Below the pieces are notes generated by a model. The model made no database searches. It saw only the letters and a list, made by a program, of their open reading frames with translations, and was not told the DNA's origin. A stretch of DNA of 53,727 bases. It comes from Eubacteriales bacterium (GTDB lineage: Bacteria; Bacillota; Clostridia; Lachnospirales; Lachnospiraceae). The number at the start of each line of letters is the position of its first letter. Positions within the stretch are counted from its first letter, which is position 1. The position numbers and the translations under genes were made by a program. Location: assembly GCA_030524715.1 (NCBI GenBank), contig JAUNGB010000028.1, positions 1-53,727 on the forward strand, written 5' to 3'. Positions 1 through 53,727 of this stretch are shown here, piece by piece.

Positions 1-68
1 TTTTTCCACCAAGGGGATAGTGCGCCCAAAATTCAAGTTACAGATTCACACTTATTCTCCATTTATTA

Positions 69-1355
69 TTATACTCCGTACAGCAAATTCGGAAGCCATG
101 TGCTCAGGGACGGCACCAAAGTTACCAACAGCAAAACTACGATCAGCGGGATATAATATGGCATCATTGCCTTTACCATCTTTGAAAAAGAAACTCCGGT
201 AATTGCCTGGCCTAAGAAGAGTGCGCTTCCAAATGGAGGCGTAAAGATTCCAATGACAACATTCAGGCATACGACAACACCAAAATGAACCGGGCTGACG
301 CCTAACGCCTCCAATGCCGGAAGAAGCATTGGCGTAAAAATCATGATGGCAATGTTGGAATCCATGAACATTCCGATAATCAAAAACGCCACATTAAGAA
401 CCAGTAAAAGCACAACTGCATTGGAAGTGATACCAAGAACAGTTTCCTGCACCAACGCCGGAATACCGGAACGGCTGATGACCTGAGCAAATAAGGTGGC
501 ACTTCCACAAATAAACATCATAGAAGCAATATTTCCCACGCTTTCTTTTGCCGTCTGAATCAGCGCCTTCATCGTTACTCCTTTATAGAAAAGCCCTCCG
601 ATGATCACTGCACTGACCGCCGCAAGGCTAGCCAGCTCCGACGGGGCAAAGGAACCGCTGTACATTCCGCCCAAAAGAATCAGAGGTACGCAAAATGCCG
701 GAATTCCTTTTAAAAATACTTTCATCTGTTGTTTAAATCCGCCTTCCTCGTGATAAGTCGGCCAATTCAGTTTTCGTGCCCTGTACGCAACTACTGCCAT
801 CATGGAAACAGTCAGAATCAAAGCAGGAATGACCCCTGCCATCAACATCGTAATACCAGACTGCTCCGCATACAGAGCATACAGCATCAACGGTACACTG
901 GGCGGGAAAATCGGACCGATCGCGGAAGACGCCAGAGTAATTCCCGTTGCATCCTCCAATGTATATCCGGCATTTGTCATTGCCTTAATTTCGATTTTAC
1001 CTAATCCTCCGATATCAGCCAAAGCCGCTCCTGACATTCCTGCAAAGACAAGACTGGCGACTACGTTAACCTGAGCCAAACCGCCCCTCATTCTTCCCAC
1101 CGGCGTTACCAGGATGGAATGAAACAGAGAATCCGTAAGATTTACATTATTCATCAGGGTTCCCGCAAAAATAAACATTGGTATCGCGACCATAGTAAGA
1201 GAATTCATAGATGAACCCATCTTTTGAACCATGACGCTTACCGGAAGCCCTACGGATAAAAAATACAGTCCCGCTGTGGCATACATTACGTAGGCAACCG
1301 GAAGTCCTGTTGCCAGAAGCAGCAAAAATAATACAATCACTGTTACACCGCTCAT
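69..1355 (-). CDS. dctM: TRAP transporter large permease (DctM family)
   Basis: The 428-residue protein is very hydrophobic throughout, with about 12 predicted membrane segments, which is the usual size of the DctM ion-transporter subunit of tripartite ATP-independent periplasmic (TRAP) transporters. Family-typical segments include GMSGAALADIGGLGKIEIKA in the first third and a repeated half with FTPPFGSALFLG near the C-terminus. It would form the sodium- or proton-coupled channel that accepts substrate from the extracellular binding protein. It is the last gene of the operon, 15 nt after dctQ and with dctP further upstream. The substrate is not identifiable from sequence; the neighbours (GH127, sugar-acid kinase) suggest a sugar acid or an aldose derivative. 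No clear terminator is visible in the 68 nt between its stop and the window edge. Confidence 0.93.
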   Translation of the reverse strand: MSGVTVIVLFLLLLATGLPVAYVMYATAGLYFLSVGLPVSVMVQKMGSSMNSLTMVAIPMFIFAGTLMNNVNLTDSLFHSILVTPVGRMRGGLAQVNVVASLVFAGMSGAALADIGGLGKIEIKAMTNAGYTLEDATGITLASSAIGPIFPPSVPLMLYALYAEQSGITMLMAGVIPALILTVSMMAVVAYRARKLNWPTYHEEGGFKQQMKVFLKGIPAFCVPLILLGGMYSGSFAPSELASLAAVSAVIIGGLFYKGVTMKALIQTAKESVGNIASMMFICGSATLFAQVISRSGIPALVQETVLGITSNAVVLLLVLNVAFLIIGMFMDSNIAIMIFTPMLLPALEALGVSPVHFGVVVCLNVVIGIFTPPFGSALFLGQAITGVSFSKMVKAMMPYYIPLIVVLLLVTLVPSLSTWLPNLLYGV

Positions 1356-1370
1356 ATTTTCTCCTTTCTG

Positions 1371-1868
1371 CTACGTAACTGAGGACTTGTCTTTTTTAAC
1401 AAAAAAATCCAAAAGTTCTGTAAGCATTTCCAAAAGCGACAATCCTATCCCAATTCCGATAGAACCGTAATACAGCCAGTTAGGGAATTTTGATGCTGCC
1501 AGCACCACATTTCCAAGCCTGCTCATATAGTCCGTAAAGCCGATCGCCATAAGAACCAAAACAAATACAATAATCACAAAGTGTAATAAGTCCAGCATTT
1601 TCCGGATTGGCTCTGACATGATATCATATAGAGCGGTTACTCTAAGATTCGTATTGTGATGCAGGTTCACCGGCATCCCTATGAAAAGCAGCACAATAAC
1701 AAAAAAGCAGGCGATCTCATACCCCCATACGATACTGATATGGAAAAGCTCCCTTGCCATTACCGTAATAAAGACAGTCAGCACAGAACAATAAATACAA
1801 ATTGACTGAATTGGGAAAATGATCTTTTCTATCTTGTCCATCAATGGACGCAGTATATTTCTCTCCAT
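1371..1868 (-). CDS. dctQ: TRAP transporter small permease (DctQ family)
   Basis: The 165-residue protein has four hydrophobic stretches: around residues 15-38, 46-66, 88-112 and 130-150. This is the expected four-helix layout of the DctQ subunit, which scaffolds the large permease in the membrane. It sits between the genes for the binding protein and the large permease. The identification rests mainly on this position, the size and the topology, because DctQ proteins are poorly conserved in sequence. Confidence 0.9.
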   Translation of the reverse strand: MERNILRPLMDKIEKIIFPIQSICIYCSVLTVFITVMARELFHISIVWGYEIACFFVIVLLFIGMPVNLHHNTNLRVTALYDIMSEPIRKMLDLLHFVIIVFVLVLMAIGFTDYMSRLGNVVLAASKFPNWLYYGSIGIGIGLSLLEMLTELLDFFVKKDKSSVT

Positions 1869-1960
1869 AGTCTTTCTCCATATCTGGCAAAGCCTCTGCC
1901 GCCTCTATGACGGATAACAGGCAGAGGCATATCTATTCCATTCTCATTCCGTGTCTGTAT

Positions 1961-2980
1961 TTAATAGCCCAAATACTCATCCAGACGATCAAAGTAATCC
2001 TGATATTTCGCGTATTTCTCGCTCTTTAATCCGTCCGTTCTCTCTTTAAAAGCATCAATATCCAAACCGTCTTCTTCCGTAATAATGGTCATACCATTAT
2101 CCATACAGGTCTGACGGTATTCCTCCTGGTTATCCTTCTGCGTATTATAGGACCAGTCTGCCATGGCTTTCTGCGCATCTTTTAAAACCTGCTGGTCTTC
2201 TTCAGAAAGGCTTTCCCACAAAGAGATATTAATAACACCGACAGAAGAATCATAAATATGATTTGTTTCCATAACATATTTCTGGCAATCCCAAAGCTGA
2301 TAGGAAACCAGTGTAGAATAAGGATTTTCCTGTCCTTCTACGGTGCCTGTAGATAACGCGGTAGGCGTTTCTGTCCAGTCAATGGGAACCGGAGTTCCGC
2401 CCAGTCCTTCTACTGCCAAAGTATACACATCATTTGTGATGGAACGAACCTTATGTCCGGCTAAATCATCCGGGGTTTTTACTTCAAAATTACAGGTCAG
2501 CTGACGTGCCTCGTAAGATGCAGATGTTCCAAAGCAGGTCAGTCCGCTGGCATCCTGAAATGCATCCAGAATTTCCGCAAGAACCGGGTTATTTTCTACA
2601 TCCATCAGTTTTTTATTGTCTTCTCCGTTTTTAACCAGATACGGAATTGAAAAAATCTCCATATCCTGATACAAACTGGACAACTGGGCAAAGCTGGAAT
2701 GTGTAATGTCAATGGTGCCCATTACAACGCCTTCCACAGCCTCCTGAATACCGCCTAACTCTCCGTTATAATACGGATCGATCTGAATCGTATCGCTATT
2801 TTCGTTTACATAGTCTACAAATACCTGTGTTGCCTGTCCGTTTGTAGACTCCTTACTATTGTGCTGTGCAAGTGTCAGTACCTTTGCGTCATCCGCCATA
2901 ACTGTTACCGCAGAACCACCCCACATTGCTGTAACCACACCTGCTGCCAGACAAATTGACAATACCTTCTTCACCTTCAT
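1961..2980 (-). CDS. dctP: TRAP transporter substrate-binding protein (DctP family)
   Basis: The 339-residue protein starts with an N-terminal signal peptide (basic MKVKK, hydrophobic core, AxA-like cleavage near residue 29) and has no lipobox cysteine. DctP-type features are GTIDITHSSFAQL near residue 90, a conserved arginine region in DLAGHKVRSITND, GGTPVPIDWTETPTALSTG (the site that usually contacts the substrate carboxylate) and VEGQENPYS. DctP proteins bind organic acids, including sugar acids, outside the membrane and hand them to DctQM. The gene follows the GH127 gene by 43 nt in the same operon. A uronate, aldonate or similar acid is plausible as ligand but not shown. Confidence 0.93.
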   Translation of the reverse strand: MKVKKVLSICLAAGVVTAMWGGSAVTVMADDAKVLTLAQHNSKESTNGQATQVFVDYVNENSDTIQIDPYYNGELGGIQEAVEGVVMGTIDITHSSFAQLSSLYQDMEIFSIPYLVKNGEDNKKLMDVENNPVLAEILDAFQDASGLTCFGTSASYEARQLTCNFEVKTPDDLAGHKVRSITNDVYTLAVEGLGGTPVPIDWTETPTALSTGTVEGQENPYSTLVSYQLWDCQKYVMETNHIYDSSVGVINISLWESLSEEDQQVLKDAQKAMADWSYNTQKDNQEEYRQTCMDNGMTIITEEDGLDIDAFKERTDGLKSEKYAKYQDYFDRLDEYLGY

Positions 2981-3023
2981 CTCGTTTCTCTCCTTTTCTT
3001 TTTTATTTTTTAATTTTAAAGTT

Positions 3024-5003
3024 TTATCGTTTCCCCCAATAAATCGGCATCCAAACCATCATTTCCCCATTACCTCTGTTATCCCATGCGAAATATGGAA
3101 TCATACGGATGGGAACTGTACGCACTTCTTTGCATTCCAAAGTCCTGTACAAGCCCTGCTGTCCGTCCTGTTTCTCAAGAACATATGCCTCTGTTTCCAA
3201 CGCCAGCAGATTTTTTCCCTCGATATCAAAGGGAATCTCCTTAAATTCTGCATCTGATGGAAGAAGTAAATCTCCCAGATTCTTCACCTGTGCATCCGGC
3301 GTTTCCAGGCAATAAACAAGCGGCCCTCTCTCTACTGCTGCCTGGTTAATGGTTTCCTCCAGATATGTATGGGCAACTGTATATCTTACCGGCATATCTA
3401 ATCTCAATTCTATGGAATCTGCCTGCGGATTTTCCACATATACCTCGTAGTAAGTACCGCTCTGTTCCTTTCCAAGAATCTGGATTTCCCGTCCGTTTTT
3501 CCGTATATTTCCGCTTGCTGTCCACTGAGGAATACGAAGCTTCAGGGTAAAAGGAACATTATTTTTTACATTAGAGATCTCAAACCAGATGGTTCCATCC
3601 CAGGGATAATCTGTTTTCTGCGTCAGATCAAATTCCGCTCCGTTTTCCAGAGAAATATGTGCCGTATTTGCGCCGTACATCCCTGTATAAATACAGTCTT
3701 TTCCCTTCATATAAATGTACTCGCTGGATTCCGCAATAAACCTCGCCATATTCGGCGGGCAGCAGAAACAGGTAAGGCTCTCCTGCCGCTGTAAGGGCCA
3801 CATCAGTTTATAATCCAAATGTTTTACACGGCGAAGAGCATTCTGGTAAAAATACCGGTTTCCTGAAAGACTTACCGACGCAATCGTAAGATTCAGCATA
3901 GAACGCTCAATGATATCAAAATACTTCGCCTGCGGATCAACGGCAAACATCCGGTAATTCCACATAATATTCCCAAGAGTGGCACAGGTTTCGTTGTATG
4001 CAGTAATGTTTGGAAGCTGATATTCATAGCCGAACGCCTGATGTACATTGTAGACCGTTACTCCATTGAGATGGTTGAATAATCCATACGGGGAAGTTCC
4101 TGTATATAAGGCCCCGCATCCACCGTTAATATAGAGCTTTTTATCTACACAGTTGCTCCACACTGCATCCAGCATGGTTTTTAGTTCCTCGTCTCCGTTT
4201 TCCGCATAAACATCCGTAGTCCCGGCATATAAATAAGTAGAACGGACACCGTGTCCTACGATTTTCCTGTGTTTTTTTAATGGAATACTGTCCTGGTTAT
4301 CATCTGTTCCATTCGGAACCAAATCCCGGACTGCCAACGCCATTTCCGCCAGTTTCAGATATCTGTCTTCTCCCGTTGTCCTGTACAATTCCACAATTCC
4401 CATATAATGAGACGGGCAAACCTCCGTCTGCGCCACCCCTTCTCTGATATATTGAAGGTAAAGCTGTTCCAGATATCCGGCCGCCTTTTCCGCTACTTTC
4501 ATGAAATTGTCTTTTCCGGTTATTCTCTTGTAAACACAGGCAGCAGTAAAAAGATGTCCGAAATTATATACTTCAAAATCATTAATATCCCCCAGCCTGG
4601 AATTACCGCCCTGCCTGTCTGCAATAATCTGCTTCGTGGAAATATAACCGTCTTCCTGCTGTACGCTGGCAATCAGTTCAATATACGCGTCTAAATCTTC
4701 CTCCAGCTTTTTATCTCTCCGCTTTGCCATGACATACATGGCAGCTTCCATCCATTTATAGAAATCACCGTCGCCAAACGGCGTTCCTTCGTGAGTTCCC
4801 TCATGAATGCCTGCCGCAACCCGAAAATTTTCCACCACATGGAAAATCGGAGAATCATCCTCGAACATCCCGCGAATATGAGGTATCGTCACATCTGCAC
4901 AGGTATTGAACCTTTCTTTCCAAAATCCATCATCCCAGTCAATATCCTGTACCGGAACAGGAGAAACCTTTGCATTAGCACTTTTTCTGGTGTCGATTAA
5001 CAT
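3024..5003 (-). CDS. GH127 beta-L-arabinofuranosidase-like glycoside hydrolase
   Basis: The 659-residue protein matches the length and layout of GH127 (formerly DUF1680): an alpha/alpha-barrel catalytic domain followed by beta-sandwich domains. The zinc/thiolate site is visible as NETC (Glu338, Cys340) and CFCCPPNMARF (Cys414, Cys415). In the characterised Bifidobacterium enzyme HypBA1 the equivalents are Glu338, Cys340, Cys417 and Cys418, with Cys417 as nucleophile. It has no signal peptide, so it acts in the cytoplasm on imported oligosaccharides, releasing L-arabinofuranose or a related sugar. Its ATG overlaps the stop of the upstream racemase-like gene (ATGTTAA), implying translational coupling. 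GH127 members with other specificities exist, so the exact sugar is inferred. Confidence 0.9.
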   Translation of the reverse strand: MLIDTRKSANAKVSPVPVQDIDWDDGFWKERFNTCADVTIPHIRGMFEDDSPIFHVVENFRVAAGIHEGTHEGTPFGDGDFYKWMEAAMYVMAKRRDKKLEEDLDAYIELIASVQQEDGYISTKQIIADRQGGNSRLGDINDFEVYNFGHLFTAACVYKRITGKDNFMKVAEKAAGYLEQLYLQYIREGVAQTEVCPSHYMGIVELYRTTGEDRYLKLAEMALAVRDLVPNGTDDNQDSIPLKKHRKIVGHGVRSTYLYAGTTDVYAENGDEELKTMLDAVWSNCVDKKLYINGGCGALYTGTSPYGLFNHLNGVTVYNVHQAFGYEYQLPNITAYNETCATLGNIMWNYRMFAVDPQAKYFDIIERSMLNLTIASVSLSGNRYFYQNALRRVKHLDYKLMWPLQRQESLTCFCCPPNMARFIAESSEYIYMKGKDCIYTGMYGANTAHISLENGAEFDLTQKTDYPWDGTIWFEISNVKNNVPFTLKLRIPQWTASGNIRKNGREIQILGKEQSGTYYEVYVENPQADSIELRLDMPVRYTVAHTYLEETINQAAVERGPLVYCLETPDAQVKNLGDLLLPSDAEFKEIPFDIEGKNLLALETEAYVLEKQDGQQGLYRTLECKEVRTVPIRMIPYFAWDNRGNGEMMVWMPIYWGKR

Positions 5004-5674
5004 TTTACAACTCCTTTCTCCACAAGCGCCTTTTTCAGGGCTGCCGCCCCGAATCTTGGACTTGACAGAACTTCTTTCTGATACAGTTGTGCGATGTACT
5101 TTTCACAGTATGCCATAGACCCTTGTGCAAACAAAATAACATCCACACTTTCCGCAACTGCTCCGGCACATTCTGCCATTCTTTTTTTGAACTCTTCCTG
5201 GTCAAGACCAAAAGCACCGTCCACCAATACTTCCACTATTTCCACTTTCTTTCCCATTTCACGCGCTACCCGATGAATTGTATTTATGGTAGGATGAAGG
5301 GTGGTAGGCAACGTTGCCATCACGCCGATTTTGTTTCCAAGCCTTACTGCCTCCCTGCACATTTCTTCATCGATTCTCACAATCGGTACTCCCAGATACC
5401 GCGCAGTATCCTGAACAGAATCCGCAACCTCTCCTACAGAAGAACAGATATTCAAAACGGCATCTGCCCCTGCCAATACCTGCTTCATATACATTTCTAT
5501 CAGTCTCGCTGCCGGCTTTGCCGTTACATACCCCTGCTCCCGGATGTCGTCTAAAATACTCGGGTCCTGCAGGCTGATGAGTTCCACATCCTCTCCCAAT
5601 TGTCTTTTTACTTCTTTTTCTACCAATTCTATCAATTCAGGTGTCGTGCTGGTATATGCAAGCCCTACCTTCAT
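4997..5674 (-). CDS. Aspartate/glutamate racemase family protein
   Basis: The 225-residue protein has the two-domain Asp/Glu/hydantoin racemase fold. The N-terminal half holds NICSSVGEVAD with a candidate catalytic Cys77. The second half has LFAQGSMAYC, where racemases normally carry their second catalytic cysteine; here Gln184 occupies that region and the nearest cysteine (Cys190) is displaced. A two-base racemase mechanism is therefore doubtful, and an isomerase, decarboxylase or lyase of the same superfamily is possible. The gene lies between the sugar-acid kinase and the GH127 gene in one operon and overlaps the GH127 start. This context suggests a step in sugar-acid metabolism rather than amino-acid racemisation. 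Confidence 0.82.
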   Translation of the reverse strand: MKVGLAYTSTTPELIELVEKEVKRQLGEDVELISLQDPSILDDIREQGYVTAKPAARLIEMYMKQVLAGADAVLNICSSVGEVADSVQDTARYLGVPIVRIDEEMCREAVRLGNKIGVMATLPTTLHPTINTIHRVAREMGKKVEIVEVLVDGAFGLDQEEFKKRMAECAGAVAESVDVILFAQGSMAYCEKYIAQLYQKEVLSSPRFGAAALKKALVEKGVVKC

Positions 5675-5757
5675 TTTCCTATCACTCCTCCTATAAGCGT
5701 AGGATTTCAGTACCCAACAGCCAGTCGGGACTTAATCCTCCTTCGTTATTCGTGTCA

Positions 5758-7179
5758 CTATTCTTTACACTCAGTAAGAACCTTTATTACCTTGTACAAA
5801 CTATCGTCATTCCCTACGTTTCCCGGAAATATCACGTATGGAATATCCGGAAATCTGCTGCTTTCGTCTGTCCTCCATACCGGAATCCCCGGCTGTATCT
5901 GTCCCAAGACAATGGCACGTCTGACGCCTAACGCCTTTACCCCGATATCACTGGAGGTAATGCCGCCTTTTGCAACGATAAAGGCCGGTTTTACATTCAG
6001 ATTCTTTACCAATGACAATACTGCCTCCGATATTTTAACGGAACGGATAAGGGCTGCTTCCGGGGTATCATCCTCCCTTATCAGAAGATGGCGTTTGGTA
6101 AATACAGACGTCGTAATTCCTCTGGAAATCAATATTTCTATTTCTTTTGTAACCCTTTTTGCTTCTTCAAAGAGTCTGTCTCCCTCAAGCACCAAATCAG
6201 AATTAAATTCCAGAAAATGAATATTCTGTATTTTCTTTAATTCTTCCAACTGCCGGGTCGTCTTGTCCGTGTGCGAGCCTGCGACGATAAGCCCTCCATG
6301 ACATGAATGCCCGATTAACATTTCCTCCTTTGTCAGAAGCTGCCTGTCGCTGATGTTTCCCATTGCCTTGACAAAAGAGGCTGCCGTACGGAACAGGAAA
6401 TGCTTTCCTCTATTTATCACACGGTAAAGGGCAGTAACAAAAATCTCTACATCGCTGCTCTCTATTGCGTTTACAACAATTTTTTGGAAATTATGTGCCT
6501 CCATCAGACATTCTTCTATTTTCTCATAATTCATAGATCTTAATTCATTTAAAGAAATACAGATGACCTCCGATGCAGGATACCTGCCCCTGCTTTTCTC
6601 TTCCACATATTCCGGAATGCTGAACGCCTCATAACCGAAGGTTTTATCTTTTGCAAATTCTGTCTCAGAAGCAGGAATCAGACAATCTCCATATTTTACA
6701 TAATGGATATTTTCTATTGTGTATCTTCCCCCTTCGGCAAAGAACGGGCAGAGAATCTCGCCATCAAAATTCCATGTATGCCTCTTCTCAAGTTCCTCCC
6801 TTAATATCTCCGTTTCCAGAGGGTAATGTCCCCTCAGTGTGGAATCACTTCTGCTGATAACCAGATAGGGCCGTCCATCGCAGGCTTTTTCCAGATTTTC
6901 TGCAATTTCTCTATGAACGCGGCAGGTTTTCTCTTCTGTAAAGCTTCGTGAATTTGTCAGGATAAAAAACATCTTTTGTTTCTCCTGGAACCCCCTTCGG
7001 ATGCTCTCTTCTGACCAGTCGGTATATACCGCAATATCGTGTACCGTCTGTACCCCTGTAGGGTCATCATCCAATACCACGATTTTATCCTGATTCCGTT
7101 TTACTTCCTCCTCCAACAGACTGCGGACAAGCTGTTGATCTACGTCCGGATATTGGTTCAGGACTTCTGCTTTCCGCAT
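5758..7179 (-). CDS. Four-carbon acid sugar kinase family protein (DUF1537/OtnK-like)
   Basis: The 473-residue protein has the two-domain architecture of the DUF1537 kinases. The N-terminal domain contains VLDDDPTGVQTVHDIAVYTD, the signature aspartates of the sugar-acid site, and SRSDSTLRGHYPLE. The C-terminal nucleotide-binding domain contains VAGSHTDKTTRQ and FIVAKGGITSSDIGVKALG. Characterised members (OtnK, DtnK) phosphorylate 3-dehydro-tetronates, D-threonate and related acids. It is the first gene of the TRAP/GH127 operon, with SD GGGAGGGGAG upstream of the ATG and a sigma-A promoter ending about 55 nt upstream. The usual partners (a dehydrogenase and an OtnC-type aldolase) are absent here, so the pathway is incomplete or finished elsewhere. 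Confidence 0.9.
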   Translation of the reverse strand: MRKAEVLNQYPDVDQQLVRSLLEEEVKRNQDKIVVLDDDPTGVQTVHDIAVYTDWSEESIRRGFQEKQKMFFILTNSRSFTEEKTCRVHREIAENLEKACDGRPYLVISRSDSTLRGHYPLETEILREELEKRHTWNFDGEILCPFFAEGGRYTIENIHYVKYGDCLIPASETEFAKDKTFGYEAFSIPEYVEEKSRGRYPASEVICISLNELRSMNYEKIEECLMEAHNFQKIVVNAIESSDVEIFVTALYRVINRGKHFLFRTAASFVKAMGNISDRQLLTKEEMLIGHSCHGGLIVAGSHTDKTTRQLEELKKIQNIHFLEFNSDLVLEGDRLFEEAKRVTKEIEILISRGITTSVFTKRHLLIREDDTPEAALIRSVKISEAVLSLVKNLNVKPAFIVAKGGITSSDIGVKALGVRRAIVLGQIQPGIPVWRTDESSRFPDIPYVIFPGNVGNDDSLYKVIKVLTECKE

Positions 7180-7240
7180 TTATACTCCCCTCCCATCCTC
7201 ATTACATTCTACATCCAACATCCTACATTGGTTTATCTGA

Positions 7241-7269
7241 ATAATACACTATATTTTCGTTATTTGCAA
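7241..7269 (-). promoter_or_regulatory. Sigma-A promoter of the TRAP/GH127/kinase operon
   Basis: Read on the minus strand, -35 TTGCAA (7264-7269) is followed by a 17-nt spacer and -10 TATTAT (7241-7246). Transcription would start near 7234, leaving a leader of about 55 nt before the kinase ATG at 7179. The region upstream (7270-7340) is AT-rich and may hold regulator sites, but I see no convincing operator. Confidence 0.6.
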
Positions 7270-7455
7270 GATATTTAATCATTATCGCAAAAATTCATTG
7301 ATATGTACAAATTTTCGTCCCAAAATTTATAAAAAACAACCAATTGACCTGTAAAATATATTCCAGTTCCTCCCTCGACCGGCAAACTGACCTGATTCGG
7401 CAATATTCTATAATCTGCACACATACTAAGATTGCATTATTTCTCAGCATTATAA

Positions 7456-7502
7456 AAAGAGCAGCAAATCATGCGATTCCTCACATATATATGCTGCTCT
7501 TT
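7456..7502 (-). terminator. Candidate terminator downstream of the HipA-like gene
   Basis: AAAGAGCAGC (7456-7465) pairs perfectly with GCTGCTCTTT (7493-7502) around a 27-nt loop. The loop is large for an intrinsic terminator. The rest of the 490-bp gap 7180-7669 holds only the operon promoter; no gene is visible in it. Confidence 0.4.
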
Positions 7503-7669
7503 CCATTATTTATTGCATATAACTTCGATATAGTTATCTGCTTCTCTGATCTTATTTAATTTTTATATTATGATTTGCCCGTCAACATGACGAATATTTT
7601 AATATTGCTTTCCCAAATGATTACTGTCAGCTTTTCCGTATAATCCCTCTCATCCGGCCGATTTCTATT

Positions 7670-8902
7670 TTACATTTTCGGAGTATACGTCTCCGCAATA
7701 TCTTCCTCTACATCATCCTCCGTAGACGTTGTCTGCGCGGGCTCGTGTGCCCGCGCAAGCTGTACCAGATTGCCGATCCGCCGCTGTACAGATTGGACGA
7801 TCATCTGAATCCGGTACTCATCTATATAGTCCCTTGCGCCCTCTGCCGACAGAACCCCGGTAATCAGATCCCCTACATCGGAAAGCCGATCAAAATCAAT
7901 CCAGTCAAAGGAGGTTACCAGCCGGAGCTGCTCCGCATGATGATTCTTGAAGGGCTTGCAGACCACCTCTCGTTCTGATTTCATCTGAGCGGGGATTTTA
8001 TCATAGCCCAGGGAGGAACCGCTGTCGTAAATGGGAGCCATCCCGATCCATTCCAGGGTTTCTGTATTCCGAAGGGCGCCAAAATTGTTCAGGTGGCGAT
8101 CCTCATTGGCAATAATATAATCCAACACGATCATCCGGTCAAGGAAGGGAACTACATTATGGATGCCAAGACCCTGACAGCAGTCCACAAAATGCTGATA
8201 TACGGAGGTGCTGTTGCTCCGCTTTTTGCTCTGGATGATACGCCAGGCCGGAACAAGCTCCGTGTCCTCATCCACGAAATCCTCACATACCGAATAAGGA
8301 GCGCCCTTGTTCCAGGTTACCCCATAGGGCACATGAGGGATACCCAGCCGCTCCATGATTCCTGATGCAATCACCTCGTTAAAGGGCTGTTGGCGGAATG
8401 GATTGGAACCGCCTTTGATAAGGCAGCGTTTCCCATTTATGATCTTCCATCTCTTTTTCAGGTTTCCGTCCGAGGTATTATCCGGGGAGCTTAAGTTCAG
8501 GCCGTCTGCCTTTTTCTTCTCGCCAAACAGGATATCGCCGATATCCTCGGAGAAATCATGATGAAAAAAGTTGATGCTGTCCCAGGTGAGGCTCTCGCCC
8601 TCCGGGCAGATCCAATACTGATCGGACAGGCTCAATCCATAGCAGCGGACAAGCAGCATCTTCGTACTGGTAATCTCCAGCGTTTCCAGAGCTTCCCGTA
8701 CGCCGGAACGGCTGGCCGGAATGGAACGGTCAGTCCACCAGGCATTCAGGGCAGCCCTGTCTGCCATTCCCTTACGAACCGGAATCCCTATAGGCAGATG
8801 CTCCGGTGCGTATACGGTTCCGATCTTTTGTATAAAGCCCGTAGCGTCATCCAGCTCGATCTCGGCCACGGCAATCCGTTTATGCATCAGTATACATTTC
8901 AA
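7670..8902 (-). CDS. HipA-like protein kinase (HipA_C domain), orphan
   Basis: HipA-fold serine/threonine kinase of about 410 residues. KGGSNPFRQQPFNEVIA is the nucleotide-binding region with the anchoring lysine. IIANEDRHLNNFG is the catalytic loop (N-x-DRH-x-x-NFG) and PIYDSGSSLG carries the metal-binding aspartate. I place the start at a TTG (8902): it gives the N-terminus MKCILMHKRIAV and has GAGGTG 6 nt upstream. A longer GTG-initiated reading (8911) would overlap that SD. A strong promoter sits about 75 nt upstream. HipA kinases normally pair with a HipB DNA-binding antitoxin; none is visible on either side, so this is an orphan of unknown target. The C-terminus (after residue 385) is acidic and probably disordered. 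Confidence 0.85.
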   Translation of the reverse strand: MKCILMHKRIAVAEIELDDATGFIQKIGTVYAPEHLPIGIPVRKGMADRAALNAWWTDRSIPASRSGVREALETLEITSTKMLLVRCYGLSLSDQYWICPEGESLTWDSINFFHHDFSEDIGDILFGEKKKADGLNLSSPDNTSDGNLKKRWKIINGKRCLIKGGSNPFRQQPFNEVIASGIMERLGIPHVPYGVTWNKGAPYSVCEDFVDEDTELVPAWRIIQSKKRSNSTSVYQHFVDCCQGLGIHNVVPFLDRMIVLDYIIANEDRHLNNFGALRNTETLEWIGMAPIYDSGSSLGYDKIPAQMKSEREVVCKPFKNHHAEQLRLVTSFDWIDFDRLSDVGDLITGVLSAEGARDYIDEYRIQMIVQSVQRRIGNLVQLARAHEPAQTTSTEDDVEEDIAETYTPKM

Positions 8903-8973
8903 CCATGTCACCTCATTTCGTATTTCCGTTTTTCTCCCTCTGGCAGGAACAGAAGGCTTTGCTTTTACGGTGT

Positions 8974-9003
8974 ATTATACCCCGCTTTAAACTGTTTCGT
9001 CAA
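8974..9003 (-). promoter_or_regulatory. Sigma-A promoter of the HipA-like gene
   Basis: Minus-strand -35 TTGACG (8998-9003), an 18-nt spacer and a perfect -10 TATAAT (8974-8979). The expected start near 8968 gives a leader of about 65 nt. This supports the gene being transcribed alone. Confidence 0.7.
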
Positions 9004-9118
9004 CAAGTGCATTCCCAGGCCACCAGTTATCGCTAAACAATCTGTCGCACATTACACAATCTTTTTCCGCGAAACCGCAATGCGGAACCTTCCTACAAAA
9101 GTCGGTTCAGAGCATGCT

Positions 9119-11932
9119 TTATTCCGTACGCAATGCAATAACCGGGTCTTTCTTTGCCGCTTTTTTAGCCGGAATCAAGCCGCCAAGCAAAGTGATCACG
9201 ATACTGATCGCAATCAGTATTACTGCGGATGCCGCCGGGATCCGCGCCGTAATTCCTGATATTCCGGAAACCTTTTCAATGATCGAATTGATCGGGAACA
9301 GAAGGATCAGGGATACGCCGATACCAAGCATACCTGCGCAGCATCCAATGATAAATGTCTCTGCATTGAATACATGTGAAATATTGCGTTTCGATGCCCC
9401 AAGGGCACGGAGAATACCAATCTCTTTTGTTCGTTCCATAACGGAAATATGTGTAATAATGCCGATCATGATGCAGGAAACCACCAGGGATATGGCAACA
9501 AACGCGATCAGCACATAGGATATCCCGTCGATGATCGTTGTGATAGAAGAGGTCAAAAGAGCAACATAATCCGTATACGTAATCTGGCTGTCCTCATCCA
9601 CTGATTCGTTATAACCGGATATACACTCCGCGATCATGTTTTTATCCTCAAAGCTATCCGCATAAATACTGATAGAAGACGGAGCGTCATAGCTGACTTT
9701 TCCAAAATCCTCGATATTATCTTCATATGTGGAACCGGCAATATACTGGTCATAGAAGGAAATCAATATGTCCTCATCCGGATCGTTTGCAAGCCATCTG
9801 TCCAGTGCTTCCGCCATTTGAGTTTCATTCATGTCGGAAACCGATGTCATATTTTGCTGAGAAGCCTCCATGGGAATCTCCTGGGAAACCTCCTGGGAAG
9901 CCTCCTGAGAAACTGCTTCGTCATCTGAAGCGGCCTCTGTGCTGTTCTGAGAGCCGTAATACAAAACCATTTTATACAGGGACGCTTTATCTGAAATGCC
10001 CATATTTTCAATGTATTCCCTGGTATCCGCAAGCTTTGCGTCATCATCAGGCGCCTCGAACTCCATACCCGTAAGCACATTGATTTCCGGAGATGCTTCC
10101 TGTGCCAAAACAACAGAGCTTTCATTGGTATGGGAAATCACATAATCCGTCAACTGCGAGGTGTACGCAACGGCAGTGGATATATCGGCATTTTCCGCGT
10201 CCTTAATGGGCTTCACAATACCGGCGATCTTTAATTTGACCGCATTTTCCAGCAAATATTCTTCGTCCAGAGTACCATCCTCAATGTAAGAAAATGTGCC
10301 GTCCTCATTTTCTACATAGTGGTCGCAGGCGGGAACCATATAGAAAATATGATCGCAGACCTCTTCATAATCAAAGCTGATCTCCTCCGCTTCCTCACCG
10401 TTTTCTATTTTTTCTGCCGCATCATTGTACTGGTCTTCAGTAATTAAGCCAAGCTGATAAAGAGTTTCCGCGGAAATACTGTTGTTGCTGTCAAGGACGA
10501 GAACTACTTCATCATAATTTTCCGGCCAGCTTCCATACAGAATTTCATAACTGTCCGTTGTGACCTGACTAACTGCCGAGCCGTTTTTCCCCGGTATCAT
10601 CTGAGAAAAATTCTCCGCCCCGGAACCGGATGAGCCGGTTATTGCCGAGGATAAGAATCCTGCATTTCCTCCCAGACCTCCCATGCCTGTTCCTGATTCA
10701 TCGTCCAGTTCGGCGTCACTGTTGATAAGCTGATCATCCGAATTATAGGAGTACGCACTGAAATTGATATCGTAGGCGTATATTACCCCGTTTTCGCCAA
10801 GATAAGCCTGAATGTCACTATCCGGGTCATCCAGATATTTTTTGAAATCTGTCAGATTATTTTCTACAATACTTGTCGTTATTTGTTCGCTGGCTTCTAT
10901 GGCGCTGTAATCCGCAAATACGCCGGCTCGCTCCTGAAGCGCTTCATCGTTCTGCCCGCTGCCGGCCATTTCCATTCTTGTATTTCTCACGCTGGAAAAA
11001 TCCATTGTTTCAGAGCTGATCGTCAGCGGATAAGAAGACATCGTATCTTTTTGTACATCTGTAATATAGCTGCTCATTCCTGTAGACAGTGCCAGAATCA
11101 GCGCAATCCCGATAATGCCGATAGAGCCCGCAAAGGCTGTCAGTAAGGTACGCCCTTTTTTAGTACGCAGGTTATTGAAGCTCAGCGAAAGCGCTGTTCC
11201 AAAGGACATAGAGATTTTCTTTTGTTTCTGCGGCGCCGCCCTGAGGTCATCTCCGCTGTACGGATTAGAATCGCTGGTAATCCGGCCGTCCATCAGCTTA
11301 ACAATTCGCGTGGAATAAGCTTCCGCCAGCTCCGGGTTATGAGTTACCATGATGACCAGCTTATCCTTGGCGATCTCCTTCAGAAGTTCCATGATCTGAA
11401 TGCTGGTCTCACTGTCTAAGGCCCCGGTCGGTTCATCCGCCAGAAGAATATCCGGATTGTTGATCAGCGCACGGGCAATGGCCACACGCTGCATCTGGCC
11501 GCCGGACATCTGGTTGGGCTTTTTATGGATATGGTCTCCAAGCCCTACTTTTTTCAGGACCTCAACCGCCCTGTGGCGGCGTTCCTTTTTGGAAACCCCT
11601 GCCAGCGTCAGAGCCAGTTCAACATTTGCAAGAACGCTTTGATGGGGAATCAGATTGTAGCTCTGGAACACAAAGCCGATAGAATTATTACGGTAGTAAT
11701 CCCAGTCGGAATCCTTATACTTTTTCGTAGAGACGCCGTTAATGATCAGGTCTCCGCTGTCATAGCGATCCAGACCGCCGATGATATTCAGCATGGTGGT
11801 TTTGCCTGAACCACTATGTCCCAGAATAGAGACAAATTCATTTTCCCGGAAGCTGATGGATACCCCTTTCAGGGCGTCCTGTTTCAATTCTCCGGTAACA
11901 TAGGTTTTTACAATATCCTTTAATTGAAGCAT
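9119..11932 (-). CDS. ABC transporter: fused ATPase and FtsX-type permease (MacB-like)
   Basis: The protein has about 937 residues. The N-terminal ATPase (about residues 1-225) has Walker [11 protein letters not shown], signature MSGGQMQR and Walker [13 protein letters not shown] membrane segment follows ([17 protein letters not shown]), then a large extracellular domain rich in Asp, Glu, Ser and Gln, and three C-terminal helices of the FtsX/MacB permease class. I place the start at 11932 ([11 protein letters not shown]), preceded by GAAAGGAAA; the in-frame extension to 12073 runs through a palindromic repeat and is not credible. Such exporters move or sense peptides and antimicrobials. The divergent response regulator/histidine kinase pair at 12292-13996 probably controls it, as in BceRS/BceAB-type modules. 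Confidence 0.9.
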
Positions 11933-12023
11933 ACGCAAGTTTCCTTTCTTTAAATATTGTTTGCACTGATACGGAATCTGCATATCTTGCAAAGATGTTT
12001 TTTTGTACATCCTCGCGGAGCGC

Positions 12024-12109
12024 ATATCAGATGGGGGATTAACTCCCGCCACTGATACGAGTTTGTTACTCACCGCCTATGGAGGCGGGAGTCATCCCAC
12101 ATCTGGTAT
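12024..12109. repeat. Large palindromic intergenic element
   Basis: Two 26-27-nt arms (12024-12050 and 12084-12109) are near-perfect reverse complements, broken by three short mismatches. The 33-nt loop contains CACCGCCTATGG, which forms its own small hairpin with the right arm. The 22 nt at 12089-12110 recur exactly at 27832-27853, and the 21 nt at 12069-12089 recur with one mismatch at 42082-42102. It lies upstream of the ABC gene and makes the in-frame N-terminal extension there look coding. Confidence 0.75.
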
Positions 12110-12167
12110 AACAGATTCAGATAAACTCAATGACACGCCAAGATAAACTGAACGTAAACTGCCGAAA

Positions 12168-12218
12168 GAAATTTCCGCCTGTGCTGTTGGATTGCAGCCG
12201 CACAGGCAGAAAAATTTT
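12168..12218. repeat. Inverted repeat upstream of the response regulator
   Basis: GCCTGTGC and GCACAGGC flank a short loop, and the pairing continues outward through AAATTT on both sides. It lies just upstream of the regulator's promoter, so it could be an operator, a terminator for readthrough from upstream, or another dispersed hairpin. Confidence 0.4.
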
Positions 12219-12246
12219 ATACTGTCTCTGGGATTACAATCTATGG

Positions 12247-12252
12247 TATACT
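12247..12252 (+). promoter_or_regulatory. Extended -10 promoter of the response regulator gene
   Basis: TATACT (12247-12252) is preceded by TGG, an extended -10 element. No good -35 hexamer is visible at the right distance. Transcription would begin about 33 nt before the ATG at 12292. Confidence 0.45.
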
Positions 12253-12291
12253 AATCCTAAAAGAGAAAAGAATTAAGAAAGAGGTGGCGTA

Positions 12292-12969
12292 ATGTTTAAC
12301 ATTCTCGTTGTCGAAGACAACCCAGATATGCGGGAACTATTTTGTACGGTTTTATCTGACAGCGGCTATCGCTGTATTCCGGCTGTGGACGGTCTTGACG
12401 CCCTGGATATCATTGGCAAAGAATACATTGATCTGATTGTGGCGGATATCATGATGCCGGGAATGGACGGCTACGAACTGACTAAAACGCTGCGGGACTC
12501 CAAATATGAAATGCCCATCTTAATGGTGACTGCCAAGGATCAGTTCGAGGATATGCAGCGGGGCTTCCGTGCCGGAACAGACGACTACATGATCAAGCCC
12601 ATCAACGTCAGGGAGCTTGTTCTGCGGGTAGAGGCGCTGCTGCGCCGGGCCAAAATCTCAAGTGATAAAAAAATCGTGGTAGGCTCTACTGTATTGGACT
12701 ATGACGCTCTGACCGTGACCATTCACGGAGAGGAAACGATCCTGCCTCAGAAGGAATTCTACTTACTTTACAAACTCCTTTCCTATCCTAATAAAATTTT
12801 TACCCGCCCTCAGCTTATGGATGAAATCTGGGGGATGTTCTCCGAAACGGACGAGCGGACAGTCAACACCCACATCAACCGGCTGCGGGACCGTTTCGCA
12901 GACTGTTCCGATTTTGAAATCGTCACCGTGCGGGGACTTGGTTATAAGGCGGTGAAAAAGGTTGAATAA
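12292..12969 (+). CDS. OmpR-family response regulator
   Basis: The 225-residue protein has a receiver domain (residues 1-120) with acidic pair VVEDN, phosphoacceptor Asp52 in VADIMMPGMDG and the conserved lysine in MIKPINVREL. A winged-helix DNA-binding domain follows (about 130-225; NKIFTRPQLMDEIWG and RTVNTHINRLRDR are typical). SD GAGGTGG precedes the ATG by 6 nt. It is co-transcribed with the histidine kinase, whose TTG start overlaps its stop. Divergence from the MacB-like ABC gene suggests that transporter as target. Confidence 0.95.
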   Translation: MFNILVVEDNPDMRELFCTVLSDSGYRCIPAVDGLDALDIIGKEYIDLIVADIMMPGMDGYELTKTLRDSKYEMPILMVTAKDQFEDMQRGFRAGTDDYMIKPINVRELVLRVEALLRRAKISSDKKIVVGSTVLDYDALTVTIHGEETILPQKEFYLLYKLLSYPNKIFTRPQLMDEIWGMFSETDERTVNTHINRLRDRFADCSDFEIVTVRGLGYKAVKKVE

Positions 12970-13996
12970 AAAACCACATTCCAGACTATGGCTATATTTT
13001 ACAGGGATCATCTTCGCAACCATCTTCGCAGTCTTTACTTTGGTTACGATCATCTGGCTTACCCTGTTCCGTTTCGATCTGATCCAAATCGATCCCCAGG
13101 TCAGACATATTCCCATCGCCATTTTTTTGTTGGAAAGTATTTTATTGGGGACGACTATCGCAGTGTTTGTAGGAAAAATCCTGATCAGACCCATCCGGAA
13201 TATGAGCGATGCGTTCGATGAGCTTTCTAAGGGAAACTTTTCCGTCAAGATTCCGTCAGATGGGAAAATCGCGGAAATCAGGGAGATGGAGCAGCACTTT
13301 AATGCCATGACCTATGATCTGTCCCACATGGAGACTCTCCGCAGTGATTTCGTGGCAAACGTATCCCATGAATTCAAGACGCCCCTTGCAACTATTGAAG
13401 GTTACGCGACGCTGCTTCAGAACCCCGGTCTGACCCGGGATAAACACGACCATTATGTAGAAATCATTTTAGACAACTGCCGCAGGCTGTCCGATCTGTC
13501 CACCAACATTCTTGCTTTATCTAAGTTAGAAAATCAGGAAATGATCATAGACAACCGGGAATTTCGTTTAGATGAACAGATCAGACGCTCTATCCTCCTG
13601 CTGGAAGGAAAATGGTCTCCTAAAAACATAGAATTTGATATGGACCTGCCAAAGCAGATGTATTACGGCAGTGAAGCCCTGCTGGCTCAGGTATGGAGTA
13701 ATATTCTGGATAACGCCATTAAACACTCTCCCACAGGCGGCGTGATCTGTCTGAATATCCAAACAACAGAAAAGGCTCTCACTGTTTCCGTCACCGACCA
13801 TGGAGACGGCATGACAGAGGAAGTACAGAAACATATTTTTGAAAAATTCTATCAGGGCGACCATTCCCGTAAGGCAGAGGGAAACGGGCTGGGACTGGCA
13901 TTGGTAAAACGAATTGTGGAGCTTTGCCATGGCACGATCCTTGTCCAAAGCGCCCCCGGACAAGGATCCACATTTTTCATTACTTTACCGCTGTAG
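12962..13996 (+). CDS. Sensor histidine kinase
   Basis: The 344-residue protein has two membrane helices (about residues 10-34 and 46-70) with only a short extracellular loop. A HAMP linker, a dimerisation/phosphoacceptor helix with His in VSHEFKTPLATIEGY, and an HATPase domain (N box NILDNAIKHS; G boxes DHGDGMTEE and GNGLGLALVK) follow. The very short sensor loop is typical of intramembrane-sensing kinases, which often take their signal from a partner ABC transporter. The start is TTG at 12962, inside the end of the regulator gene. A bidirectional terminator follows the stop. Confidence 0.94.
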   Translation: MNKKPHSRLWLYFTGIIFATIFAVFTLVTIIWLTLFRFDLIQIDPQVRHIPIAIFLLESILLGTTIAVFVGKILIRPIRNMSDAFDELSKGNFSVKIPSDGKIAEIREMEQHFNAMTYDLSHMETLRSDFVANVSHEFKTPLATIEGYATLLQNPGLTRDKHDHYVEIILDNCRRLSDLSTNILALSKLENQEMIIDNREFRLDEQIRRSILLLEGKWSPKNIEFDMDLPKQMYYGSEALLAQVWSNILDNAIKHSPTGGVICLNIQTTEKALTVSVTDHGDGMTEEVQKHIFEKFYQGDHSRKAEGNGLGLALVKRIVELCHGTILVQSAPGQGSTFFITLPL

Positions 13997-14019
13997 ATGA
14001 TAACAAATAAATAACAAAT

Positions 14020-14054
14020 AAAAAATCCTGACACAAAAATGTCAGGATTTTTTA
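14020..14054. terminator. Bidirectional intrinsic terminator
   Basis: AATCCTGACA and TGTCAGGATT form a perfect stem with a 6-nt loop, with an A-run before it and a T-run after it. It serves both the plus-strand kinase gene and the minus-strand binding-protein gene that converge here. Confidence 0.85.
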
Positions 14055-14076
14055 TTAACTTTATTAGCTTTATCGG

Positions 14077-15375
14077 TCACTGGGCATCCTGTACATCCTG
14101 CACGGTCTGCAATTCTTCTGCCGGATCTGCGCCTGCCGCCACATTCTGCATTGCTACCTGAATAGCCGTCTCTACCTCACTGTTGGAAAGCTTTCTGTTT
14201 CCTACCGCGTTGGATACATAGCTGTTTACTTCATCAATGGACTGCTGCTGAAGCTCTCCGTCAACGGTTCCCGTATAAGAAATTTCTTTGGAAACAGGAG
14301 CTCCCTGAAGCTGATTTACCCAATACTGCTGCCCATCGCCATTTGACATAAATTCCACGAATTTCATGGCTGCTTCTTTTTCTTCGCAGTCTTTATTTAC
14401 TGCCAGCATAATATCGACGCCGGAAGTTCCGCAGATGGTTCCATCTTCTGTCATAGACGGAAATACGCTCATTCCGATCACGTCGCCCTGATTTCCGATC
14501 TCCGTACCCTGGATTTCATCGTTCGTAGGGGAAGTCGGTCCAAGATGCCAGGAACCAGTCAGGAAAAAGATGGACTTTCTTGCAAAGAAATACTGATCGC
14601 GGGCATCCGGATAAGTCGCGACACCCAAAGCTCCTTCCTCAAAGATTCCGTCGTTAAACAGATTCTGCCACGCCGTCATGGTATCTACAAAACATTGATC
14701 CGTCCAGGAACGTTCCCCTTTTTCCGCCTCATATACTGCGCCTTCCTCAAATTCATTGGAAACCTGTACAAACCAGTCGGAGTTTACCCAATCGTCCGCC
14801 GCACCGGCTGCCACGCAGACATAACCTTTTTCTTTCGCCTTTGCGGCGGCGTCCTTCAGTTCCTCATATGTGGTCGGAACCTTCTCAATTCCGCACTCAT
14901 CCATCAAAGTCTTATTATATAAAAGATCCGTCATTCCTGCTACCAGAAGCGGCATTCCCACGACTGTCCCATCTTCTGTGGTACACTGTTCTACCGCTGT
15001 CTCACTGATCTTATCCTTCCAGTCGCTCCAGTATTCCTCTCCCAGTCCGTTCATATCTTCCGCAAATGGCGCATACTGTTCTGTCATTGCTCCTGTGGTC
15101 AGGCCGAACAGATCCGGACCTGTTCCGGAAGCCATCGCTACCTGAAGCTTTTCAAAATAATCATCCTGCTCTGTTCTTGTGTAGTCGATCTTGATATTCG
15201 GATTCTGTGCCTCAAACTCTGCGATCATCTCATCTGACTGATCCGTGGTCGGAAGCCATGACCAGAATGTCAATGTCACCTGATCTGCTTCTTCTGCGTG
15301 TACCGGAACCGCTGCCATAGACATTGCCATTGCTGCCGCCATCATGACGGAAATCCTCTTTTTCAACTTACTCAT
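14077..15375 (-). CDS. Sugar ABC transporter substrate-binding protein
   Basis: The 432-residue extracellular solute-binding protein (family 1) has a signal peptide (MSKLKKRISVMMAAAMAMS, cleavage near AHA/EEA at about residue 28) and no lipobox cysteine. TLTFWSWLPTTDQSDEM, GTGPDLFGL, YNKTLMDECGIEKVPTTYEELKDAA and FVEFMSNGDGQQYW are typical of this family. It captures an oligosaccharide for the two permeases encoded upstream; no ATPase is encoded in the cluster, so a shared MsiK-type ATPase is expected. SD AAGGAG precedes the ATG. A 45-bp tandem duplication lies in its leader. Confidence 0.93.
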   Translation of the reverse strand: MSKLKKRISVMMAAAMAMSMAAVPVHAEEADQVTLTFWSWLPTTDQSDEMIAEFEAQNPNIKIDYTRTEQDDYFEKLQVAMASGTGPDLFGLTTGAMTEQYAPFAEDMNGLGEEYWSDWKDKISETAVEQCTTEDGTVVGMPLLVAGMTDLLYNKTLMDECGIEKVPTTYEELKDAAAKAKEKGYVCVAAGAADDWVNSDWFVQVSNEFEEGAVYEAEKGERSWTDQCFVDTMTAWQNLFNDGIFEEGALGVATYPDARDQYFFARKSIFFLTGSWHLGPTSPTNDEIQGTEIGNQGDVIGMSVFPSMTEDGTICGTSGVDIMLAVNKDCEEKEAAMKFVEFMSNGDGQQYWVNQLQGAPVSKEISYTGTVDGELQQQSIDEVNSYVSNAVGNRKLSNSEVETAIQVAMQNVAAGADPAEELQTVQDVQDAQ

Positions 15376-15388
15376 ACTCTGTTACTCC

Positions 15389-15477
15389 TTTCATTGTTAT
15401 TGGCGTTTAGCCATTGTGGTATCCCCTTGGGGATTTCATTGTTATTGGCGCTTAGCCATTGAGGTATCCTTTGGGGA
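15389..15477. repeat. 45-bp tandem duplication in the binding-protein leader
   Basis: Units 15389-15433 and 15434-15477 differ at only a few positions, and a partial third copy begins at 15478. Each unit contains two small palindromes on the transcript: CCCCAAGGGG-like, and TGGC-TAARC-GCCA. The repeat ends about 14 nt upstream of the start codon at 15375, just before the SD. Confidence 0.85.
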
Positions 15478-15605
15478 TTTTATTGTTACCCCTCATCTGA
15501 TATATCAATTTTACCGTTTCTTTTTCTCTTTTTTTACTATATTTTTTTGCGATTCTTTTCATTTTTTTGTAATGGTTCCTACATGCGGGGATACTCCCCG
15601 CAGGC

Positions 15606-16409
15606 TTATCCTTTTACAGAACCGGCCGTAATGCCGGACACCAGGAACTTCTGGCTGAACAGGTACACCAGAATAGAAGGAAGCGTCAAAAGCATCATAA
15701 CTGCATATATTCTTGCCACATCCTCCGGGCTCTGGTAGGTACTGGACATAAAATACTGAGCGGCCAGAGTCACTGTATAATTTTCCTCTGAACGCATTAC
15801 CAAAAGCGGTACCAGATAATCATTCCACGAATAAATAAAAGTCAGAACCAGGACATTGGCAATGATCGGAACACTTAATGGTACCATAAATTCCAGCCAG
15901 ATACGTCCGGCTGACGCCCCGTCCATTCTGGCGCTTTCCAGCAGCTCATCCGGGATCGTGTCGAAATAATTCTTGATCATCAAAAGCATCATAGGCGCAT
16001 TGAAAGCAACCAGCGGTACGATCACGCCAAATTTATTATCCAGAAGTCCCAGACGTTTGATGGTATCAAACAGAGGGCTGGTAACCGCCGCTACCGGAAC
16101 TGCCAGACATGCCAGAATCGCTCCGTAAATGATCTTCCTTCCTGCAAACTTCATTTTTGAAAATGCGAAAGCAGCCAGTGTTGTGATCAATGCGACAACC
16201 ACTGCGGACACAACCGCAATAAACATACTGTTGGCAATGACCTTAAAATAACTAATCTTCTCATATGTCAATACATACTTATAATTTCCGAATCCGTTGA
16301 TGTTAAAGGATTTCACAAAGGCTATGGCAATGGGAAACAGCCAGATCACCGCGCATAACACCAGAACCAGATATACAAAAATATTGGATTTTGTCTTTTT
16401 ACGGGTCAT
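15606..16409 (-). CDS. Carbohydrate ABC transporter permease (MalG type)
   Basis: The 267-residue protein has six membrane segments. The cytoplasmic EAA loop ESARMDGASAGRIWLEFMVPL couples it to the ATPase. It pairs with the MalF-type permease, whose stop is 4 nt upstream; SD GAGGACTGAG spans that stop. Together the two form the transmembrane channel for the sugar ligand. Confidence 0.93.
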   Translation of the reverse strand: MTRKKTKSNIFVYLVLVLCAVIWLFPIAIAFVKSFNINGFGNYKYVLTYEKISYFKVIANSMFIAVVSAVVVALITTLAAFAFSKMKFAGRKIIYGAILACLAVPVAAVTSPLFDTIKRLGLLDNKFGVIVPLVAFNAPMMLLMIKNYFDTIPDELLESARMDGASAGRIWLEFMVPLSVPIIANVLVLTFIYSWNDYLVPLLVMRSEENYTVTLAAQYFMSSTYQSPEDVARIYAVMMLLTLPSILVYLFSQKFLVSGITAGSVKG

Positions 16410-16413
16410 GATC

Positions 16414-17292
16414 TCAGTCCTCCTTTCCCAGTTTGATCTGCAGGAACGACATGATCATCGCTATGATCAGTATGGCCACGCCGATGGCAGCCGCCCCGCC
16501 TGCATTGAAGTCTTTAAATGCTTTCTCATAAAGATAGGTGTTCAGAACGGTAGTGGAACGTCCCGGCCCTCCCGCTGTCAAAAGCTTTACAATATCGAAG
16601 GTCTTCAGCGAGCCTACAATACCAAGAATCATTAAAACATTGGTCGTTCCCTTCAGCATTGGAAAGGTAACCGATACCGTCGTTCTCCAGAATCCCGCGC
16701 CGTCGATTTTCGCCGCTTCATAAACGTCGTCCGGAAGCGCCATCAGACCGGCATAATACGTGATCATGGAGAAACCCATCCACTGAAAAATATTGACAAT
16801 AATGACAGAAAGAAGCGCATACCTCTTATCTCCCAGCCAGCTCACCGCAAACATATCAAGATGGACGGCTCTGAGGAACTGATTCAGGGAGCCATTGGTC
16901 GGATCCATGATGATCTTGAAAATTGCCGTAACAATGGACGTTGCCATTGCGATGGGCATAAAATATACCGCCTTAAATACATTGGAACCGGGCAGCTTTT
17001 TTTTCAAAAGCACGGCCAGCAGAAATCCCACGGCCGCCTGTACAAATACGGTACCAAAGAAAAAGATGATATTATTGGTTACTGCCGTCCAGAAGGTTTT
17101 ATCCTTCACCAGCTTCACGTAATTTTTAAGCCCCACAAAATTCATGGTATCCGACATTCCATTCCAGTCTGTGAAGCTTGTCAGCACTGTCCTTATAATA
17201 CAGTAATAGATCAGTACAAAGGACAGGAGCATCAGCGGCAGAATAAATAAATAAATATGCCGCCCAGTTGTTCTTTTTTCCCAGTTTGTTCA
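16414..17292 (-). CDS. Sugar ABC transporter permease (MalF type), apparent 1-nt frameshift near its start
   Basis: The continuous reading frame 16414-17232 (272 codons) carries EAAKIDGAGFWRTTVSVTFPM, the EAA motif, and about five membrane helices. It begins inside the first helix. The real initiation signals lie upstream: GGAGGAGG and ATG at 17290-17292. Reading from that ATG, the frame is off by one base. Dropping one A from the A6 run (17274-17279, T6 on the plus strand) gives MNKLGKRTTGRHIYLFILP and continues into the open frame. Possible explanations are a genuine inactivating frameshift, slippage at the homopolymer, or a base-calling error. A -1 ribosomal shift at this A/G stretch would instead run into a stop. 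Confidence 0.85.
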
Positions 17293-17441
17293 TAACTTAC
17301 CTCCTCCGTTTCGGTTGTTCTCATCGGACAATGGTCTGCAAACCCTGTCCAATAAAGCTATAATTCTCAGCTATAAATCTTAGCTATGATTATTATAGAA
17401 AACACCCCCACGGAAAAGATAACAACTTTTCTGGAAATACT

Positions 17442-18287
17442 CTAATTTTTTGCTGCAAACTCGCTGGGCGTAATCCCTTCATTTTCTTTAAATACTTTAA
17501 AGAAATAATTGTAATTGCGGAATCCGGCCTTCTCCACAATTTCTTTCATAGAAAGAGAATTTCTGATCAAAAGGCTTTTAGCCTTTTTTAGCCTGCACTG
17601 ATTCAGATATTCCACAAACCTCATTCCCGTTTCCTGCTTAAAGGCCCTGTTCAGATAGGTATAGCTGCTGCCGATCTCATGGGCGCAGGTTTCCAGTGAA
17701 ATATCCTCCGTATAATTTTGTTCCATATATGCAACAGCACGGGCAACCATCGTGGAATATTCTTTTCTGTCTGCACTTTTGCTTATATTCCGGTTATGGC
17801 ATAATTCCAGAACCGCGCCCCTGAATTCTTCAAATATTTCATATTCTCCAATAAGCTTTTCCAGCTTTTCTACATCTGTCCCATTCTGCTCAGACATCAT
17901 TCCCAGCATTCTCCTGCAGTTTTCTATGACCTTCTTTTTGGAGCAGCGCTGTTCCTCCATAACGTCAAAAATTCCCCTGATCGTTTCCGTTTCATCAGAA
18001 ACATGATTGTTCAGTTCATATTCCAGCTGCTTCCATAACTCCCGCGGAAGCTCTTCGTCCGAATATTCCAGCTTACTGTTCACAGCATAGGAAATAATCC
18101 GGCTGTCTCCCAGATACAGCTTATCCTCCAGACATTTTTTCATGTCAAGGCTCTCCGCCACCGTTTTTTCCATATGCACCTCCCCGACTACCATCGTACA
18201 GGTAATATCCAGCATACGGATGATCTGGCGCTGCAGGCGGCCGGTAAGATTTTTTAATGTATTGAGCATATATAAGCTGCTTCTCAT
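17442..18287 (-). CDS. YesN-type response regulator, C-terminal part (split gene)
   Basis: The 281-codon frame holds the central part and the AraC-type DNA-binding domain of a YesN regulator. Two helix-turn-helix units are seen: EDISLETCAHEIGSSYTYLN and LSMKEIVEKAGFRNYNYF, followed by the terminal GITPSEFAAKN. Its first ATG overlaps the stop of the receiver-containing frame (ATGA at 18284-18287), but I see no SD in front of it. Joined to that frame, the total of about 510 residues equals a normal YesN. Removing one TA unit from 18286-18292 fuses the frames as LLSFYMRSSLYM. It is therefore either a broken gene or two coupled polypeptides. Confidence 0.85.
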   Translation of the reverse strand: MRSSLYMLNTLKNLTGRLQRQIIRMLDITCTMVVGEVHMEKTVAESLDMKKCLEDKLYLGDSRIISYAVNSKLEYSDEELPRELWKQLEYELNNHVSDETETIRGIFDVMEEQRCSKKKVIENCRRMLGMMSEQNGTDVEKLEKLIGEYEIFEEFRGAVLELCHNRNISKSADRKEYSTMVARAVAYMEQNYTEDISLETCAHEIGSSYTYLNRAFKQETGMRFVEYLNQCRLKKAKSLLIRNSLSMKEIVEKAGFRNYNYFFKVFKENEGITPSEFAAKN

Positions 18288-18976
18288 ATATAAAAAGATA
18301 ATAAGATCACCAGATGATACTCCTGCGTAACGTAAACCAGATACGGAATCTCCTGTCCCAGAATCTGTGCCAGAATATCCGTTATCGCGCTCACGATTCC
18401 CTGCTTATACTCCGAAGGCATCACAATTTCTGACAGCCTGTAATCCGGACTGAGTGCCAGCGGAACTGTGTTTGCACACTCGAATGCAATCTCTCCCCTG
18501 TCCGCAAGCTTCCGTATCTGTTCCCCTGTAAACTGCTTCTTATCGTAAATACAGTAGCCGGTTCTTCTGCAGGAGGTATAGGATCCGGGAACAATTCTGT
18601 ATTTGTCCCTCACCTGATCCAGCGTATTCAAAAGCCCTTCTTTTGTCAGTTCATGCTTCAAAAGATAGTTGGCCGCGCCGTTGATCAGGCTTCCCCTTAC
18701 ATAATCAAAATTATCAAATCCGCTGATCGCGATCACAGGCATAAACTCATTGATCAGGTGTACCAGGCGCATTAATTCCACGCCGTTCAGTTCCGGCATC
18801 TGCATGTCGCACAGCAGAATATCCGCATCATTTTTCCTCAGCCAGTCAAGTGCGGATTTTCCGTCTGAAAAATCGGATACTACTTCGTACGAATCCTCAT
18901 TCATCAGATAATTTTTGATGGTATTCCGGCTGGTAAGATCATCATCTACCACTACCAGTTTGATCTTTGACATCAT
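18284..18976 (-). CDS. YesN-type response regulator, receiver part (split gene)
   Basis: The 230-codon frame holds the receiver domain: DDD at residues 11-13, phosphoacceptor Asp57 in LLCDMQMPELNG, and the conserved lysine in YLLKHELTKEG. It also holds part of the variable linker and ends abruptly at FYI. YesN proteins continue to an AraC-type DNA-binding domain; here that domain is in the next frame (17442-18287). SD AAGGGGGAAAGA precedes the ATG. The gene overlaps the end of the YesM-like kinase gene by 35 nt. Without its DNA-binding half this fragment could not regulate the transporter genes directly. Confidence 0.87.
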   Translation of the reverse strand: MMSKIKLVVVDDDLTSRNTIKNYLMNEDSYEVVSDFSDGKSALDWLRKNDADILLCDMQMPELNGVELMRLVHLINEFMPVIAISGFDNFDYVRGSLINGAANYLLKHELTKEGLLNTLDQVRDKYRIVPGSYTSCRRTGYCIYDKKQFTGEQIRKLADRGEIAFECANTVPLALSPDYRLSEIVMPSEYKQGIVSAITDILAQILGQEIPYLVYVTQEYHLVILLSFYI

Positions 18977-20741
18977 TCTTTCCCCCTTCCTTTTCCGTCA
19001 ATGCATACTGCTCTCCAAGGTGTTCGCCCGGGTGTATGACAGGCAGTGTAAACACCGCCCTTGTATATCTTCCGATCTCACTCTCATAGGACAGCCCATA
19101 TTCTTTTCCGAAGAAAAGCTGTATCCGCTCCTTTACATTGGGGACGCCGATTCCGTTAAAATGCTTCCTGTCCTTTACCTGTTTCTCCAATACCTCCGCT
19201 ATCTGTTCTTTTGTCATTCCGTCTCCGTTGTCCTCTACCGCCAGGATCAGTTTTTCATTCTCTACCTGCGCGGAAATTTTAATTTTCCCTTCTTTTTCCA
19301 GACTCTGCGGAAGTCCATGATAAATGGCATTTTCCAGGATAGGCTGCAGAATAAAACGCAGGATCAGCAGATCTTCGGTATCCTGTCCGCACTCTTTTTC
19401 CAGAATAAAATCATAGCTTCCGCTGTATTCTACAATACGCAGATAGTTATCCAGATACGCCAGCTCATCTCTCAGCGGAATCAGATCATGCTCCTGATGC
19501 ATGACATTCTGAAGCATGGAATTTAAGGACTGCACCAATGGCACAATGTTATCCGCATGCTGGATTTTGGCCATCCATATGACATTATTTAAAATATTGG
19601 AAATAAAATGGGGATTGATCTGTGCTTCCAGAAACGCCATCTCCACCATACGCTTCTGCTCTTCCTCTTCCGCTACCCTGCTCATCAGCTTCCGGATATG
19701 AACGACCATATGGTTGAAGGTCTGTCCCATCTGCCCGATTTCATCTCTGCTTTTCACTTGATAGCTCACATCAAGATTTCCATCCGATACCATGTGCATG
19801 GTATTCCGAAGATTTGATATTTCCGCTGTCATTCTGGAGACAACGATCACTACCAGAACTGCCGCTCCCAAAAGTACCAGCGCCATCATTATGATCGTCG
19901 TATACACCGTCTGGTTGATGTCTTTTATGTAATACCGCGACGGAAGCGCCATTGTAAATTTCCATTCCACCGTATCTGCTTCAAATGTATTGTAAACAAA
20001 TCCTTTTTCCGGTTTTTCTGCGTTCAAAACTTCGTCCCCGCAATTGGAAAAGATGATCGACTGATTTTCATTAATCACCTGAAAATGGCTTCCTTCCGGA
20101 AGGTTAGAGGCAAACATGTTCTCGATCACACCATAATCAAAGTACAGCACCACATATCCCACAGGCTGCCTTTTTTTGTCCAGAACCGCTCTTACTGCAG
20201 GTACCACGTAATCGCTGGACAAAGTGGATTTTCCACCCTCTACATGAATGGGATCCATCATAATCATTTTGGTTTTCAGCTGCTCCTGATCCAGTTCCAG
20301 AATGTGCTGGTAGATTTCCTCATGATTCTGCATCAGATGCGACGTAGAAAATACGCAGTTTGCATCCACCACCACGGTGATTCCCACAATGTAATATTTA
20401 TAACCGTTCATACTGGTAATGTAATCCGAAATCACTCTCTGATTATTCAGATATTCCTGGTTCCACTGGCCGTTTTCCGTGCTTATCTGCCTTTCCCTTA
20501 AGTTCTGTACGGGCCGGATGATATTCTTATCATTCAGTGAAATCATAGCCGCCATGTAGGAAGTATCTACCAACAGATATTCAAATGCCTGATAAGCGTC
20601 TTTCATAGCGCTCCGTGAAATATCTGTAAGATATTTGTCAGTCATGCGGCTGCTGCTTGTGTACCACGCCAGATTGATAAGTATTCCGTTGGACAGCAGC
20701 ACCACCAGAACCACCAGCAAGATTTTATTTCTGATCTTCAT
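18942..20741 (-). CDS. YesM-type sensor histidine kinase
   Basis: The 599-residue protein has two membrane helices (about residues 8-28 and 278-300) flanking a large extracellular sensor domain. A HAMP segment, the LytS/YesM-type phosphoacceptor region with QINPHFISNILNN and an HATPase domain (NAIYHGL, EDNGDGMT) follow. It probably senses an extracellular glycan or sugar and phosphorylates the adjacent YesN regulator, which would activate the sugar ABC genes at 14077-17292. The GH43 gene lies just upstream but is separated by a strong terminator. Confidence 0.93.
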   Translation of the reverse strand: MKIRNKILLVVLVVLLSNGILINLAWYTSSSRMTDKYLTDISRSAMKDAYQAFEYLLVDTSYMAAMISLNDKNIIRPVQNLRERQISTENGQWNQEYLNNQRVISDYITSMNGYKYYIVGITVVVDANCVFSTSHLMQNHEEIYQHILELDQEQLKTKMIMMDPIHVEGGKSTLSSDYVVPAVRAVLDKKRQPVGYVVLYFDYGVIENMFASNLPEGSHFQVINENQSIIFSNCGDEVLNAEKPEKGFVYNTFEADTVEWKFTMALPSRYYIKDINQTVYTTIIMMALVLLGAAVLVVIVVSRMTAEISNLRNTMHMVSDGNLDVSYQVKSRDEIGQMGQTFNHMVVHIRKLMSRVAEEEEQKRMVEMAFLEAQINPHFISNILNNVIWMAKIQHADNIVPLVQSLNSMLQNVMHQEHDLIPLRDELAYLDNYLRIVEYSGSYDFILEKECGQDTEDLLILRFILQPILENAIYHGLPQSLEKEGKIKISAQVENEKLILAVEDNGDGMTKEQIAEVLEKQVKDRKHFNGIGVPNVKERIQLFFGKEYGLSYESEIGRYTRAVFTLPVIHPGEHLGEQYALTEKEGGKNDVKDQTGSGR

Positions 20742-20850
20742 TTCCCCACCTCATCCCATATATTTTATCCAGTATAACACCCGCGGAGCAATTTTTTTAT
20801 ATCTTTTTTTATGGTTTACTATATTTTTTTGCCAGCAGATGGCAGATATT

Positions 20851-20878
20851 AAAAAAGGAGCCTTACGGCTCCTTTTTT
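20851..20878. terminator. Bidirectional intrinsic terminator after the GH43 gene
   Basis: AAAAAAGGAGCC and GGCTCCTTTTTT form a perfect 12-bp stem with a TTAC loop. It starts 6 nt past the GH43 stop and insulates that gene from the YesMN-ABC genes downstream. Confidence 0.92.
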
Positions 20879-20884
20879 TAATCA

Positions 20885-21808
20885 TTATAATCTTTTTACA
20901 CTCAACCTGCCATTCTCCACAAGCAGCTCATCCATGCGGGCAGATCTGGTATCCTCTTCTTTCTCAATGTCCCCATAATCTCTTGCATGATAGACGATAT
21001 AATACTTTCCACCGTCATACAGCACACTGTTGTGTCCAAGCCCCTCTGCTGTCTCATTTTTCGTCAGAAGCGGCTGATAGGTATTCTCATCCGGATATTT
21101 TTTCCATGCCAGAGTTCTCAGATCCGCCTCCTTCGGCCCTTTTGCCGTACAATACCCAATAAAATACGTAGGATTCTGATAGCAGGCTCCTGAATACATC
21201 AGATAGTGAACCCCTTCTTTATAAAAATAGAAAGCCCCTTCGATCGTATGCCAGTGCTGCCCTTTACGGAAGCGGTTCTTCATATAAATTTCTTCATCCA
21301 GAGTAGGCCATACAACGCATACCGGATTTCCCTCCGGTGTCAGCGGATCCGTCAGTTTATCGCACATAATTCTTGTCCCGGCTCTTTCTGCCTCATAATC
21401 ATTATTGCAGTAAAACAGGTACAGTCCCAACGGGGTTTTTACAGTATGCGCGTCAATTGCAAACGGAGGAAGTATGGTTTTTATATACTCAAACGGCCCC
21501 GCCGGATTATCAGATACGGCGACCCGGAGTTTATGTCCGTGTTCTTCCATGCAGTCTTCATCCATACTGGAATAATACATATAATATTTTCCGTCAAGAT
21601 ATATCACGCTGGGCGCCCAACACACCTTCTGTCCGGGCATATGTAATCCGATCCCTTCATACTTCCACCCGTCAAACAGCCTGTCGCTGCTGTAAATCTG
21701 CCCCTGGGTAGCATACAGATAATACCGGCCGTCCTCTCCTTTGATCATATACGGATCTGCCTGCGCCAACGGAGCAGGATCGTTGTCTTTTCTATTATAT
21801 AGCTTCAT
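20885..21808 (-). CDS. GH43 family glycoside hydrolase
   Basis: The 307-residue five-bladed beta-propeller glycosidase lacks a signal peptide, so it is cytoplasmic. The three catalytic acids of GH43 can be proposed: the general base Asp in QADPYMI (residue 18), the pKa-modulating Asp in FAIDAHTV and the general acid Glu in HTIEGAFYF. GH43 enzymes act on arabino- and xylo-oligosaccharides. The enzyme fits the neighbouring sugar ABC system and the GH127 operon. SD AGGAGGAG precedes the ATG. A short stretch of its coding sequence (21397-21418) is repeated exactly at 26103-26124, where a GH43 remnant is found. Confidence 0.9.
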   Translation of the reverse strand: MKLYNRKDNDPAPLAQADPYMIKGEDGRYYLYATQGQIYSSDRLFDGWKYEGIGLHMPGQKVCWAPSVIYLDGKYYMYYSSMDEDCMEEHGHKLRVAVSDNPAGPFEYIKTILPPFAIDAHTVKTPLGLYLFYCNNDYEAERAGTRIMCDKLTDPLTPEGNPVCVVWPTLDEEIYMKNRFRKGQHWHTIEGAFYFYKEGVHYLMYSGACYQNPTYFIGYCTAKGPKEADLRTLAWKKYPDENTYQPLLTKNETAEGLGHNSVLYDGGKYYIVYHARDYGDIEKEEDTRSARMDELLVENGRLSVKRL

Positions 21809-21837
21809 ATACTTCTCCTCCTGGTCTTATTTTCAGC

Positions 21838-21861
21838 AAAACGGACATTCACATTCCGCCT
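21838..21861. repeat. Short hairpin repeat in the GH43 leader (copy 1)
   Basis: CGGACATTCACATTCCG is a quasi-palindrome between the GH43 promoter and its start codon. Related sequences occur at 21988-22008 (GCGGACATTCGCATTC) and 42114-42133 (GCGGACGTTCACATTCGTCC). Confidence 0.55.
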
Positions 21862-21866
21862 TGATT

Positions 21867-21895
21867 ATTATACTCCTGAATAACATAATTTTAAA
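21867..21895 (-). promoter_or_regulatory. Candidate promoter of the GH43 gene
   Basis: Minus-strand -35 TTTAAA (21890-21895), a 17-nt spacer and -10 TATAAT (21867-21872). The expected start near 21860 places the short hairpin repeat at the very 5' end of the message. Confidence 0.5.
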
Positions 21896-21987
21896 GGAAA
21901 ACAGAACCGGGGAGGACTTTCTGTTTTTGATAAATACTCTGTTTTTTTGCTGCTTCTTAATATTCTTCATATTCTTCTACACGTAAA

Positions 21988-22008
21988 GCGGACATTCGCA
22001 TTCTGTCT
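21988..22008. repeat. Short hairpin repeat (copy 2)
   Basis: GCGGACATTCGCATTCTGTC resembles copies at 21838-21861 and 42114-42133, with the pattern GGAC-TTC(A/G)CATTC-GTCC. The remainder of the gap 21896-22106 shows no gene; a small open frame on the minus strand there has no SD. Confidence 0.5.
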
Positions 22009-22106
22009 TTCTGCAAGTTCATGAACGAGGAGCGCTGCACGCCTTGTCAGCGGGAACTTTAAACGCACGCTGAAAGAAGCAAGAAGCAAGGTTATGGGAA
22101 AATATT

Positions 22107-22132
22107 CGCCGCAGGTACAGTGACCTGCGGCG
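22107..22132. terminator. Intrinsic terminator of the ATPase/TOPRIM pair
   Basis: CGCCGCAGGT (22107-22116) and ACCTGCGGCG (22123-22132) form a perfect 10-bp stem with a 6-nt loop. A T-run follows on the plus strand and AATATTTT on the minus strand. It lies 12 nt past the stop of the TOPRIM-like gene. Confidence 0.82.
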
Positions 22133-22144
22133 ATTTTTACATTT

Positions 22145-22867
22145 TCACCAACTACACTCTTTACGCTTCTGTCTGATCTCTTTAAAACAAATACCCAGAT
22201 TCGTATGACGTTCAAGAGAATGCTTTTCTGTCTTTATATATTCCCACGACTCCCTGAAATCATCATATACAGAAAAATCGGAATCTGAAATGAAAGTCAG
22301 GAAATCATCCAAATGGTCTTTATACTTTTTTGCAAATGCGTAGGCATCATTTTCTTTATCATCATCTGTACTATTTAACTTATTGTACAGTACATGGTCT
22401 AAGTTTGATGACATATAATACGCATTATATGGAACAGTTCCCCACACTTTGTTTATGGAGCATATACGATTAATATTTTCACTTTTTCTTTTATTTCTAA
22501 GAATAATCTGATCTGGTTTTGCTGTTCGGATTTCTGTTGTCGTATAAAATGGCTTTTCTGCTTCTTTATCCTCTACAACAGCTACTTCCGGAATATATGC
22601 GCCATCCATGTCTATCAAATGAATCACTTGTTGAAAATCTGCTGATTTATAGTGATTTGACTTGGCATATCCTCTAAGTATATTTCCTATTTTTGCCGCG
22701 ATATTTCCTTGAGTAACAGATAAATCTGAAGTAATATCTCCATGTGTAATTTCCACATGGACTGCATTCCGGTCATAAAGACGGTTTAATATAACGCCCA
22801 ATGCCTCATCATCCGATGGTCCCTCAACAATTACAAATACGATTTTTTTACGAGCCACTTGCTTCAC
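22145..22867 (-). CDS. TOPRIM-like nuclease partner of the adjacent ATPase (putative defence protein)
   Basis: The 240-residue protein begins with VFVIVEGPSDDEALG and later has VIHLIDMDGAYIP, the glutamate and the DxD expected of a TOPRIM metal site. The remaining sequence is alpha-helical and polar with no signal peptide. The gene overlaps the end of the upstream ATPase gene by 20 nt and starts with GTG, so the two are translationally coupled. Two-gene pairs of an AAA/ABC-type ATPase plus a TOPRIM protein are known in OLD-like, PARIS (AriA/AriB) and RloAB systems; I infer a related anti-phage role. I cannot tell which family it belongs to, and it may be a distinct one. Confidence 0.72.
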   Translation of the reverse strand: MKQVARKKIVFVIVEGPSDDEALGVILNRLYDRNAVHVEITHGDITSDLSVTQGNIAAKIGNILRGYAKSNHYKSADFQQVIHLIDMDGAYIPEVAVVEDKEAEKPFYTTTEIRTAKPDQIILRNKRKSENINRICSINKVWGTVPYNAYYMSSNLDHVLYNKLNSTDDDKENDAYAFAKKYKDHLDDFLTFISDSDFSVYDDFRESWEYIKTEKHSLERHTNLGICFKEIRQKRKECSW

Positions 22868-24275
22868 CAGCCTCTCTGAATGCTAATGCAATTTCCGCGT
22901 TGTTTGTTGGCTCATAAACTTCCTCGTTTTGTTCTCCAAGAACGATATCCCGAAAATAAAAATCCCGCAGATTATTGTTATCCTTAATATTTACCATTCT
23001 GATATATCTGTTAGAAGGGTTGGTTGTGGTAAATGCAATAAAACCTCTGTCTAACGTTTCAAGAGGCCGCAAGTTGTGTGATGTAAAGATCAGTTGGCCT
23101 TTTCCCTTCTCAGAAATAATTCGAAGAATCTCTCCCAGTAAATACTCAAATATGCCTGAGTCTAATTCATCAATCGCAACTGTAATGGAGGACTGATTAT
23201 AGATTACAATCAAAAGCTGAAGTACTGAAATAATCTTCTTAATGCCTTCGGATTCATATTTTAAGGGAATCTCTTTTTTGTTTTTATGAGACATTAACTG
23301 AATTCTTATTCCCGTTTTCCCATTGTCCAATGCCTGGGTTCCAAGCTCCTTTAAACCAATTGTCAATCCGGGTACGATCTGCTCCAGGACAACATTCATA
23401 TCACGTATTATTTTCCGAATAATCTCTAAAGCTCCCTCCGGAATAACAGCAGATGTTTCAAGCGGAAGCATCATTTGCCCCACTGCGCCACTGTCTTTGT
23501 CCTCATATTTAAAGGCTAAGGGAAGTGCATTCATACTGATCATACCAGTGTTTGCTGTATTGATAACAAATAATTCGTAATTGCCATAAAGAATCAAGTT
23601 TTCCAGTAATGAAAGGTGCCTCATAAACTCTTCATCGTTTTCTTTTTCTTCCCGGCGTTTTCTGGCCGCACTTAATAATTCTCTTGAGAAAATAAAGGAT
23701 CTGGATGTATTAACGGCCATTTTTTTTGCTACAAGCAAGTCCATCATTTTTTCTTTATCTTTTCCGACCAGGCAGTCGTACTTTGCAACTGGTACGAAAA
23801 CCTTTTCCGTACGGGTATCAATAAATGGTCCTTTTCTGATTTTTTCTCTATTTCCTTCAAAAGAATAACTAAGAACCTCATCGTAAATCACCACTTTCGA
23901 CAACTGTTCATAAGAAGGATCCATATCCAGATTCTGTTCCTCAACATTTTCTTCTTTTCGAATATGAAACTGATAAAATGCTTCATACTTACCAGACGGT
24001 ACTATTATATCAAACGTATAAGCTAATGATGCATATTCTGCATCAACATTGATGTAATCCGCCATATCTGCGGGAATCGCCTTTCCACAAAGAGCATACT
24101 TAAGTAACTGCAGAGCATCTATCAGGGCGGTTTTGCCTGAACCATTCTGTCCATATAAGCCTAAAACACTTGCACGATAATTTTTCCTTCGGTTATAGAA
24201 ATTCAACTCTCCCTTTTCGACATTTTTGAAATTCTGAATTGATATTTCTGACAAACGAACCACCTTGCTTCTCAT
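22848..24275 (-). CDS. OLD/AAA15-like ATPase (putative defence protein)
   Basis: The 475-residue SMC/ABC-type ATPase opens with the IQNFKNVEKGELNF strand pair. Walker A GQNGSGKTALIDAL is near residue 40. An insert rich in charged helices follows, then the signature-like YESEGIKKIISVLQLL, Walker B VAIDELDSGIFEYLLG and the H-loop IFTSHNLRPLE. This is the AAA_15/AAA_21 architecture of OLD nucleases without their C-terminal nuclease domain; the TOPRIM-like gene downstream supplies it. AGGAGG lies 8 nt before the ATG. Together they form a compact two-gene module inserted among carbohydrate genes. Confidence 0.86.
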   Translation of the reverse strand: MRSKVVRLSEISIQNFKNVEKGELNFYNRRKNYRASVLGLYGQNGSGKTALIDALQLLKYALCGKAIPADMADYINVDAEYASLAYTFDIIVPSGKYEAFYQFHIRKEENVEEQNLDMDPSYEQLSKVVIYDEVLSYSFEGNREKIRKGPFIDTRTEKVFVPVAKYDCLVGKDKEKMMDLLVAKKMAVNTSRSFIFSRELLSAARKRREEKENDEEFMRHLSLLENLILYGNYELFVINTANTGMISMNALPLAFKYEDKDSGAVGQMMLPLETSAVIPEGALEIIRKIIRDMNVVLEQIVPGLTIGLKELGTQALDNGKTGIRIQLMSHKNKKEIPLKYESEGIKKIISVLQLLIVIYNQSSITVAIDELDSGIFEYLLGEILRIISEKGKGQLIFTSHNLRPLETLDRGFIAFTTTNPSNRYIRMVNIKDNNNLRDFYFRDIVLGEQNEEVYEPTNNAEIALAFREAGEASGS

Positions 24276-24475
24276 ACCTTCAACCTCCTTCTGAAAAGGT
24301 GCAAGGGTTAGATATTATAACCTCTGCATGGGCTTTTGTTTATATGTCTATACTAACACTTCTTTATATTATAGTCAATCGAATTTATTTTTATTCATAT
24401 TTTGTTCTTTTTCATCTCTTCGTTTTTAAATATTACATTTATCCAGCATCAGCGCTTCAAAAATGCAATCCGGCA

Positions 24476-26056
24476 CTATACAACTGCTTCAATCAAGACT
24501 TTATCCCCCAAAGCAATCTCTTTTACCCCAATCTCCTTTTTCTTATTGAAGTTAAAGCTAAGCATATAGCCCTTGTTCAAATGATAATGATCGAGGTAGC
24601 CCAAAAGTTGTTTTTCTCCTCGTTCATTGTATGCATTTCCCCTCCATACTTTCATTTCGATAATACTTTGCTCCCCATGGTAATAAATAACCAAGTCCAT
24701 ACGCTCACTGTTTCTGGTTTCCGGCTCTATACTATAATTACCAATACCATTAATGATAGGTTTTAGGAACAGAATAAAATAGCGTCTCCCTGCATCTTCT
24801 AAAAAAGCTTCATCCTGATCCCCGTACAAATAATCAAATGTTTCCACAAATTTCTCCAGTATTAGCCTGACATTTAAATGCCCTCCGATAATAAACTGGT
24901 TTTTCTCCTGTACACCAGCCTTATACATCTCACTCACAGCAAATTCTTCCGAAACAAAATAATTGTAAAGCACAGTTTCGAAAATCCGATTGGAAACAAC
25001 AGCCGAATCTCTATCATTCTTTAAAAAGCCAAACATAGAGGCCATTTCAATATAGCTGTTTGTCGCAACATAGGGAATCGGTTTTCCTTTAAAGAGCAAA
25101 TCATACAAGACCTGTTTAAGCTCCGGATAATCGTTGAGTTTCCCTATCAAGGATTGGTACAGAGTATTATTTTCCTTTACAATCATTTTTTCAGCTTCAA
25201 GGAATCCATCCTTTGTCCATGCACGGCTTCTGTCAGGATATTCATCACTTCCTGCTACTTTCTCATCTATTAGCTTACAAATTCTGGAAACCAGATATGG
25301 ATATCCGGAGGTATAACAATAAATCAGTTCTGCAATTTCTTCTATACACATTCCGGTTCCATAGTCAGCCTCATATTCCTCAAGCATCCCCGCGATATCC
25401 TGTGTCGAAAAACTCATATCCACTTCAAAGTCCGCTGCTATATTCCATGGACTATTCGTCTTATGTTCTTCGTCTGAACGGATTTTTCTCTTAATATTGC
25501 GGACATCATAAACTCCTGCCAATATCACGGATTGAAACGTTGGGGTTCTCTTTCTCTTTAAATAATATGCGCGAAGCTGGGCAAGAAAGTCAGTAAATAC
25601 TTGATTGTTTGTAGCAGAATCCACCTCGTCAATCATTAAAACAATTTTCTTGTCGGATACTTTACACAGCTTTATTAAAGACTTAAATAATACAGAAAGT
25701 GTTGCTTCACGAACTGTTCCTGTTGAATACAGTTCCAGTTTTTCTCTTACCTCACCCGGAAGATTTTCTGCGCAATCCAGTATTTCCCTTGAAAATGCAG
25801 CAACAAAATTCTGTTCTGATTCAAAATCCGCATAGCTGATGGTCTGAAAATCCAGACTTATGACTTCGTAGTCTTTCCGCAAATAATCCGCAAGTGCTGA
25901 CAGTGTAGTGGTTTTCCCATACTGTCGTGCTCTGTTGATTGTAAAATACATTCCGGCATCTACCATATGTCGGATTTTTTCCAATCTGCCGGACAAATCA
26001 ACCATATAATTCACTTCCGGATCACAATATCCATTGGTATTAAACATTTTATACAT
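24476..26056 (-). CDS. AAA-ATPase-like protein with C-terminal PD-(D/E)XK nuclease domain
   Basis: The protein has about 526 residues. The N-terminal STAND/AAA-like ATPase has YFTINRARQYGKTTTLSAL (P-loop variant RQYGKTT) and Walker B IVLMIDEVDSAT. The C-terminal nuclease fold has RMDLVIYYHGEQSIIEMKVW (D, then E-x-K) followed by a conserved KQLLGYLD helix. The family is abundant in anaerobic Firmicutes and Bacteroidetes and its role is unknown. The frame is open back to 26104, but that part lies in a recombination scar. I favour the ATG at 26056 (AAGGAG about 12 nt upstream); an ATG at 26065 is the alternative. It lies 200 nt upstream of the ATPase/TOPRIM pair in the same orientation. Confidence 0.85.
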   Translation of the reverse strand: MYKMFNTNGYCDPEVNYMVDLSGRLEKIRHMVDAGMYFTINRARQYGKTTTLSALADYLRKDYEVISLDFQTISYADFESEQNFVAAFSREILDCAENLPGEVREKLELYSTGTVREATLSVLFKSLIKLCKVSDKKIVLMIDEVDSATNNQVFTDFLAQLRAYYLKRKRTPTFQSVILAGVYDVRNIKRKIRSDEEHKTNSPWNIAADFEVDMSFSTQDIAGMLEEYEADYGTGMCIEEIAELIYCYTSGYPYLVSRICKLIDEKVAGSDEYPDRSRAWTKDGFLEAEKMIVKENNTLYQSLIGKLNDYPELKQVLYDLLFKGKPIPYVATNSYIEMASMFGFLKNDRDSAVVSNRIFETVLYNYFVSEEFAVSEMYKAGVQEKNQFIIGGHLNVRLILEKFVETFDYLYGDQDEAFLEDAGRRYFILFLKPIINGIGNYSIEPETRNSERMDLVIYYHGEQSIIEMKVWRGNAYNERGEKQLLGYLDHYHLNKGYMLSFNFNKKKEIGVKEIALGDKVLIEAVV

Positions 26057-26102
26057 CTGCAGCATATGCTCCTTTTCCTGATCATTATAATCTTTTTCGC
26101 CC

Positions 26103-26293
26103 AATCATTATTGCAGTAAAACAGATACCGCCCTTTGGGAAGACTGAACAACTTTTGTAATATCCATTGTATCATAACTGTTCCAGTCTGTCATGCCAAA
26201 TCCCTCAAAGCCAAATTCCCTGCACATGCTCCCCTGAATCAGTTCCTCAAGGTTGCGGAAATGAACTGGCGCCTCCTGTCCGTGCGGCGCCAT
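26103..26293 (-). pseudogene. Scar with fused remnants of GH3 and GH43 glycosidase genes
   Basis: On the minus strand, about 26160-26290 encodes EFGFEGFGMTDWNSYDT, a hallmark of the GH3 beta-glucosidase active-site region. Immediately downstream, 26103-26145 encodes LPKGRYLFYCNN, matching GLYLFYCNND of the GH43 enzyme at 20885-21808, including 22 identical nucleotides. Neither piece is a functional gene. The join shows that glycosidase genes once stood here and were deleted or recombined when the accessory genes arrived. Confidence 0.75.
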
Positions 26294-26298
26294 AAACG

Positions 26299-27795
26299 TT
26301 ATTTTTCATCCAGCAGCGCAAGGCTCAGCCGGTAATACAGGCGTGTCCGGGAATCGGACAGATCGTTGCCCAGAAGCCTCCGGATCTTTTCCAGACGCTT
26401 TAAAAGACTGCTCCGATGAATAAACATGGCTTCCGCGGTTCTGGTAACACTCATCTCGTTCTGCAGGTAAACGTCCAGCGTTTTCAGATATTCCGTCCCC
26501 TTTTTGCGGTCATGCTCCCGAAGGGCTGTCAGTCCGTCCGAAAACAGGGCTTCTGCCTGCTGCTCCCCGGTACAGGAATACAGCATATAATTCAGAACAT
26601 GATCCTGAAAATAATGCAGCGAGGCTTCCGTCTCCCCTCCCTGCTCTACCGCATAGACGGCCTGGCCGAAATAGTCGTTAAGGCATGCAAAATCAGTAAA
26701 GGAATTGCTGATGCCCCCATAATACCCCATGCGCTGCAGGGATGTTTCAAAGAATTTCAGCGTTTCCGTTTTTTCTTTTTCCTGCAGGCGCAGAAGGCCG
26801 GCGATTTCGTCATGGTGGAGCACCGCATAGATGTTCCGGGGACTGACGGCGCTGATGGACGCATACATATAGTCCTTTGGAAAAGATTTCCCCTTCCGGC
26901 GCTCTTTCAATCGAAAACAGCACCACCGCTCTCCGGGCATCAGCGCAAGCTGCTTTTCCTCTTCCGCAGTCAGCGGGATATGCTCCAGAAGCTTTCTGAG
27001 GGCTATAAGTCCGGCGGAATCCTCCTGTACGCAGCTCCGCAGATATTTAAAGAACGCTTTGTCAAAATATGCGAAAAAGTGATCCATCAAAGGAAAATCC
27101 CCTTCCTTAAAGGAACCGCCTTTATCTTCTCCTATGGAGATGCAGCCGGAAAAGCTTCCGCCCGTATACAGATTAAAGCAGTAATACTGGACGGAATTCC
27201 TCTCAATGGCCGAGAGATACGGAACCGTAATCATGCGTTCCCGATTGCACACCTCTTTGATCATTTCGCTGTACTCCATGGACATGATCTGAGGCTTATC
27301 GTCAATGACAATACTATTGTCCGGCTTTATCTCCGAACGGAAAATCTGCCGCAGCGTGTGGTTCACCACTCCAATATCCCGCCCCAGCCGCTCTGAACCG
27401 AGGGTAAGGATTTTACGGATATCAAAATCCACCTCCTTCTCCAGCTCATCGCGAAGTCTGGCGTCCCAACGGTCAAAGCTGTCATAGATCCTCTGAACCT
27501 CATTAAACAGCTTTAAAACGCTTCCTGCATTCCCCACGGTTAAAAGCTGCACGCCTCCCAGAAGCCATTCGTGAGGAACCCGTGTGCCGACAGCCACAAA
27601 AGCGCAGTTTCTTGGCGGCAGCTCCTTGGGCAGTGTATCCGCCCTGGCAATGTACAGGGTTCCCTCTTCAAAAGTCCCGTCGCCTTCATACAGCAGCGGA
27701 CGGGGACAGACGCAGGAGCCGCCCGCCGGCCCATACCGTCTGGTCTGATAAGCCTCTGGCAGATACTCCTGGATAATATCTAAATTGAGCTGCAT
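26299..27795 (-). CDS. PucR/CdaR-type transcriptional regulator
   Basis: The 498-residue protein has an N-terminal PucR-like ligand/sensor domain, a GAF-like middle part (about 150-260) and a C-terminal PucR helix-turn-helix: MSVTRTAEAMFIHRSSLLKRLEKIRRLLG. AGGAGGAGG precedes the ATG by 4 nt. It is transcribed divergently from the three-gene operon at 28202-31445 and is the obvious candidate regulator of it. Regulators of this family usually activate catabolic operons in response to a small molecule. An inverted 11-bp motif pair in the shared intergenic region may be its binding site. Confidence 0.88.
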   Translation of the reverse strand: MQLNLDIIQEYLPEAYQTRRYGPAGGSCVCPRPLLYEGDGTFEEGTLYIARADTLPKELPPRNCAFVAVGTRVPHEWLLGGVQLLTVGNAGSVLKLFNEVQRIYDSFDRWDARLRDELEKEVDFDIRKILTLGSERLGRDIGVVNHTLRQIFRSEIKPDNSIVIDDKPQIMSMEYSEMIKEVCNRERMITVPYLSAIERNSVQYYCFNLYTGGSFSGCISIGEDKGGSFKEGDFPLMDHFFAYFDKAFFKYLRSCVQEDSAGLIALRKLLEHIPLTAEEEKQLALMPGERWCCFRLKERRKGKSFPKDYMYASISAVSPRNIYAVLHHDEIAGLLRLQEKEKTETLKFFETSLQRMGYYGGISNSFTDFACLNDYFGQAVYAVEQGGETEASLHYFQDHVLNYMLYSCTGEQQAEALFSDGLTALREHDRKKGTEYLKTLDVYLQNEMSVTRTAEAMFIHRSSLLKRLEKIRRLLGNDLSDSRTRLYYRLSLALLDEK

Positions 27796-27812
27796 AAACC
27801 TCCTCCTTTCAT

Positions 27813-27853
27813 GGATTCAAGACTCGCTCGCGAGTCATCCCACATCTGGTATA
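27813..27853. repeat. Composite hairpin repeat upstream of the PucR gene
   Basis: AAGACTCGCTCGCGAGTC forms a hairpin; about 22 nt including it recur at 53601-53622 between tRNA genes. It abuts 22 nt (27832-27853) that exactly match the right arm of the palindromic element at 12089-12110. The repeat is thus built from exchangeable modules. Confidence 0.7.
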
Positions 27854-27854
27854 C

Positions 27855-27972
27855 GACAAAATGTATCCCATTGTATGTTCTTTTTTCCTCGTATATTTCC
27901 TATATCATAGTCCTTTTTTGTGGATTTTGCCAGTAAAAAACAAAATAACCTATTTTTTTCCTACATTTTGTC
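27855..27972. promoter_or_regulatory. Inverted pair of 11-bp motifs, candidate regulator sites
   Basis: GACAAAATGTA (27855-27865) and its exact reverse complement TACATTTTGTC (27962-27972) are 96 bp apart in the 406-bp divergent region between the PucR-type regulator and the three-gene operon. A third weaker match was not found. Paired sites at this distance could bind the regulator with looping. Confidence 0.4.
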
Positions 27973-28106
27973 CACTATATGGAGAAGAAAAGTCTGCTTT
28001 TTGCGGCCTCAATTCTGTCCCCTTCCCCAAATCCTCCGCAAAAATTTCCTGACTACAGTCAACAAAAACAATATTTTTTCACAAAACTTTTCGCATTTAT
28101 GCAGTC

Positions 28107-28135
28107 TGCACAAACAGTAGTCGTTTTGATATAAT
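28107..28135 (+). promoter_or_regulatory. Candidate promoter of the GcvT-like/SDR operon
   Basis: -10 TATAAT (28130-28135) has a weak -35 TGCACA (28107-28112) at 17 nt, as expected for an activator-dependent promoter. The leader to the ATG at 28202 is about 60 nt; SD AAAGGAGC is 8-10 nt before it. Confidence 0.5.
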
Positions 28136-28201
28136 TTTTTCAACAATAATAGCCAAAAACGTTTATTAAAAAACATCTACCACAGAAAGGAGCGATATTT
28201 T

Positions 28202-29434
28202 ATGAGTAAAAAAATTGACCCGCGTATGCCCAGGGAAGTAGGCACAGGCCTTTATCCGGTAAAATCGCCCTGGGACAAAATGATTTCCTACCGCGATGCA
28301 GCCCATTATGTTCAGCGCTATACCAATGTAGTCAGCGCGGCCATCATGCAGGCATTCCGGATTCTGGTTCCCGACTATGTGGAGCGCAGCAAAGCCATGT
28401 GTACCAACGCCTATAACCGCCTGAGCTTTGTCTATGAAAATATTCCCGGTTATCCGGAAATGAACGCGGACCAGCTTCACATGCATCCGTTCATGCGCGG
28501 TAATTTTGTGGGCGGCCTCATTGGGGACGCCGGCGATGAAGACCTTCTGATGTGCGGACGCGTCAATGATTTCGGCACCTACCGCGCAGAAAAAGAGCTG
28601 GACGTCTGTTACTGGGATCTGGTAGGCTCAGAGCTGTGCCGTTCCACTACCCAGTCGCTGCAGGCATGCGCGGACCATGCCGCTATGCTTCGGCCGGAGG
28701 GTCCCCATATCGAATATCATATGGTGGAAGCCAAAGGCTGCGGAGACCGCCATTGCCGTATTGTAGCGGAGTGCCGCAAAAAATTCCCCATGCCTCCCCA
28801 TGAACAGTGGGAATGCTTCGGGCCTGTAAGCACGGAAGATCAGATCAAATTTACAAAAGAAGAGGACTGTGTGGATGAATCCATGATGTTCCGCGAGGAA
28901 TGTGATTACCTCTTCTCTAACGGCACAAATATGGAAAAAGACTGGCGCAGCGCGTATCCTATGGTTACAATGTCCTACGGCGCCACCTACATCCTTCCTA
29001 CCATTGACGATCTGATCCGGGAGGGCAGACTGACAAATGAGCAGGTGGACTATGTTCTGCACTGTGTCTGCGAAGCAGCGGGCAAATCCACCTTTATCGA
29101 CGATTTTTCCAAAGAAGGGCTTCGGGTATGGCTGGGCGCTCCCCACTCCGTCAGCAAGGACGACGGCCGTCTCATGGGCGGTTATCTGGAAATGTTCCTT
29201 CAGAGCCTGCATGCTCCCTATGATGTGGAAGCTTTCAACAACGAAGAATGCATTTATGTGATCGACCGGGCTGCGCTTGCAAACAACATGCCAAAAATGG
29301 TAGACGCCTATCGCTGGTTCTGGTACGGCATGACCAAAAGCCTTGTGAATGCCCAGTGGTCCCTGTGGGAGGAAGATTCCCCGGAAGGAAAGCTGAGAAT
29401 CAGGATTGCCAAGAAGATCGACAAATTCTGCTGA
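28202..29434 (+). CDS. Uncharacterised protein resembling V4R/XylR_N ligand-binding domains
   Basis: The 410-residue soluble protein has no signal peptide. YHMVEAKGCGDRHCRIVAE (about residues 175-193) closely resembles the E-x-G-x-G-x-x-x-C-R-x-V zinc-associated motif of the V4R domain found in phenol and toluene sensors such as DmpR, XylR and MopR, but no AAA or DNA-binding domain follows. The C-terminal half has FLQSLHAPYDVEAFNNEECIYVI, which aligns loosely with the first half and suggests an internal duplication. Cysteines are frequent (about 14). It is the first gene of an operon with a GcvT-like folate enzyme and an SDR. It could bind an aromatic or C1-carrying substrate, or act enzymatically; the function is not established. 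Confidence 0.7.
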   Translation: MSKKIDPRMPREVGTGLYPVKSPWDKMISYRDAAHYVQRYTNVVSAAIMQAFRILVPDYVERSKAMCTNAYNRLSFVYENIPGYPEMNADQLHMHPFMRGNFVGGLIGDAGDEDLLMCGRVNDFGTYRAEKELDVCYWDLVGSELCRSTTQSLQACADHAAMLRPEGPHIEYHMVEAKGCGDRHCRIVAECRKKFPMPPHEQWECFGPVSTEDQIKFTKEEDCVDESMMFREECDYLFSNGTNMEKDWRSAYPMVTMSYGATYILPTIDDLIREGRLTNEQVDYVLHCVCEAAGKSTFIDDFSKEGLRVWLGAPHSVSKDDGRLMGGYLEMFLQSLHAPYDVEAFNNEECIYVIDRAALANNMPKMVDAYRWFWYGMTKSLVNAQWSLWEEDSPEGKLRIRIAKKIDKFC

Positions 29435-29475
29435 TACGGGTCTTGAACCGCAGCATGCAAAGGAGGTATATATAC

Positions 29476-30513
29476 ATGAATTATCCATATCCCGTAATGT
29501 ACAAAAATGTTTATAAATATGACGAGATGAAACGTGCCGAGCATATGGCAGTCCGCAATACCGTGGGATGGTATCTCTGGACCCATCAGCTTGTGGAAGT
29601 GACCGGAGCTGACTGTGTGGAATTTCTGGAAAAAATCTTCCCGAAAAATATCGGCAGCCTGAAGGTGGGGCGCGAGCGCTATACCACCATGCTGGACGAA
29701 AAGGGAGAAATTATCGACGATGTGGTTGTTTTCCGCATGGATGAGAAAAAATTCTGGGTTTCCACTCTATTCCGCGCCGATATGTTCGTTTGGTTTCAGA
29801 CTCATAAAGGAGCCTGCGACGTAGCCTGGGTCGATGTTACTCCCCAATGGGAAATGTACGCCGTACAGGGGCCGAAATCTCAGGAAATGGTCAACGCGCT
29901 TACCGCCGCGCCGGTAGATGACCAGAAATTCTTTGAAATCAGGGCAAATGAGATCGACGGTATTTCTGTTTACGTAAACCGCGCGGGCTATACCGGCGAA
30001 AAGCTTGGCTATGAGCTTTATTTTCCAAAGGCTGAGGCTCCCGCCATGGAGAAAAAGCTGCGCGATTTGGCGGAATCCTTTGGCGGCAGGGAGGTTACGG
30101 AATTTCAGGTAATGGCCTGGACGCTTCCCTGTGAGGCAGGCTTTTTCTATATGCGCGACCTGCGCCATACAAATCCCTACGAGGTCGGCCTTGAAGGCGG
30201 CATCAACTGGGACAAGGATTTCATCGGCAAAGAGGCTCTTGCAAAAATCCGCGACGAAGGCGCTTCCCGCGAGGTTGTGGGCTTTACCGTAGCAGATGCG
30301 GACATCCATATCAAGGGACGGAACATGGGCAATGAAGGGGAATTTGTCTACAAGGACGGAGAATATGTGGGCCGCTGCATGAAGATCACCTACAGCTATG
30401 TGAATGAAACAAATAACGGCGCCATTATCTGCCGGAAGGACTCTTTAAAGCCCGGCGACAAAGTAACCATGCACGGCCATGAGGCTGTGATCTGCGCGCC
30501 GAAGTTTATCTGA
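29476..30513 (+). CDS. GcvT-like tetrahydrofolate-dependent methyl/aminomethyltransferase (demethylase-like)
   Basis: The 345-residue protein has the GcvT/DmdA/LigM superfamily fold. LEKIFPKNIGSLKVGRERYTTMLDEKGEIIDDVVVF is the typical N-terminal folate-site stretch (two segments: residues about 48-60 and 65-85). The core has YAVQGPKSQEMV and NRAGYTGEKLGYELYFP, and the C-terminal barrel has LEGGINWDKDFIGKEAL. The ATG at 29476 has AGGAGG 9 nt upstream; the frame is open further upstream only by chance. No gcvP/gcvH genes are nearby, so a glycine cleavage role is unlikely. Demethylation of an O-, N- or S-methyl substrate onto tetrahydrofolate, as in LigM or DmdA, fits better, but the substrate is unknown. 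Confidence 0.85.
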   Translation: MNYPYPVMYKNVYKYDEMKRAEHMAVRNTVGWYLWTHQLVEVTGADCVEFLEKIFPKNIGSLKVGRERYTTMLDEKGEIIDDVVVFRMDEKKFWVSTLFRADMFVWFQTHKGACDVAWVDVTPQWEMYAVQGPKSQEMVNALTAAPVDDQKFFEIRANEIDGISVYVNRAGYTGEKLGYELYFPKAEAPAMEKKLRDLAESFGGREVTEFQVMAWTLPCEAGFFYMRDLRHTNPYEVGLEGGINWDKDFIGKEALAKIRDEGASREVVGFTVADADIHIKGRNMGNEGEFVYKDGEYVGRCMKITYSYVNETNNGAIICRKDSLKPGDKVTMHGHEAVICAPKFI

Positions 30514-30533
30514 CTGATATAGGAGGAATGAGA

Positions 30534-31445
30534 ATGGATTATGATCCCAAGGCTATGGCCGCCGCATTAATGCGCGGCTACATCACAGACACTCCTTCAC
30601 TGGAGGAAATGATTTATGTAAAAGAAAAGGTTGCCATTGTCACAGGCGGAACCTCCGGACTGGGCTTCTGTACCGCACAGAGACTGCTGCAGGGCGGCGC
30701 GAAGGTGGTCATCTCCGGCTCCACAGACGAGAAAGGAGCTTCTGCCATCGCTCTTTTAAAGGAAGCAGGCTATGAGAACGTAACCTTCTGCAAGGCAGAT
30801 CTGCGCAGCGAGGAGCAGGTGAAGGCAATGGTTCAGTTTACAGCGGAAACCTACGGCTCGGTGGACATTCTGGTCACCTCAGGCGGTGCCTGGAGCTTTG
30901 CCCACATCTACGACCTTCCGGAAGAGGAATTTATGAAGACCGTTGACATTAATCTTGCCGGGGCTTACCGCTGTGCCAAGTATGTGAGCAAATATATGGT
31001 AGACAACGGCGTAAAAGGAAAAATTGTGCTGGTTTCCTCCAATGTGGCCTATCTGCCCCAGCCGGTATTCGGCGGCTATGCACACTATGCAGCATCCAAG
31101 GGCGGCGTCATTTCCATGACCTACGAGATTGCCAAGGAACTGAAGCGTTTCGGCATTATGGTAAATTCCGTCGCGCCGGGCGGCATGATGACCCCGGGCG
31201 GTCTCACCAATGGCCCCGTGCGCACTCTGCCCCCGGAAAAGCAGATGGAAATGGGCAAGGAATTAATGGTGGAAAAAATGGACAACGTTCCCACCGCCGA
31301 CTCAGTAGCCATGGTCATCTACGGCATGTGCACCCGCATGGCGGACGGAATTACGGGAGAATGTATTGTTGCCGACAGCGGCATGATGCGCAATATCGTG
31401 TCCTACCAGCCTGCTATTGAGCAGTATCCTCCCGCCGAATCCTGA
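30534..31445 (+). CDS. Short-chain dehydrogenase/reductase (SDR)
   Basis: The 303-residue classical SDR has the Rossmann glycine motif TGGTSGLG near residue 40, the SSNVAYL serine, and the catalytic pair in YAASKGG (Tyr and Lys four residues apart). PGGMMTPGG is typical of the cofactor-proximal loop. Its N-terminal 30 residues (MDYDPKAMAAALMRGYITDTP) precede the Rossmann fold. AGGAGG at 30521-30526 sits 7 nt before this ATG; the ATG at 30528 is too close to it. The gene follows the GcvT-like gene by 20 nt. It probably oxidises or reduces the alcohol/carbonyl of the same substrate or product. Confidence 0.92.
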   Translation: MDYDPKAMAAALMRGYITDTPSLEEMIYVKEKVAIVTGGTSGLGFCTAQRLLQGGAKVVISGSTDEKGASAIALLKEAGYENVTFCKADLRSEEQVKAMVQFTAETYGSVDILVTSGGAWSFAHIYDLPEEEFMKTVDINLAGAYRCAKYVSKYMVDNGVKGKIVLVSSNVAYLPQPVFGGYAHYAASKGGVISMTYEIAKELKRFGIMVNSVAPGGMMTPGGLTNGPVRTLPPEKQMEMGKELMVEKMDNVPTADSVAMVIYGMCTRMADGITGECIVADSGMMRNIVSYQPAIEQYPPAES

Positions 31446-31497
31446 TAGCAGCATATGACAGTAACAGACAATTTATTGACAATTTATATGACAGTAA

Positions 31498-31530
31498 CAA
31501 AGCCTCCGGTTTCAATCGGAGGCTTGTTTT
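31498..31530. terminator. Intrinsic terminator between the SDR gene and lon
   Basis: GCCTCCG and CGGAGGC form a stem with an 8-nt loop, extended by flanking CAA/TTG and followed by TTTTT on the plus strand. It ends the plus-strand operon and may also stop lon, which converges on it. A short direct repeat (TATGACAGTAACA) precedes it at about 31455 and 31488. Confidence 0.82.
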
Positions 31531-31575
31531 TGCCGACATTTTACTATATTAACCTCTGTAATCCTGCCTATGTGT

Positions 31576-33846
31576 TTAAATGATGCCTGTTTTCTTCAGT
31601 ACCTCATCCACCCAATGAACCGGGATGATCTCCAGCTTATCCTTTATCTCATCCGCCAGTTCTTCCAAATCTTCCAGATTCTCCTTGGGAATAAATACTG
31701 TGGAAACTCCCGCTCTCACTGCAGCCATCAGCTTCTCCTGCAGCCCGCCGATGGGCATCACTCCGCCGCGCAGCGACACTTCTCCCGTCATGGCAATTTT
31801 CGGGCTGACAGCCCTTCCGGTCACCAGCGACGCAAGGGCCGTAGACAGGGTAATTCCCGCGGAAGGGCCGTCCTTTGGAACGGCTCCTGCCGGTACATGT
31901 ACATGCAGGTCGTTCTTTTCAAACAATTCCGCTTTACCCGGGAACATACTCTTTACAAGGCTCACCGCAATCTGTACGGATTCCTTCATGACGTCTCCCA
32001 ACTGTCCTGTTATAATCACATTTCCGCTTCCCTTTGTAAACAGCGCTTCAATAAATAAAATGTCGCCTCCTGCCTGCGTCCAGGCAAGCCCGGTCACGAT
32101 TCCCGGCTTTTTCTCTCCTGAAACACGGTCATGGGGAACAGGCTTCTGATCCAGAAACTCCTTCAGTTTTTTAACGCTGACAGAAAGGGATTTCTGCTCG
32201 CCCTTTACGATCTTCACCGCGGCTGCCCTGCACACAGTATCCAATATCTTTTTCAGCCCTCTGACGCCGGCCTCCATCGTATAGTCCGAAATGATACAAC
32301 GGAGCGCTTTGTCCGTCACCTTCAGATCAGAAGCTTTCAGTCCCATACTGTCCATTGCTTTCGGGAGCAGATGGCGTTTCGCGATCTGGAACTTTTCGGA
32401 TTCTGTATATCCCTGGAAAGAAATCATTTCCATACGGTTCAGAAGCGGTTCAGGAATGGTGTCCACCGAGTTTGCCGTACAGATAAACAGAACATCGGAT
32501 AAATCATAGGGCACGTTCATATAGTGATCCGTAAACGTGGAATTCTGTTCCGGATCCAGCACCTCCAAAAGCGCGCTGGAAGGATCTCCGCTGTAATCAT
32601 GGGAAAGCTTATCCACCTCGTCCAGTACTACTACGGGATTGGATACGCCGCTCCGCCTGATGCCGTCCATGATCCTTCCGGGCATCGCGCCCACATAAGT
32701 ACGCCTGTGCCCGCGGATTTCCGCCTCATCCCTGACGCCGCCCAGGCTGACCCGAACATATTTCCGTTTCAAAGCCTTTGCAATGCTCTGCCCGATACTG
32801 GTCTTGCCGGTTCCCGGCGCTCCCACAAACAGCAGGATCGATCCTGACTGCTTTTTATTCAGGGCCATCACCGCAATCTGCTGAATGATCCTTTCTTTTA
32901 CCTTTTTCAGGCCGAAATGATCCTCATTCAGGATTTGTTCGGCCTCCTTCAGATCGATCTCCGCAGGCTCGGCCTTTTCCCAGCAAAGTCCTGTTACAAA
33001 ATCCAGATAGTCATAGAGCATCCCGTATTCATGGCCATTCTTCCCTTCCTGCTTCATCCGGTTCAGAATCTTTTCCGCTTCCGCCCTGGCGGTTTCGTTC
33101 ATATGGGAGTTTTGGATCTTCTGCTCAAATTTACGGATATCGGAAACATTTTCCGGATGCATTTCATCAAGCTGCCGCTGAAGGATCTCAATCTGTTTTT
33201 TGATCGCCTCTTCTCTGTATAGCTGCTCGTGAGATTCCGCCTGCTCCTTGCGGACCTCGCTTCCCACCTTTCCCATTTCGATAAATTCATACATTGCCTT
33301 TTCCATGAGTTCCGTCCGCTCTGCAGTGCTGTCTGTCTCAATAATGGCATATTTTTCTTTATTAGAGATATTCAGATAATTGGACAGTGCGGCAACCATA
33401 TCCGAAAGGCTTTTCCACTGCAGAATATAATTCCGAACCACAGGCCCCCATTGAAAGCCCTGGGTAAACTGGAGCAAAGCCCCCTGCACAGCTTCATATC
33501 GTTCTTTCTGTTCCTTTTCATCCAGATCCTCCACATCCTGACGTTTTGCCGCGGTCGCCAGGATCTCCTTCTCTGTGATCTCCACCGACTCCACATCCAT
33601 ACGGCTGTTCACACGGATCCCCACGTTTCCATCTTTGTCAATATTCTCAATAATTCCGGCGGCTCCTACAGGATAAAAATCCTCCGCTTTTATTTCGTCC
33701 CTTTCCTTATCTTCTTTCAGCATAAGAAACATCACTTCTTCACCGATCACAGCTTCCTTTTTTGCGATCTCTGTGAAATATTCCTTATGGAAATAGAAGA
33801 TAACGCCGGGTAAAACAATTAAATCGTGAAATGGCACTACTACCAT
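31576..33846 (-). CDS. lon: ATP-dependent protease Lon
   Basis: The protein has about 756 residues: an N-terminal substrate-binding LON domain (1-190), a coiled coil (about 200-280), an AAA+ module with Walker A GAPGTGKTSIGQ and Walker B VVVLDEVDK, and the Ser/Lys protease domain with PKDGPSAGITL (catalytic Ser) and GGLQEKLMAA (catalytic Lys). I set the start at the ATG at 33846 (MVVVPFHDLIVLPG), which has GGGAGG about 7 nt upstream. The longer frame to 33882 would run into the CIRCE operator. Lon degrades misfolded and regulatory proteins. The CIRCE element indicates HrcA repression with heat induction, together with chaperone genes. Confidence 0.95.
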   Translation of the reverse strand: MVVVPFHDLIVLPGVIFYFHKEYFTEIAKKEAVIGEEVMFLMLKEDKERDEIKAEDFYPVGAAGIIENIDKDGNVGIRVNSRMDVESVEITEKEILATAAKRQDVEDLDEKEQKERYEAVQGALLQFTQGFQWGPVVRNYILQWKSLSDMVAALSNYLNISNKEKYAIIETDSTAERTELMEKAMYEFIEMGKVGSEVRKEQAESHEQLYREEAIKKQIEILQRQLDEMHPENVSDIRKFEQKIQNSHMNETARAEAEKILNRMKQEGKNGHEYGMLYDYLDFVTGLCWEKAEPAEIDLKEAEQILNEDHFGLKKVKERIIQQIAVMALNKKQSGSILLFVGAPGTGKTSIGQSIAKALKRKYVRVSLGGVRDEAEIRGHRRTYVGAMPGRIMDGIRRSGVSNPVVVLDEVDKLSHDYSGDPSSALLEVLDPEQNSTFTDHYMNVPYDLSDVLFICTANSVDTIPEPLLNRMEMISFQGYTESEKFQIAKRHLLPKAMDSMGLKASDLKVTDKALRCIISDYTMEAGVRGLKKILDTVCRAAAVKIVKGEQKSLSVSVKKLKEFLDQKPVPHDRVSGEKKPGIVTGLAWTQAGGDILFIEALFTKGSGNVIITGQLGDVMKESVQIAVSLVKSMFPGKAELFEKNDLHVHVPAGAVPKDGPSAGITLSTALASLVTGRAVSPKIAMTGEVSLRGGVMPIGGLQEKLMAAVRAGVSTVFIPKENLEDLEELADEIKDKLEIIPVHWVDEVLKKTGII

Positions 33847-33865
33847 AAACCATCCTCCCATTTTA

Positions 33866-33892
33866 TCAGCACTCATTAGCATTGAGTGCTAA
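33866..33892. promoter_or_regulatory. CIRCE element (HrcA operator) upstream of lon
   Basis: TCAGCACTC (33866-33874), a 9-nt spacer and GAGTGCTAA (33884-33892) match the CIRCE consensus TTAGCACTC-N9-GAGTGCTAA with one mismatch. It lies about 20 nt upstream of the lon start codon, inside the 5' untranslated region, where HrcA would block transcription. Confidence 0.95.
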
Positions 33893-34005
33893 TCCATCTG
33901 TAAAAAAAATATGCTTCTTAATTATGAAGCAGACGACAAGTTTCCTCAAATTTCCATGTAGGTTTTTATTCCCGCGGCTTATAGGCTACGGGAAGCTTTT
34001 TTCTT

Positions 34006-34033
34006 ATTATAATACAAATTTCCGCAATGTCAA
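34006..34033 (-). promoter_or_regulatory. Sigma-A promoter upstream of lon
   Basis: Minus-strand -35 TTGACA (34028-34033, perfect), a 16-nt spacer and -10 TATAAT (34006-34011, perfect). The start near 34000 gives a leader of about 150 nt that contains the CIRCE operator. Confidence 0.72.
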
Positions 34034-34034
34034 T

Positions 34035-34260
34035 CTTTTTATTACTGTTCGCTCCCAATCCTATAAGCCATTTATGATAATCTCTCTTTTTATTACTGTT
34101 CACTCCTGGAGTGTGTTTGAAAATTCATTCCCGCAATCTGCATCCCCCACTTTGCGGTCTATTTGTCCCAAATTCGGTCAGCGGTCTTCGTTTCACTACG
34201 GTCGGCGCTTAACACTCGTCCACCGGACGAGCAGCGCCCCGCTACGCCTCCCTTATTTGA
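34035..34260. repeat. Repeat-rich gap between dnaJ-like gene and lon
   Basis: This gap holds no gene. Twenty-one-nt direct repeats with one mismatch lie at 34035-34055 and 34086-34106. A copy of the left end of the MITE-like element of 40251 lies at 34113-34155. A strong hairpin spans 34204-34238 (GGCGC...GCGCC enclosing CTCGTCC-ACC-GGACGAG), which may act as terminator for the DnaJ-like gene, although no T-run follows. Confidence 0.6.
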
Positions 34261-34281
34261 ACCAAATATCCCACAAGTTCT

Positions 34282-35253
34282 TCAGGCATAAGATCTGCTG
34301 CCGGCATTCTGATACTCATAAAGCTTTTTCTTTGCTTCCGGGGTAAGGCTCCTTGGAACCTGTATCTGTACGATCACATATTGGTCGCCGTATACGGATT
34401 TGTTTTTCATGGAGACAACGCCTTTTCCTTTCAGCCTGATCTTGCTTCCGCACTGGGTTCCTTCCTTTATCCGGCATATTACGTCTCCGTAAAAGGTATG
34501 GATACAGACCTCGCCGCCCAGAACTGCCGTTGTATACGGAATAAAGACTGTTGAGTAGATATCCAGGCCTTTCCTCTCATATCCCGGTTTCTCTGCCACC
34601 ACAGTCTTCAAATACAGATCGCCTCTTTCGCCTCCCGAGATTCCGGGCTCTCCCTTTCCTTTCAGGCGTATTCTGCTTCCTGTATCCACTCCGGCAGGAA
34701 TATGCACCTGAATGGACTGTGTGCTGCCATTTGAGGAATTCCTTAAAGAAAACGTTTTATCACAGCCCAATACAGCCTCATCAAAGGTCACGGATATCTC
34801 TGCCTCCACATCCCGGCCCTTCGCAGAATAGTTACCCTGAGCCTTCCTTCCATAGGCGCCGTTAAACCGGCCGCCCGTTCCGAACAGATCTCCGAATATA
34901 TCTCCGAAAAAATCTTCCTCATTACCTGTATGAAAATCACCTGTATGAAAATGAAAATCTGCTTTGTTTCCGCCGTGGAACGCAGATTGGTACTGTCTTT
35001 GCATGTTTTCCTCAGAAAATCCCGGTTCAAATGCCATAAAGCCGTATTTGTCATACAGCCTTCGTTTTTCTTCGTCTCCTAATATTTCGTAGGCTTCATT
35101 CACTTCTTTAAATTTCTTCTCCGCCGACGGGTTACCGACATTGGTGTCGGGATGATATTTTTTCGCCAGCTTCCGGTAGGCTTTTTTAATTTCAGCCGCA
35201 TCCGCTTTTTTATCAACGCCTAATACTTCATAACAATCCCGCTTCCCTGTCAT
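34282..35253 (-). CDS. DnaJ-family co-chaperone lacking the zinc finger (CbpA-like)
   Basis: The 323-residue protein has a J-domain at residues 1-70 with the HPD motif in KKYHPDTN, a Gly/Phe-rich linker (about 75-130: [25 protein letters not shown]) and a DnaJ C-terminal substrate-binding region ([40 protein letters not shown]). No CxxCxGxG repeats are present, so this is a type II J-protein like CbpA, not the main DnaJ. It stimulates DnaK ATPase and delivers substrates. AGGAGG is 7 nt before the ATG. Its own promoter lies at 35283-35311; no CIRCE is visible there, unlike at lon just downstream. Confidence 0.92.
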
Positions 35254-35282
35254 AGAAACACCTCCTTTTGTGTTCTACTTGT

Positions 35283-35311
35283 AATATAACGCATAAGTCA
35301 AGATTCGTCAA
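35283..35311 (-). promoter_or_regulatory. Sigma-A promoter of the DnaJ-like gene
   Basis: Minus-strand -35 TTGACG (35306-35311), a 17-nt spacer and -10 TATATT (35283-35288), about 30 nt upstream of the start codon. Confidence 0.65.
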
Positions 35312-35462
35312 TAGTATCTTTTCACATTTTTGTTAAAATAAAGTGAAACAAATGGTAAATTTAACCTCAACAACGCATAGTTCTTTTCCTGATATACAAA
35401 AAAGAAACGGAGCTGTGGTCTGCCGCCGTTCCCTCTTCTCAAGCCTGCATGATAGCTTTGCT

Positions 35463-36518
35463 CTATTTATTATAATACCTGTGGATATCCCCTTCAACTC
35501 TTTTCAGGCAGTCCATAAGGACCGGATTAAAGGTACCGCATTCGCCATTTATGATCATATAGATCGCCTTCTCATGAGGATAAGCCTTCTTGTAAACCCG
35601 CTCGTTCACCAGAGCGTCATAGACGTCCGCTACAGCTACAATCTGGGACCAAATCGTAATCTCATCCCCCTTAAGACCGTCCGGATAACCATTGCCGTCC
35701 CATCTTTCATGGTGATGGCGGCAGATATCGTAGGCATATTCGTAAATGGGGTTCTCCTGCATCTTGGGAACACTGTTCAAAAGTTCGCAGCCGCGTATTG
35801 TGTGGGTCTTCATGATCTCAAATTCTTCTTTAGTAAGCCGGCCCGGCTTATTAAGGATTTCGTCAGGAATGGCGATCTTGCCCACGTCATGCATAACTGC
35901 GGCGTCCGCGATTAACTGAAGCTCTTCCTCCTTTATTCCGTATTTCGGATAGAATTTATTGATTGCCCTTATCATGAGAAGAGTCAGATTGCTCATGCGC
36001 ACAACATGTTCTCCGGAGTCGCAGTCACGGAACTCAATGGCCGTCGCCAGAGTTTCCAGGATGGCCCGGTTCAGGTCACGGATCTCTTCTTCCTGTTTAT
36101 TCAGCTTGACCTCCTGCTGGTTAATGATGCTGTTAAGCTTGATGACATTTCCGATTCGGTTCTTGATAAAAAAAGGCGTGATGGGCTTGCCGATAATATC
36201 CACAACGCCCATATCATAGCCCATTTTCATCACAGACTGTGAACTTTCGGCCGTTATAAGGAATACCGGGATCTTTTCCACAAGGCCCTGCTTCTTCATC
36301 TCCTCTAATACCCCGAAGCCGTCCAGAACCGGCATCACCACATCCAGAAGAACGGCGGAAAGGCTGTTTTTGTTCTCTTCGATGATCCGAAGCGCCTCTT
36401 CTCCGTCGCATGCCTCCAAAATATGATATTCGTCGCCAAATGTGGCGCTCAGGATGGCCCGGTTCATTTCCACGTCGTCTACGATTAAAATAGTTTTCCT
36501 GTCCAGATTTCGCTCCAT
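35463..36518 (-). CDS. Response regulator with HD-GYP phosphodiesterase domain
   Basis: The protein has about 351 residues. A receiver domain (IVDD; phosphoacceptor Asp in VLLDVVMPVLDG; conserved KPITP) is joined by a coiled coil to an HD-GYP domain. The latter has EHVVRMSN, the MHDVGKIAIPD HD dyad and HHERWDGNGYPDGLKG, with the full set of residues expected for an active cyclic-di-GMP phosphodiesterase. I choose the ATG at 36518 (MERNLDRKTILIVDD), with GGAGAAGG upstream. ATGs further upstream overlap the end of degV. It is downstream of degV and probably co-transcribed. No cognate kinase is adjacent. Confidence 0.92.
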   Translation of the reverse strand: MERNLDRKTILIVDDVEMNRAILSATFGDEYHILEACDGEEALRIIEENKNSLSAVLLDVVMPVLDGFGVLEEMKKQGLVEKIPVFLITAESSQSVMKMGYDMGVVDIIGKPITPFFIKNRIGNVIKLNSIINQQEVKLNKQEEEIRDLNRAILETLATAIEFRDCDSGEHVVRMSNLTLLMIRAINKFYPKYGIKEEELQLIADAAVMHDVGKIAIPDEILNKPGRLTKEEFEIMKTHTIRGCELLNSVPKMQENPIYEYAYDICRHHHERWDGNGYPDGLKGDEITIWSQIVAVADVYDALVNERVYKKAYPHEKAIYMIINGECGTFNPVLMDCLKRVEGDIHRYYNK

Positions 36519-36549
36519 ACTCCCAACCTTCTCCATTGCTTTCATCAGG

Positions 36550-37419
36550 TTATCTGACATCTCCCAAAAAGAAGAGCGCAACAGTTCCCGGTCCGGAATG
36601 AGCTCCTATGGTGGCGCCTACGTGATTTATCACAACGGTCTTTATCTGATATTTTTCTTTTACTTTCTCTGCAACGAAACGCGCATCGTCCCCGCAGTCT
36701 CCATGGCTGATGAAAATCGTATCGCAGCTTTCCTTAAAACTCCCGATCTTCTCATCCATATATTTTACAAGCTCCAGAAGGGCCTTTTTTCTTCCCCGCA
36801 CCTTACCGACAGCAACCAGCTTGCCCTCGTCGTCCACATGAAGCACAGGCTTGATATTCAGCATTCCTCCCACTATCGCGGTAGTTTTTGATACTCTTCC
36901 GCCCCGGTAAAGATGGTTCAGGTCGTCTACCGTAAACATATGCACAATGTGCTTTTTGTTGTTTTCTACCCACTGGGCCACTGACTTCAGGTCTGCGCCC
37001 GCCTCCTTTTTCTGCTGGGCAAGATATACTAGAAGCCCCTGTCCAAGAGAAGCGCTGAGTGAATCCACGACTACCAGCGTCCGCTGCGGATATTCCTGCT
37101 GTAATTCCTCAGCCGCGATCCTGGCGCTGTTATAGCTTCCGCTTAAGCCCGAGGAAAAAGCAATATGCAGTACATCCTTCCCTTCTTTCAGATACGGCTC
37201 CATCAATTCCCTGGCGCTCCCCGGATTTACCTGGGCAGTTGTGGGAAGAGAGCCTTTTCGCATACGGTCATAAAATTCCTCCACGGGAAGAAAATTATCG
37301 TGCGTATAGTTTACTCCATCCATCGCGTAGCTTAAATATGTGCAGCCAACTCCATGTTCTTTATAATATTCCTCCGGCAAATCCGCGTTATTGTCAGTCG
37401 TGATTACATAATCTCCCAT
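36550..37419 (-). CDS. DegV family fatty-acid-binding protein
   Basis: The 289-residue protein shows the DegV pattern: ITTDNNADLPEEYY at the start, SLPTTAQVNPGSARELMEPYL with the fatty-acid carboxylate-binding Thr/Ser, and IAFSSGLSGSYNSARIAAEEL. DegV proteins bind fatty acids; in Firmicutes the FakB members present them to the FakA kinase. No fakA is nearby. AAGGAAGG precedes the ATG. Confidence 0.93.
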   Translation of the reverse strand: MGDYVITTDNNADLPEEYYKEHGVGCTYLSYAMDGVNYTHDNFLPVEEFYDRMRKGSLPTTAQVNPGSARELMEPYLKEGKDVLHIAFSSGLSGSYNSARIAAEELQQEYPQRTLVVVDSLSASLGQGLLVYLAQQKKEAGADLKSVAQWVENNKKHIVHMFTVDDLNHLYRGGRVSKTTAIVGGMLNIKPVLHVDDEGKLVAVGKVRGRKKALLELVKYMDEKIGSFKESCDTIFISHGDCGDDARFVAEKVKEKYQIKTVVINHVGATIGAHSGPGTVALFFLGDVR

Positions 37420-37587
37420 TTATTTTCCTTCCTTGCAAATATGCAGAATATATTAAATTGTCGTTTTTATCATTATATTTCCGTTTTTATCATATCATTT
37501 CCTCTATGATTTCGCAACTGAAAATTTTATACCGGTTCTCAATCTATTTTTTCACAATTTACCTGTAGATTTTTTTCTCAAATTGTG

Positions 37588-37730
37588 TATAATAGAAGCA
37601 GGAAATAACACAGGCTCACTTGCTGAGGGAATCATATCGGCTGATCCGGGCACTCCCCTGTTTAAAAAATAATCGTGAACGATTGTCGGTAACAAAGCTC
37701 TTGGGTAATTCCAAGGGCTTTTGTTTTTAA
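37588..37730 (+). ncRNA. Structured leader RNA with intrinsic terminator, candidate riboswitch without an intact target
   Basis: TATAAT at 37588-37593 would start transcription near 37600. The RNA can form an outer ACAGG/CCTGT helix (37610-37614 with 37657-37661) enclosing ATCA/TGAT and GGA/TCC pairs, then an AATCG-TGAA-CGATT hairpin (37671-37684). A terminator follows, AAGCTCTTGG-GTAATT-CCAAGGGCTT with a T-run (about 37694-37728). AGGAG and an ATG follow at once. This promoter/aptamer/terminator/SD order is that of a transcriptional riboswitch. The class is not certain; the guanidine-IV (mepA) type is one guess to test. Only a 23-codon frame follows. Confidence 0.5.
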
Positions 37731-37747
37731 AAAAGGAGAAAATACAT

Positions 37748-37819
37748 ATGTCAACTACCCATGCTTTACAGTATATATCATTACGTTTAAGATTTTACAT
37801 TAACAACGGTTGGTGTTAA
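37748..37819 (+). pseudogene. Short frame downstream of the leader RNA, probably a truncated gene
   Basis: MSTTHALQYISLRLRFYINN plus three residues form a 23-codon frame with SD AAGGAG 10 nt upstream. It has no recognisable domain. It looks like the first codons of a gene under leader control whose remainder has been lost; about 60 nt later a fragment of ctpA begins in the opposite orientation. A leader peptide is a less likely alternative. Confidence 0.45.
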
Positions 37820-37880
37820 AAACCTCATATCTTAACTTTTCAAAGTACAAAAGAGTGCCTTCAGAGCAAATGCTCCCAAC

Positions 37881-37950
37881 GGCTCCCGGATTGCCGTGCA
37901 GATCAACTACCAGCTTTTCCATTCCCTGGGGCTTTAGTTCCTGAAAAGCC
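37881..37950 (-). pseudogene. Fragment duplicated from ctpA
   Basis: About 70 nt match 39491-39560 within ctpA, with roughly seven differences. On the minus strand it encodes FQELKPQGMEKLVVDLHGNP, which in ctpA reads FQELKTQGMEKLVVDLRGNP. The match ends abruptly at 37950, inside the last codons of the DUF1848 gene, so a recombination or insertion event joined the two. Confidence 0.85.
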
Positions 37951-38881
37951 AATCCAACCGCATCTGACCGTCTATCCAGCTTTTTTGTTGTGCTTCATGT
38001 ATGACGTCTCCCGGCATAGAACCGCCCAGCAAAAACGGAGATACCGGATCGTGTTTTCTCATATTTTCTTTTACAAGCAACGCATCCGTATTCGCATAGC
38101 AGTATCTGCACAGGTGTCCGCATGTATCGTAAGCTCCTATATCCACGCCCAACAGACAGGCACACTGCCCGTTTCGCTGGTTGCTCTTTCTTTTAGGCAC
38201 ATCAAGGTTTGCATGGAGTGCTGTTTCAAAAGTGCTTACCGTCATGCAGCCAGAACAATCTGCACCGTAAGGAGCCAATTCGTCTCCTTCTGCACAGGGT
38301 TTTAATGCCATTCCATATTGATTCGCAATTCGGATCATTTCTTTTCCAAGAAAGATTCTGTCTTTTTTTGATACCTTTCTTGCCTCCGGAAAGTTGCGTT
38401 CTACTTTCTTATAAATATCAATAAAACTGATTACGCAGGATTTTGTATATCCGGAAAGCGCCGCAGCCATTTTTTCAAATGCCTCCAGATGACGCTCTGC
38501 AGAATAGGTATCGTTAATAAAAATCGGGTCATACCGCCATCCTACACTGTCCACTCCAACGATATCCGACAATCGTCTGAAATCATTTATGACTTTTTCT
38601 TTTTCAGGCACATTCGGTTCGATATCTTTTCCATACGGAGTGATGGTTACAAACCAATACTGTCCGTATGGCTTCAGCGTCTCCATATACGGCAGCATAG
38701 GCGCCGGATTTTTTGTGCAAAAAGCAATCAGATCCACCACATCAGGTGAAAGGCTGTATCTGGTGACCTGCATCGGATTATAGGGATTGCGTACAAGCAC
38801 AAATCCTTCTTTTATTCTGTTTATCAGCCATTTAGAGTAAAACGCCGGGATGTCCGTCCTCATTCCTGTCTGTATGATCAT
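37934..38881 (-). CDS. DUF1848 family protein (radical-SAM-like cysteine cluster)
   Basis: The 315-residue protein carries DUF1848 features: GMRTDIPAFYSKWLINRIKEG near the N-terminus, NPMQVTRYSLSP, DSVGWRYDPI and a C-terminal cysteine cluster, CGHLCRYCYAN, resembling the CxxxCxxC of [4Fe-4S] radical SAM proteins, plus CSGC and CACL upstream. The catalytic activity is unknown. The last codons (DWLFRN) read into the duplicated ctpA fragment; related proteins usually end near DGQLSLF, so the C-terminus has been slightly altered by the junction. It is flanked by a ctpA fragment and intact ctpA, suggesting insertion as a unit. Confidence 0.87.
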   Translation of the reverse strand: MIIQTGMRTDIPAFYSKWLINRIKEGFVLVRNPYNPMQVTRYSLSPDVVDLIAFCTKNPAPMLPYMETLKPYGQYWFVTITPYGKDIEPNVPEKEKVINDFRRLSDIVGVDSVGWRYDPIFINDTYSAERHLEAFEKMAAALSGYTKSCVISFIDIYKKVERNFPEARKVSKKDRIFLGKEMIRIANQYGMALKPCAEGDELAPYGADCSGCMTVSTFETALHANLDVPKRKSNQRNGQCACLLGVDIGAYDTCGHLCRYCYANTDALLVKENMRKHDPVSPFLLGGSMPGDVIHEAQQKSWIDGQMRLDWLFRN

Positions 38882-39037
38882 TTTTTACTTCCTCCATAGC
38901 CGGTTTGCGTTATCTTACTTTTCCGTAAGGCCGGGCAGCGGGGTACGTATACATTGGACAAAACTCCTTCTGCTTCCGCCTTTATGATCTTCTCTCTGTA
39001 ATCTCACCATAATGCTGCCTCCGTAGGTACAAGCCAA

Positions 39038-40225
39038 TCAGTCGGCGCTGTTTAATACCTCCAGCGCCTTTTGAAGCTGATTGTCCTCTTCATGGGTGAT
39101 CTCATCCTTGTTCAGAAGGCTGGTATCCAGCTTCACCTCCACATCCGGCTGTATTCCCACCTCATTTATGGAATTACCCTTGGGAGTGTAATAATTGGAA
39201 ATCGTCAGCTTCACGGCGCTTCCGTCGTTGAGCTCCCGGATTGTCTGCACAACTCCCTTTCCGTAGGTAGTGGTTCCTACAATGGTGCCTATCCCATAGT
39301 CCTGGACTGCCCCGGCGAAAATTTCCGATGCGCTGGCGCTGTTTTCGTTGACCAGCACAGCCAGAGGCATATCCAGCGGATGCTCGCCGTCGCAGTTGTT
39401 CTCCTGACGGTTTCCGTATTTATCTTCCGTATAAACGATCAGCCCTTCCGGTAAAATTTCTCCAAGGACGTCACACACGGAATCCAGCAGGCCGCCCGGG
39501 TTGCCGCGCAGATCCACTACCAGCTTTTCCATTCCCTGGGTTTTTAGTTCCTGAAAAGCCGTCTTATACTGCTCATATGTCACGCCCTTAAATTCCGAGA
39601 TACGGATATACCCGATATTTCCCTCAAGCAATTCATGGAATACAGAAGGGATCTCTACATCTGTGATCGGCACCGTGATCTTCAGCGGCTCTTCCACATC
39701 TTCTCTGTGGATGGTCAGCTCCACGCTGTCTGCGTCACTGCCCTTGATCATGGATACCACCTCCGAGGTTTCCAGCTCTGTGATATCCGTTCCGTCAACG
39801 GCGCTGATAATATCGTCCGCCTCTAATCCCGCCTGCTCGCCCGGGCCTCCCTCATAGCATTCCACGATCCGGACGCCTCCCTCGCTGTTTTTCTGCATCA
39901 GGATCCCGATGCCCACATAAGAACCTTCTGTGGAGGTATTCGCCTCTTCGTATTCCTCCGCCGTATAATACCTGGAATAAGGATCGTCAAGCCCGTATAA
40001 AAGACCGGCATAAAGGCCCTCCGCCAGCTTCGCCTCATCCTTTTCCCCGAGATATTCCAGATCGATCAAATCCTCCAGATATTCCAGCTTTTTCACATAC
40101 TCTTTGTTGGAAAGAACGCCGTCGTTGTGAGAGCCTGCCGTATACCCGAGATATCCCCCTGCTATCACAATTACCGTTACGGCGGCCCCGGTCACTATTC
40201 CCCGTGTATAATCTCTTCTGCTCAT
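39038..40225 (-). CDS. ctpA: S41 family carboxy-terminal processing protease
   Basis: The 395-residue protein has an N-terminal membrane anchor (about residues 10-30), an extracellular PDZ domain (about 100-185) and an S41 protease domain. The catalytic dyad is Ser298 (in NSASASEIF) and Lys323 (in YGKGVVQ), 25 residues apart as in E. coli Tsp. LRGNPGG is the oxyanion-region motif. AAGGAG precedes the ATG by 5 nt. It lies downstream of ftsE-ftsX, the order also found in Bacillus subtilis (ftsE-ftsX-ctpB). It processes extracytoplasmic proteins, possibly linked to cell-wall hydrolase control or sporulation. Confidence 0.94.
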   Translation of the reverse strand: MSRRDYTRGIVTGAAVTVIVIAGGYLGYTAGSHNDGVLSNKEYVKKLEYLEDLIDLEYLGEKDEAKLAEGLYAGLLYGLDDPYSRYYTAEEYEEANTSTEGSYVGIGILMQKNSEGGVRIVECYEGGPGEQAGLEADDIISAVDGTDITELETSEVVSMIKGSDADSVELTIHREDVEEPLKITVPITDVEIPSVFHELLEGNIGYIRISEFKGVTYEQYKTAFQELKTQGMEKLVVDLRGNPGGLLDSVCDVLGEILPEGLIVYTEDKYGNRQENNCDGEHPLDMPLAVLVNENSASASEIFAGAVQDYGIGTIVGTTTYGKGVVQTIRELNDGSAVKLTISNYYTPKGNSINEVGIQPDVEVKLDTSLLNKDEITHEEDNQLQKALEVLNSAD

Positions 40226-40250
40226 AAAAACTCCTTTTTATTCTGCCTTA

Positions 40251-40367
40251 GAATGTGTTCGAAAATTCATTCCCGCAATCTGCGTCCCCACTTTGCAAAT
40301 GTAAGGGGTAGGTTGGAATATTCGTGATATTCCAACCGCACAGGTGGAACAATTTTCGAGCACACTC
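40251..40367. repeat. 117-bp MITE-like palindromic element
   Basis: The ends (40251-40267 and 40351-40367) are 17-bp inverted repeats matching at 15 positions. The interior holds a perfect 11-bp palindrome (40311-40321 with 40327-40337) and a CCCC/GGGG hairpin. The left end recurs at 34113-34155 and, degenerate, near 50034. The 21 nt at 40329-40349 recur exactly at 42054-42074. It has no coding capacity. It separates ctpA from ftsX and may carry out termination. Confidence 0.75.
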
Positions 40368-40446
40368 TACGACATACTACAGAAAAAGCTGCCGAATTTC
40401 CGACAGCTATCTTCCTTTCATTATTCATTATTGTAAAACACTTTTC

Positions 40447-41352
40447 TTATACCTTCAAGTGTTTTCTTGTAGTCCAAAAGCTTCCGATAAGGCCGATCCC
40501 GATTCCCAGAGCAAGACTGACCGGAATAAGCGTCCGGTAGATCTGCGTAACCGGTATAAAATCTACGATACCTGTCAAAACATTAAAGCGTGTCAGGATA
40601 TAACTGACTGCGCTGCTGTAAACAAAATATAACGCGATCAGCGGAATAGCGGCTCCGATGACCCCCAGTATCATACCTTCCAGCACAAACGGGGAGCGTA
40701 CAAACCCGTCCGTTGCACCGATATATTTCATGATCCCGATTTCTTCCTTACGGACGGAAATACCCACGGAAACCGTATTATTAATAAGGAAAACCGAGAT
40801 GATCAGAAGAACGGCAATAATAGCAATGGACGCGTAGGAAACCAGACGGTTGAAGGAGCCCAAAGTCTTGGCGGCCTGTTCAGACTGGTTTACCTCCCTT
40901 ACATGATCCAGACTCTTGATATACAGCACCAGTTCGTTCTGTTTCTCTATCTGTTTCATGTATACATGATAGTTGGAGGAATTAACAAGAGGGTTATCAT
41001 CCTTAAAGCCCTCTGCTGCCTCCGAGCCCTGGAAATATTTTTCTTTGTAATATTCCCACGCTTCTTCTGCGGACTCAAATTCAATTCTGGCGACCTCCGG
41101 GCGCTGTTCGATCAAAGCGCCCACCGCTTCCATCTCCTCCTGGGTGGTTCCTTCATCAAAAAATACGGTGATGGGAACCTCTTCCTCGACCTTATGGGCA
41201 ATATTATTGACATTATTTACAATGGAATAAAAAACGCCGAACAGAAAAATACAGGCTGCCATCGTTATAATAGATGCAATGGAAAACATCCAGTTTCTTT
41301 TTATGTTTTTAAACCCTTGCTTTAATATAAACCATATGGTACTAGGCCTCAT
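40447..41352 (-). CDS. ftsX: Cell division ABC transporter permease FtsX
   Basis: The 301-residue protein has four membrane helices, the first near residues 22-46, a large extracellular loop (about 47-165) and a C-terminal FtsX permease domain with KEEIGIMKYIGATDGFVRSPF. The ATG overlaps the end of ftsE by 11 nt. With FtsE it forms the transmembrane switch that activates peptidoglycan hydrolases such as CwlO or PcsB at the cell surface; no such hydrolase gene is adjacent here. Confidence 0.95.
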   Translation of the reverse strand: MRPSTIWFILKQGFKNIKRNWMFSIASIITMAACIFLFGVFYSIVNNVNNIAHKVEEEVPITVFFDEGTTQEEMEAVGALIEQRPEVARIEFESAEEAWEYYKEKYFQGSEAAEGFKDDNPLVNSSNYHVYMKQIEKQNELVLYIKSLDHVREVNQSEQAAKTLGSFNRLVSYASIAIIAVLLIISVFLINNTVSVGISVRKEEIGIMKYIGATDGFVRSPFVLEGMILGVIGAAIPLIALYFVYSSAVSYILTRFNVLTGIVDFIPVTQIYRTLIPVSLALGIGIGLIGSFWTTRKHLKV

Positions 41353-42025
41353 GATATCCTCCCTCTTCCTCGTCGCTTACAATAACGCCGTCATGCATGG
41401 TAACTACCCGCTTCTTCATGGTATTGACGATCTCCCGGTTATGGGTTACCACCAAAACAGTGGTTCCTCTCTGGTTGATCTCATCCAAAAGCTTCATGAT
41501 TTCCTCAGAGGTCTTCGGATCCAGATTCCCGGTGGGCTCGTCTGCGAGAAGGATATCCGGACGGTTTACCAGTGCACGGGCAAGGGCAACTCTCTGCTGC
41601 TCGCCGCCGGAAAGCTCATCCGGATAGGATTTATATTTTCCGGCAAGGCCTACCTCCTGCAAAACCTCGGGTACTCTCTTTTTGATAACGCGGGTGGGCT
41701 TTCCGATGACACGCTGGGCAAAAGCAACGTTCTCGTATACGTCACGATCCCTTAAAAGACGGAAATCCTGGAAAACAACCCCAAGCCTTCTGCGGTATTT
41801 GGCAATGCGGCGGTGCTTCATGCCTTCCAGCCGTTCTCCGTTTACCGTAATATGCCCGGAGGTGGTATCCAGTTCCTTCAGCAGCAGCTTAATAAGCGTA
41901 GATTTACCGGATCCGCTGCTCCCTACCACAAATACAAAATCCCCTTTATCCACATGTAAATTTGCATGACTGACCGCCGGAAGTCCTTTTCCGTAAGACT
42001 TGGTTACGTCTTTCAAATCTATCAT
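41342..42025 (-). CDS. ftsE: Cell division ATP-binding protein FtsE
   Basis: The 227-residue ABC ATPase has Walker A VGSSGSGKSTLIKLL, signature ELSGGEQQRVALARA, Walker [14 protein letters not shown] and the H-loop VVTHNREIV. I choose the ATG at 42025 (MIDLKDVTKSYGKG) because GGGAGG lies 7 nt upstream; the frame is open a further five codons. It drives FtsX. Confidence 0.96.
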   Translation of the reverse strand: MIDLKDVTKSYGKGLPAVSHANLHVDKGDFVFVVGSSGSGKSTLIKLLLKELDTTSGHITVNGERLEGMKHRRIAKYRRRLGVVFQDFRLLRDRDVYENVAFAQRVIGKPTRVIKKRVPEVLQEVGLAGKYKSYPDELSGGEQQRVALARALVNRPDILLADEPTGNLDPKTSEEIMKLLDEINQRGTTVLVVTHNREIVNTMKKRVVTMHDGVIVSDEEEGGYHEA

Positions 42026-42053
42026 AATATCCTCCCACAACTAATACGAATTT

Positions 42054-42133
42054 ATTCCAACCGCACAGGTGGAATTTATTGCTCACCGCCTATAGAGGCG
42101 GGCGTTATGTAAAGCGGACGTTCACATTCGTCC
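42054..42133. repeat. Cluster of dispersed repeats upstream of ftsE
   Basis: Three repeat modules lie side by side: 21 nt identical to 40329-40349 (42054-42074), a CACCGCCTATAGAGGCGG hairpin shared with 12069-12089 (42082-42102), and a GGACG/CGTCC hairpin of the CGGACATTC family (42114-42133). No gene is seen in 42026-42486. I could not assign the ftsE promoter with confidence. Confidence 0.65.
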
Positions 42134-42368
42134 CAAGCTCATAGTTTAACATTTTTGTAATATTGTTGTAACACATTTCAGGTTTCATTGCAACCATTTT
42201 TTATCAGTTCACATAATTTTCATCAAATCATTACCCTTTATTCAGGGAATCCCGGGACGCTTGCCTTCAGAAAATCATTCCGTAAAGCAAAGCATTCGTA
42301 TCCCGGTCAACTGTTGTGTATTCTACCATATTTCATACACGGTTGACAAGAGGGTGAAACACGCTCCA

Positions 42369-42400
42369 AAAAAATGCCTACCGCCCTAGAGCGGTAGACA
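42369..42400 (-). terminator. Intrinsic terminator of the CdaR-type gene
   Basis: CTACCGC and GCGGTAG (42378-42384 and 42391-42397) form a perfect 7-bp stem with a 6-nt loop. On the minus strand the stem is followed by seven T residues. It lies about 90 nt past the stop. Confidence 0.8.
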
Positions 42401-42442
42401 AATTACAGATCGATCATTGTATTTTCAGAGAAGCCTGCAGCT

Positions 42443-42498
42443 TCTCCTGACGGAGACTTAATACTCCAGCGCCTCCTGACAGAGACTTAATACTCCAA
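42443..42498. repeat. Tandem duplication of the CdaR-type gene's 3' end
   Basis: About 27 nt around the stop codon (CTCCTGACAGAGACTTAATA and neighbours) occur twice at a spacing of 29 nt: 42443-42469 and 42472-42498. The proximal copy includes the real stop (42487-42489); the distal copy repeats the terminal codons and stop beyond the gene. Confidence 0.85.
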
Positions 42499-43575
42499 TG
42501 TCTCCATATACTTCATATAACGTACGACCATCAGCGCGATCTTAAAGGTAATCGCATCCTCGAAGACCCTTAAATCCAGTCCTGTGCTCTTCTGAAGCTT
42601 ATCCAGACGGTATACCAGAGTATTTCTGTGAATGTAGAGCTGTCTGGAGGTCTCTGATACATTCAGACTGTTCTCAAAGAACTTATCAATGGTGATCAGT
42701 GTTTCCTCATCGAAATCATCAGGGGACTTATTTCCAAAAATTTCTTTAATAAACATTTTGCACAGAGGAATCGGTAACTGGTAGATCAGACGGCCGATAC
42801 CAAGGGAGCTGTATGCGATCACATCTCTGTCCCCGAAGAAGATCTTGCCTACGTCAAGAGCCATGCGCGCCTCTTTATAGGAACGCGAAACCTCTTTCAA
42901 CTCATTAACGATGGTTCCGTATGCCATATGGTTCTCGCCGCTCTCAGTGAGATTCAGGGTATCCAGAATGCTTTGAGCCAGTTTATCCATATCCTCATAG
43001 CCTTCTCCGTCCTCAAGCTCCTTTACGATAATGATGCTCTTCTCGTCCACCGCGGTGATAAAGTCCTTGCTTTTGCCGCTGAAAAGGCTCTTCACACTCT
43101 CTATGGAGCTGTGATCCTTCTCCTGCTGCAGTTCCAGAATAAGGACGACACGCCGCACATCCGCCTCAATATGAAGCTTCTTGGCGCGGTTGTAAATATC
43201 TACCAGGAGCAGGTTATCCAGAAGCAGGTTCTTAATAAAGCTGTCCTTGTCAAACCGTTCTTTATATGCGGTGATCAGGTTCTGGATCTGGAATGCCGCC
43301 AGCTTGCCCACCATATAAGTATCCTCATCATCACCGTGGGCAACCAGAACATATTCCAACTGGTAATCATCGCATACCTTGAAATACTGGAATCCCTTCA
43401 CAAGCTGACTGTCTGCCTGTGATTCCACAAACGCCTGTATATCCCCCAACTGGATGGAAAAATCCGAAAAGGTGGAGGCCAGAACCTTCCCTTCCGTATC
43501 AATGATACAAAACTCTGTCCTGGAAATTTCTTTTAAACCCTCTAATGTATTCTGAAGTACCTGATTTGATATCAT
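42487..43575 (-). CDS. CdaR/PucR-family transcriptional regulator
   Basis: The 362-residue protein has an N-terminal sensory region (about 1-120: FCIIDTEGKVLASTF, YMVGKLAAFQIQ), a GGDEF-like middle part and the C-terminal PucR helix-turn-helix: LNVSETSRQLYIHRNTLVYRLDKLQKSTG. In E. coli CdaR responds to sugar diacids; a comparable ligand here is unproven. It lies upstream of ftsE in the same orientation but is separated by a terminator, so it is a separate unit. Confidence 0.9.
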   Translation of the reverse strand: MISNQVLQNTLEGLKEISRTEFCIIDTEGKVLASTFSDFSIQLGDIQAFVESQADSQLVKGFQYFKVCDDYQLEYVLVAHGDDEDTYMVGKLAAFQIQNLITAYKERFDKDSFIKNLLLDNLLLVDIYNRAKKLHIEADVRRVVLILELQQEKDHSSIESVKSLFSGKSKDFITAVDEKSIIIVKELEDGEGYEDMDKLAQSILDTLNLTESGENHMAYGTIVNELKEVSRSYKEARMALDVGKIFFGDRDVIAYSSLGIGRLIYQLPIPLCKMFIKEIFGNKSPDDFDEETLITIDKFFENSLNVSETSRQLYIHRNTLVYRLDKLQKSTGLDLRVFEDAITFKIALMVVRYMKYMETLEY

Positions 43576-43709
43576 TCGCTTCCATCCCTTCTCATATGTT
43601 GTTAGTGTTTTCCCCTAATTATTCCTGTGCATAGGGTTATTTTAATACAAAATCACCAAAAATGAAAGAGGAAAGCTGAAAAATTTTACATTTTTTTGTT
43701 TATTTTTCC

Positions 43710-44579
43710 CTATGCCCTCTCAATGAAGCCCTCTCCATGCACTTCTCTGGCGTCCGACACGATCACAAAAGCGTTGGGATCAATTTCATCCACGCGCTCT
43801 TTGAGATAGACGATTTCTTTTTTGCTGACCACGCAGAAGAGCATCAGCTTCTCCTCGCCGGAGTACATTCCCTTTGCCTTGATTCCGGTGATTCCACGAT
43901 CCAGATCCTCCATTACCATCCGCGCTATCTCATCCGGCTTTCCGGTAATAATATAGGCCGCCTTTGAGAATTTCAGGCCTTCAATGATCCCGTCCGAAAC
44001 CTTTGTCACAAGATACACAGCGATCATTGCATACAGCGCCCGGTGGATTCCGAACACATACATTCCCACCAAAACAATGGCAGCATCGATCAGCTGCATG
44101 ATCTGCGCAATAGAGTAATGCTTCAGATACTTCTGAATGATCGCCGCCATCATATCAGTTCCTCCTGTGGTACCTCTTCCCAGGAACACAAGACCGATAC
44201 CGACTCCCTGGATAAGCCCGCCGTACACGGCTGCCAGAAGCAGGTCGTCCCCTGCAATATTCCATACCGGCTGGACTGCAAGCCAGAAGGACAGGGAAAC
44301 CTCCCCCACGATCGCTTTTTTCACAAAGGAGAAGCCCCGTATCTTAGCGCCGATCAAAAACAGTGGAATATTCAATGTGAAGTTTGTCACCCACAAAGGG
44401 ATTCCTCCGTCTATAAGTCCCTTTGTCCATGACTTTACAAGAATTGCAACGCCTGAGAAGCCTCCTGTTACCAGTCCGGCAGCGTCAAAAACAGAATTGA
44501 CCGCCAGCGCCATCAGCCCCGTGCCGATAAAGATCAGACAATATTCCAAATACCAGGGTTTCTTTCCGCTTAAACTCAT
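43710..44579 (-). CDS. YitT family membrane protein (DUF161/DUF2179)
   Basis: The 289-residue protein has about five membrane helices in the first 200 residues (VFDAAGLVTGGFSGVAIL, LGRGTTGGTDMMAAII are family hallmarks). A cytosolic DUF2179 domain follows with DRGITGIKAKGMYSG and a conserved EVHGEGF end. The function is unknown. I place the start at 44579 (MSLSGKKPWYL), with AGGAGG 7 nt upstream; the frame stays open for another 40 codons only because an 18-bp tandem repeat lies there. Confidence 0.9.
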   Translation of the reverse strand: MSLSGKKPWYLEYCLIFIGTGLMALAVNSVFDAAGLVTGGFSGVAILVKSWTKGLIDGGIPLWVTNFTLNIPLFLIGAKIRGFSFVKKAIVGEVSLSFWLAVQPVWNIAGDDLLLAAVYGGLIQGVGIGLVFLGRGTTGGTDMMAAIIQKYLKHYSIAQIMQLIDAAIVLVGMYVFGIHRALYAMIAVYLVTKVSDGIIEGLKFSKAAYIITGKPDEIARMVMEDLDRGITGIKAKGMYSGEEKLMLFCVVSKKEIVYLKERVDEIDPNAFVIVSDAREVHGEGFIERA

Positions 44580-44590
44580 CCCATAACCTC

Positions 44591-44720
44591 CTAACACATA
44601 AATCATCACAATACATAAATTTCTCATAACACATGAATTTCTCATGACACACCAAACCCACATGACATATAAATCTCTCATGACACATAAATATTTCATG
44701 ATACACGAATCTCTTCATGA
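44591..44720. repeat. 18-bp degenerate tandem repeat upstream of the YitT gene
   Basis: Seven units of about 18 bp follow one another, with a consensus close to TGACACATAAATYTCTCA (plus strand). The unit length is a multiple of three, so the minus-strand frame upstream of YitT remains open and encodes a recurring Met-Arg-x-x-Cys-Val pattern. It has no SD and is probably not translated. Confidence 0.8.
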
Positions 44721-44726
44721 TGTATG

Positions 44727-44764
44727 AAAAACGGGTGACAGTCAAACGACTGCCCCCGTTTTTA
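44727..44764 (-). terminator. Intrinsic terminator of the OPT/PqqD-like operon
   Basis: AAAACGGG (44727-44734) pairs with CCCGTTTT (44755-44762), with an inner CAGTC/GACTG helix. A T-run follows on the minus strand. It lies just past the PqqD-like stop. Confidence 0.8.
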
Positions 44765-44772
44765 TTCTTTCC

Positions 44773-45141
44773 TTATTTTTCAGGCATATTGACAAACCTG
44801 ATAAAATGATAGCTTTCCATTATCTGGAAATACTTGATGATCCGGGGATACAACGGTTCCGCCGCTTCCCCGAACGCCTCCTTTTCCAAAGCCGCCAGTT
44901 CCATCACTGATCTCTTTCCGTCAATAAGAGGCCAGAGAAAGCTCCCCTGCGCGTCCAGATGCACCTTGGTAAACCTTGGTTTCCCAAAAAACTTCTGCGC
45001 TATGGTATGAAACGCGCCTTTATTTTCCACTTCAAGGATCACACGTTCCTTAAAATCCCTGTGCCACCCGAGCTGAGGCGCTTTTTCCGGAATAAGATCA
45101 AGATAATTAACCTGCGTTTCCTGTTTTTTCTTTTTACTCAT
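44773..45141 (-). CDS. PqqD-like small protein (RRE fold) coupled to the OPT transporter
   Basis: The 122-residue protein has a PqqD-like core: FTKVHLDAQGSFLWPLIDGKRSVMELA, a winged-helix arrangement also used as the peptide-recognition element (RRE) of RiPP pathways. It lacks any fused enzyme. Its ATG shares a base with the OPT stop (TGATG), so the two are translationally coupled. No radical SAM maturase, peptide precursor or protease gene is seen nearby, so a RiPP role is not supported here; a regulatory or accessory role for the transporter is possible. Confidence 0.8.
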   Translation of the reverse strand: MSKKKKQETQVNYLDLIPEKAPQLGWHRDFKERVILEVENKGAFHTIAQKFFGKPRFTKVHLDAQGSFLWPLIDGKRSVMELAALEKEAFGEAAEPLYPRIIKYFQIMESYHFIRFVNMPEK

Positions 45142-47039
45142 CAGGCTTTATTCTTCTTCCATAAAGAGAATTTCAGCAGGCACAGGATCATAACGATCAT
45201 GAGCGCCGCGCCGCCGATATTTCCGAAGCTTATCTTATCGGCCAGCGACAGATCGACCTCCACAACTGCCAGGACAGCCAGCGCGATTCCCACAAGGCCC
45301 TCTCCTGCGATCATCCCCGCACAGTACAGCGTGCCGTCTGTGGACTGGCGTTCCTTTGTCTTTTCGTCAACATTCTTCCGCATATCCATAAGGCCGCGCA
45401 CCACGCCTCCGATCATGATCGTTGCGTTCAGATAGATCGGAAGGTAAAGGCCGATGGCAAAAGGCATCACCGGAACTCTCAGGATCTCCAGGCCAAGCGC
45501 AAGGAATACCCCTACAAACACCAGCGTCCACGGAAGATTTCCTCCCATGATGCCCTCTACGATCATCTTCATCAGTCCTGCCTGGGGAGCCGGAACTTCT
45601 GTTCCGCCGTAACCCCATGCGGCATTCAGAAGATACAGGACGCCGCCGATGGCAAGGCCGGACGCAACCACGCCGATCAATTCACCGATCTGCTGCTTTT
45701 TGGGAGTCGCCCCCAGTAAATAACCGGTCTTTAAATCCTGTGAAGTATCACCTGCGATCGCCGCTACAATACAGATCACGGAGCCAATGGCAATAGCGCC
45801 TGTCATTCCGGTAATGCCTGTCTCCCCGCTGGCCTTAATCGCAAAGGTGGCGATCAAAAGCGTAGCGATGGCCATGCCGGAAACCGGATTGTTAGAGCTT
45901 CCGATCATTCCTACCATACGGGAGGATACGGTTGCAAAAAAGAAACCGAACACAACGATCAGGGCCGCTCCAAGAAGATTTACCGGAATCGCAGGAACGA
46001 TCCAGATAATAAACACCATAGCTACGATTCCCACAAGGATAAAACTCATGGGAAGATCCTGGGCCGTCCTCGCCGTACTGGTGTTTTTGCCGCCCTTCAT
46101 GCTTTTCATGGAATCACGGAAGGTGCTGATGATCAGAGGCAGGGACTTGATCAGGGAAATGATCCCGCCTGTTGCGATGGCGCCCGCGCCGATATATTTT
46201 ACATAGTTTGTCCAGATGGCAGACGCGCCGCCCTCGGCATAGAGCATGGCAATGGTCACGCCTTCCTCTGCCGGATACATGGAAATGTCCGGTCCGAACA
46301 GACAGATCAGAGGAATGATCGCCATCCACCCGAACAGTGAACCCACAAACATATAGGAAGCAATCTTCGGCCCTACAATATAGCCCACACCCAGAAGGGC
46401 GGGATAAACCTCCATACCGATCTCGCCTTTAAAGGACTTGAAAGCCGCCGCTACATCCGCCGGAATCATTTTAATACCGTCTACTACAAATTTAAAAACC
46501 GCCGCAAGTCCCATACCGGAAAATACGGTAGCCGCATTGGAACCGCCCTCTTCGCCTGCCAGAAGCACTTCCGCGCAGGCCGTGCCCTCCGGATACAGAA
46601 GGGTGGCATGCTCCTTTACGATCAACGCATTACGCAGGGGTACCATAAACAGCACGCCCAAAACGCCGCCGCAAAGGGCGATCAATGTAATCTCCACCAG
46701 GCTTGGCATATCGCATAAGCCTTCTTCCGCCCATAAAAATAAAGCGGGCATGGTAAAAATCGTACCTGCGGCAAGAGACTCGCCTGCAGAGCCAATGGTC
46801 TGAACCATGTTGCTTTCCAGAATGGAATTTTTCTTCATGATGACGCGAATCACGCCCATGGAGATAACTGCCGCCGGAATGGAAGCAGATACGGTCATAC
46901 CGACACGCAGGCCAAGATAAGCGTTGGCAGCTCCGAATACGACCGCGAGAATGATACCCATGATAATGGATGTCACAGTAAATTCCGGTGTAATTCTTTC
47001 CGCCGGAATGTACGGTTTGAACTCTTTGTTGTCATTCAT
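45141..47039 (-). CDS. OPT family oligopeptide transporter
   Basis: The 632-residue protein has about 15 membrane helices. Features of the bacterial OPT branch are ITPEFTVTSIIMGIILAVVFGAANAYLGL at the start, PEGTACAEVLLAGEEGG, GDTSQDLKTGYLLGATPKKQQ and MPFAIGLYLPIYLNATIMIGG. It takes up peptides or metal-chelate complexes with protons. It is the first gene of a two-gene operon with the PqqD-like protein. Confidence 0.93.
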   Translation of the reverse strand: MNDNKEFKPYIPAERITPEFTVTSIIMGIILAVVFGAANAYLGLRVGMTVSASIPAAVISMGVIRVIMKKNSILESNMVQTIGSAGESLAAGTIFTMPALFLWAEEGLCDMPSLVEITLIALCGGVLGVLFMVPLRNALIVKEHATLLYPEGTACAEVLLAGEEGGSNAATVFSGMGLAAVFKFVVDGIKMIPADVAAAFKSFKGEIGMEVYPALLGVGYIVGPKIASYMFVGSLFGWMAIIPLICLFGPDISMYPAEEGVTIAMLYAEGGASAIWTNYVKYIGAGAIATGGIISLIKSLPLIISTFRDSMKSMKGGKNTSTARTAQDLPMSFILVGIVAMVFIIWIVPAIPVNLLGAALIVVFGFFFATVSSRMVGMIGSSNNPVSGMAIATLLIATFAIKASGETGITGMTGAIAIGSVICIVAAIAGDTSQDLKTGYLLGATPKKQQIGELIGVVASGLAIGGVLYLLNAAWGYGGTEVPAPQAGLMKMIVEGIMGGNLPWTLVFVGVFLALGLEILRVPVMPFAIGLYLPIYLNATIMIGGVVRGLMDMRKNVDEKTKERQSTDGTLYCAGMIAGEGLVGIALAVLAVVEVDLSLADKISFGNIGGAALMIVMILCLLKFSLWKKNKA

Positions 47040-47210
47040 GATTTCCTCTCCCTTTCATCTTTTGGTTTCTTCATCCTCAGATATTATAACGAAAGCTGTC
47101 ATGGTTTGCAAGCGATTCCCCATGGAATATTTATACATATCAATGAATATTTTTGCATTTTTTGTGCATTTTTTACATTTTATTATCTTTTCCTATCTTC
47201 TCTTACCTTT

Positions 47211-49004
47211 TCAGCCATCGGTTTCCAACTGCTTTGTCAGGTAACGGCCCACGATTCTGGAGAAATTTGTAATATCATGAATATATGCAAAATCCTTCCC
47301 GAAAATTTTCTTTTCCGTTGCAAGGTCTTTCTCTTCACCGGCAAAAACCCCCAGCACGCTCACTCCCAGATTACGGAGACGGCGCACCTCGGTCGCCGTA
47401 TCCGCCGCCGCATATTTCCCGTGATAGGGCTGTGGATTTCTGGCATTGGGCCGGTTTACGATCACGTCATAGGGACGTCCGTCGCTTAAAACGATCAGAA
47501 TCTTTTTTTCTTCCTCGCGGTTTAAAAGCCCATAGCCCACCGTTTTGATGGCAAGGCCGTCCCGGTTATTGGAGGACGTCACATAATCAAAAATATTTTC
47601 ATTTTCCGATCTGGGCGCGTCATACTCCCGGAAACGGTGCAGGATCGTATAATCCCAGAAGGTACAAAAGCTCATGACTCTGTGAGGAATTTCCACATTG
47701 CTTAAAGCCTCGCTGATAATATAAGCCTGCAGCGCCACCTCTCCTTGTCGGCTCATCTGGGAGCCGCTGGCGTCAATGAGCACATCCACCACAAAATCCG
47801 AAGCTTCTCCCTTCAGTTCTCTTTTAAAAATGCTTGCTTCCCGGCTTCTTCCCACTCTCCACACCCGTGAAGGAACAATAATACCCCTGTCGGAAAGAAC
47901 CTCCTGGGTCTCGCTTCTTAACACCAGCGATTTGCGGAGCAGCTCCGTAAGTCCGGCAATATTCCGTTTCACGATCCGGTGCTTCTGATGGTACAGCCAG
48001 ATATTTTTGTTTTTCAGGCGCTTGGCATATTCAAACTGATAATTTCGTTTCACCGGATTTTTCAGGATCCCTTCGGTAAAATACAGGCTGCAGTCACTGT
48101 GGATCTCCCGGCACATCAGATAATTCATACGTTTTTCCTCTGCAGGCGTAAGATATGTTTTCCCGTAATTCAGTTCCACGTAGGTATGCGCCTTTTCCAG
48201 AGCCTCCGGCGGCAGGACCGTGACCTTATGCTTTACCTTTCGCTTTTCCTCCATTTCTTCTGTGACGGACGAGTCCTCCAGGCCGGTCATACGGTTTGTA
48301 AGCTGCTCCACATAGCTTTCCAGGGCCTCTTCGTACATTTCCTCGGACAGGAAATCCTCCCAGCCAAATTCCGTCAGATCCTCAAGGGTAACCGCGAGCA
48401 CCTTGTCCAACCCGCCGTGCCTGCTCACAAAGGACGGATCGATCATGGCATTATACAGGCTGTCGATGACCTGTATCAGTTCCATAGCATCCTTTGCTTC
48501 CCTTGCCTGATATACCATATCCCGGAATACCTTTATCTGCCGCTCCACCATATGCGTGCCGCCGCTTAAGCGGTCACGGAGAACGGCAACCTTCAGCCGC
48601 CCGAGCAAGTCCCCGCGGGAAGGCATCCGTTCAAATTCCTGATCCAGAATATCCTCAAATGCCTGCCGCTGCATCTCCCGCACACCGGGGCGCTCTTCAC
48701 ACAGCTTTTCCCCCACAGCCTCTTCAATGCAAAGCTGCGCCACAGCCGTCAGTTCACTTTCTCCTGCCTCCAAAAAGATTTTCTTTACCAGATAAAGGCC
48801 AACCATATCTTTATCGTAAAACCGTGCAAAAGCGCCCTGCTTGATACCGTCGTACAGGGCGATGGCCTTGGAGCGCAGGAAAAGAGAGACATCCGGCTTC
48901 ATTTCCAGTGTATAATCGCCGCTGACTGTCCAGAGCAGATTCCGTATGCGGTTTTCCAACTCCAGGCGGTTATCTTCGATTTCCAAAGGCAGTTCTTTAT
49001 TCAT
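47211..49004 (-). CDS. VWA-domain protein (CoxE/YehP-like partner of a MoxR ATPase)
   Basis: The protein has about 597 residues. The C-terminal von Willebrand A domain has the MIDAS motif DASGS in VDVLIDASGSQMSRQG, followed by ILIVLSDGRPYDVIV. The long N-terminal region is alpha-helical and charged, with a KVKHKVTVLPPEALEKAHTYVEL segment. The start is ATG at 49004 (MNKELPLEIEDN), overlapping the stop of the AAA gene by 8 nt; ATGs at 49013 and 49010 are alternatives. Such MoxR-VWA pairs assemble or remodel metal-dependent enzymes. The client is unknown. Confidence 0.88.
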   Translation of the reverse strand: MNKELPLEIEDNRLELENRIRNLLWTVSGDYTLEMKPDVSLFLRSKAIALYDGIKQGAFARFYDKDMVGLYLVKKIFLEAGESELTAVAQLCIEEAVGEKLCEERPGVREMQRQAFEDILDQEFERMPSRGDLLGRLKVAVLRDRLSGGTHMVERQIKVFRDMVYQAREAKDAMELIQVIDSLYNAMIDPSFVSRHGGLDKVLAVTLEDLTEFGWEDFLSEEMYEEALESYVEQLTNRMTGLEDSSVTEEMEEKRKVKHKVTVLPPEALEKAHTYVELNYGKTYLTPAEEKRMNYLMCREIHSDCSLYFTEGILKNPVKRNYQFEYAKRLKNKNIWLYHQKHRIVKRNIAGLTELLRKSLVLRSETQEVLSDRGIIVPSRVWRVGRSREASIFKRELKGEASDFVVDVLIDASGSQMSRQGEVALQAYIISEALSNVEIPHRVMSFCTFWDYTILHRFREYDAPRSENENIFDYVTSSNNRDGLAIKTVGYGLLNREEEKKILIVLSDGRPYDVIVNRPNARNPQPYHGKYAAADTATEVRRLRNLGVSVLGVFAGEEKDLATEKKIFGKDFAYIHDITNFSRIVGRYLTKQLETDG

Positions 49005-49917
49005 AGACATCATCCCTTGTCCAGTCAGACGGAATCCTCGTACGGACAACATCCTCCACGATTTCCTTTTCAAAGATATCAAAGGTTTTATTTACCACGC
49101 CCATCTGAACCGCCTGCCACGGAGAGAGCCCGGTGTCCACGATCTTCATGGCGGCAAGAAGCCCCCGCAGGTCAAGAGGCTTCGTGGAAATCTCACTGTT
49201 TAAAGCCTTTAGCTGCAGATCCAGGAATACCCCCATAAACTGCTCTACGGCCTTTTCCTTTGCACGAGGAAACATCCGATGGAAAATAAATCCAAGAGTC
49301 TCCTCGGTCTGCGCCGGCATATCGATCACCAGAAAACGGGAAACCAGCGCCTCGTTCAACTCCTTGGTCCCTGCGTAGCCATAATTCATGGTTCCGATAA
49401 AACGGGCCGCCGGATGAAGGTCGATCTTATCGTATCCCGGCACATCAATGGAGCGGCGGTAATCCAGAGTTGCATGAAGCACGGAAACCGCGTCATTCTT
49501 CGCCATATTAATCTCATCCAGGATCCCGAAGCCACCATACTCCGCGCATTTATAGATGGAGCCTTTACGCAGGCGCACCTCATTGTCCGCAAAGGTGTCG
49601 GTGCCAATGAGATCCCCACTGTTAGTATTTACATGAAACGAAACATTATAAGACGGTCTGTTGAAAATATAGGCAAGATTTTCCGCCAGGATATTTTTCC
49701 CTGTGGCTTTCGGCCCGGTCAGAAGCAGGTTTTCCCCCTGCAGAAGCCCGGCAATGGCCATCTCCAGAATGTCCTTTCCATAAAAGGGCATAGCGGGCTT
49801 CACTACCCTGTCGGATACCTCCCCGGGCACCTCATAGTCACTTCTGAATTTCTCCACCTGCCCTATCAGCGCCGGGGAAACTCCCTGTTCCTCCAAAAAA
49901 CGTAATTCTTCTGTCAT
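48997..49917 (-). CDS. MoxR-type AAA+ ATPase
   Basis: The 306-residue protein has Walker A GPKATGKNILAEN (the usual Thr/Ser after GK is Asn), Walker B GGFGILDEINMAKND, sensor 1 FIGTMNYGY and arginine finger EALVSRFLVID. I use the ATG at 49917 (MTEELRFLEEQG), with AGGAG 8 nt upstream; the upstream frame is open but lacks these signals. It is coupled to the VWA gene. The Walker A substitution is notable but also occurs in some MoxR/CbbQ-like ATPases. Confidence 0.9.
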   Translation of the reverse strand: MTEELRFLEEQGVSPALIGQVEKFRSDYEVPGEVSDRVVKPAMPFYGKDILEMAIAGLLQGENLLLTGPKATGKNILAENLAYIFNRPSYNVSFHVNTNSGDLIGTDTFADNEVRLRKGSIYKCAEYGGFGILDEINMAKNDAVSVLHATLDYRRSIDVPGYDKIDLHPAARFIGTMNYGYAGTKELNEALVSRFLVIDMPAQTEETLGFIFHRMFPRAKEKAVEQFMGVFLDLQLKALNSEISTKPLDLRGLLAAMKIVDTGLSPWQAVQMGVVNKTFDIFEKEIVEDVVRTRIPSDWTRDDVYE

Positions 49918-50004
49918 ATCGTATACTCCTATATCACAAATATCATTCAGCCCGCAGAAAATCCTCTGCGGCGCCATATCCGAATAATCCCATTTTATAC
50001 TAAA

Positions 50005-50030
50005 CAGAGGCTGCATTCCTGCAGCCTCTG
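50005..50030. terminator. Perfect hairpin between glnN and the MoxR gene
   Basis: CAGAGGCTGC (50005-50014) and GCAGCCTCTG (50021-50030) form a perfect 10-bp stem with a 6-nt loop. On the minus strand only TTT follows. It probably terminates glnN. A degenerate copy of the 40251-type repeat end overlaps it at about 50033-50065. Confidence 0.65.
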
Positions 50031-50089
50031 TCAGAGTGTATCTGAAAATCCATTCCTGCGCTCTACTCTAATATCTACTCCAATACCCT

Positions 50090-52204
50090 TTATACCTCAA
50101 AAATCAGATCTCCGTAAGAGGGCATCGGCCACATTTCTTTATCAACGATCATTTCCAGTTCATCTACCGGGCTGCGCAGAGCCTCCATAGCCGGTACCAC
50201 CTTCTCACGGCAGAACACGGCTCTTTCTCTTCCCTCGGGAATATTGGGAACCCGGGCGACCAACTTGGAAAGCTTGCTCATGGCGCTGTTGGTACTCTTT
50301 AAAAGAGCGGACGTACGTTTCAGAAGATCCATCTGTACGCTTACGTCAAATGCCCCTACCGCTCTCACGGAATTAATGGAGTCTGCCAGTACAGTCGTAT
50401 ATTTGATAACCGCCGGAATGATCTGCTTGGTGGCAATGTCGATCATTGTCTTTGCCTCGATATTGATCGCCTTTGCGTATATCTCATACTGAATCTCCGC
50501 ACGGGATTCCAGCTCCGTTCTGGTAAAGACGCCAAAGCTCTCAAACAGCTTCACGGACTTCTCTGTTGTAAGCGCCGGAATCGCGTCTACCATAGACGGC
50601 AGGTTGGGCAGTCCGCGGCGCTTTGCTTCCTTTTCCCATTCCGGTGCATAGCCGTTCCCGTTAAATACGATCCTCTGGTGATCGGTGGCATATTCTTTGA
50701 TCAGGTCATGAACTGCCAGGTCAAAATCCGGGGCAGCCTCCAGCCTGTCGCAGGCTTCCCGGAACGCCTCCGCCGCAATGGTGTTCAGCACTACATTGCA
50801 GGAAGAAATGGAATCCCTGGAGCCTACCATACGAAATTCAAACTTATTTCCCGTAAACGCAAAGGGTGAGGTCCTGTTTCTGTCGGTGGCGTCCTTCATA
50901 AAATCAGGAAGGGTCTTTACGCCTGTTTCCAGCTTCTCCCCTTTAATACTGTGCGTGGCAGTCCCTGTGCTGATAAGCTGCTCCAGCACATCCTCAAGCT
51001 GCTGTCCCAAAAAGACGGAAATAATCGCAGGCGGCGCCTCGTGCCCGCCCAGACGGTGGTCGTTCCCCACATCTGCCGCGGATTCCCGAAGCAAATCCGC
51101 ATGGGTATCCACAGCCTTAAGGATACAGGTGAGGATCAGAAGAAACTGGATATTCTCATGGGGAGTCTTGCCGGGATCCAAAAGATTGATACCATCATCC
51201 GCTGTCAAAGACCAGTTGTTGTGCTTACCGGAACCATTGACTCCCGCAAAAGGCTTTTCATGAAGCACGCAGCGCAGACCGTGACGGCTTGCCACCTTTT
51301 TGAGGATGCGCATCATGATCTGATTATGATCCGCCGCAATATTTACCGGGGCATAAATAGGAGCCAGCTCATGCTGCGCCGGAGCCACCTCGTTGTGCTG
51401 GGTTTTTGCCGCCACGCCCAGCCTCCAGCATTCCTCGTTGACCTCCTTCATATACGCGGAAACTCTCTGACGGATACTGCCGAAATAATGATCGTCCATC
51501 TCCTGCCCCTTCGGCGGCATAGCGCCAAACAGAGTTCTTCCCGTATAGATCAGGTCTTTTCTCTGGAGCCATTTCTCTTTATCGATCAGGAAATACTCCT
51601 GTTCAGCGCCCACAGACGGCGTTACCTTCTTAGAGGTCGTATTCCCGAAAAGGCGGAGCAGCCGAAGCGCCTGCGCATTGATCGCCTCCATGGAACGCAG
51701 AAGCGGCGTTTTCTGGTCGAGGGCCTCTCCTGTGTAGGAGCAGAACGCCGTGGGGATACAAAGCGTTCCGCCCGCCGCATCATGGCGGACAAAGGCCGGG
51801 GAGGTACAATCCCATGTGGTGTAGCCTCTGGCCTCAAAGGTCGCGCGGAGGCCCCCCGACGGAAAGGAGGATGCGTCCGGTTCCCCTTTGATCAGCTCCT
51901 TGCCGGAAAAGCTCATGAGAACCTTGCCGTTCTCCATGGGAGCCGTGATAAAAGCGTCGTGCTTTTCCGCTGTAACGCCTGTCAGCGGCTGGAACCAGTG
52001 GCTGTAGTGGGTCGCGCCCTTCTCAATGGCCCATTCCTTCATTTCGTGGGCCACCACATCCGCAATCTCCATGGAAAGCTCTTTGCCCTCCTCGATTGTC
52101 TTCTTCAGCTCCTTATAGACCTTTTTCGGAAGACGCGCCTGCATGACCGAGTCATTGAATACATCGCATCCGAAGGTTTCTACCACATTGATATATTCTC
52201 CCAT
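50090..52204 (-). CDS. glnN: Glutamine synthetase type III
   Basis: The 704-residue protein has the length of GSIII enzymes. Signature features are [14 protein letters not shown] near residue 60, [47 protein letters not shown] (the active-site flap with the GSGKH motif) and FRMVGSRDS. It synthesises glutamine from glutamate and ammonia. SD GGGGAG precedes the ATG. It is a single-gene unit. Confidence 0.96.
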
Positions 52205-52315
52205 TCTTTTCTCCCCTTCTGTTATATTGAGTGTTTATACTTGTTCCGTTTATTTTATGATAAAAGCTAGTTCCAAAGTCATATTTTGTCATGCGGACAT
52301 GACTGATATCTGATA

Positions 52316-53224
52316 TTATTTTGTCTCTTTTTTTACACTTTTCAGGTAAAGGTTCAGCGCCTCATGCATGTTCTCGATTTCCACACGTACAGGATTCCCG
52401 CCAAATTCACCGTCCAGTGTCCAGGGCACTTCCTCGTCAGCCTCGATCACCACCTTGTGGGACTTAAAGGAATAGATCAGATCCGTATTATCCTCTTCCT
52501 TTACCAGGGAAGTAAGGATTTCCTGAAGCTCCAAAGGATTTTTCGGTCTGGTTATCAACGTCACCTCAAAAAGGCCGTCGTTCATATCCACATTTTTGCC
52601 CGTCAGCTTTTTAAAACCACCCACTGAGCGGGAATTCGTCACCATACCGAAAATAAATTCATCCTCTATCTCAATTTCCTCGGACCATACGCGCATATGG
52701 TAAGACTTGATATCAAAAAGACGTTTCATCCCCTCCAGAAGATATGCCACATGTCCCAGAATGTTTTTCAGATCCTGGTCCGTCTGGTAGGATACGTCCG
52801 TAAACAGGCCGAACGCCGCAATATACGTAAAGCTCTGGCTGTTAAATTTGCCCACGTCACAGCGGTACAGCTCTTCCTCCATGATCATGGACGCAGCCTC
52901 TGTCAGGCTCTTTGGCATAAACAGGCTGTTGGCAAAGTCGTTGGTGCTTCCTGCCGGTATATAGCCGATGGGCACGGAGCTTTCCTTCTCCATGATCCCT
53001 GTCACCACCTCGTCCAGAGTGCCGTCTCCGCCGCTGCAGACGATCAGATCTACTTTATCCGCATAATCTCTTGCCTTTTCGTAGGCGTCCTTCGGGTACT
53101 GTGTGGCGTGGATCACCACTTCATAGTCCGATTTATTAAAAATATCAACGATTTCCATCAAATTGGCTTTTATTTTTCCTTTTCCTGCCTTTGGATTGAA
53201 GACAAACAGCATTCTTTTTTCCAA
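52316..53224 (-). CDS. Diacylglycerol/lipid kinase family protein (YegS-like)
   Basis: The protein has about 302 residues. The catalytic domain has FVFNPKAGKGKI and the phosphate-binding VCSGGDGTLDEVVTGIM, then PIGYIPAGSTNDFANSL. The C-terminal beta-sandwich ends in the DGEFGGNPVRVEI strand that also carries ligands. I place the start at a TTG (53224) with AAAGGGG 7 nt upstream; the ATG at 53212 (MLFVFNPKAG) is an alternative with a weaker SD. It phosphorylates a lipid, probably diacylglycerol, for phospholipid recycling. Confidence 0.9.
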   Translation of the reverse strand: MEKRMLFVFNPKAGKGKIKANLMEIVDIFNKSDYEVVIHATQYPKDAYEKARDYADKVDLIVCSGGDGTLDEVVTGIMEKESSVPIGYIPAGSTNDFANSLFMPKSLTEAASMIMEEELYRCDVGKFNSQSFTYIAAFGLFTDVSYQTDQDLKNILGHVAYLLEGMKRLFDIKSYHMRVWSEEIEIEDEFIFGMVTNSRSVGGFKKLTGKNVDMNDGLFEVTLITRPKNPLELQEILTSLVKEEDNTDLIYSFKSHKVVIEADEEVPWTLDGEFGGNPVRVEIENMHEALNLYLKSVKKETK

Positions 53225-53433
53225 AACAATTCCCCTTTCCATATCAAACAAGAGTTCCTGTTCCACTCTGCAGACAGTAACATCCAACCTGTCCGCCACA
53301 GAAACGAGTCGTGCTTTTGCCGTTCCGTATCTCTATTAATATAAAAAAAAAGCAGGAAAAAGTCAATCAAAAATTCAGGTCCGCCGCAACAGCGTTTCTG
53401 TTACAGCAGACCTGAATCTACAGATTATTATAA

Positions 53434-53507
53434 TAGCGAGAGGGGGATTTGAACCCTCGACACCACGGGTATGAACCGTGTGCTCTAGCCAACTGAGCTA
53501 TCTCGCC
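53434..53507 (-). tRNA. tRNA-Met (CAT anticodon)
   Basis: The 74-nt gene folds as a cloverleaf with acceptor GGCGAGA/TCTCGCT (one G-U), anticodon loop CTCATAC-like with CAT, and T-loop GGTTCAAATCC. CCA is not encoded. It is identical over its first 55 plus-strand nt to the truncated copy at 53673. Confidence 0.97.
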
Positions 53508-53522
53508 ATATTTCCTAAGTTA

Positions 53523-53595
53523 TGGGGCCTATAGGGCTCGAACCTATGACCCTCTGCTTGTAAGGCAGATGCTCTCCCAGCTGAGCTAAGACCCC
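53523..53595 (-). tRNA. tRNA-Val (TAC anticodon)
   Basis: The 73-nt gene has acceptor GGGGTCT paired with AGGCCCC, anticodon stem TCTGC/GCAGA with loop CTTACAA (anticodon TAC) and T-loop GGTTCGAGCCC. CCA is not encoded. It lies 15 nt from the tRNA-Met gene. Confidence 0.97.
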
Positions 53596-53600
53596 ATAAA

Positions 53601-53624
53601 TATTCAAGACTCGCTCGCGAGTCT
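53601..53624. repeat. Hairpin repeat between tRNA genes
   Basis: AAGACTCG-CTCG-CGAGTCTT is a perfect palindromic hairpin. With its left flank, 22 nt recur at 27816-27837 upstream of the PucR-type gene. Confidence 0.7.
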
Positions 53625-53672
53625 TGGTACGGCATCTCTCTGTGTCCCGTACGTTCACCGATATCCGGCTAA

Positions 53673-53727
53673 TAGCGAGAGGGGGATTTGAACCCTCGAC
53701 ACCACGGGTATGAACCGTGTGCTCTAG
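53673..53727 (-). tRNA. tRNA-Met (CAT anticodon), truncated by the window edge
   Basis: The 55 visible nt are identical to the 3' part of the tRNA-Met gene at 53434-53507, including the CAT anticodon and the T-arm. The 5' part lies outside the window. Confidence 0.95.

Follow-up and report, generated by a model that had tools for sequence, protein, structure and literature searches.

What could be the role of an operon in which a protein outside any Pfam family is encoded next to a GcvT-superfamily protein and an SDR, facing a divergent PucR-type regulator gene? This question is raised by contig JAUNGB010000028.1 of a Lachnospiraceae bacterium (assembly GCA_030524715.1), whose whole stretch of 53,727 nucleotides, analyzed here, is called the window. 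An earlier note, made from the letters alone, had read these genes as a dedicated catabolic unit moving a methyl or C1 group from an aromatic or similar substrate to tetrahydrofolate (THF). The trio that it described on the plus strand and the divergent regulator are indeed present, and inspection of the window ORFs by eye showed, as it had said, no glycine-cleavage partners nearby. The features of the locus are the following.

26299..27795, minus strand: PucR-type transcriptional regulator, 498 residues, C-terminal HTH_30 (Pfam, 1.4e-17), divergent from P1
27796..28201, no strand: divergent intergenic region, likely promoter and operator (direct reading; alignment with seven relatives)
27856..27865, minus strand: candidate operator half TACATTTTGT; the exact word occurs twice in the window (0.07 expected)
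27962..27971, plus strand: candidate operator half TACATTTTGT, the other exact window copy, inverted relative to the first
28107..28135, plus strand: promoter-like site TGCACA-17-TATAAT, TG-extended, 10/12 (consensus scan; 5 such sites against 4.6 expected)
28202..29434, plus strand: P1, 410 residues, V4R-like fold in the model, no Pfam family (Pfam, AlphaFold2, fold search, alignment)
29476..30513, plus strand: GcvT-superfamily protein, 345 residues, in a clade of its own (GCV_T, 3.4e-43; tree, residues, AlphaFold2, fold search)
30528..31445, plus strand: SDR, 305 residues (Pfam adh_short, 8.3e-47)
31500..31525, plus strand: terminator-like hairpin, 11 pairs then a T-run, 3' of the operon (consensus match; 7 such hits in the region against 4.4 expected)

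The longest ORF of the GcvT-like gene starts at 29248; position 29476 was taken instead because a ribosome-binding site lies there and this start agrees with the aligned N-termini.

A gene-neighbourhood survey bears out the conservation of the set. The P1 and GcvT-like genes stand side by side at 80 of the 82 places, an arrangement far beyond chance, and the conserved unit comprises four genes, the regulator among them: a PucR-type gene lies within 4 kb of P1 at 66/82 places, an SDR gene within 4 kb at 68/82, and all four are found together at 58/82. Titles of the loci include Lachnospiraceae/Blautia, Coriobacteriales, Fusibacter, Alkalibacter, Sporosalibacterium and a Spirochaetales MAG; Blautia schinkii DSM 10518 and Blautia parvula NBRC 113351 also have module loci (L047, L054). 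In titles and abstract openings, the gene set is not described among the literature matches listed. We propose, with a probability of roughly 55%, that these genes form an inducible module for catabolism, in which a hydroxylated small molecule gives up a C1 group to THF through the action of P1 and the GcvT-like protein. The Zn-ADH, MFS or VOC genes added at some loci match the expectation for a catabolic unit. Could the module instead be biosynthetic or detoxifying, and add or recycle a C1 group? GcvT reactions are reversible in principle, and the single MFS protein compared with NCBIfam scores mostly against efflux families, always below their cut-offs. PucR-type control, hosts rich in acetyl-CoA synthase (ACS) and the added dehydrogenases and transporters nevertheless fit catabolism better, and we consider such a role improbable.

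P1 matches no Pfam family at E≤1, and therefore neither a DNA-binding nor an AAA domain is seen in it, in agreement with the earlier note. For P1 together with 49 relatives, the best Pfam match is no better than E 0.02; none of these 50 members matches the V4R model at E≤1, and this model has no match in the host genome. Against the PDB, a single-sequence search gave nothing better than E 0.46 and a profile search nothing at E≤1. When the AlphaFold2 model of P1 (pLDDT 89.4) was submitted to Foldseek, the first five matches were PoxR/MopR; DmpR, TRAPP and H-NOX, as well as designed proteins and BcsD, were also within the best 50. These matches are weak, with a best E of 0.003 (probability 1.00), none at E≤0.001, a TM-score to the target of about 0.45-0.5 and an rmsd of 4.5-8 Å for the PoxR/MopR rows. 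The predicted fold thus appears nearest, weakly, to V4R-type folds, the phenol sensors PoxR/MopR first, rather than to an unrelated enzyme. The V4R likeness that had been suggested from the motif YHMVEAKGCGDRHCRIVAE (P1 residues 172-190) is therefore suggested by the modeled fold but not seen at the level of the Pfam family. In contrast to the sensors MopR, PoxR and DmpR, P1 has no AAA or DNA-binding domain and is coupled to an enzyme gene. The two halves of the model are alike in the order of their secondary structures; hhalign of the halves gave E 0.63, and an internal duplication is not claimed.

In the alignment of 50 P1 sequences, C136, C146, C185 and E176 are invariant and C180 is kept in 42 rows; E176 is replaced by Gln in one further copy (L015). 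On these conserved residues, the three invariant cysteines and the nearly invariant glutamate could constitute a candidate metal site. Their positions resemble what we take to be the zinc site of MopR-type V4R sensors. With sensor domains as its nearest, albeit weak, fold matches and no known catalytic signature, one could assume that P1 serves as a substrate sensor or chaperone and leaves catalysis to the GcvT-like protein and the SDR. This is quite unlikely in our opinion: the PucR-type gene already stands as a regulator at most places, P1 shows no output domain, the adjacency to GcvT is near total, and 22 of the 37 invariant positions fall within residues 96-200, including R128, E130, K131, E132, D134, C136, C146, E176 and C185. 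The fold matches themselves say nothing of catalysis. Keeping to a joint action of P1 and the GcvT-like protein, we tentatively suggest, at less than even odds, a new two-component enzyme of anaerobes that removes C1 groups with THF and without a corrinoid; its V4R-fold component would be a metalloprotein that presents or activates the substrate. P1 could also be a separate enzyme of the same pathway.

The second protein was assigned by the earlier note to the GcvT superfamily, and this holds. A GCV_T domain is present in 49/49 module proteins, and Y83, D95, D96, Q147, E191 and E195 (1woo numbering) are kept in 50/50, at positions that we presume to serve the folate site. The AlphaFold2 model (pLDDT 93.7) matches the T-protein fold 1wos with a TMq of 0.87. 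Is it then the aminomethyltransferase of a glycine-cleavage-like system? Its top sequence and fold matches are T-proteins. However, it fails to reach the cut-off of any of the three GcvT models (152.5/300, 113.2/235.85 for TIGR00528 and 99.2/459 bits), whereas 116 genomes of the order contain 17 T-protein matches over the TIGR00528 cut-off, which score 335-427 bits. Its N-terminus is shorter, and R227, D228 and R231 of the GARDxxRLE motif, which 17/17 T-proteins possess, are lost in 50/50. In a midpoint-rooted tree, the module proteins form a single clade (100/99) apart from the T-proteins (18), LigM, DmdA and DMGDH, the LigM and DmdA rows being fragments on long branches. Finally, in the host assembly no glycine-cleavage P-protein (GDC-P) exceeds the 26-bit cut-off, the one match having 22.6 bits. 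On bit scores, clade, lost motif and the lack of a GDC-P over the cut-off, a glycine-cleavage identity was rejected and is scarcely credible.

The same clade also detaches the protein from LigM and DmdA, to which the earlier note had tied it. The DMSP demethylase DmdA (PDB 3tfh) has in common with it the superfamily, the folate-site Asp and Glu and a Ser at the position of T-protein N112 (Ser in 49/50 module proteins), and a THF-dependent catabolic role would be common to both; on the NCBIfam DmdA model, however, the module protein reaches only 105/410 bits. We know of no P1-like partner of DmdA. In the available part of PMC7487153, Ser, Glu and Tyr are named for the DmdA folate-binding domain, in a numbering not matched to the 1woo positions. 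LigM, DesA and BrdA, THF-dependent aryl O-demethylases and a demethylenase also of this superfamily, remove C1 groups from plant compounds in a THF-linked manner, according to the accessible text of PMC5547118; they are longer (about 429-476 residues, same text and PDB 5x1i), and the module protein lies on a deep separate branch with 59.3/580 and 66.3/800 bits on their models.

On the other hand, the C1 unit may be a methylene or hydroxymethyl group. In this case the SDR would expose a methylenedioxy, N-methylene or beta-hydroxymethyl-ketone group, from which the pair would make 5,10-methylene-THF. The DD pair of T-proteins (D95, D96) is kept in 50/50 module proteins while DmdA and LigM keep the second D only, but this proves little, as DMGDH, whose product is methylene-THF, has A-E there. 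PanB-like genes (PF02548) are found about 1-6 kb from P1, yet at few loci (4/79 named). BrdA, a THF-dependent relative, transfers methylene as far as the part of PMC5547118 at hand describes, whereas the Ser at the N112 position is common to the module proteins and DmdA, a methyl-transferring enzyme. We judge this chemistry unlikely without being negligible. A point against our main proposal is that LigM, though methyl-transferring, has Arg and not Ser at this position.

As for the host, its assembly encodes three GCV_T proteins, two of them within such modules and one nearest LigM. The second module copy (C114) is accompanied by an acyl-CoA dehydrogenase and two Etf-like ORFs. With 210 contigs and 5% contamination in the assembly, this copy, the LigM-like gene (C205) and the absences might mislead. 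Two ACS matches lie on one contig, which also carries formate-THF ligase. An ACS match at E≤1e-25 was obtained in 29/49 module-bearing genomes against 9/295 of the order, and one over the curated cut-off in 33/49 against 20/295, in a comparison uncorrected for kinship, with an E-value line set after seeing the data and with the 49 genomes coming from several orders. A strong ACS match is missing in 20/49. No T-protein exceeds the cut-off in 40/49 module-bearing genomes; T-proteins are not rarer there (9/49 against 17/116 of the order).

Turning to the control of the operon, the inverted TACATTTTGT pair between the PucR and P1 genes represents its sole copies in the window. Across 59 PucR/module gaps, 9 exact copies were counted against 0.13 in Markov-sampled controls, and 31 against 3.5 within one mismatch, in a test that is partly post hoc because the word was chosen from 8 of the tested sequences; it is absent, even with one mismatch, from 36/59 gaps. 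The promoter-like site adjoins a ATGCAGTCTG stretch conserved in the alignment with seven relatives.

Altogether, the proposed catabolic module might work as follows. The PucR-type regulator would sense the compound and act on the divergent promoter via the TACATTTTGT pair. The SDR would oxidize or reduce an alcohol or ketone beside the C1-bearing position; it may not be one fixed step, because the module SDRs do not all belong to a single type. P1, possibly holding a metal, would bind or activate the substrate, and its GcvT-like partner would pass the C1 group to THF. In acetogenic hosts like this one, which has key genes of the Wood-Ljungdahl pathway, the folate-bound C1 group would presumably enter that pathway.

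None of the three conditions that the earlier note had named as refuting it was observed. Of its interpretation, a dedicated THF-linked C1 unit thus remains the best reading, without the LigM/DmdA grouping and without the aromatic substrate, which is not supported, TRAPP and H-NOX folds being also among the matches of P1. The neighbors (Zn-ADH, MFS, VOC, PanB-like, acyl-CoA dehydrogenase/Etf-like) vary by locus and do not point to a particular compound; among methylated cyclitols, methoxyaromatics and methylenedioxy compounds, no candidate is favored. Among the loci inspected, only L033 has a URO-D-family gene near P1, at a distance of 2 kb. This locus belongs to Alkalibacter mobilis M17 DMB, which has the P1-GcvT pair; the strain label suggests a dimethoxybenzoate enrichment and was not counted as evidence. 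PMC10477458, in the part consulted, concerns another organism from an enrichment of this type. A short protein family occurs near some Blautia-type modules.

According to the available portion of PMC12915777, most, if not all, acetogen O-demethylases characterized so far need cobalamin. These systems consist of MT-I, a corrinoid protein, MT-II and an activating enzyme, and the module would feed the same pathway in a similar host (PMC12915777 and PMC13418474, as far as available), but no such gene is among its four. The accessible part of PMC13418474 gives the gut enzyme that acts on the drug etoposide as unresolved. If the tentative two-component reading is true, gut acetogens would have a second route to demethylate plant or drug molecules, and the V4R fold could gain an enzymatic role, in a P1 family absent from the Pfam copy used. 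With the TACATTTTGT operator candidate, the inducer can be sought in a reporter assay. The same gene set recurs across many gut bacteria, and the metabolism of gut and rumen would gain an enzyme class if Blautia-type acetogens have a conserved C1 module that is linked to folate and free of corrinoids.

The four genes of the module stand in the window where the earlier note had placed them, their coordinates matching the open reading frames (ORFs) that we read there, and a terminator-like hairpin follows the operon:

26299-27795, minus strand, PucR-type regulator
28202-29434, plus strand, P1, the 410-aa protein
29476-30513, plus strand, GcvT-like protein, 345 aa
30528-31445, plus strand, SDR, 305 aa
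31500-31525, terminator-like hairpin, 3' of the operon

In the window, the GcvT-like start at 29476, with aaaggagg just 5' of it, lies 41 bp from the end of P1, and 14 bp separate the end of this gene from the SDR start. Other genes of the window were also noted. On the minus strand, 22145-24275 encodes a 475-aa AAA ATPase (best PADLOC match AbiLi, 1.9e-30) and then a 240-aa protein without match in Pfam or PADLOC, a possible two-gene anti-phage defence unit. At 24476-26104 (minus), an AAA-like ATPase has a weak C-terminal PD-(D/E)XK nuclease-like match (1.6e-4) and no PADLOC match. The stretch 69-7179 (minus) resembles an operon for sugar-acid catabolism: genes at 69-2980 look by eye like transporter genes, and the stretch also encodes a member of the Asp/Glu racemase family and a protein with the two domains SBD_N and NBD_C.

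P1 is sparse, being found in 3/299 genomes of the family, 4/392 of the order and 3/398 of the phylum, the host counted in each. Scanning of the named genome contigs gave 166 stretches encoding P1 relatives, from the best of which 79 loci were taken; with the host's two copies, there are 82 P1 places. The gene set is conserved: GcvT adjoins P1 on the same strand at 80 of the 82 places, an SDR and a PucR-type gene lie within 4 kb at 68 and 66, respectively, and all three accompany P1 at 58. Among the 58 places with enough contig, the figures are 57 (GcvT), 52 (SDR), 51 (PucR-type) and 48 (all). The two GcvT misses are L085, whose contig stops 11 bases past P1, and L080, where GcvT is divergent. 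The SDR lies either 5' of P1 or 3' of GcvT, and its best matches are divided between two reference types. A more distant genome that has P1 shows, by eye, the order PucR / GcvT-P1-SDR-ADH-MFS. At the host's second copy (L005), the order is PucR / SDR-P1-GcvT-VOC-acyl-CoA dehydrogenase, then two ORFs resembling EtfB and EtfA; the genes after the module (L005:8716-12725) suggest that this variant has a later step linked to CoA.

Two further neighbours were observed. PanB-like genes (ketopantoate hydroxymethyltransferase family, PF02548) lie close to P1-GcvT in 4 of the 79 named loci and may be partners linked to 5,10-methylene-THF:

L061:8194-9045
L078:2554-3468
L079:6425-7315 and 13949-14878
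L090:10118-10996

Beyond PucR, several Blautia-type loci (L045:6149-6481, L046, L048, L050, L053, L054, L063, L073) encode a short conserved protein with a common core of about 70 aa; the one checked against Pfam gave no match.

All 49 aligned GcvT-like members match GCV_T, and the window protein falls well short of the scores that the GcvT, DmdA, LigM and DesA models require by their curated cut-offs. In a 72-row tree (midpoint root, long branches, four rows being pasted stretches), the 50 module proteins form a single clade with support 100/99, separate from 18 T-proteins, from LigM and the host LigM-like protein, from DmdA and from DMGDH. Grouping with true aminomethyltransferases, named by the earlier note as fatal to its reading, is thus not seen, and grouping with LigM or DmdA is not supported either. 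In 1woo numbering, Y83, D95, D96, Q147, E191 and E195 are retained in 50/50 module proteins, whereas R227, D228 and R231, present in 17/17 T-proteins, are gone from all 50. N112 is replaced by Ser in 49 and by Thr in one; DmdA likewise has Ser at this position, unlike LigM, which has Arg. Core residues of the folate site are among those retained. The model of the protein (pLDDT 93.7) fits T-protein structures best (TMq 0.87), as would be expected inside the superfamily.

P1 has no match at E<=1 in Pfam or NCBIfam, and Pfam on 50 aligned members gave a best E of only 0.021. Its AlphaFold2 model (50 sequences; pLDDT 89.4, pTM 0.89) retrieves from the PDB, with Foldseek, the PoxR and MopR phenol-sensor domains as top five, followed by DmpR, TRAPP Bet3, H-NOX and YslB, interspersed with BcsD and some designed proteins. 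These hits score modestly: the best E is 0.003, no hit reaches E<=0.001, the PoxR/MopR rows have rmsd values of 4.5-8 A, and TMq is about 0.25 because under half of the residues align. A V4R-like fold is thus suggested for P1. The V4R sequence model matches nothing in the host genome. C136, C146, C185 and E176 are invariant in all 50 rows of the P1 alignment, and C180 is present in 42; seven P1 rows, including the host's second copy and L015, keep the three Cys, E176 being Gln in L015. The zinc ligands of MopR are three Cys and one Glu, a site that the P1 positions resemble; this is a lead and not a test. The two halves of P1 are alike in the order of secondary structures, with no sequence similarity detectable between them.

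The assembly of the host, which has 210 contigs and 5% contamination, encodes three GCV_T proteins, two inside modules and one closest to LigM, beside another PucR-type gene:

L101:8571-9923 (host contig C205), LigM/DesA-like protein, 450 aa
L101:10056-11459, second PucR-type regulator, adjoining it
L101:14556-16670, CO dehydrogenase-family gene, about 5 kb from the LigM/DesA-like gene

GDC-P has no match over cut-off in this assembly. T-protein is over cut-off in 9/49 module-bearing genomes vs 17/116 of the order, and therefore no link of the module to the glycine cleavage system appears, either way. Two ACS matches lie on host contig C194 together with formate-THF ligase, and more ORFs there resemble, by eye, methyl-THF:corrinoid and CODH genes. 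With kinship uncorrected, ACS at E<=1e-25 occurs in 29/49 module-bearing genomes vs 9/295 of the order, host included (Fisher 2e-21), and over the curated cut-off in 33/49 vs 20/295; a strong match is absent from 20/49.

The sequence TACATTTTGT occurs twice in the 53.7-kb window (0.07 expected), both copies within the PucR-P1 gap and in opposite orientations. In 59 PucR/module gaps (taken with 150 bases of flank on each side, near-copies kept), there are 9 exact copies, where 30 Markov-sampled sets gave 0.13, and 31 copies with at most one mismatch, where these sets gave 3.5; the enrichment is partly post hoc since the motif was picked from an alignment of 8 of these gaps. When all loci are pooled, 9 of 15 exact copies fall in these gaps, which make up 30.6 of 1347 kb. 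At one mismatch or less, 23 gaps have at least one copy and 36 have none, that of the host's second copy included. We propose TACATTTTGT as a candidate operator for part of the family.

None of the papers listed by our literature searches, going by their titles and the openings of their abstracts, describes the P1/GcvT-like/SDR/PucR gene set. Among GcvT relatives, BrdA and SesA are stated to remove methylene and LigM and DesA methyl groups (PMC5547118), and the acetogen O-demethylases characterised so far are presented as mostly corrinoid-dependent (PMC12915777, PMC13418474). For the trio that the earlier note read as a candidate demethylation pathway, we infer a THF-linked removal of a C1 group, in the catabolic direction, in which P1 and the GcvT-like protein would be partners in catalysis. 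The module would take its place within THF-dependent C1 transfer, with P1 as a partner protein that has as yet no name.
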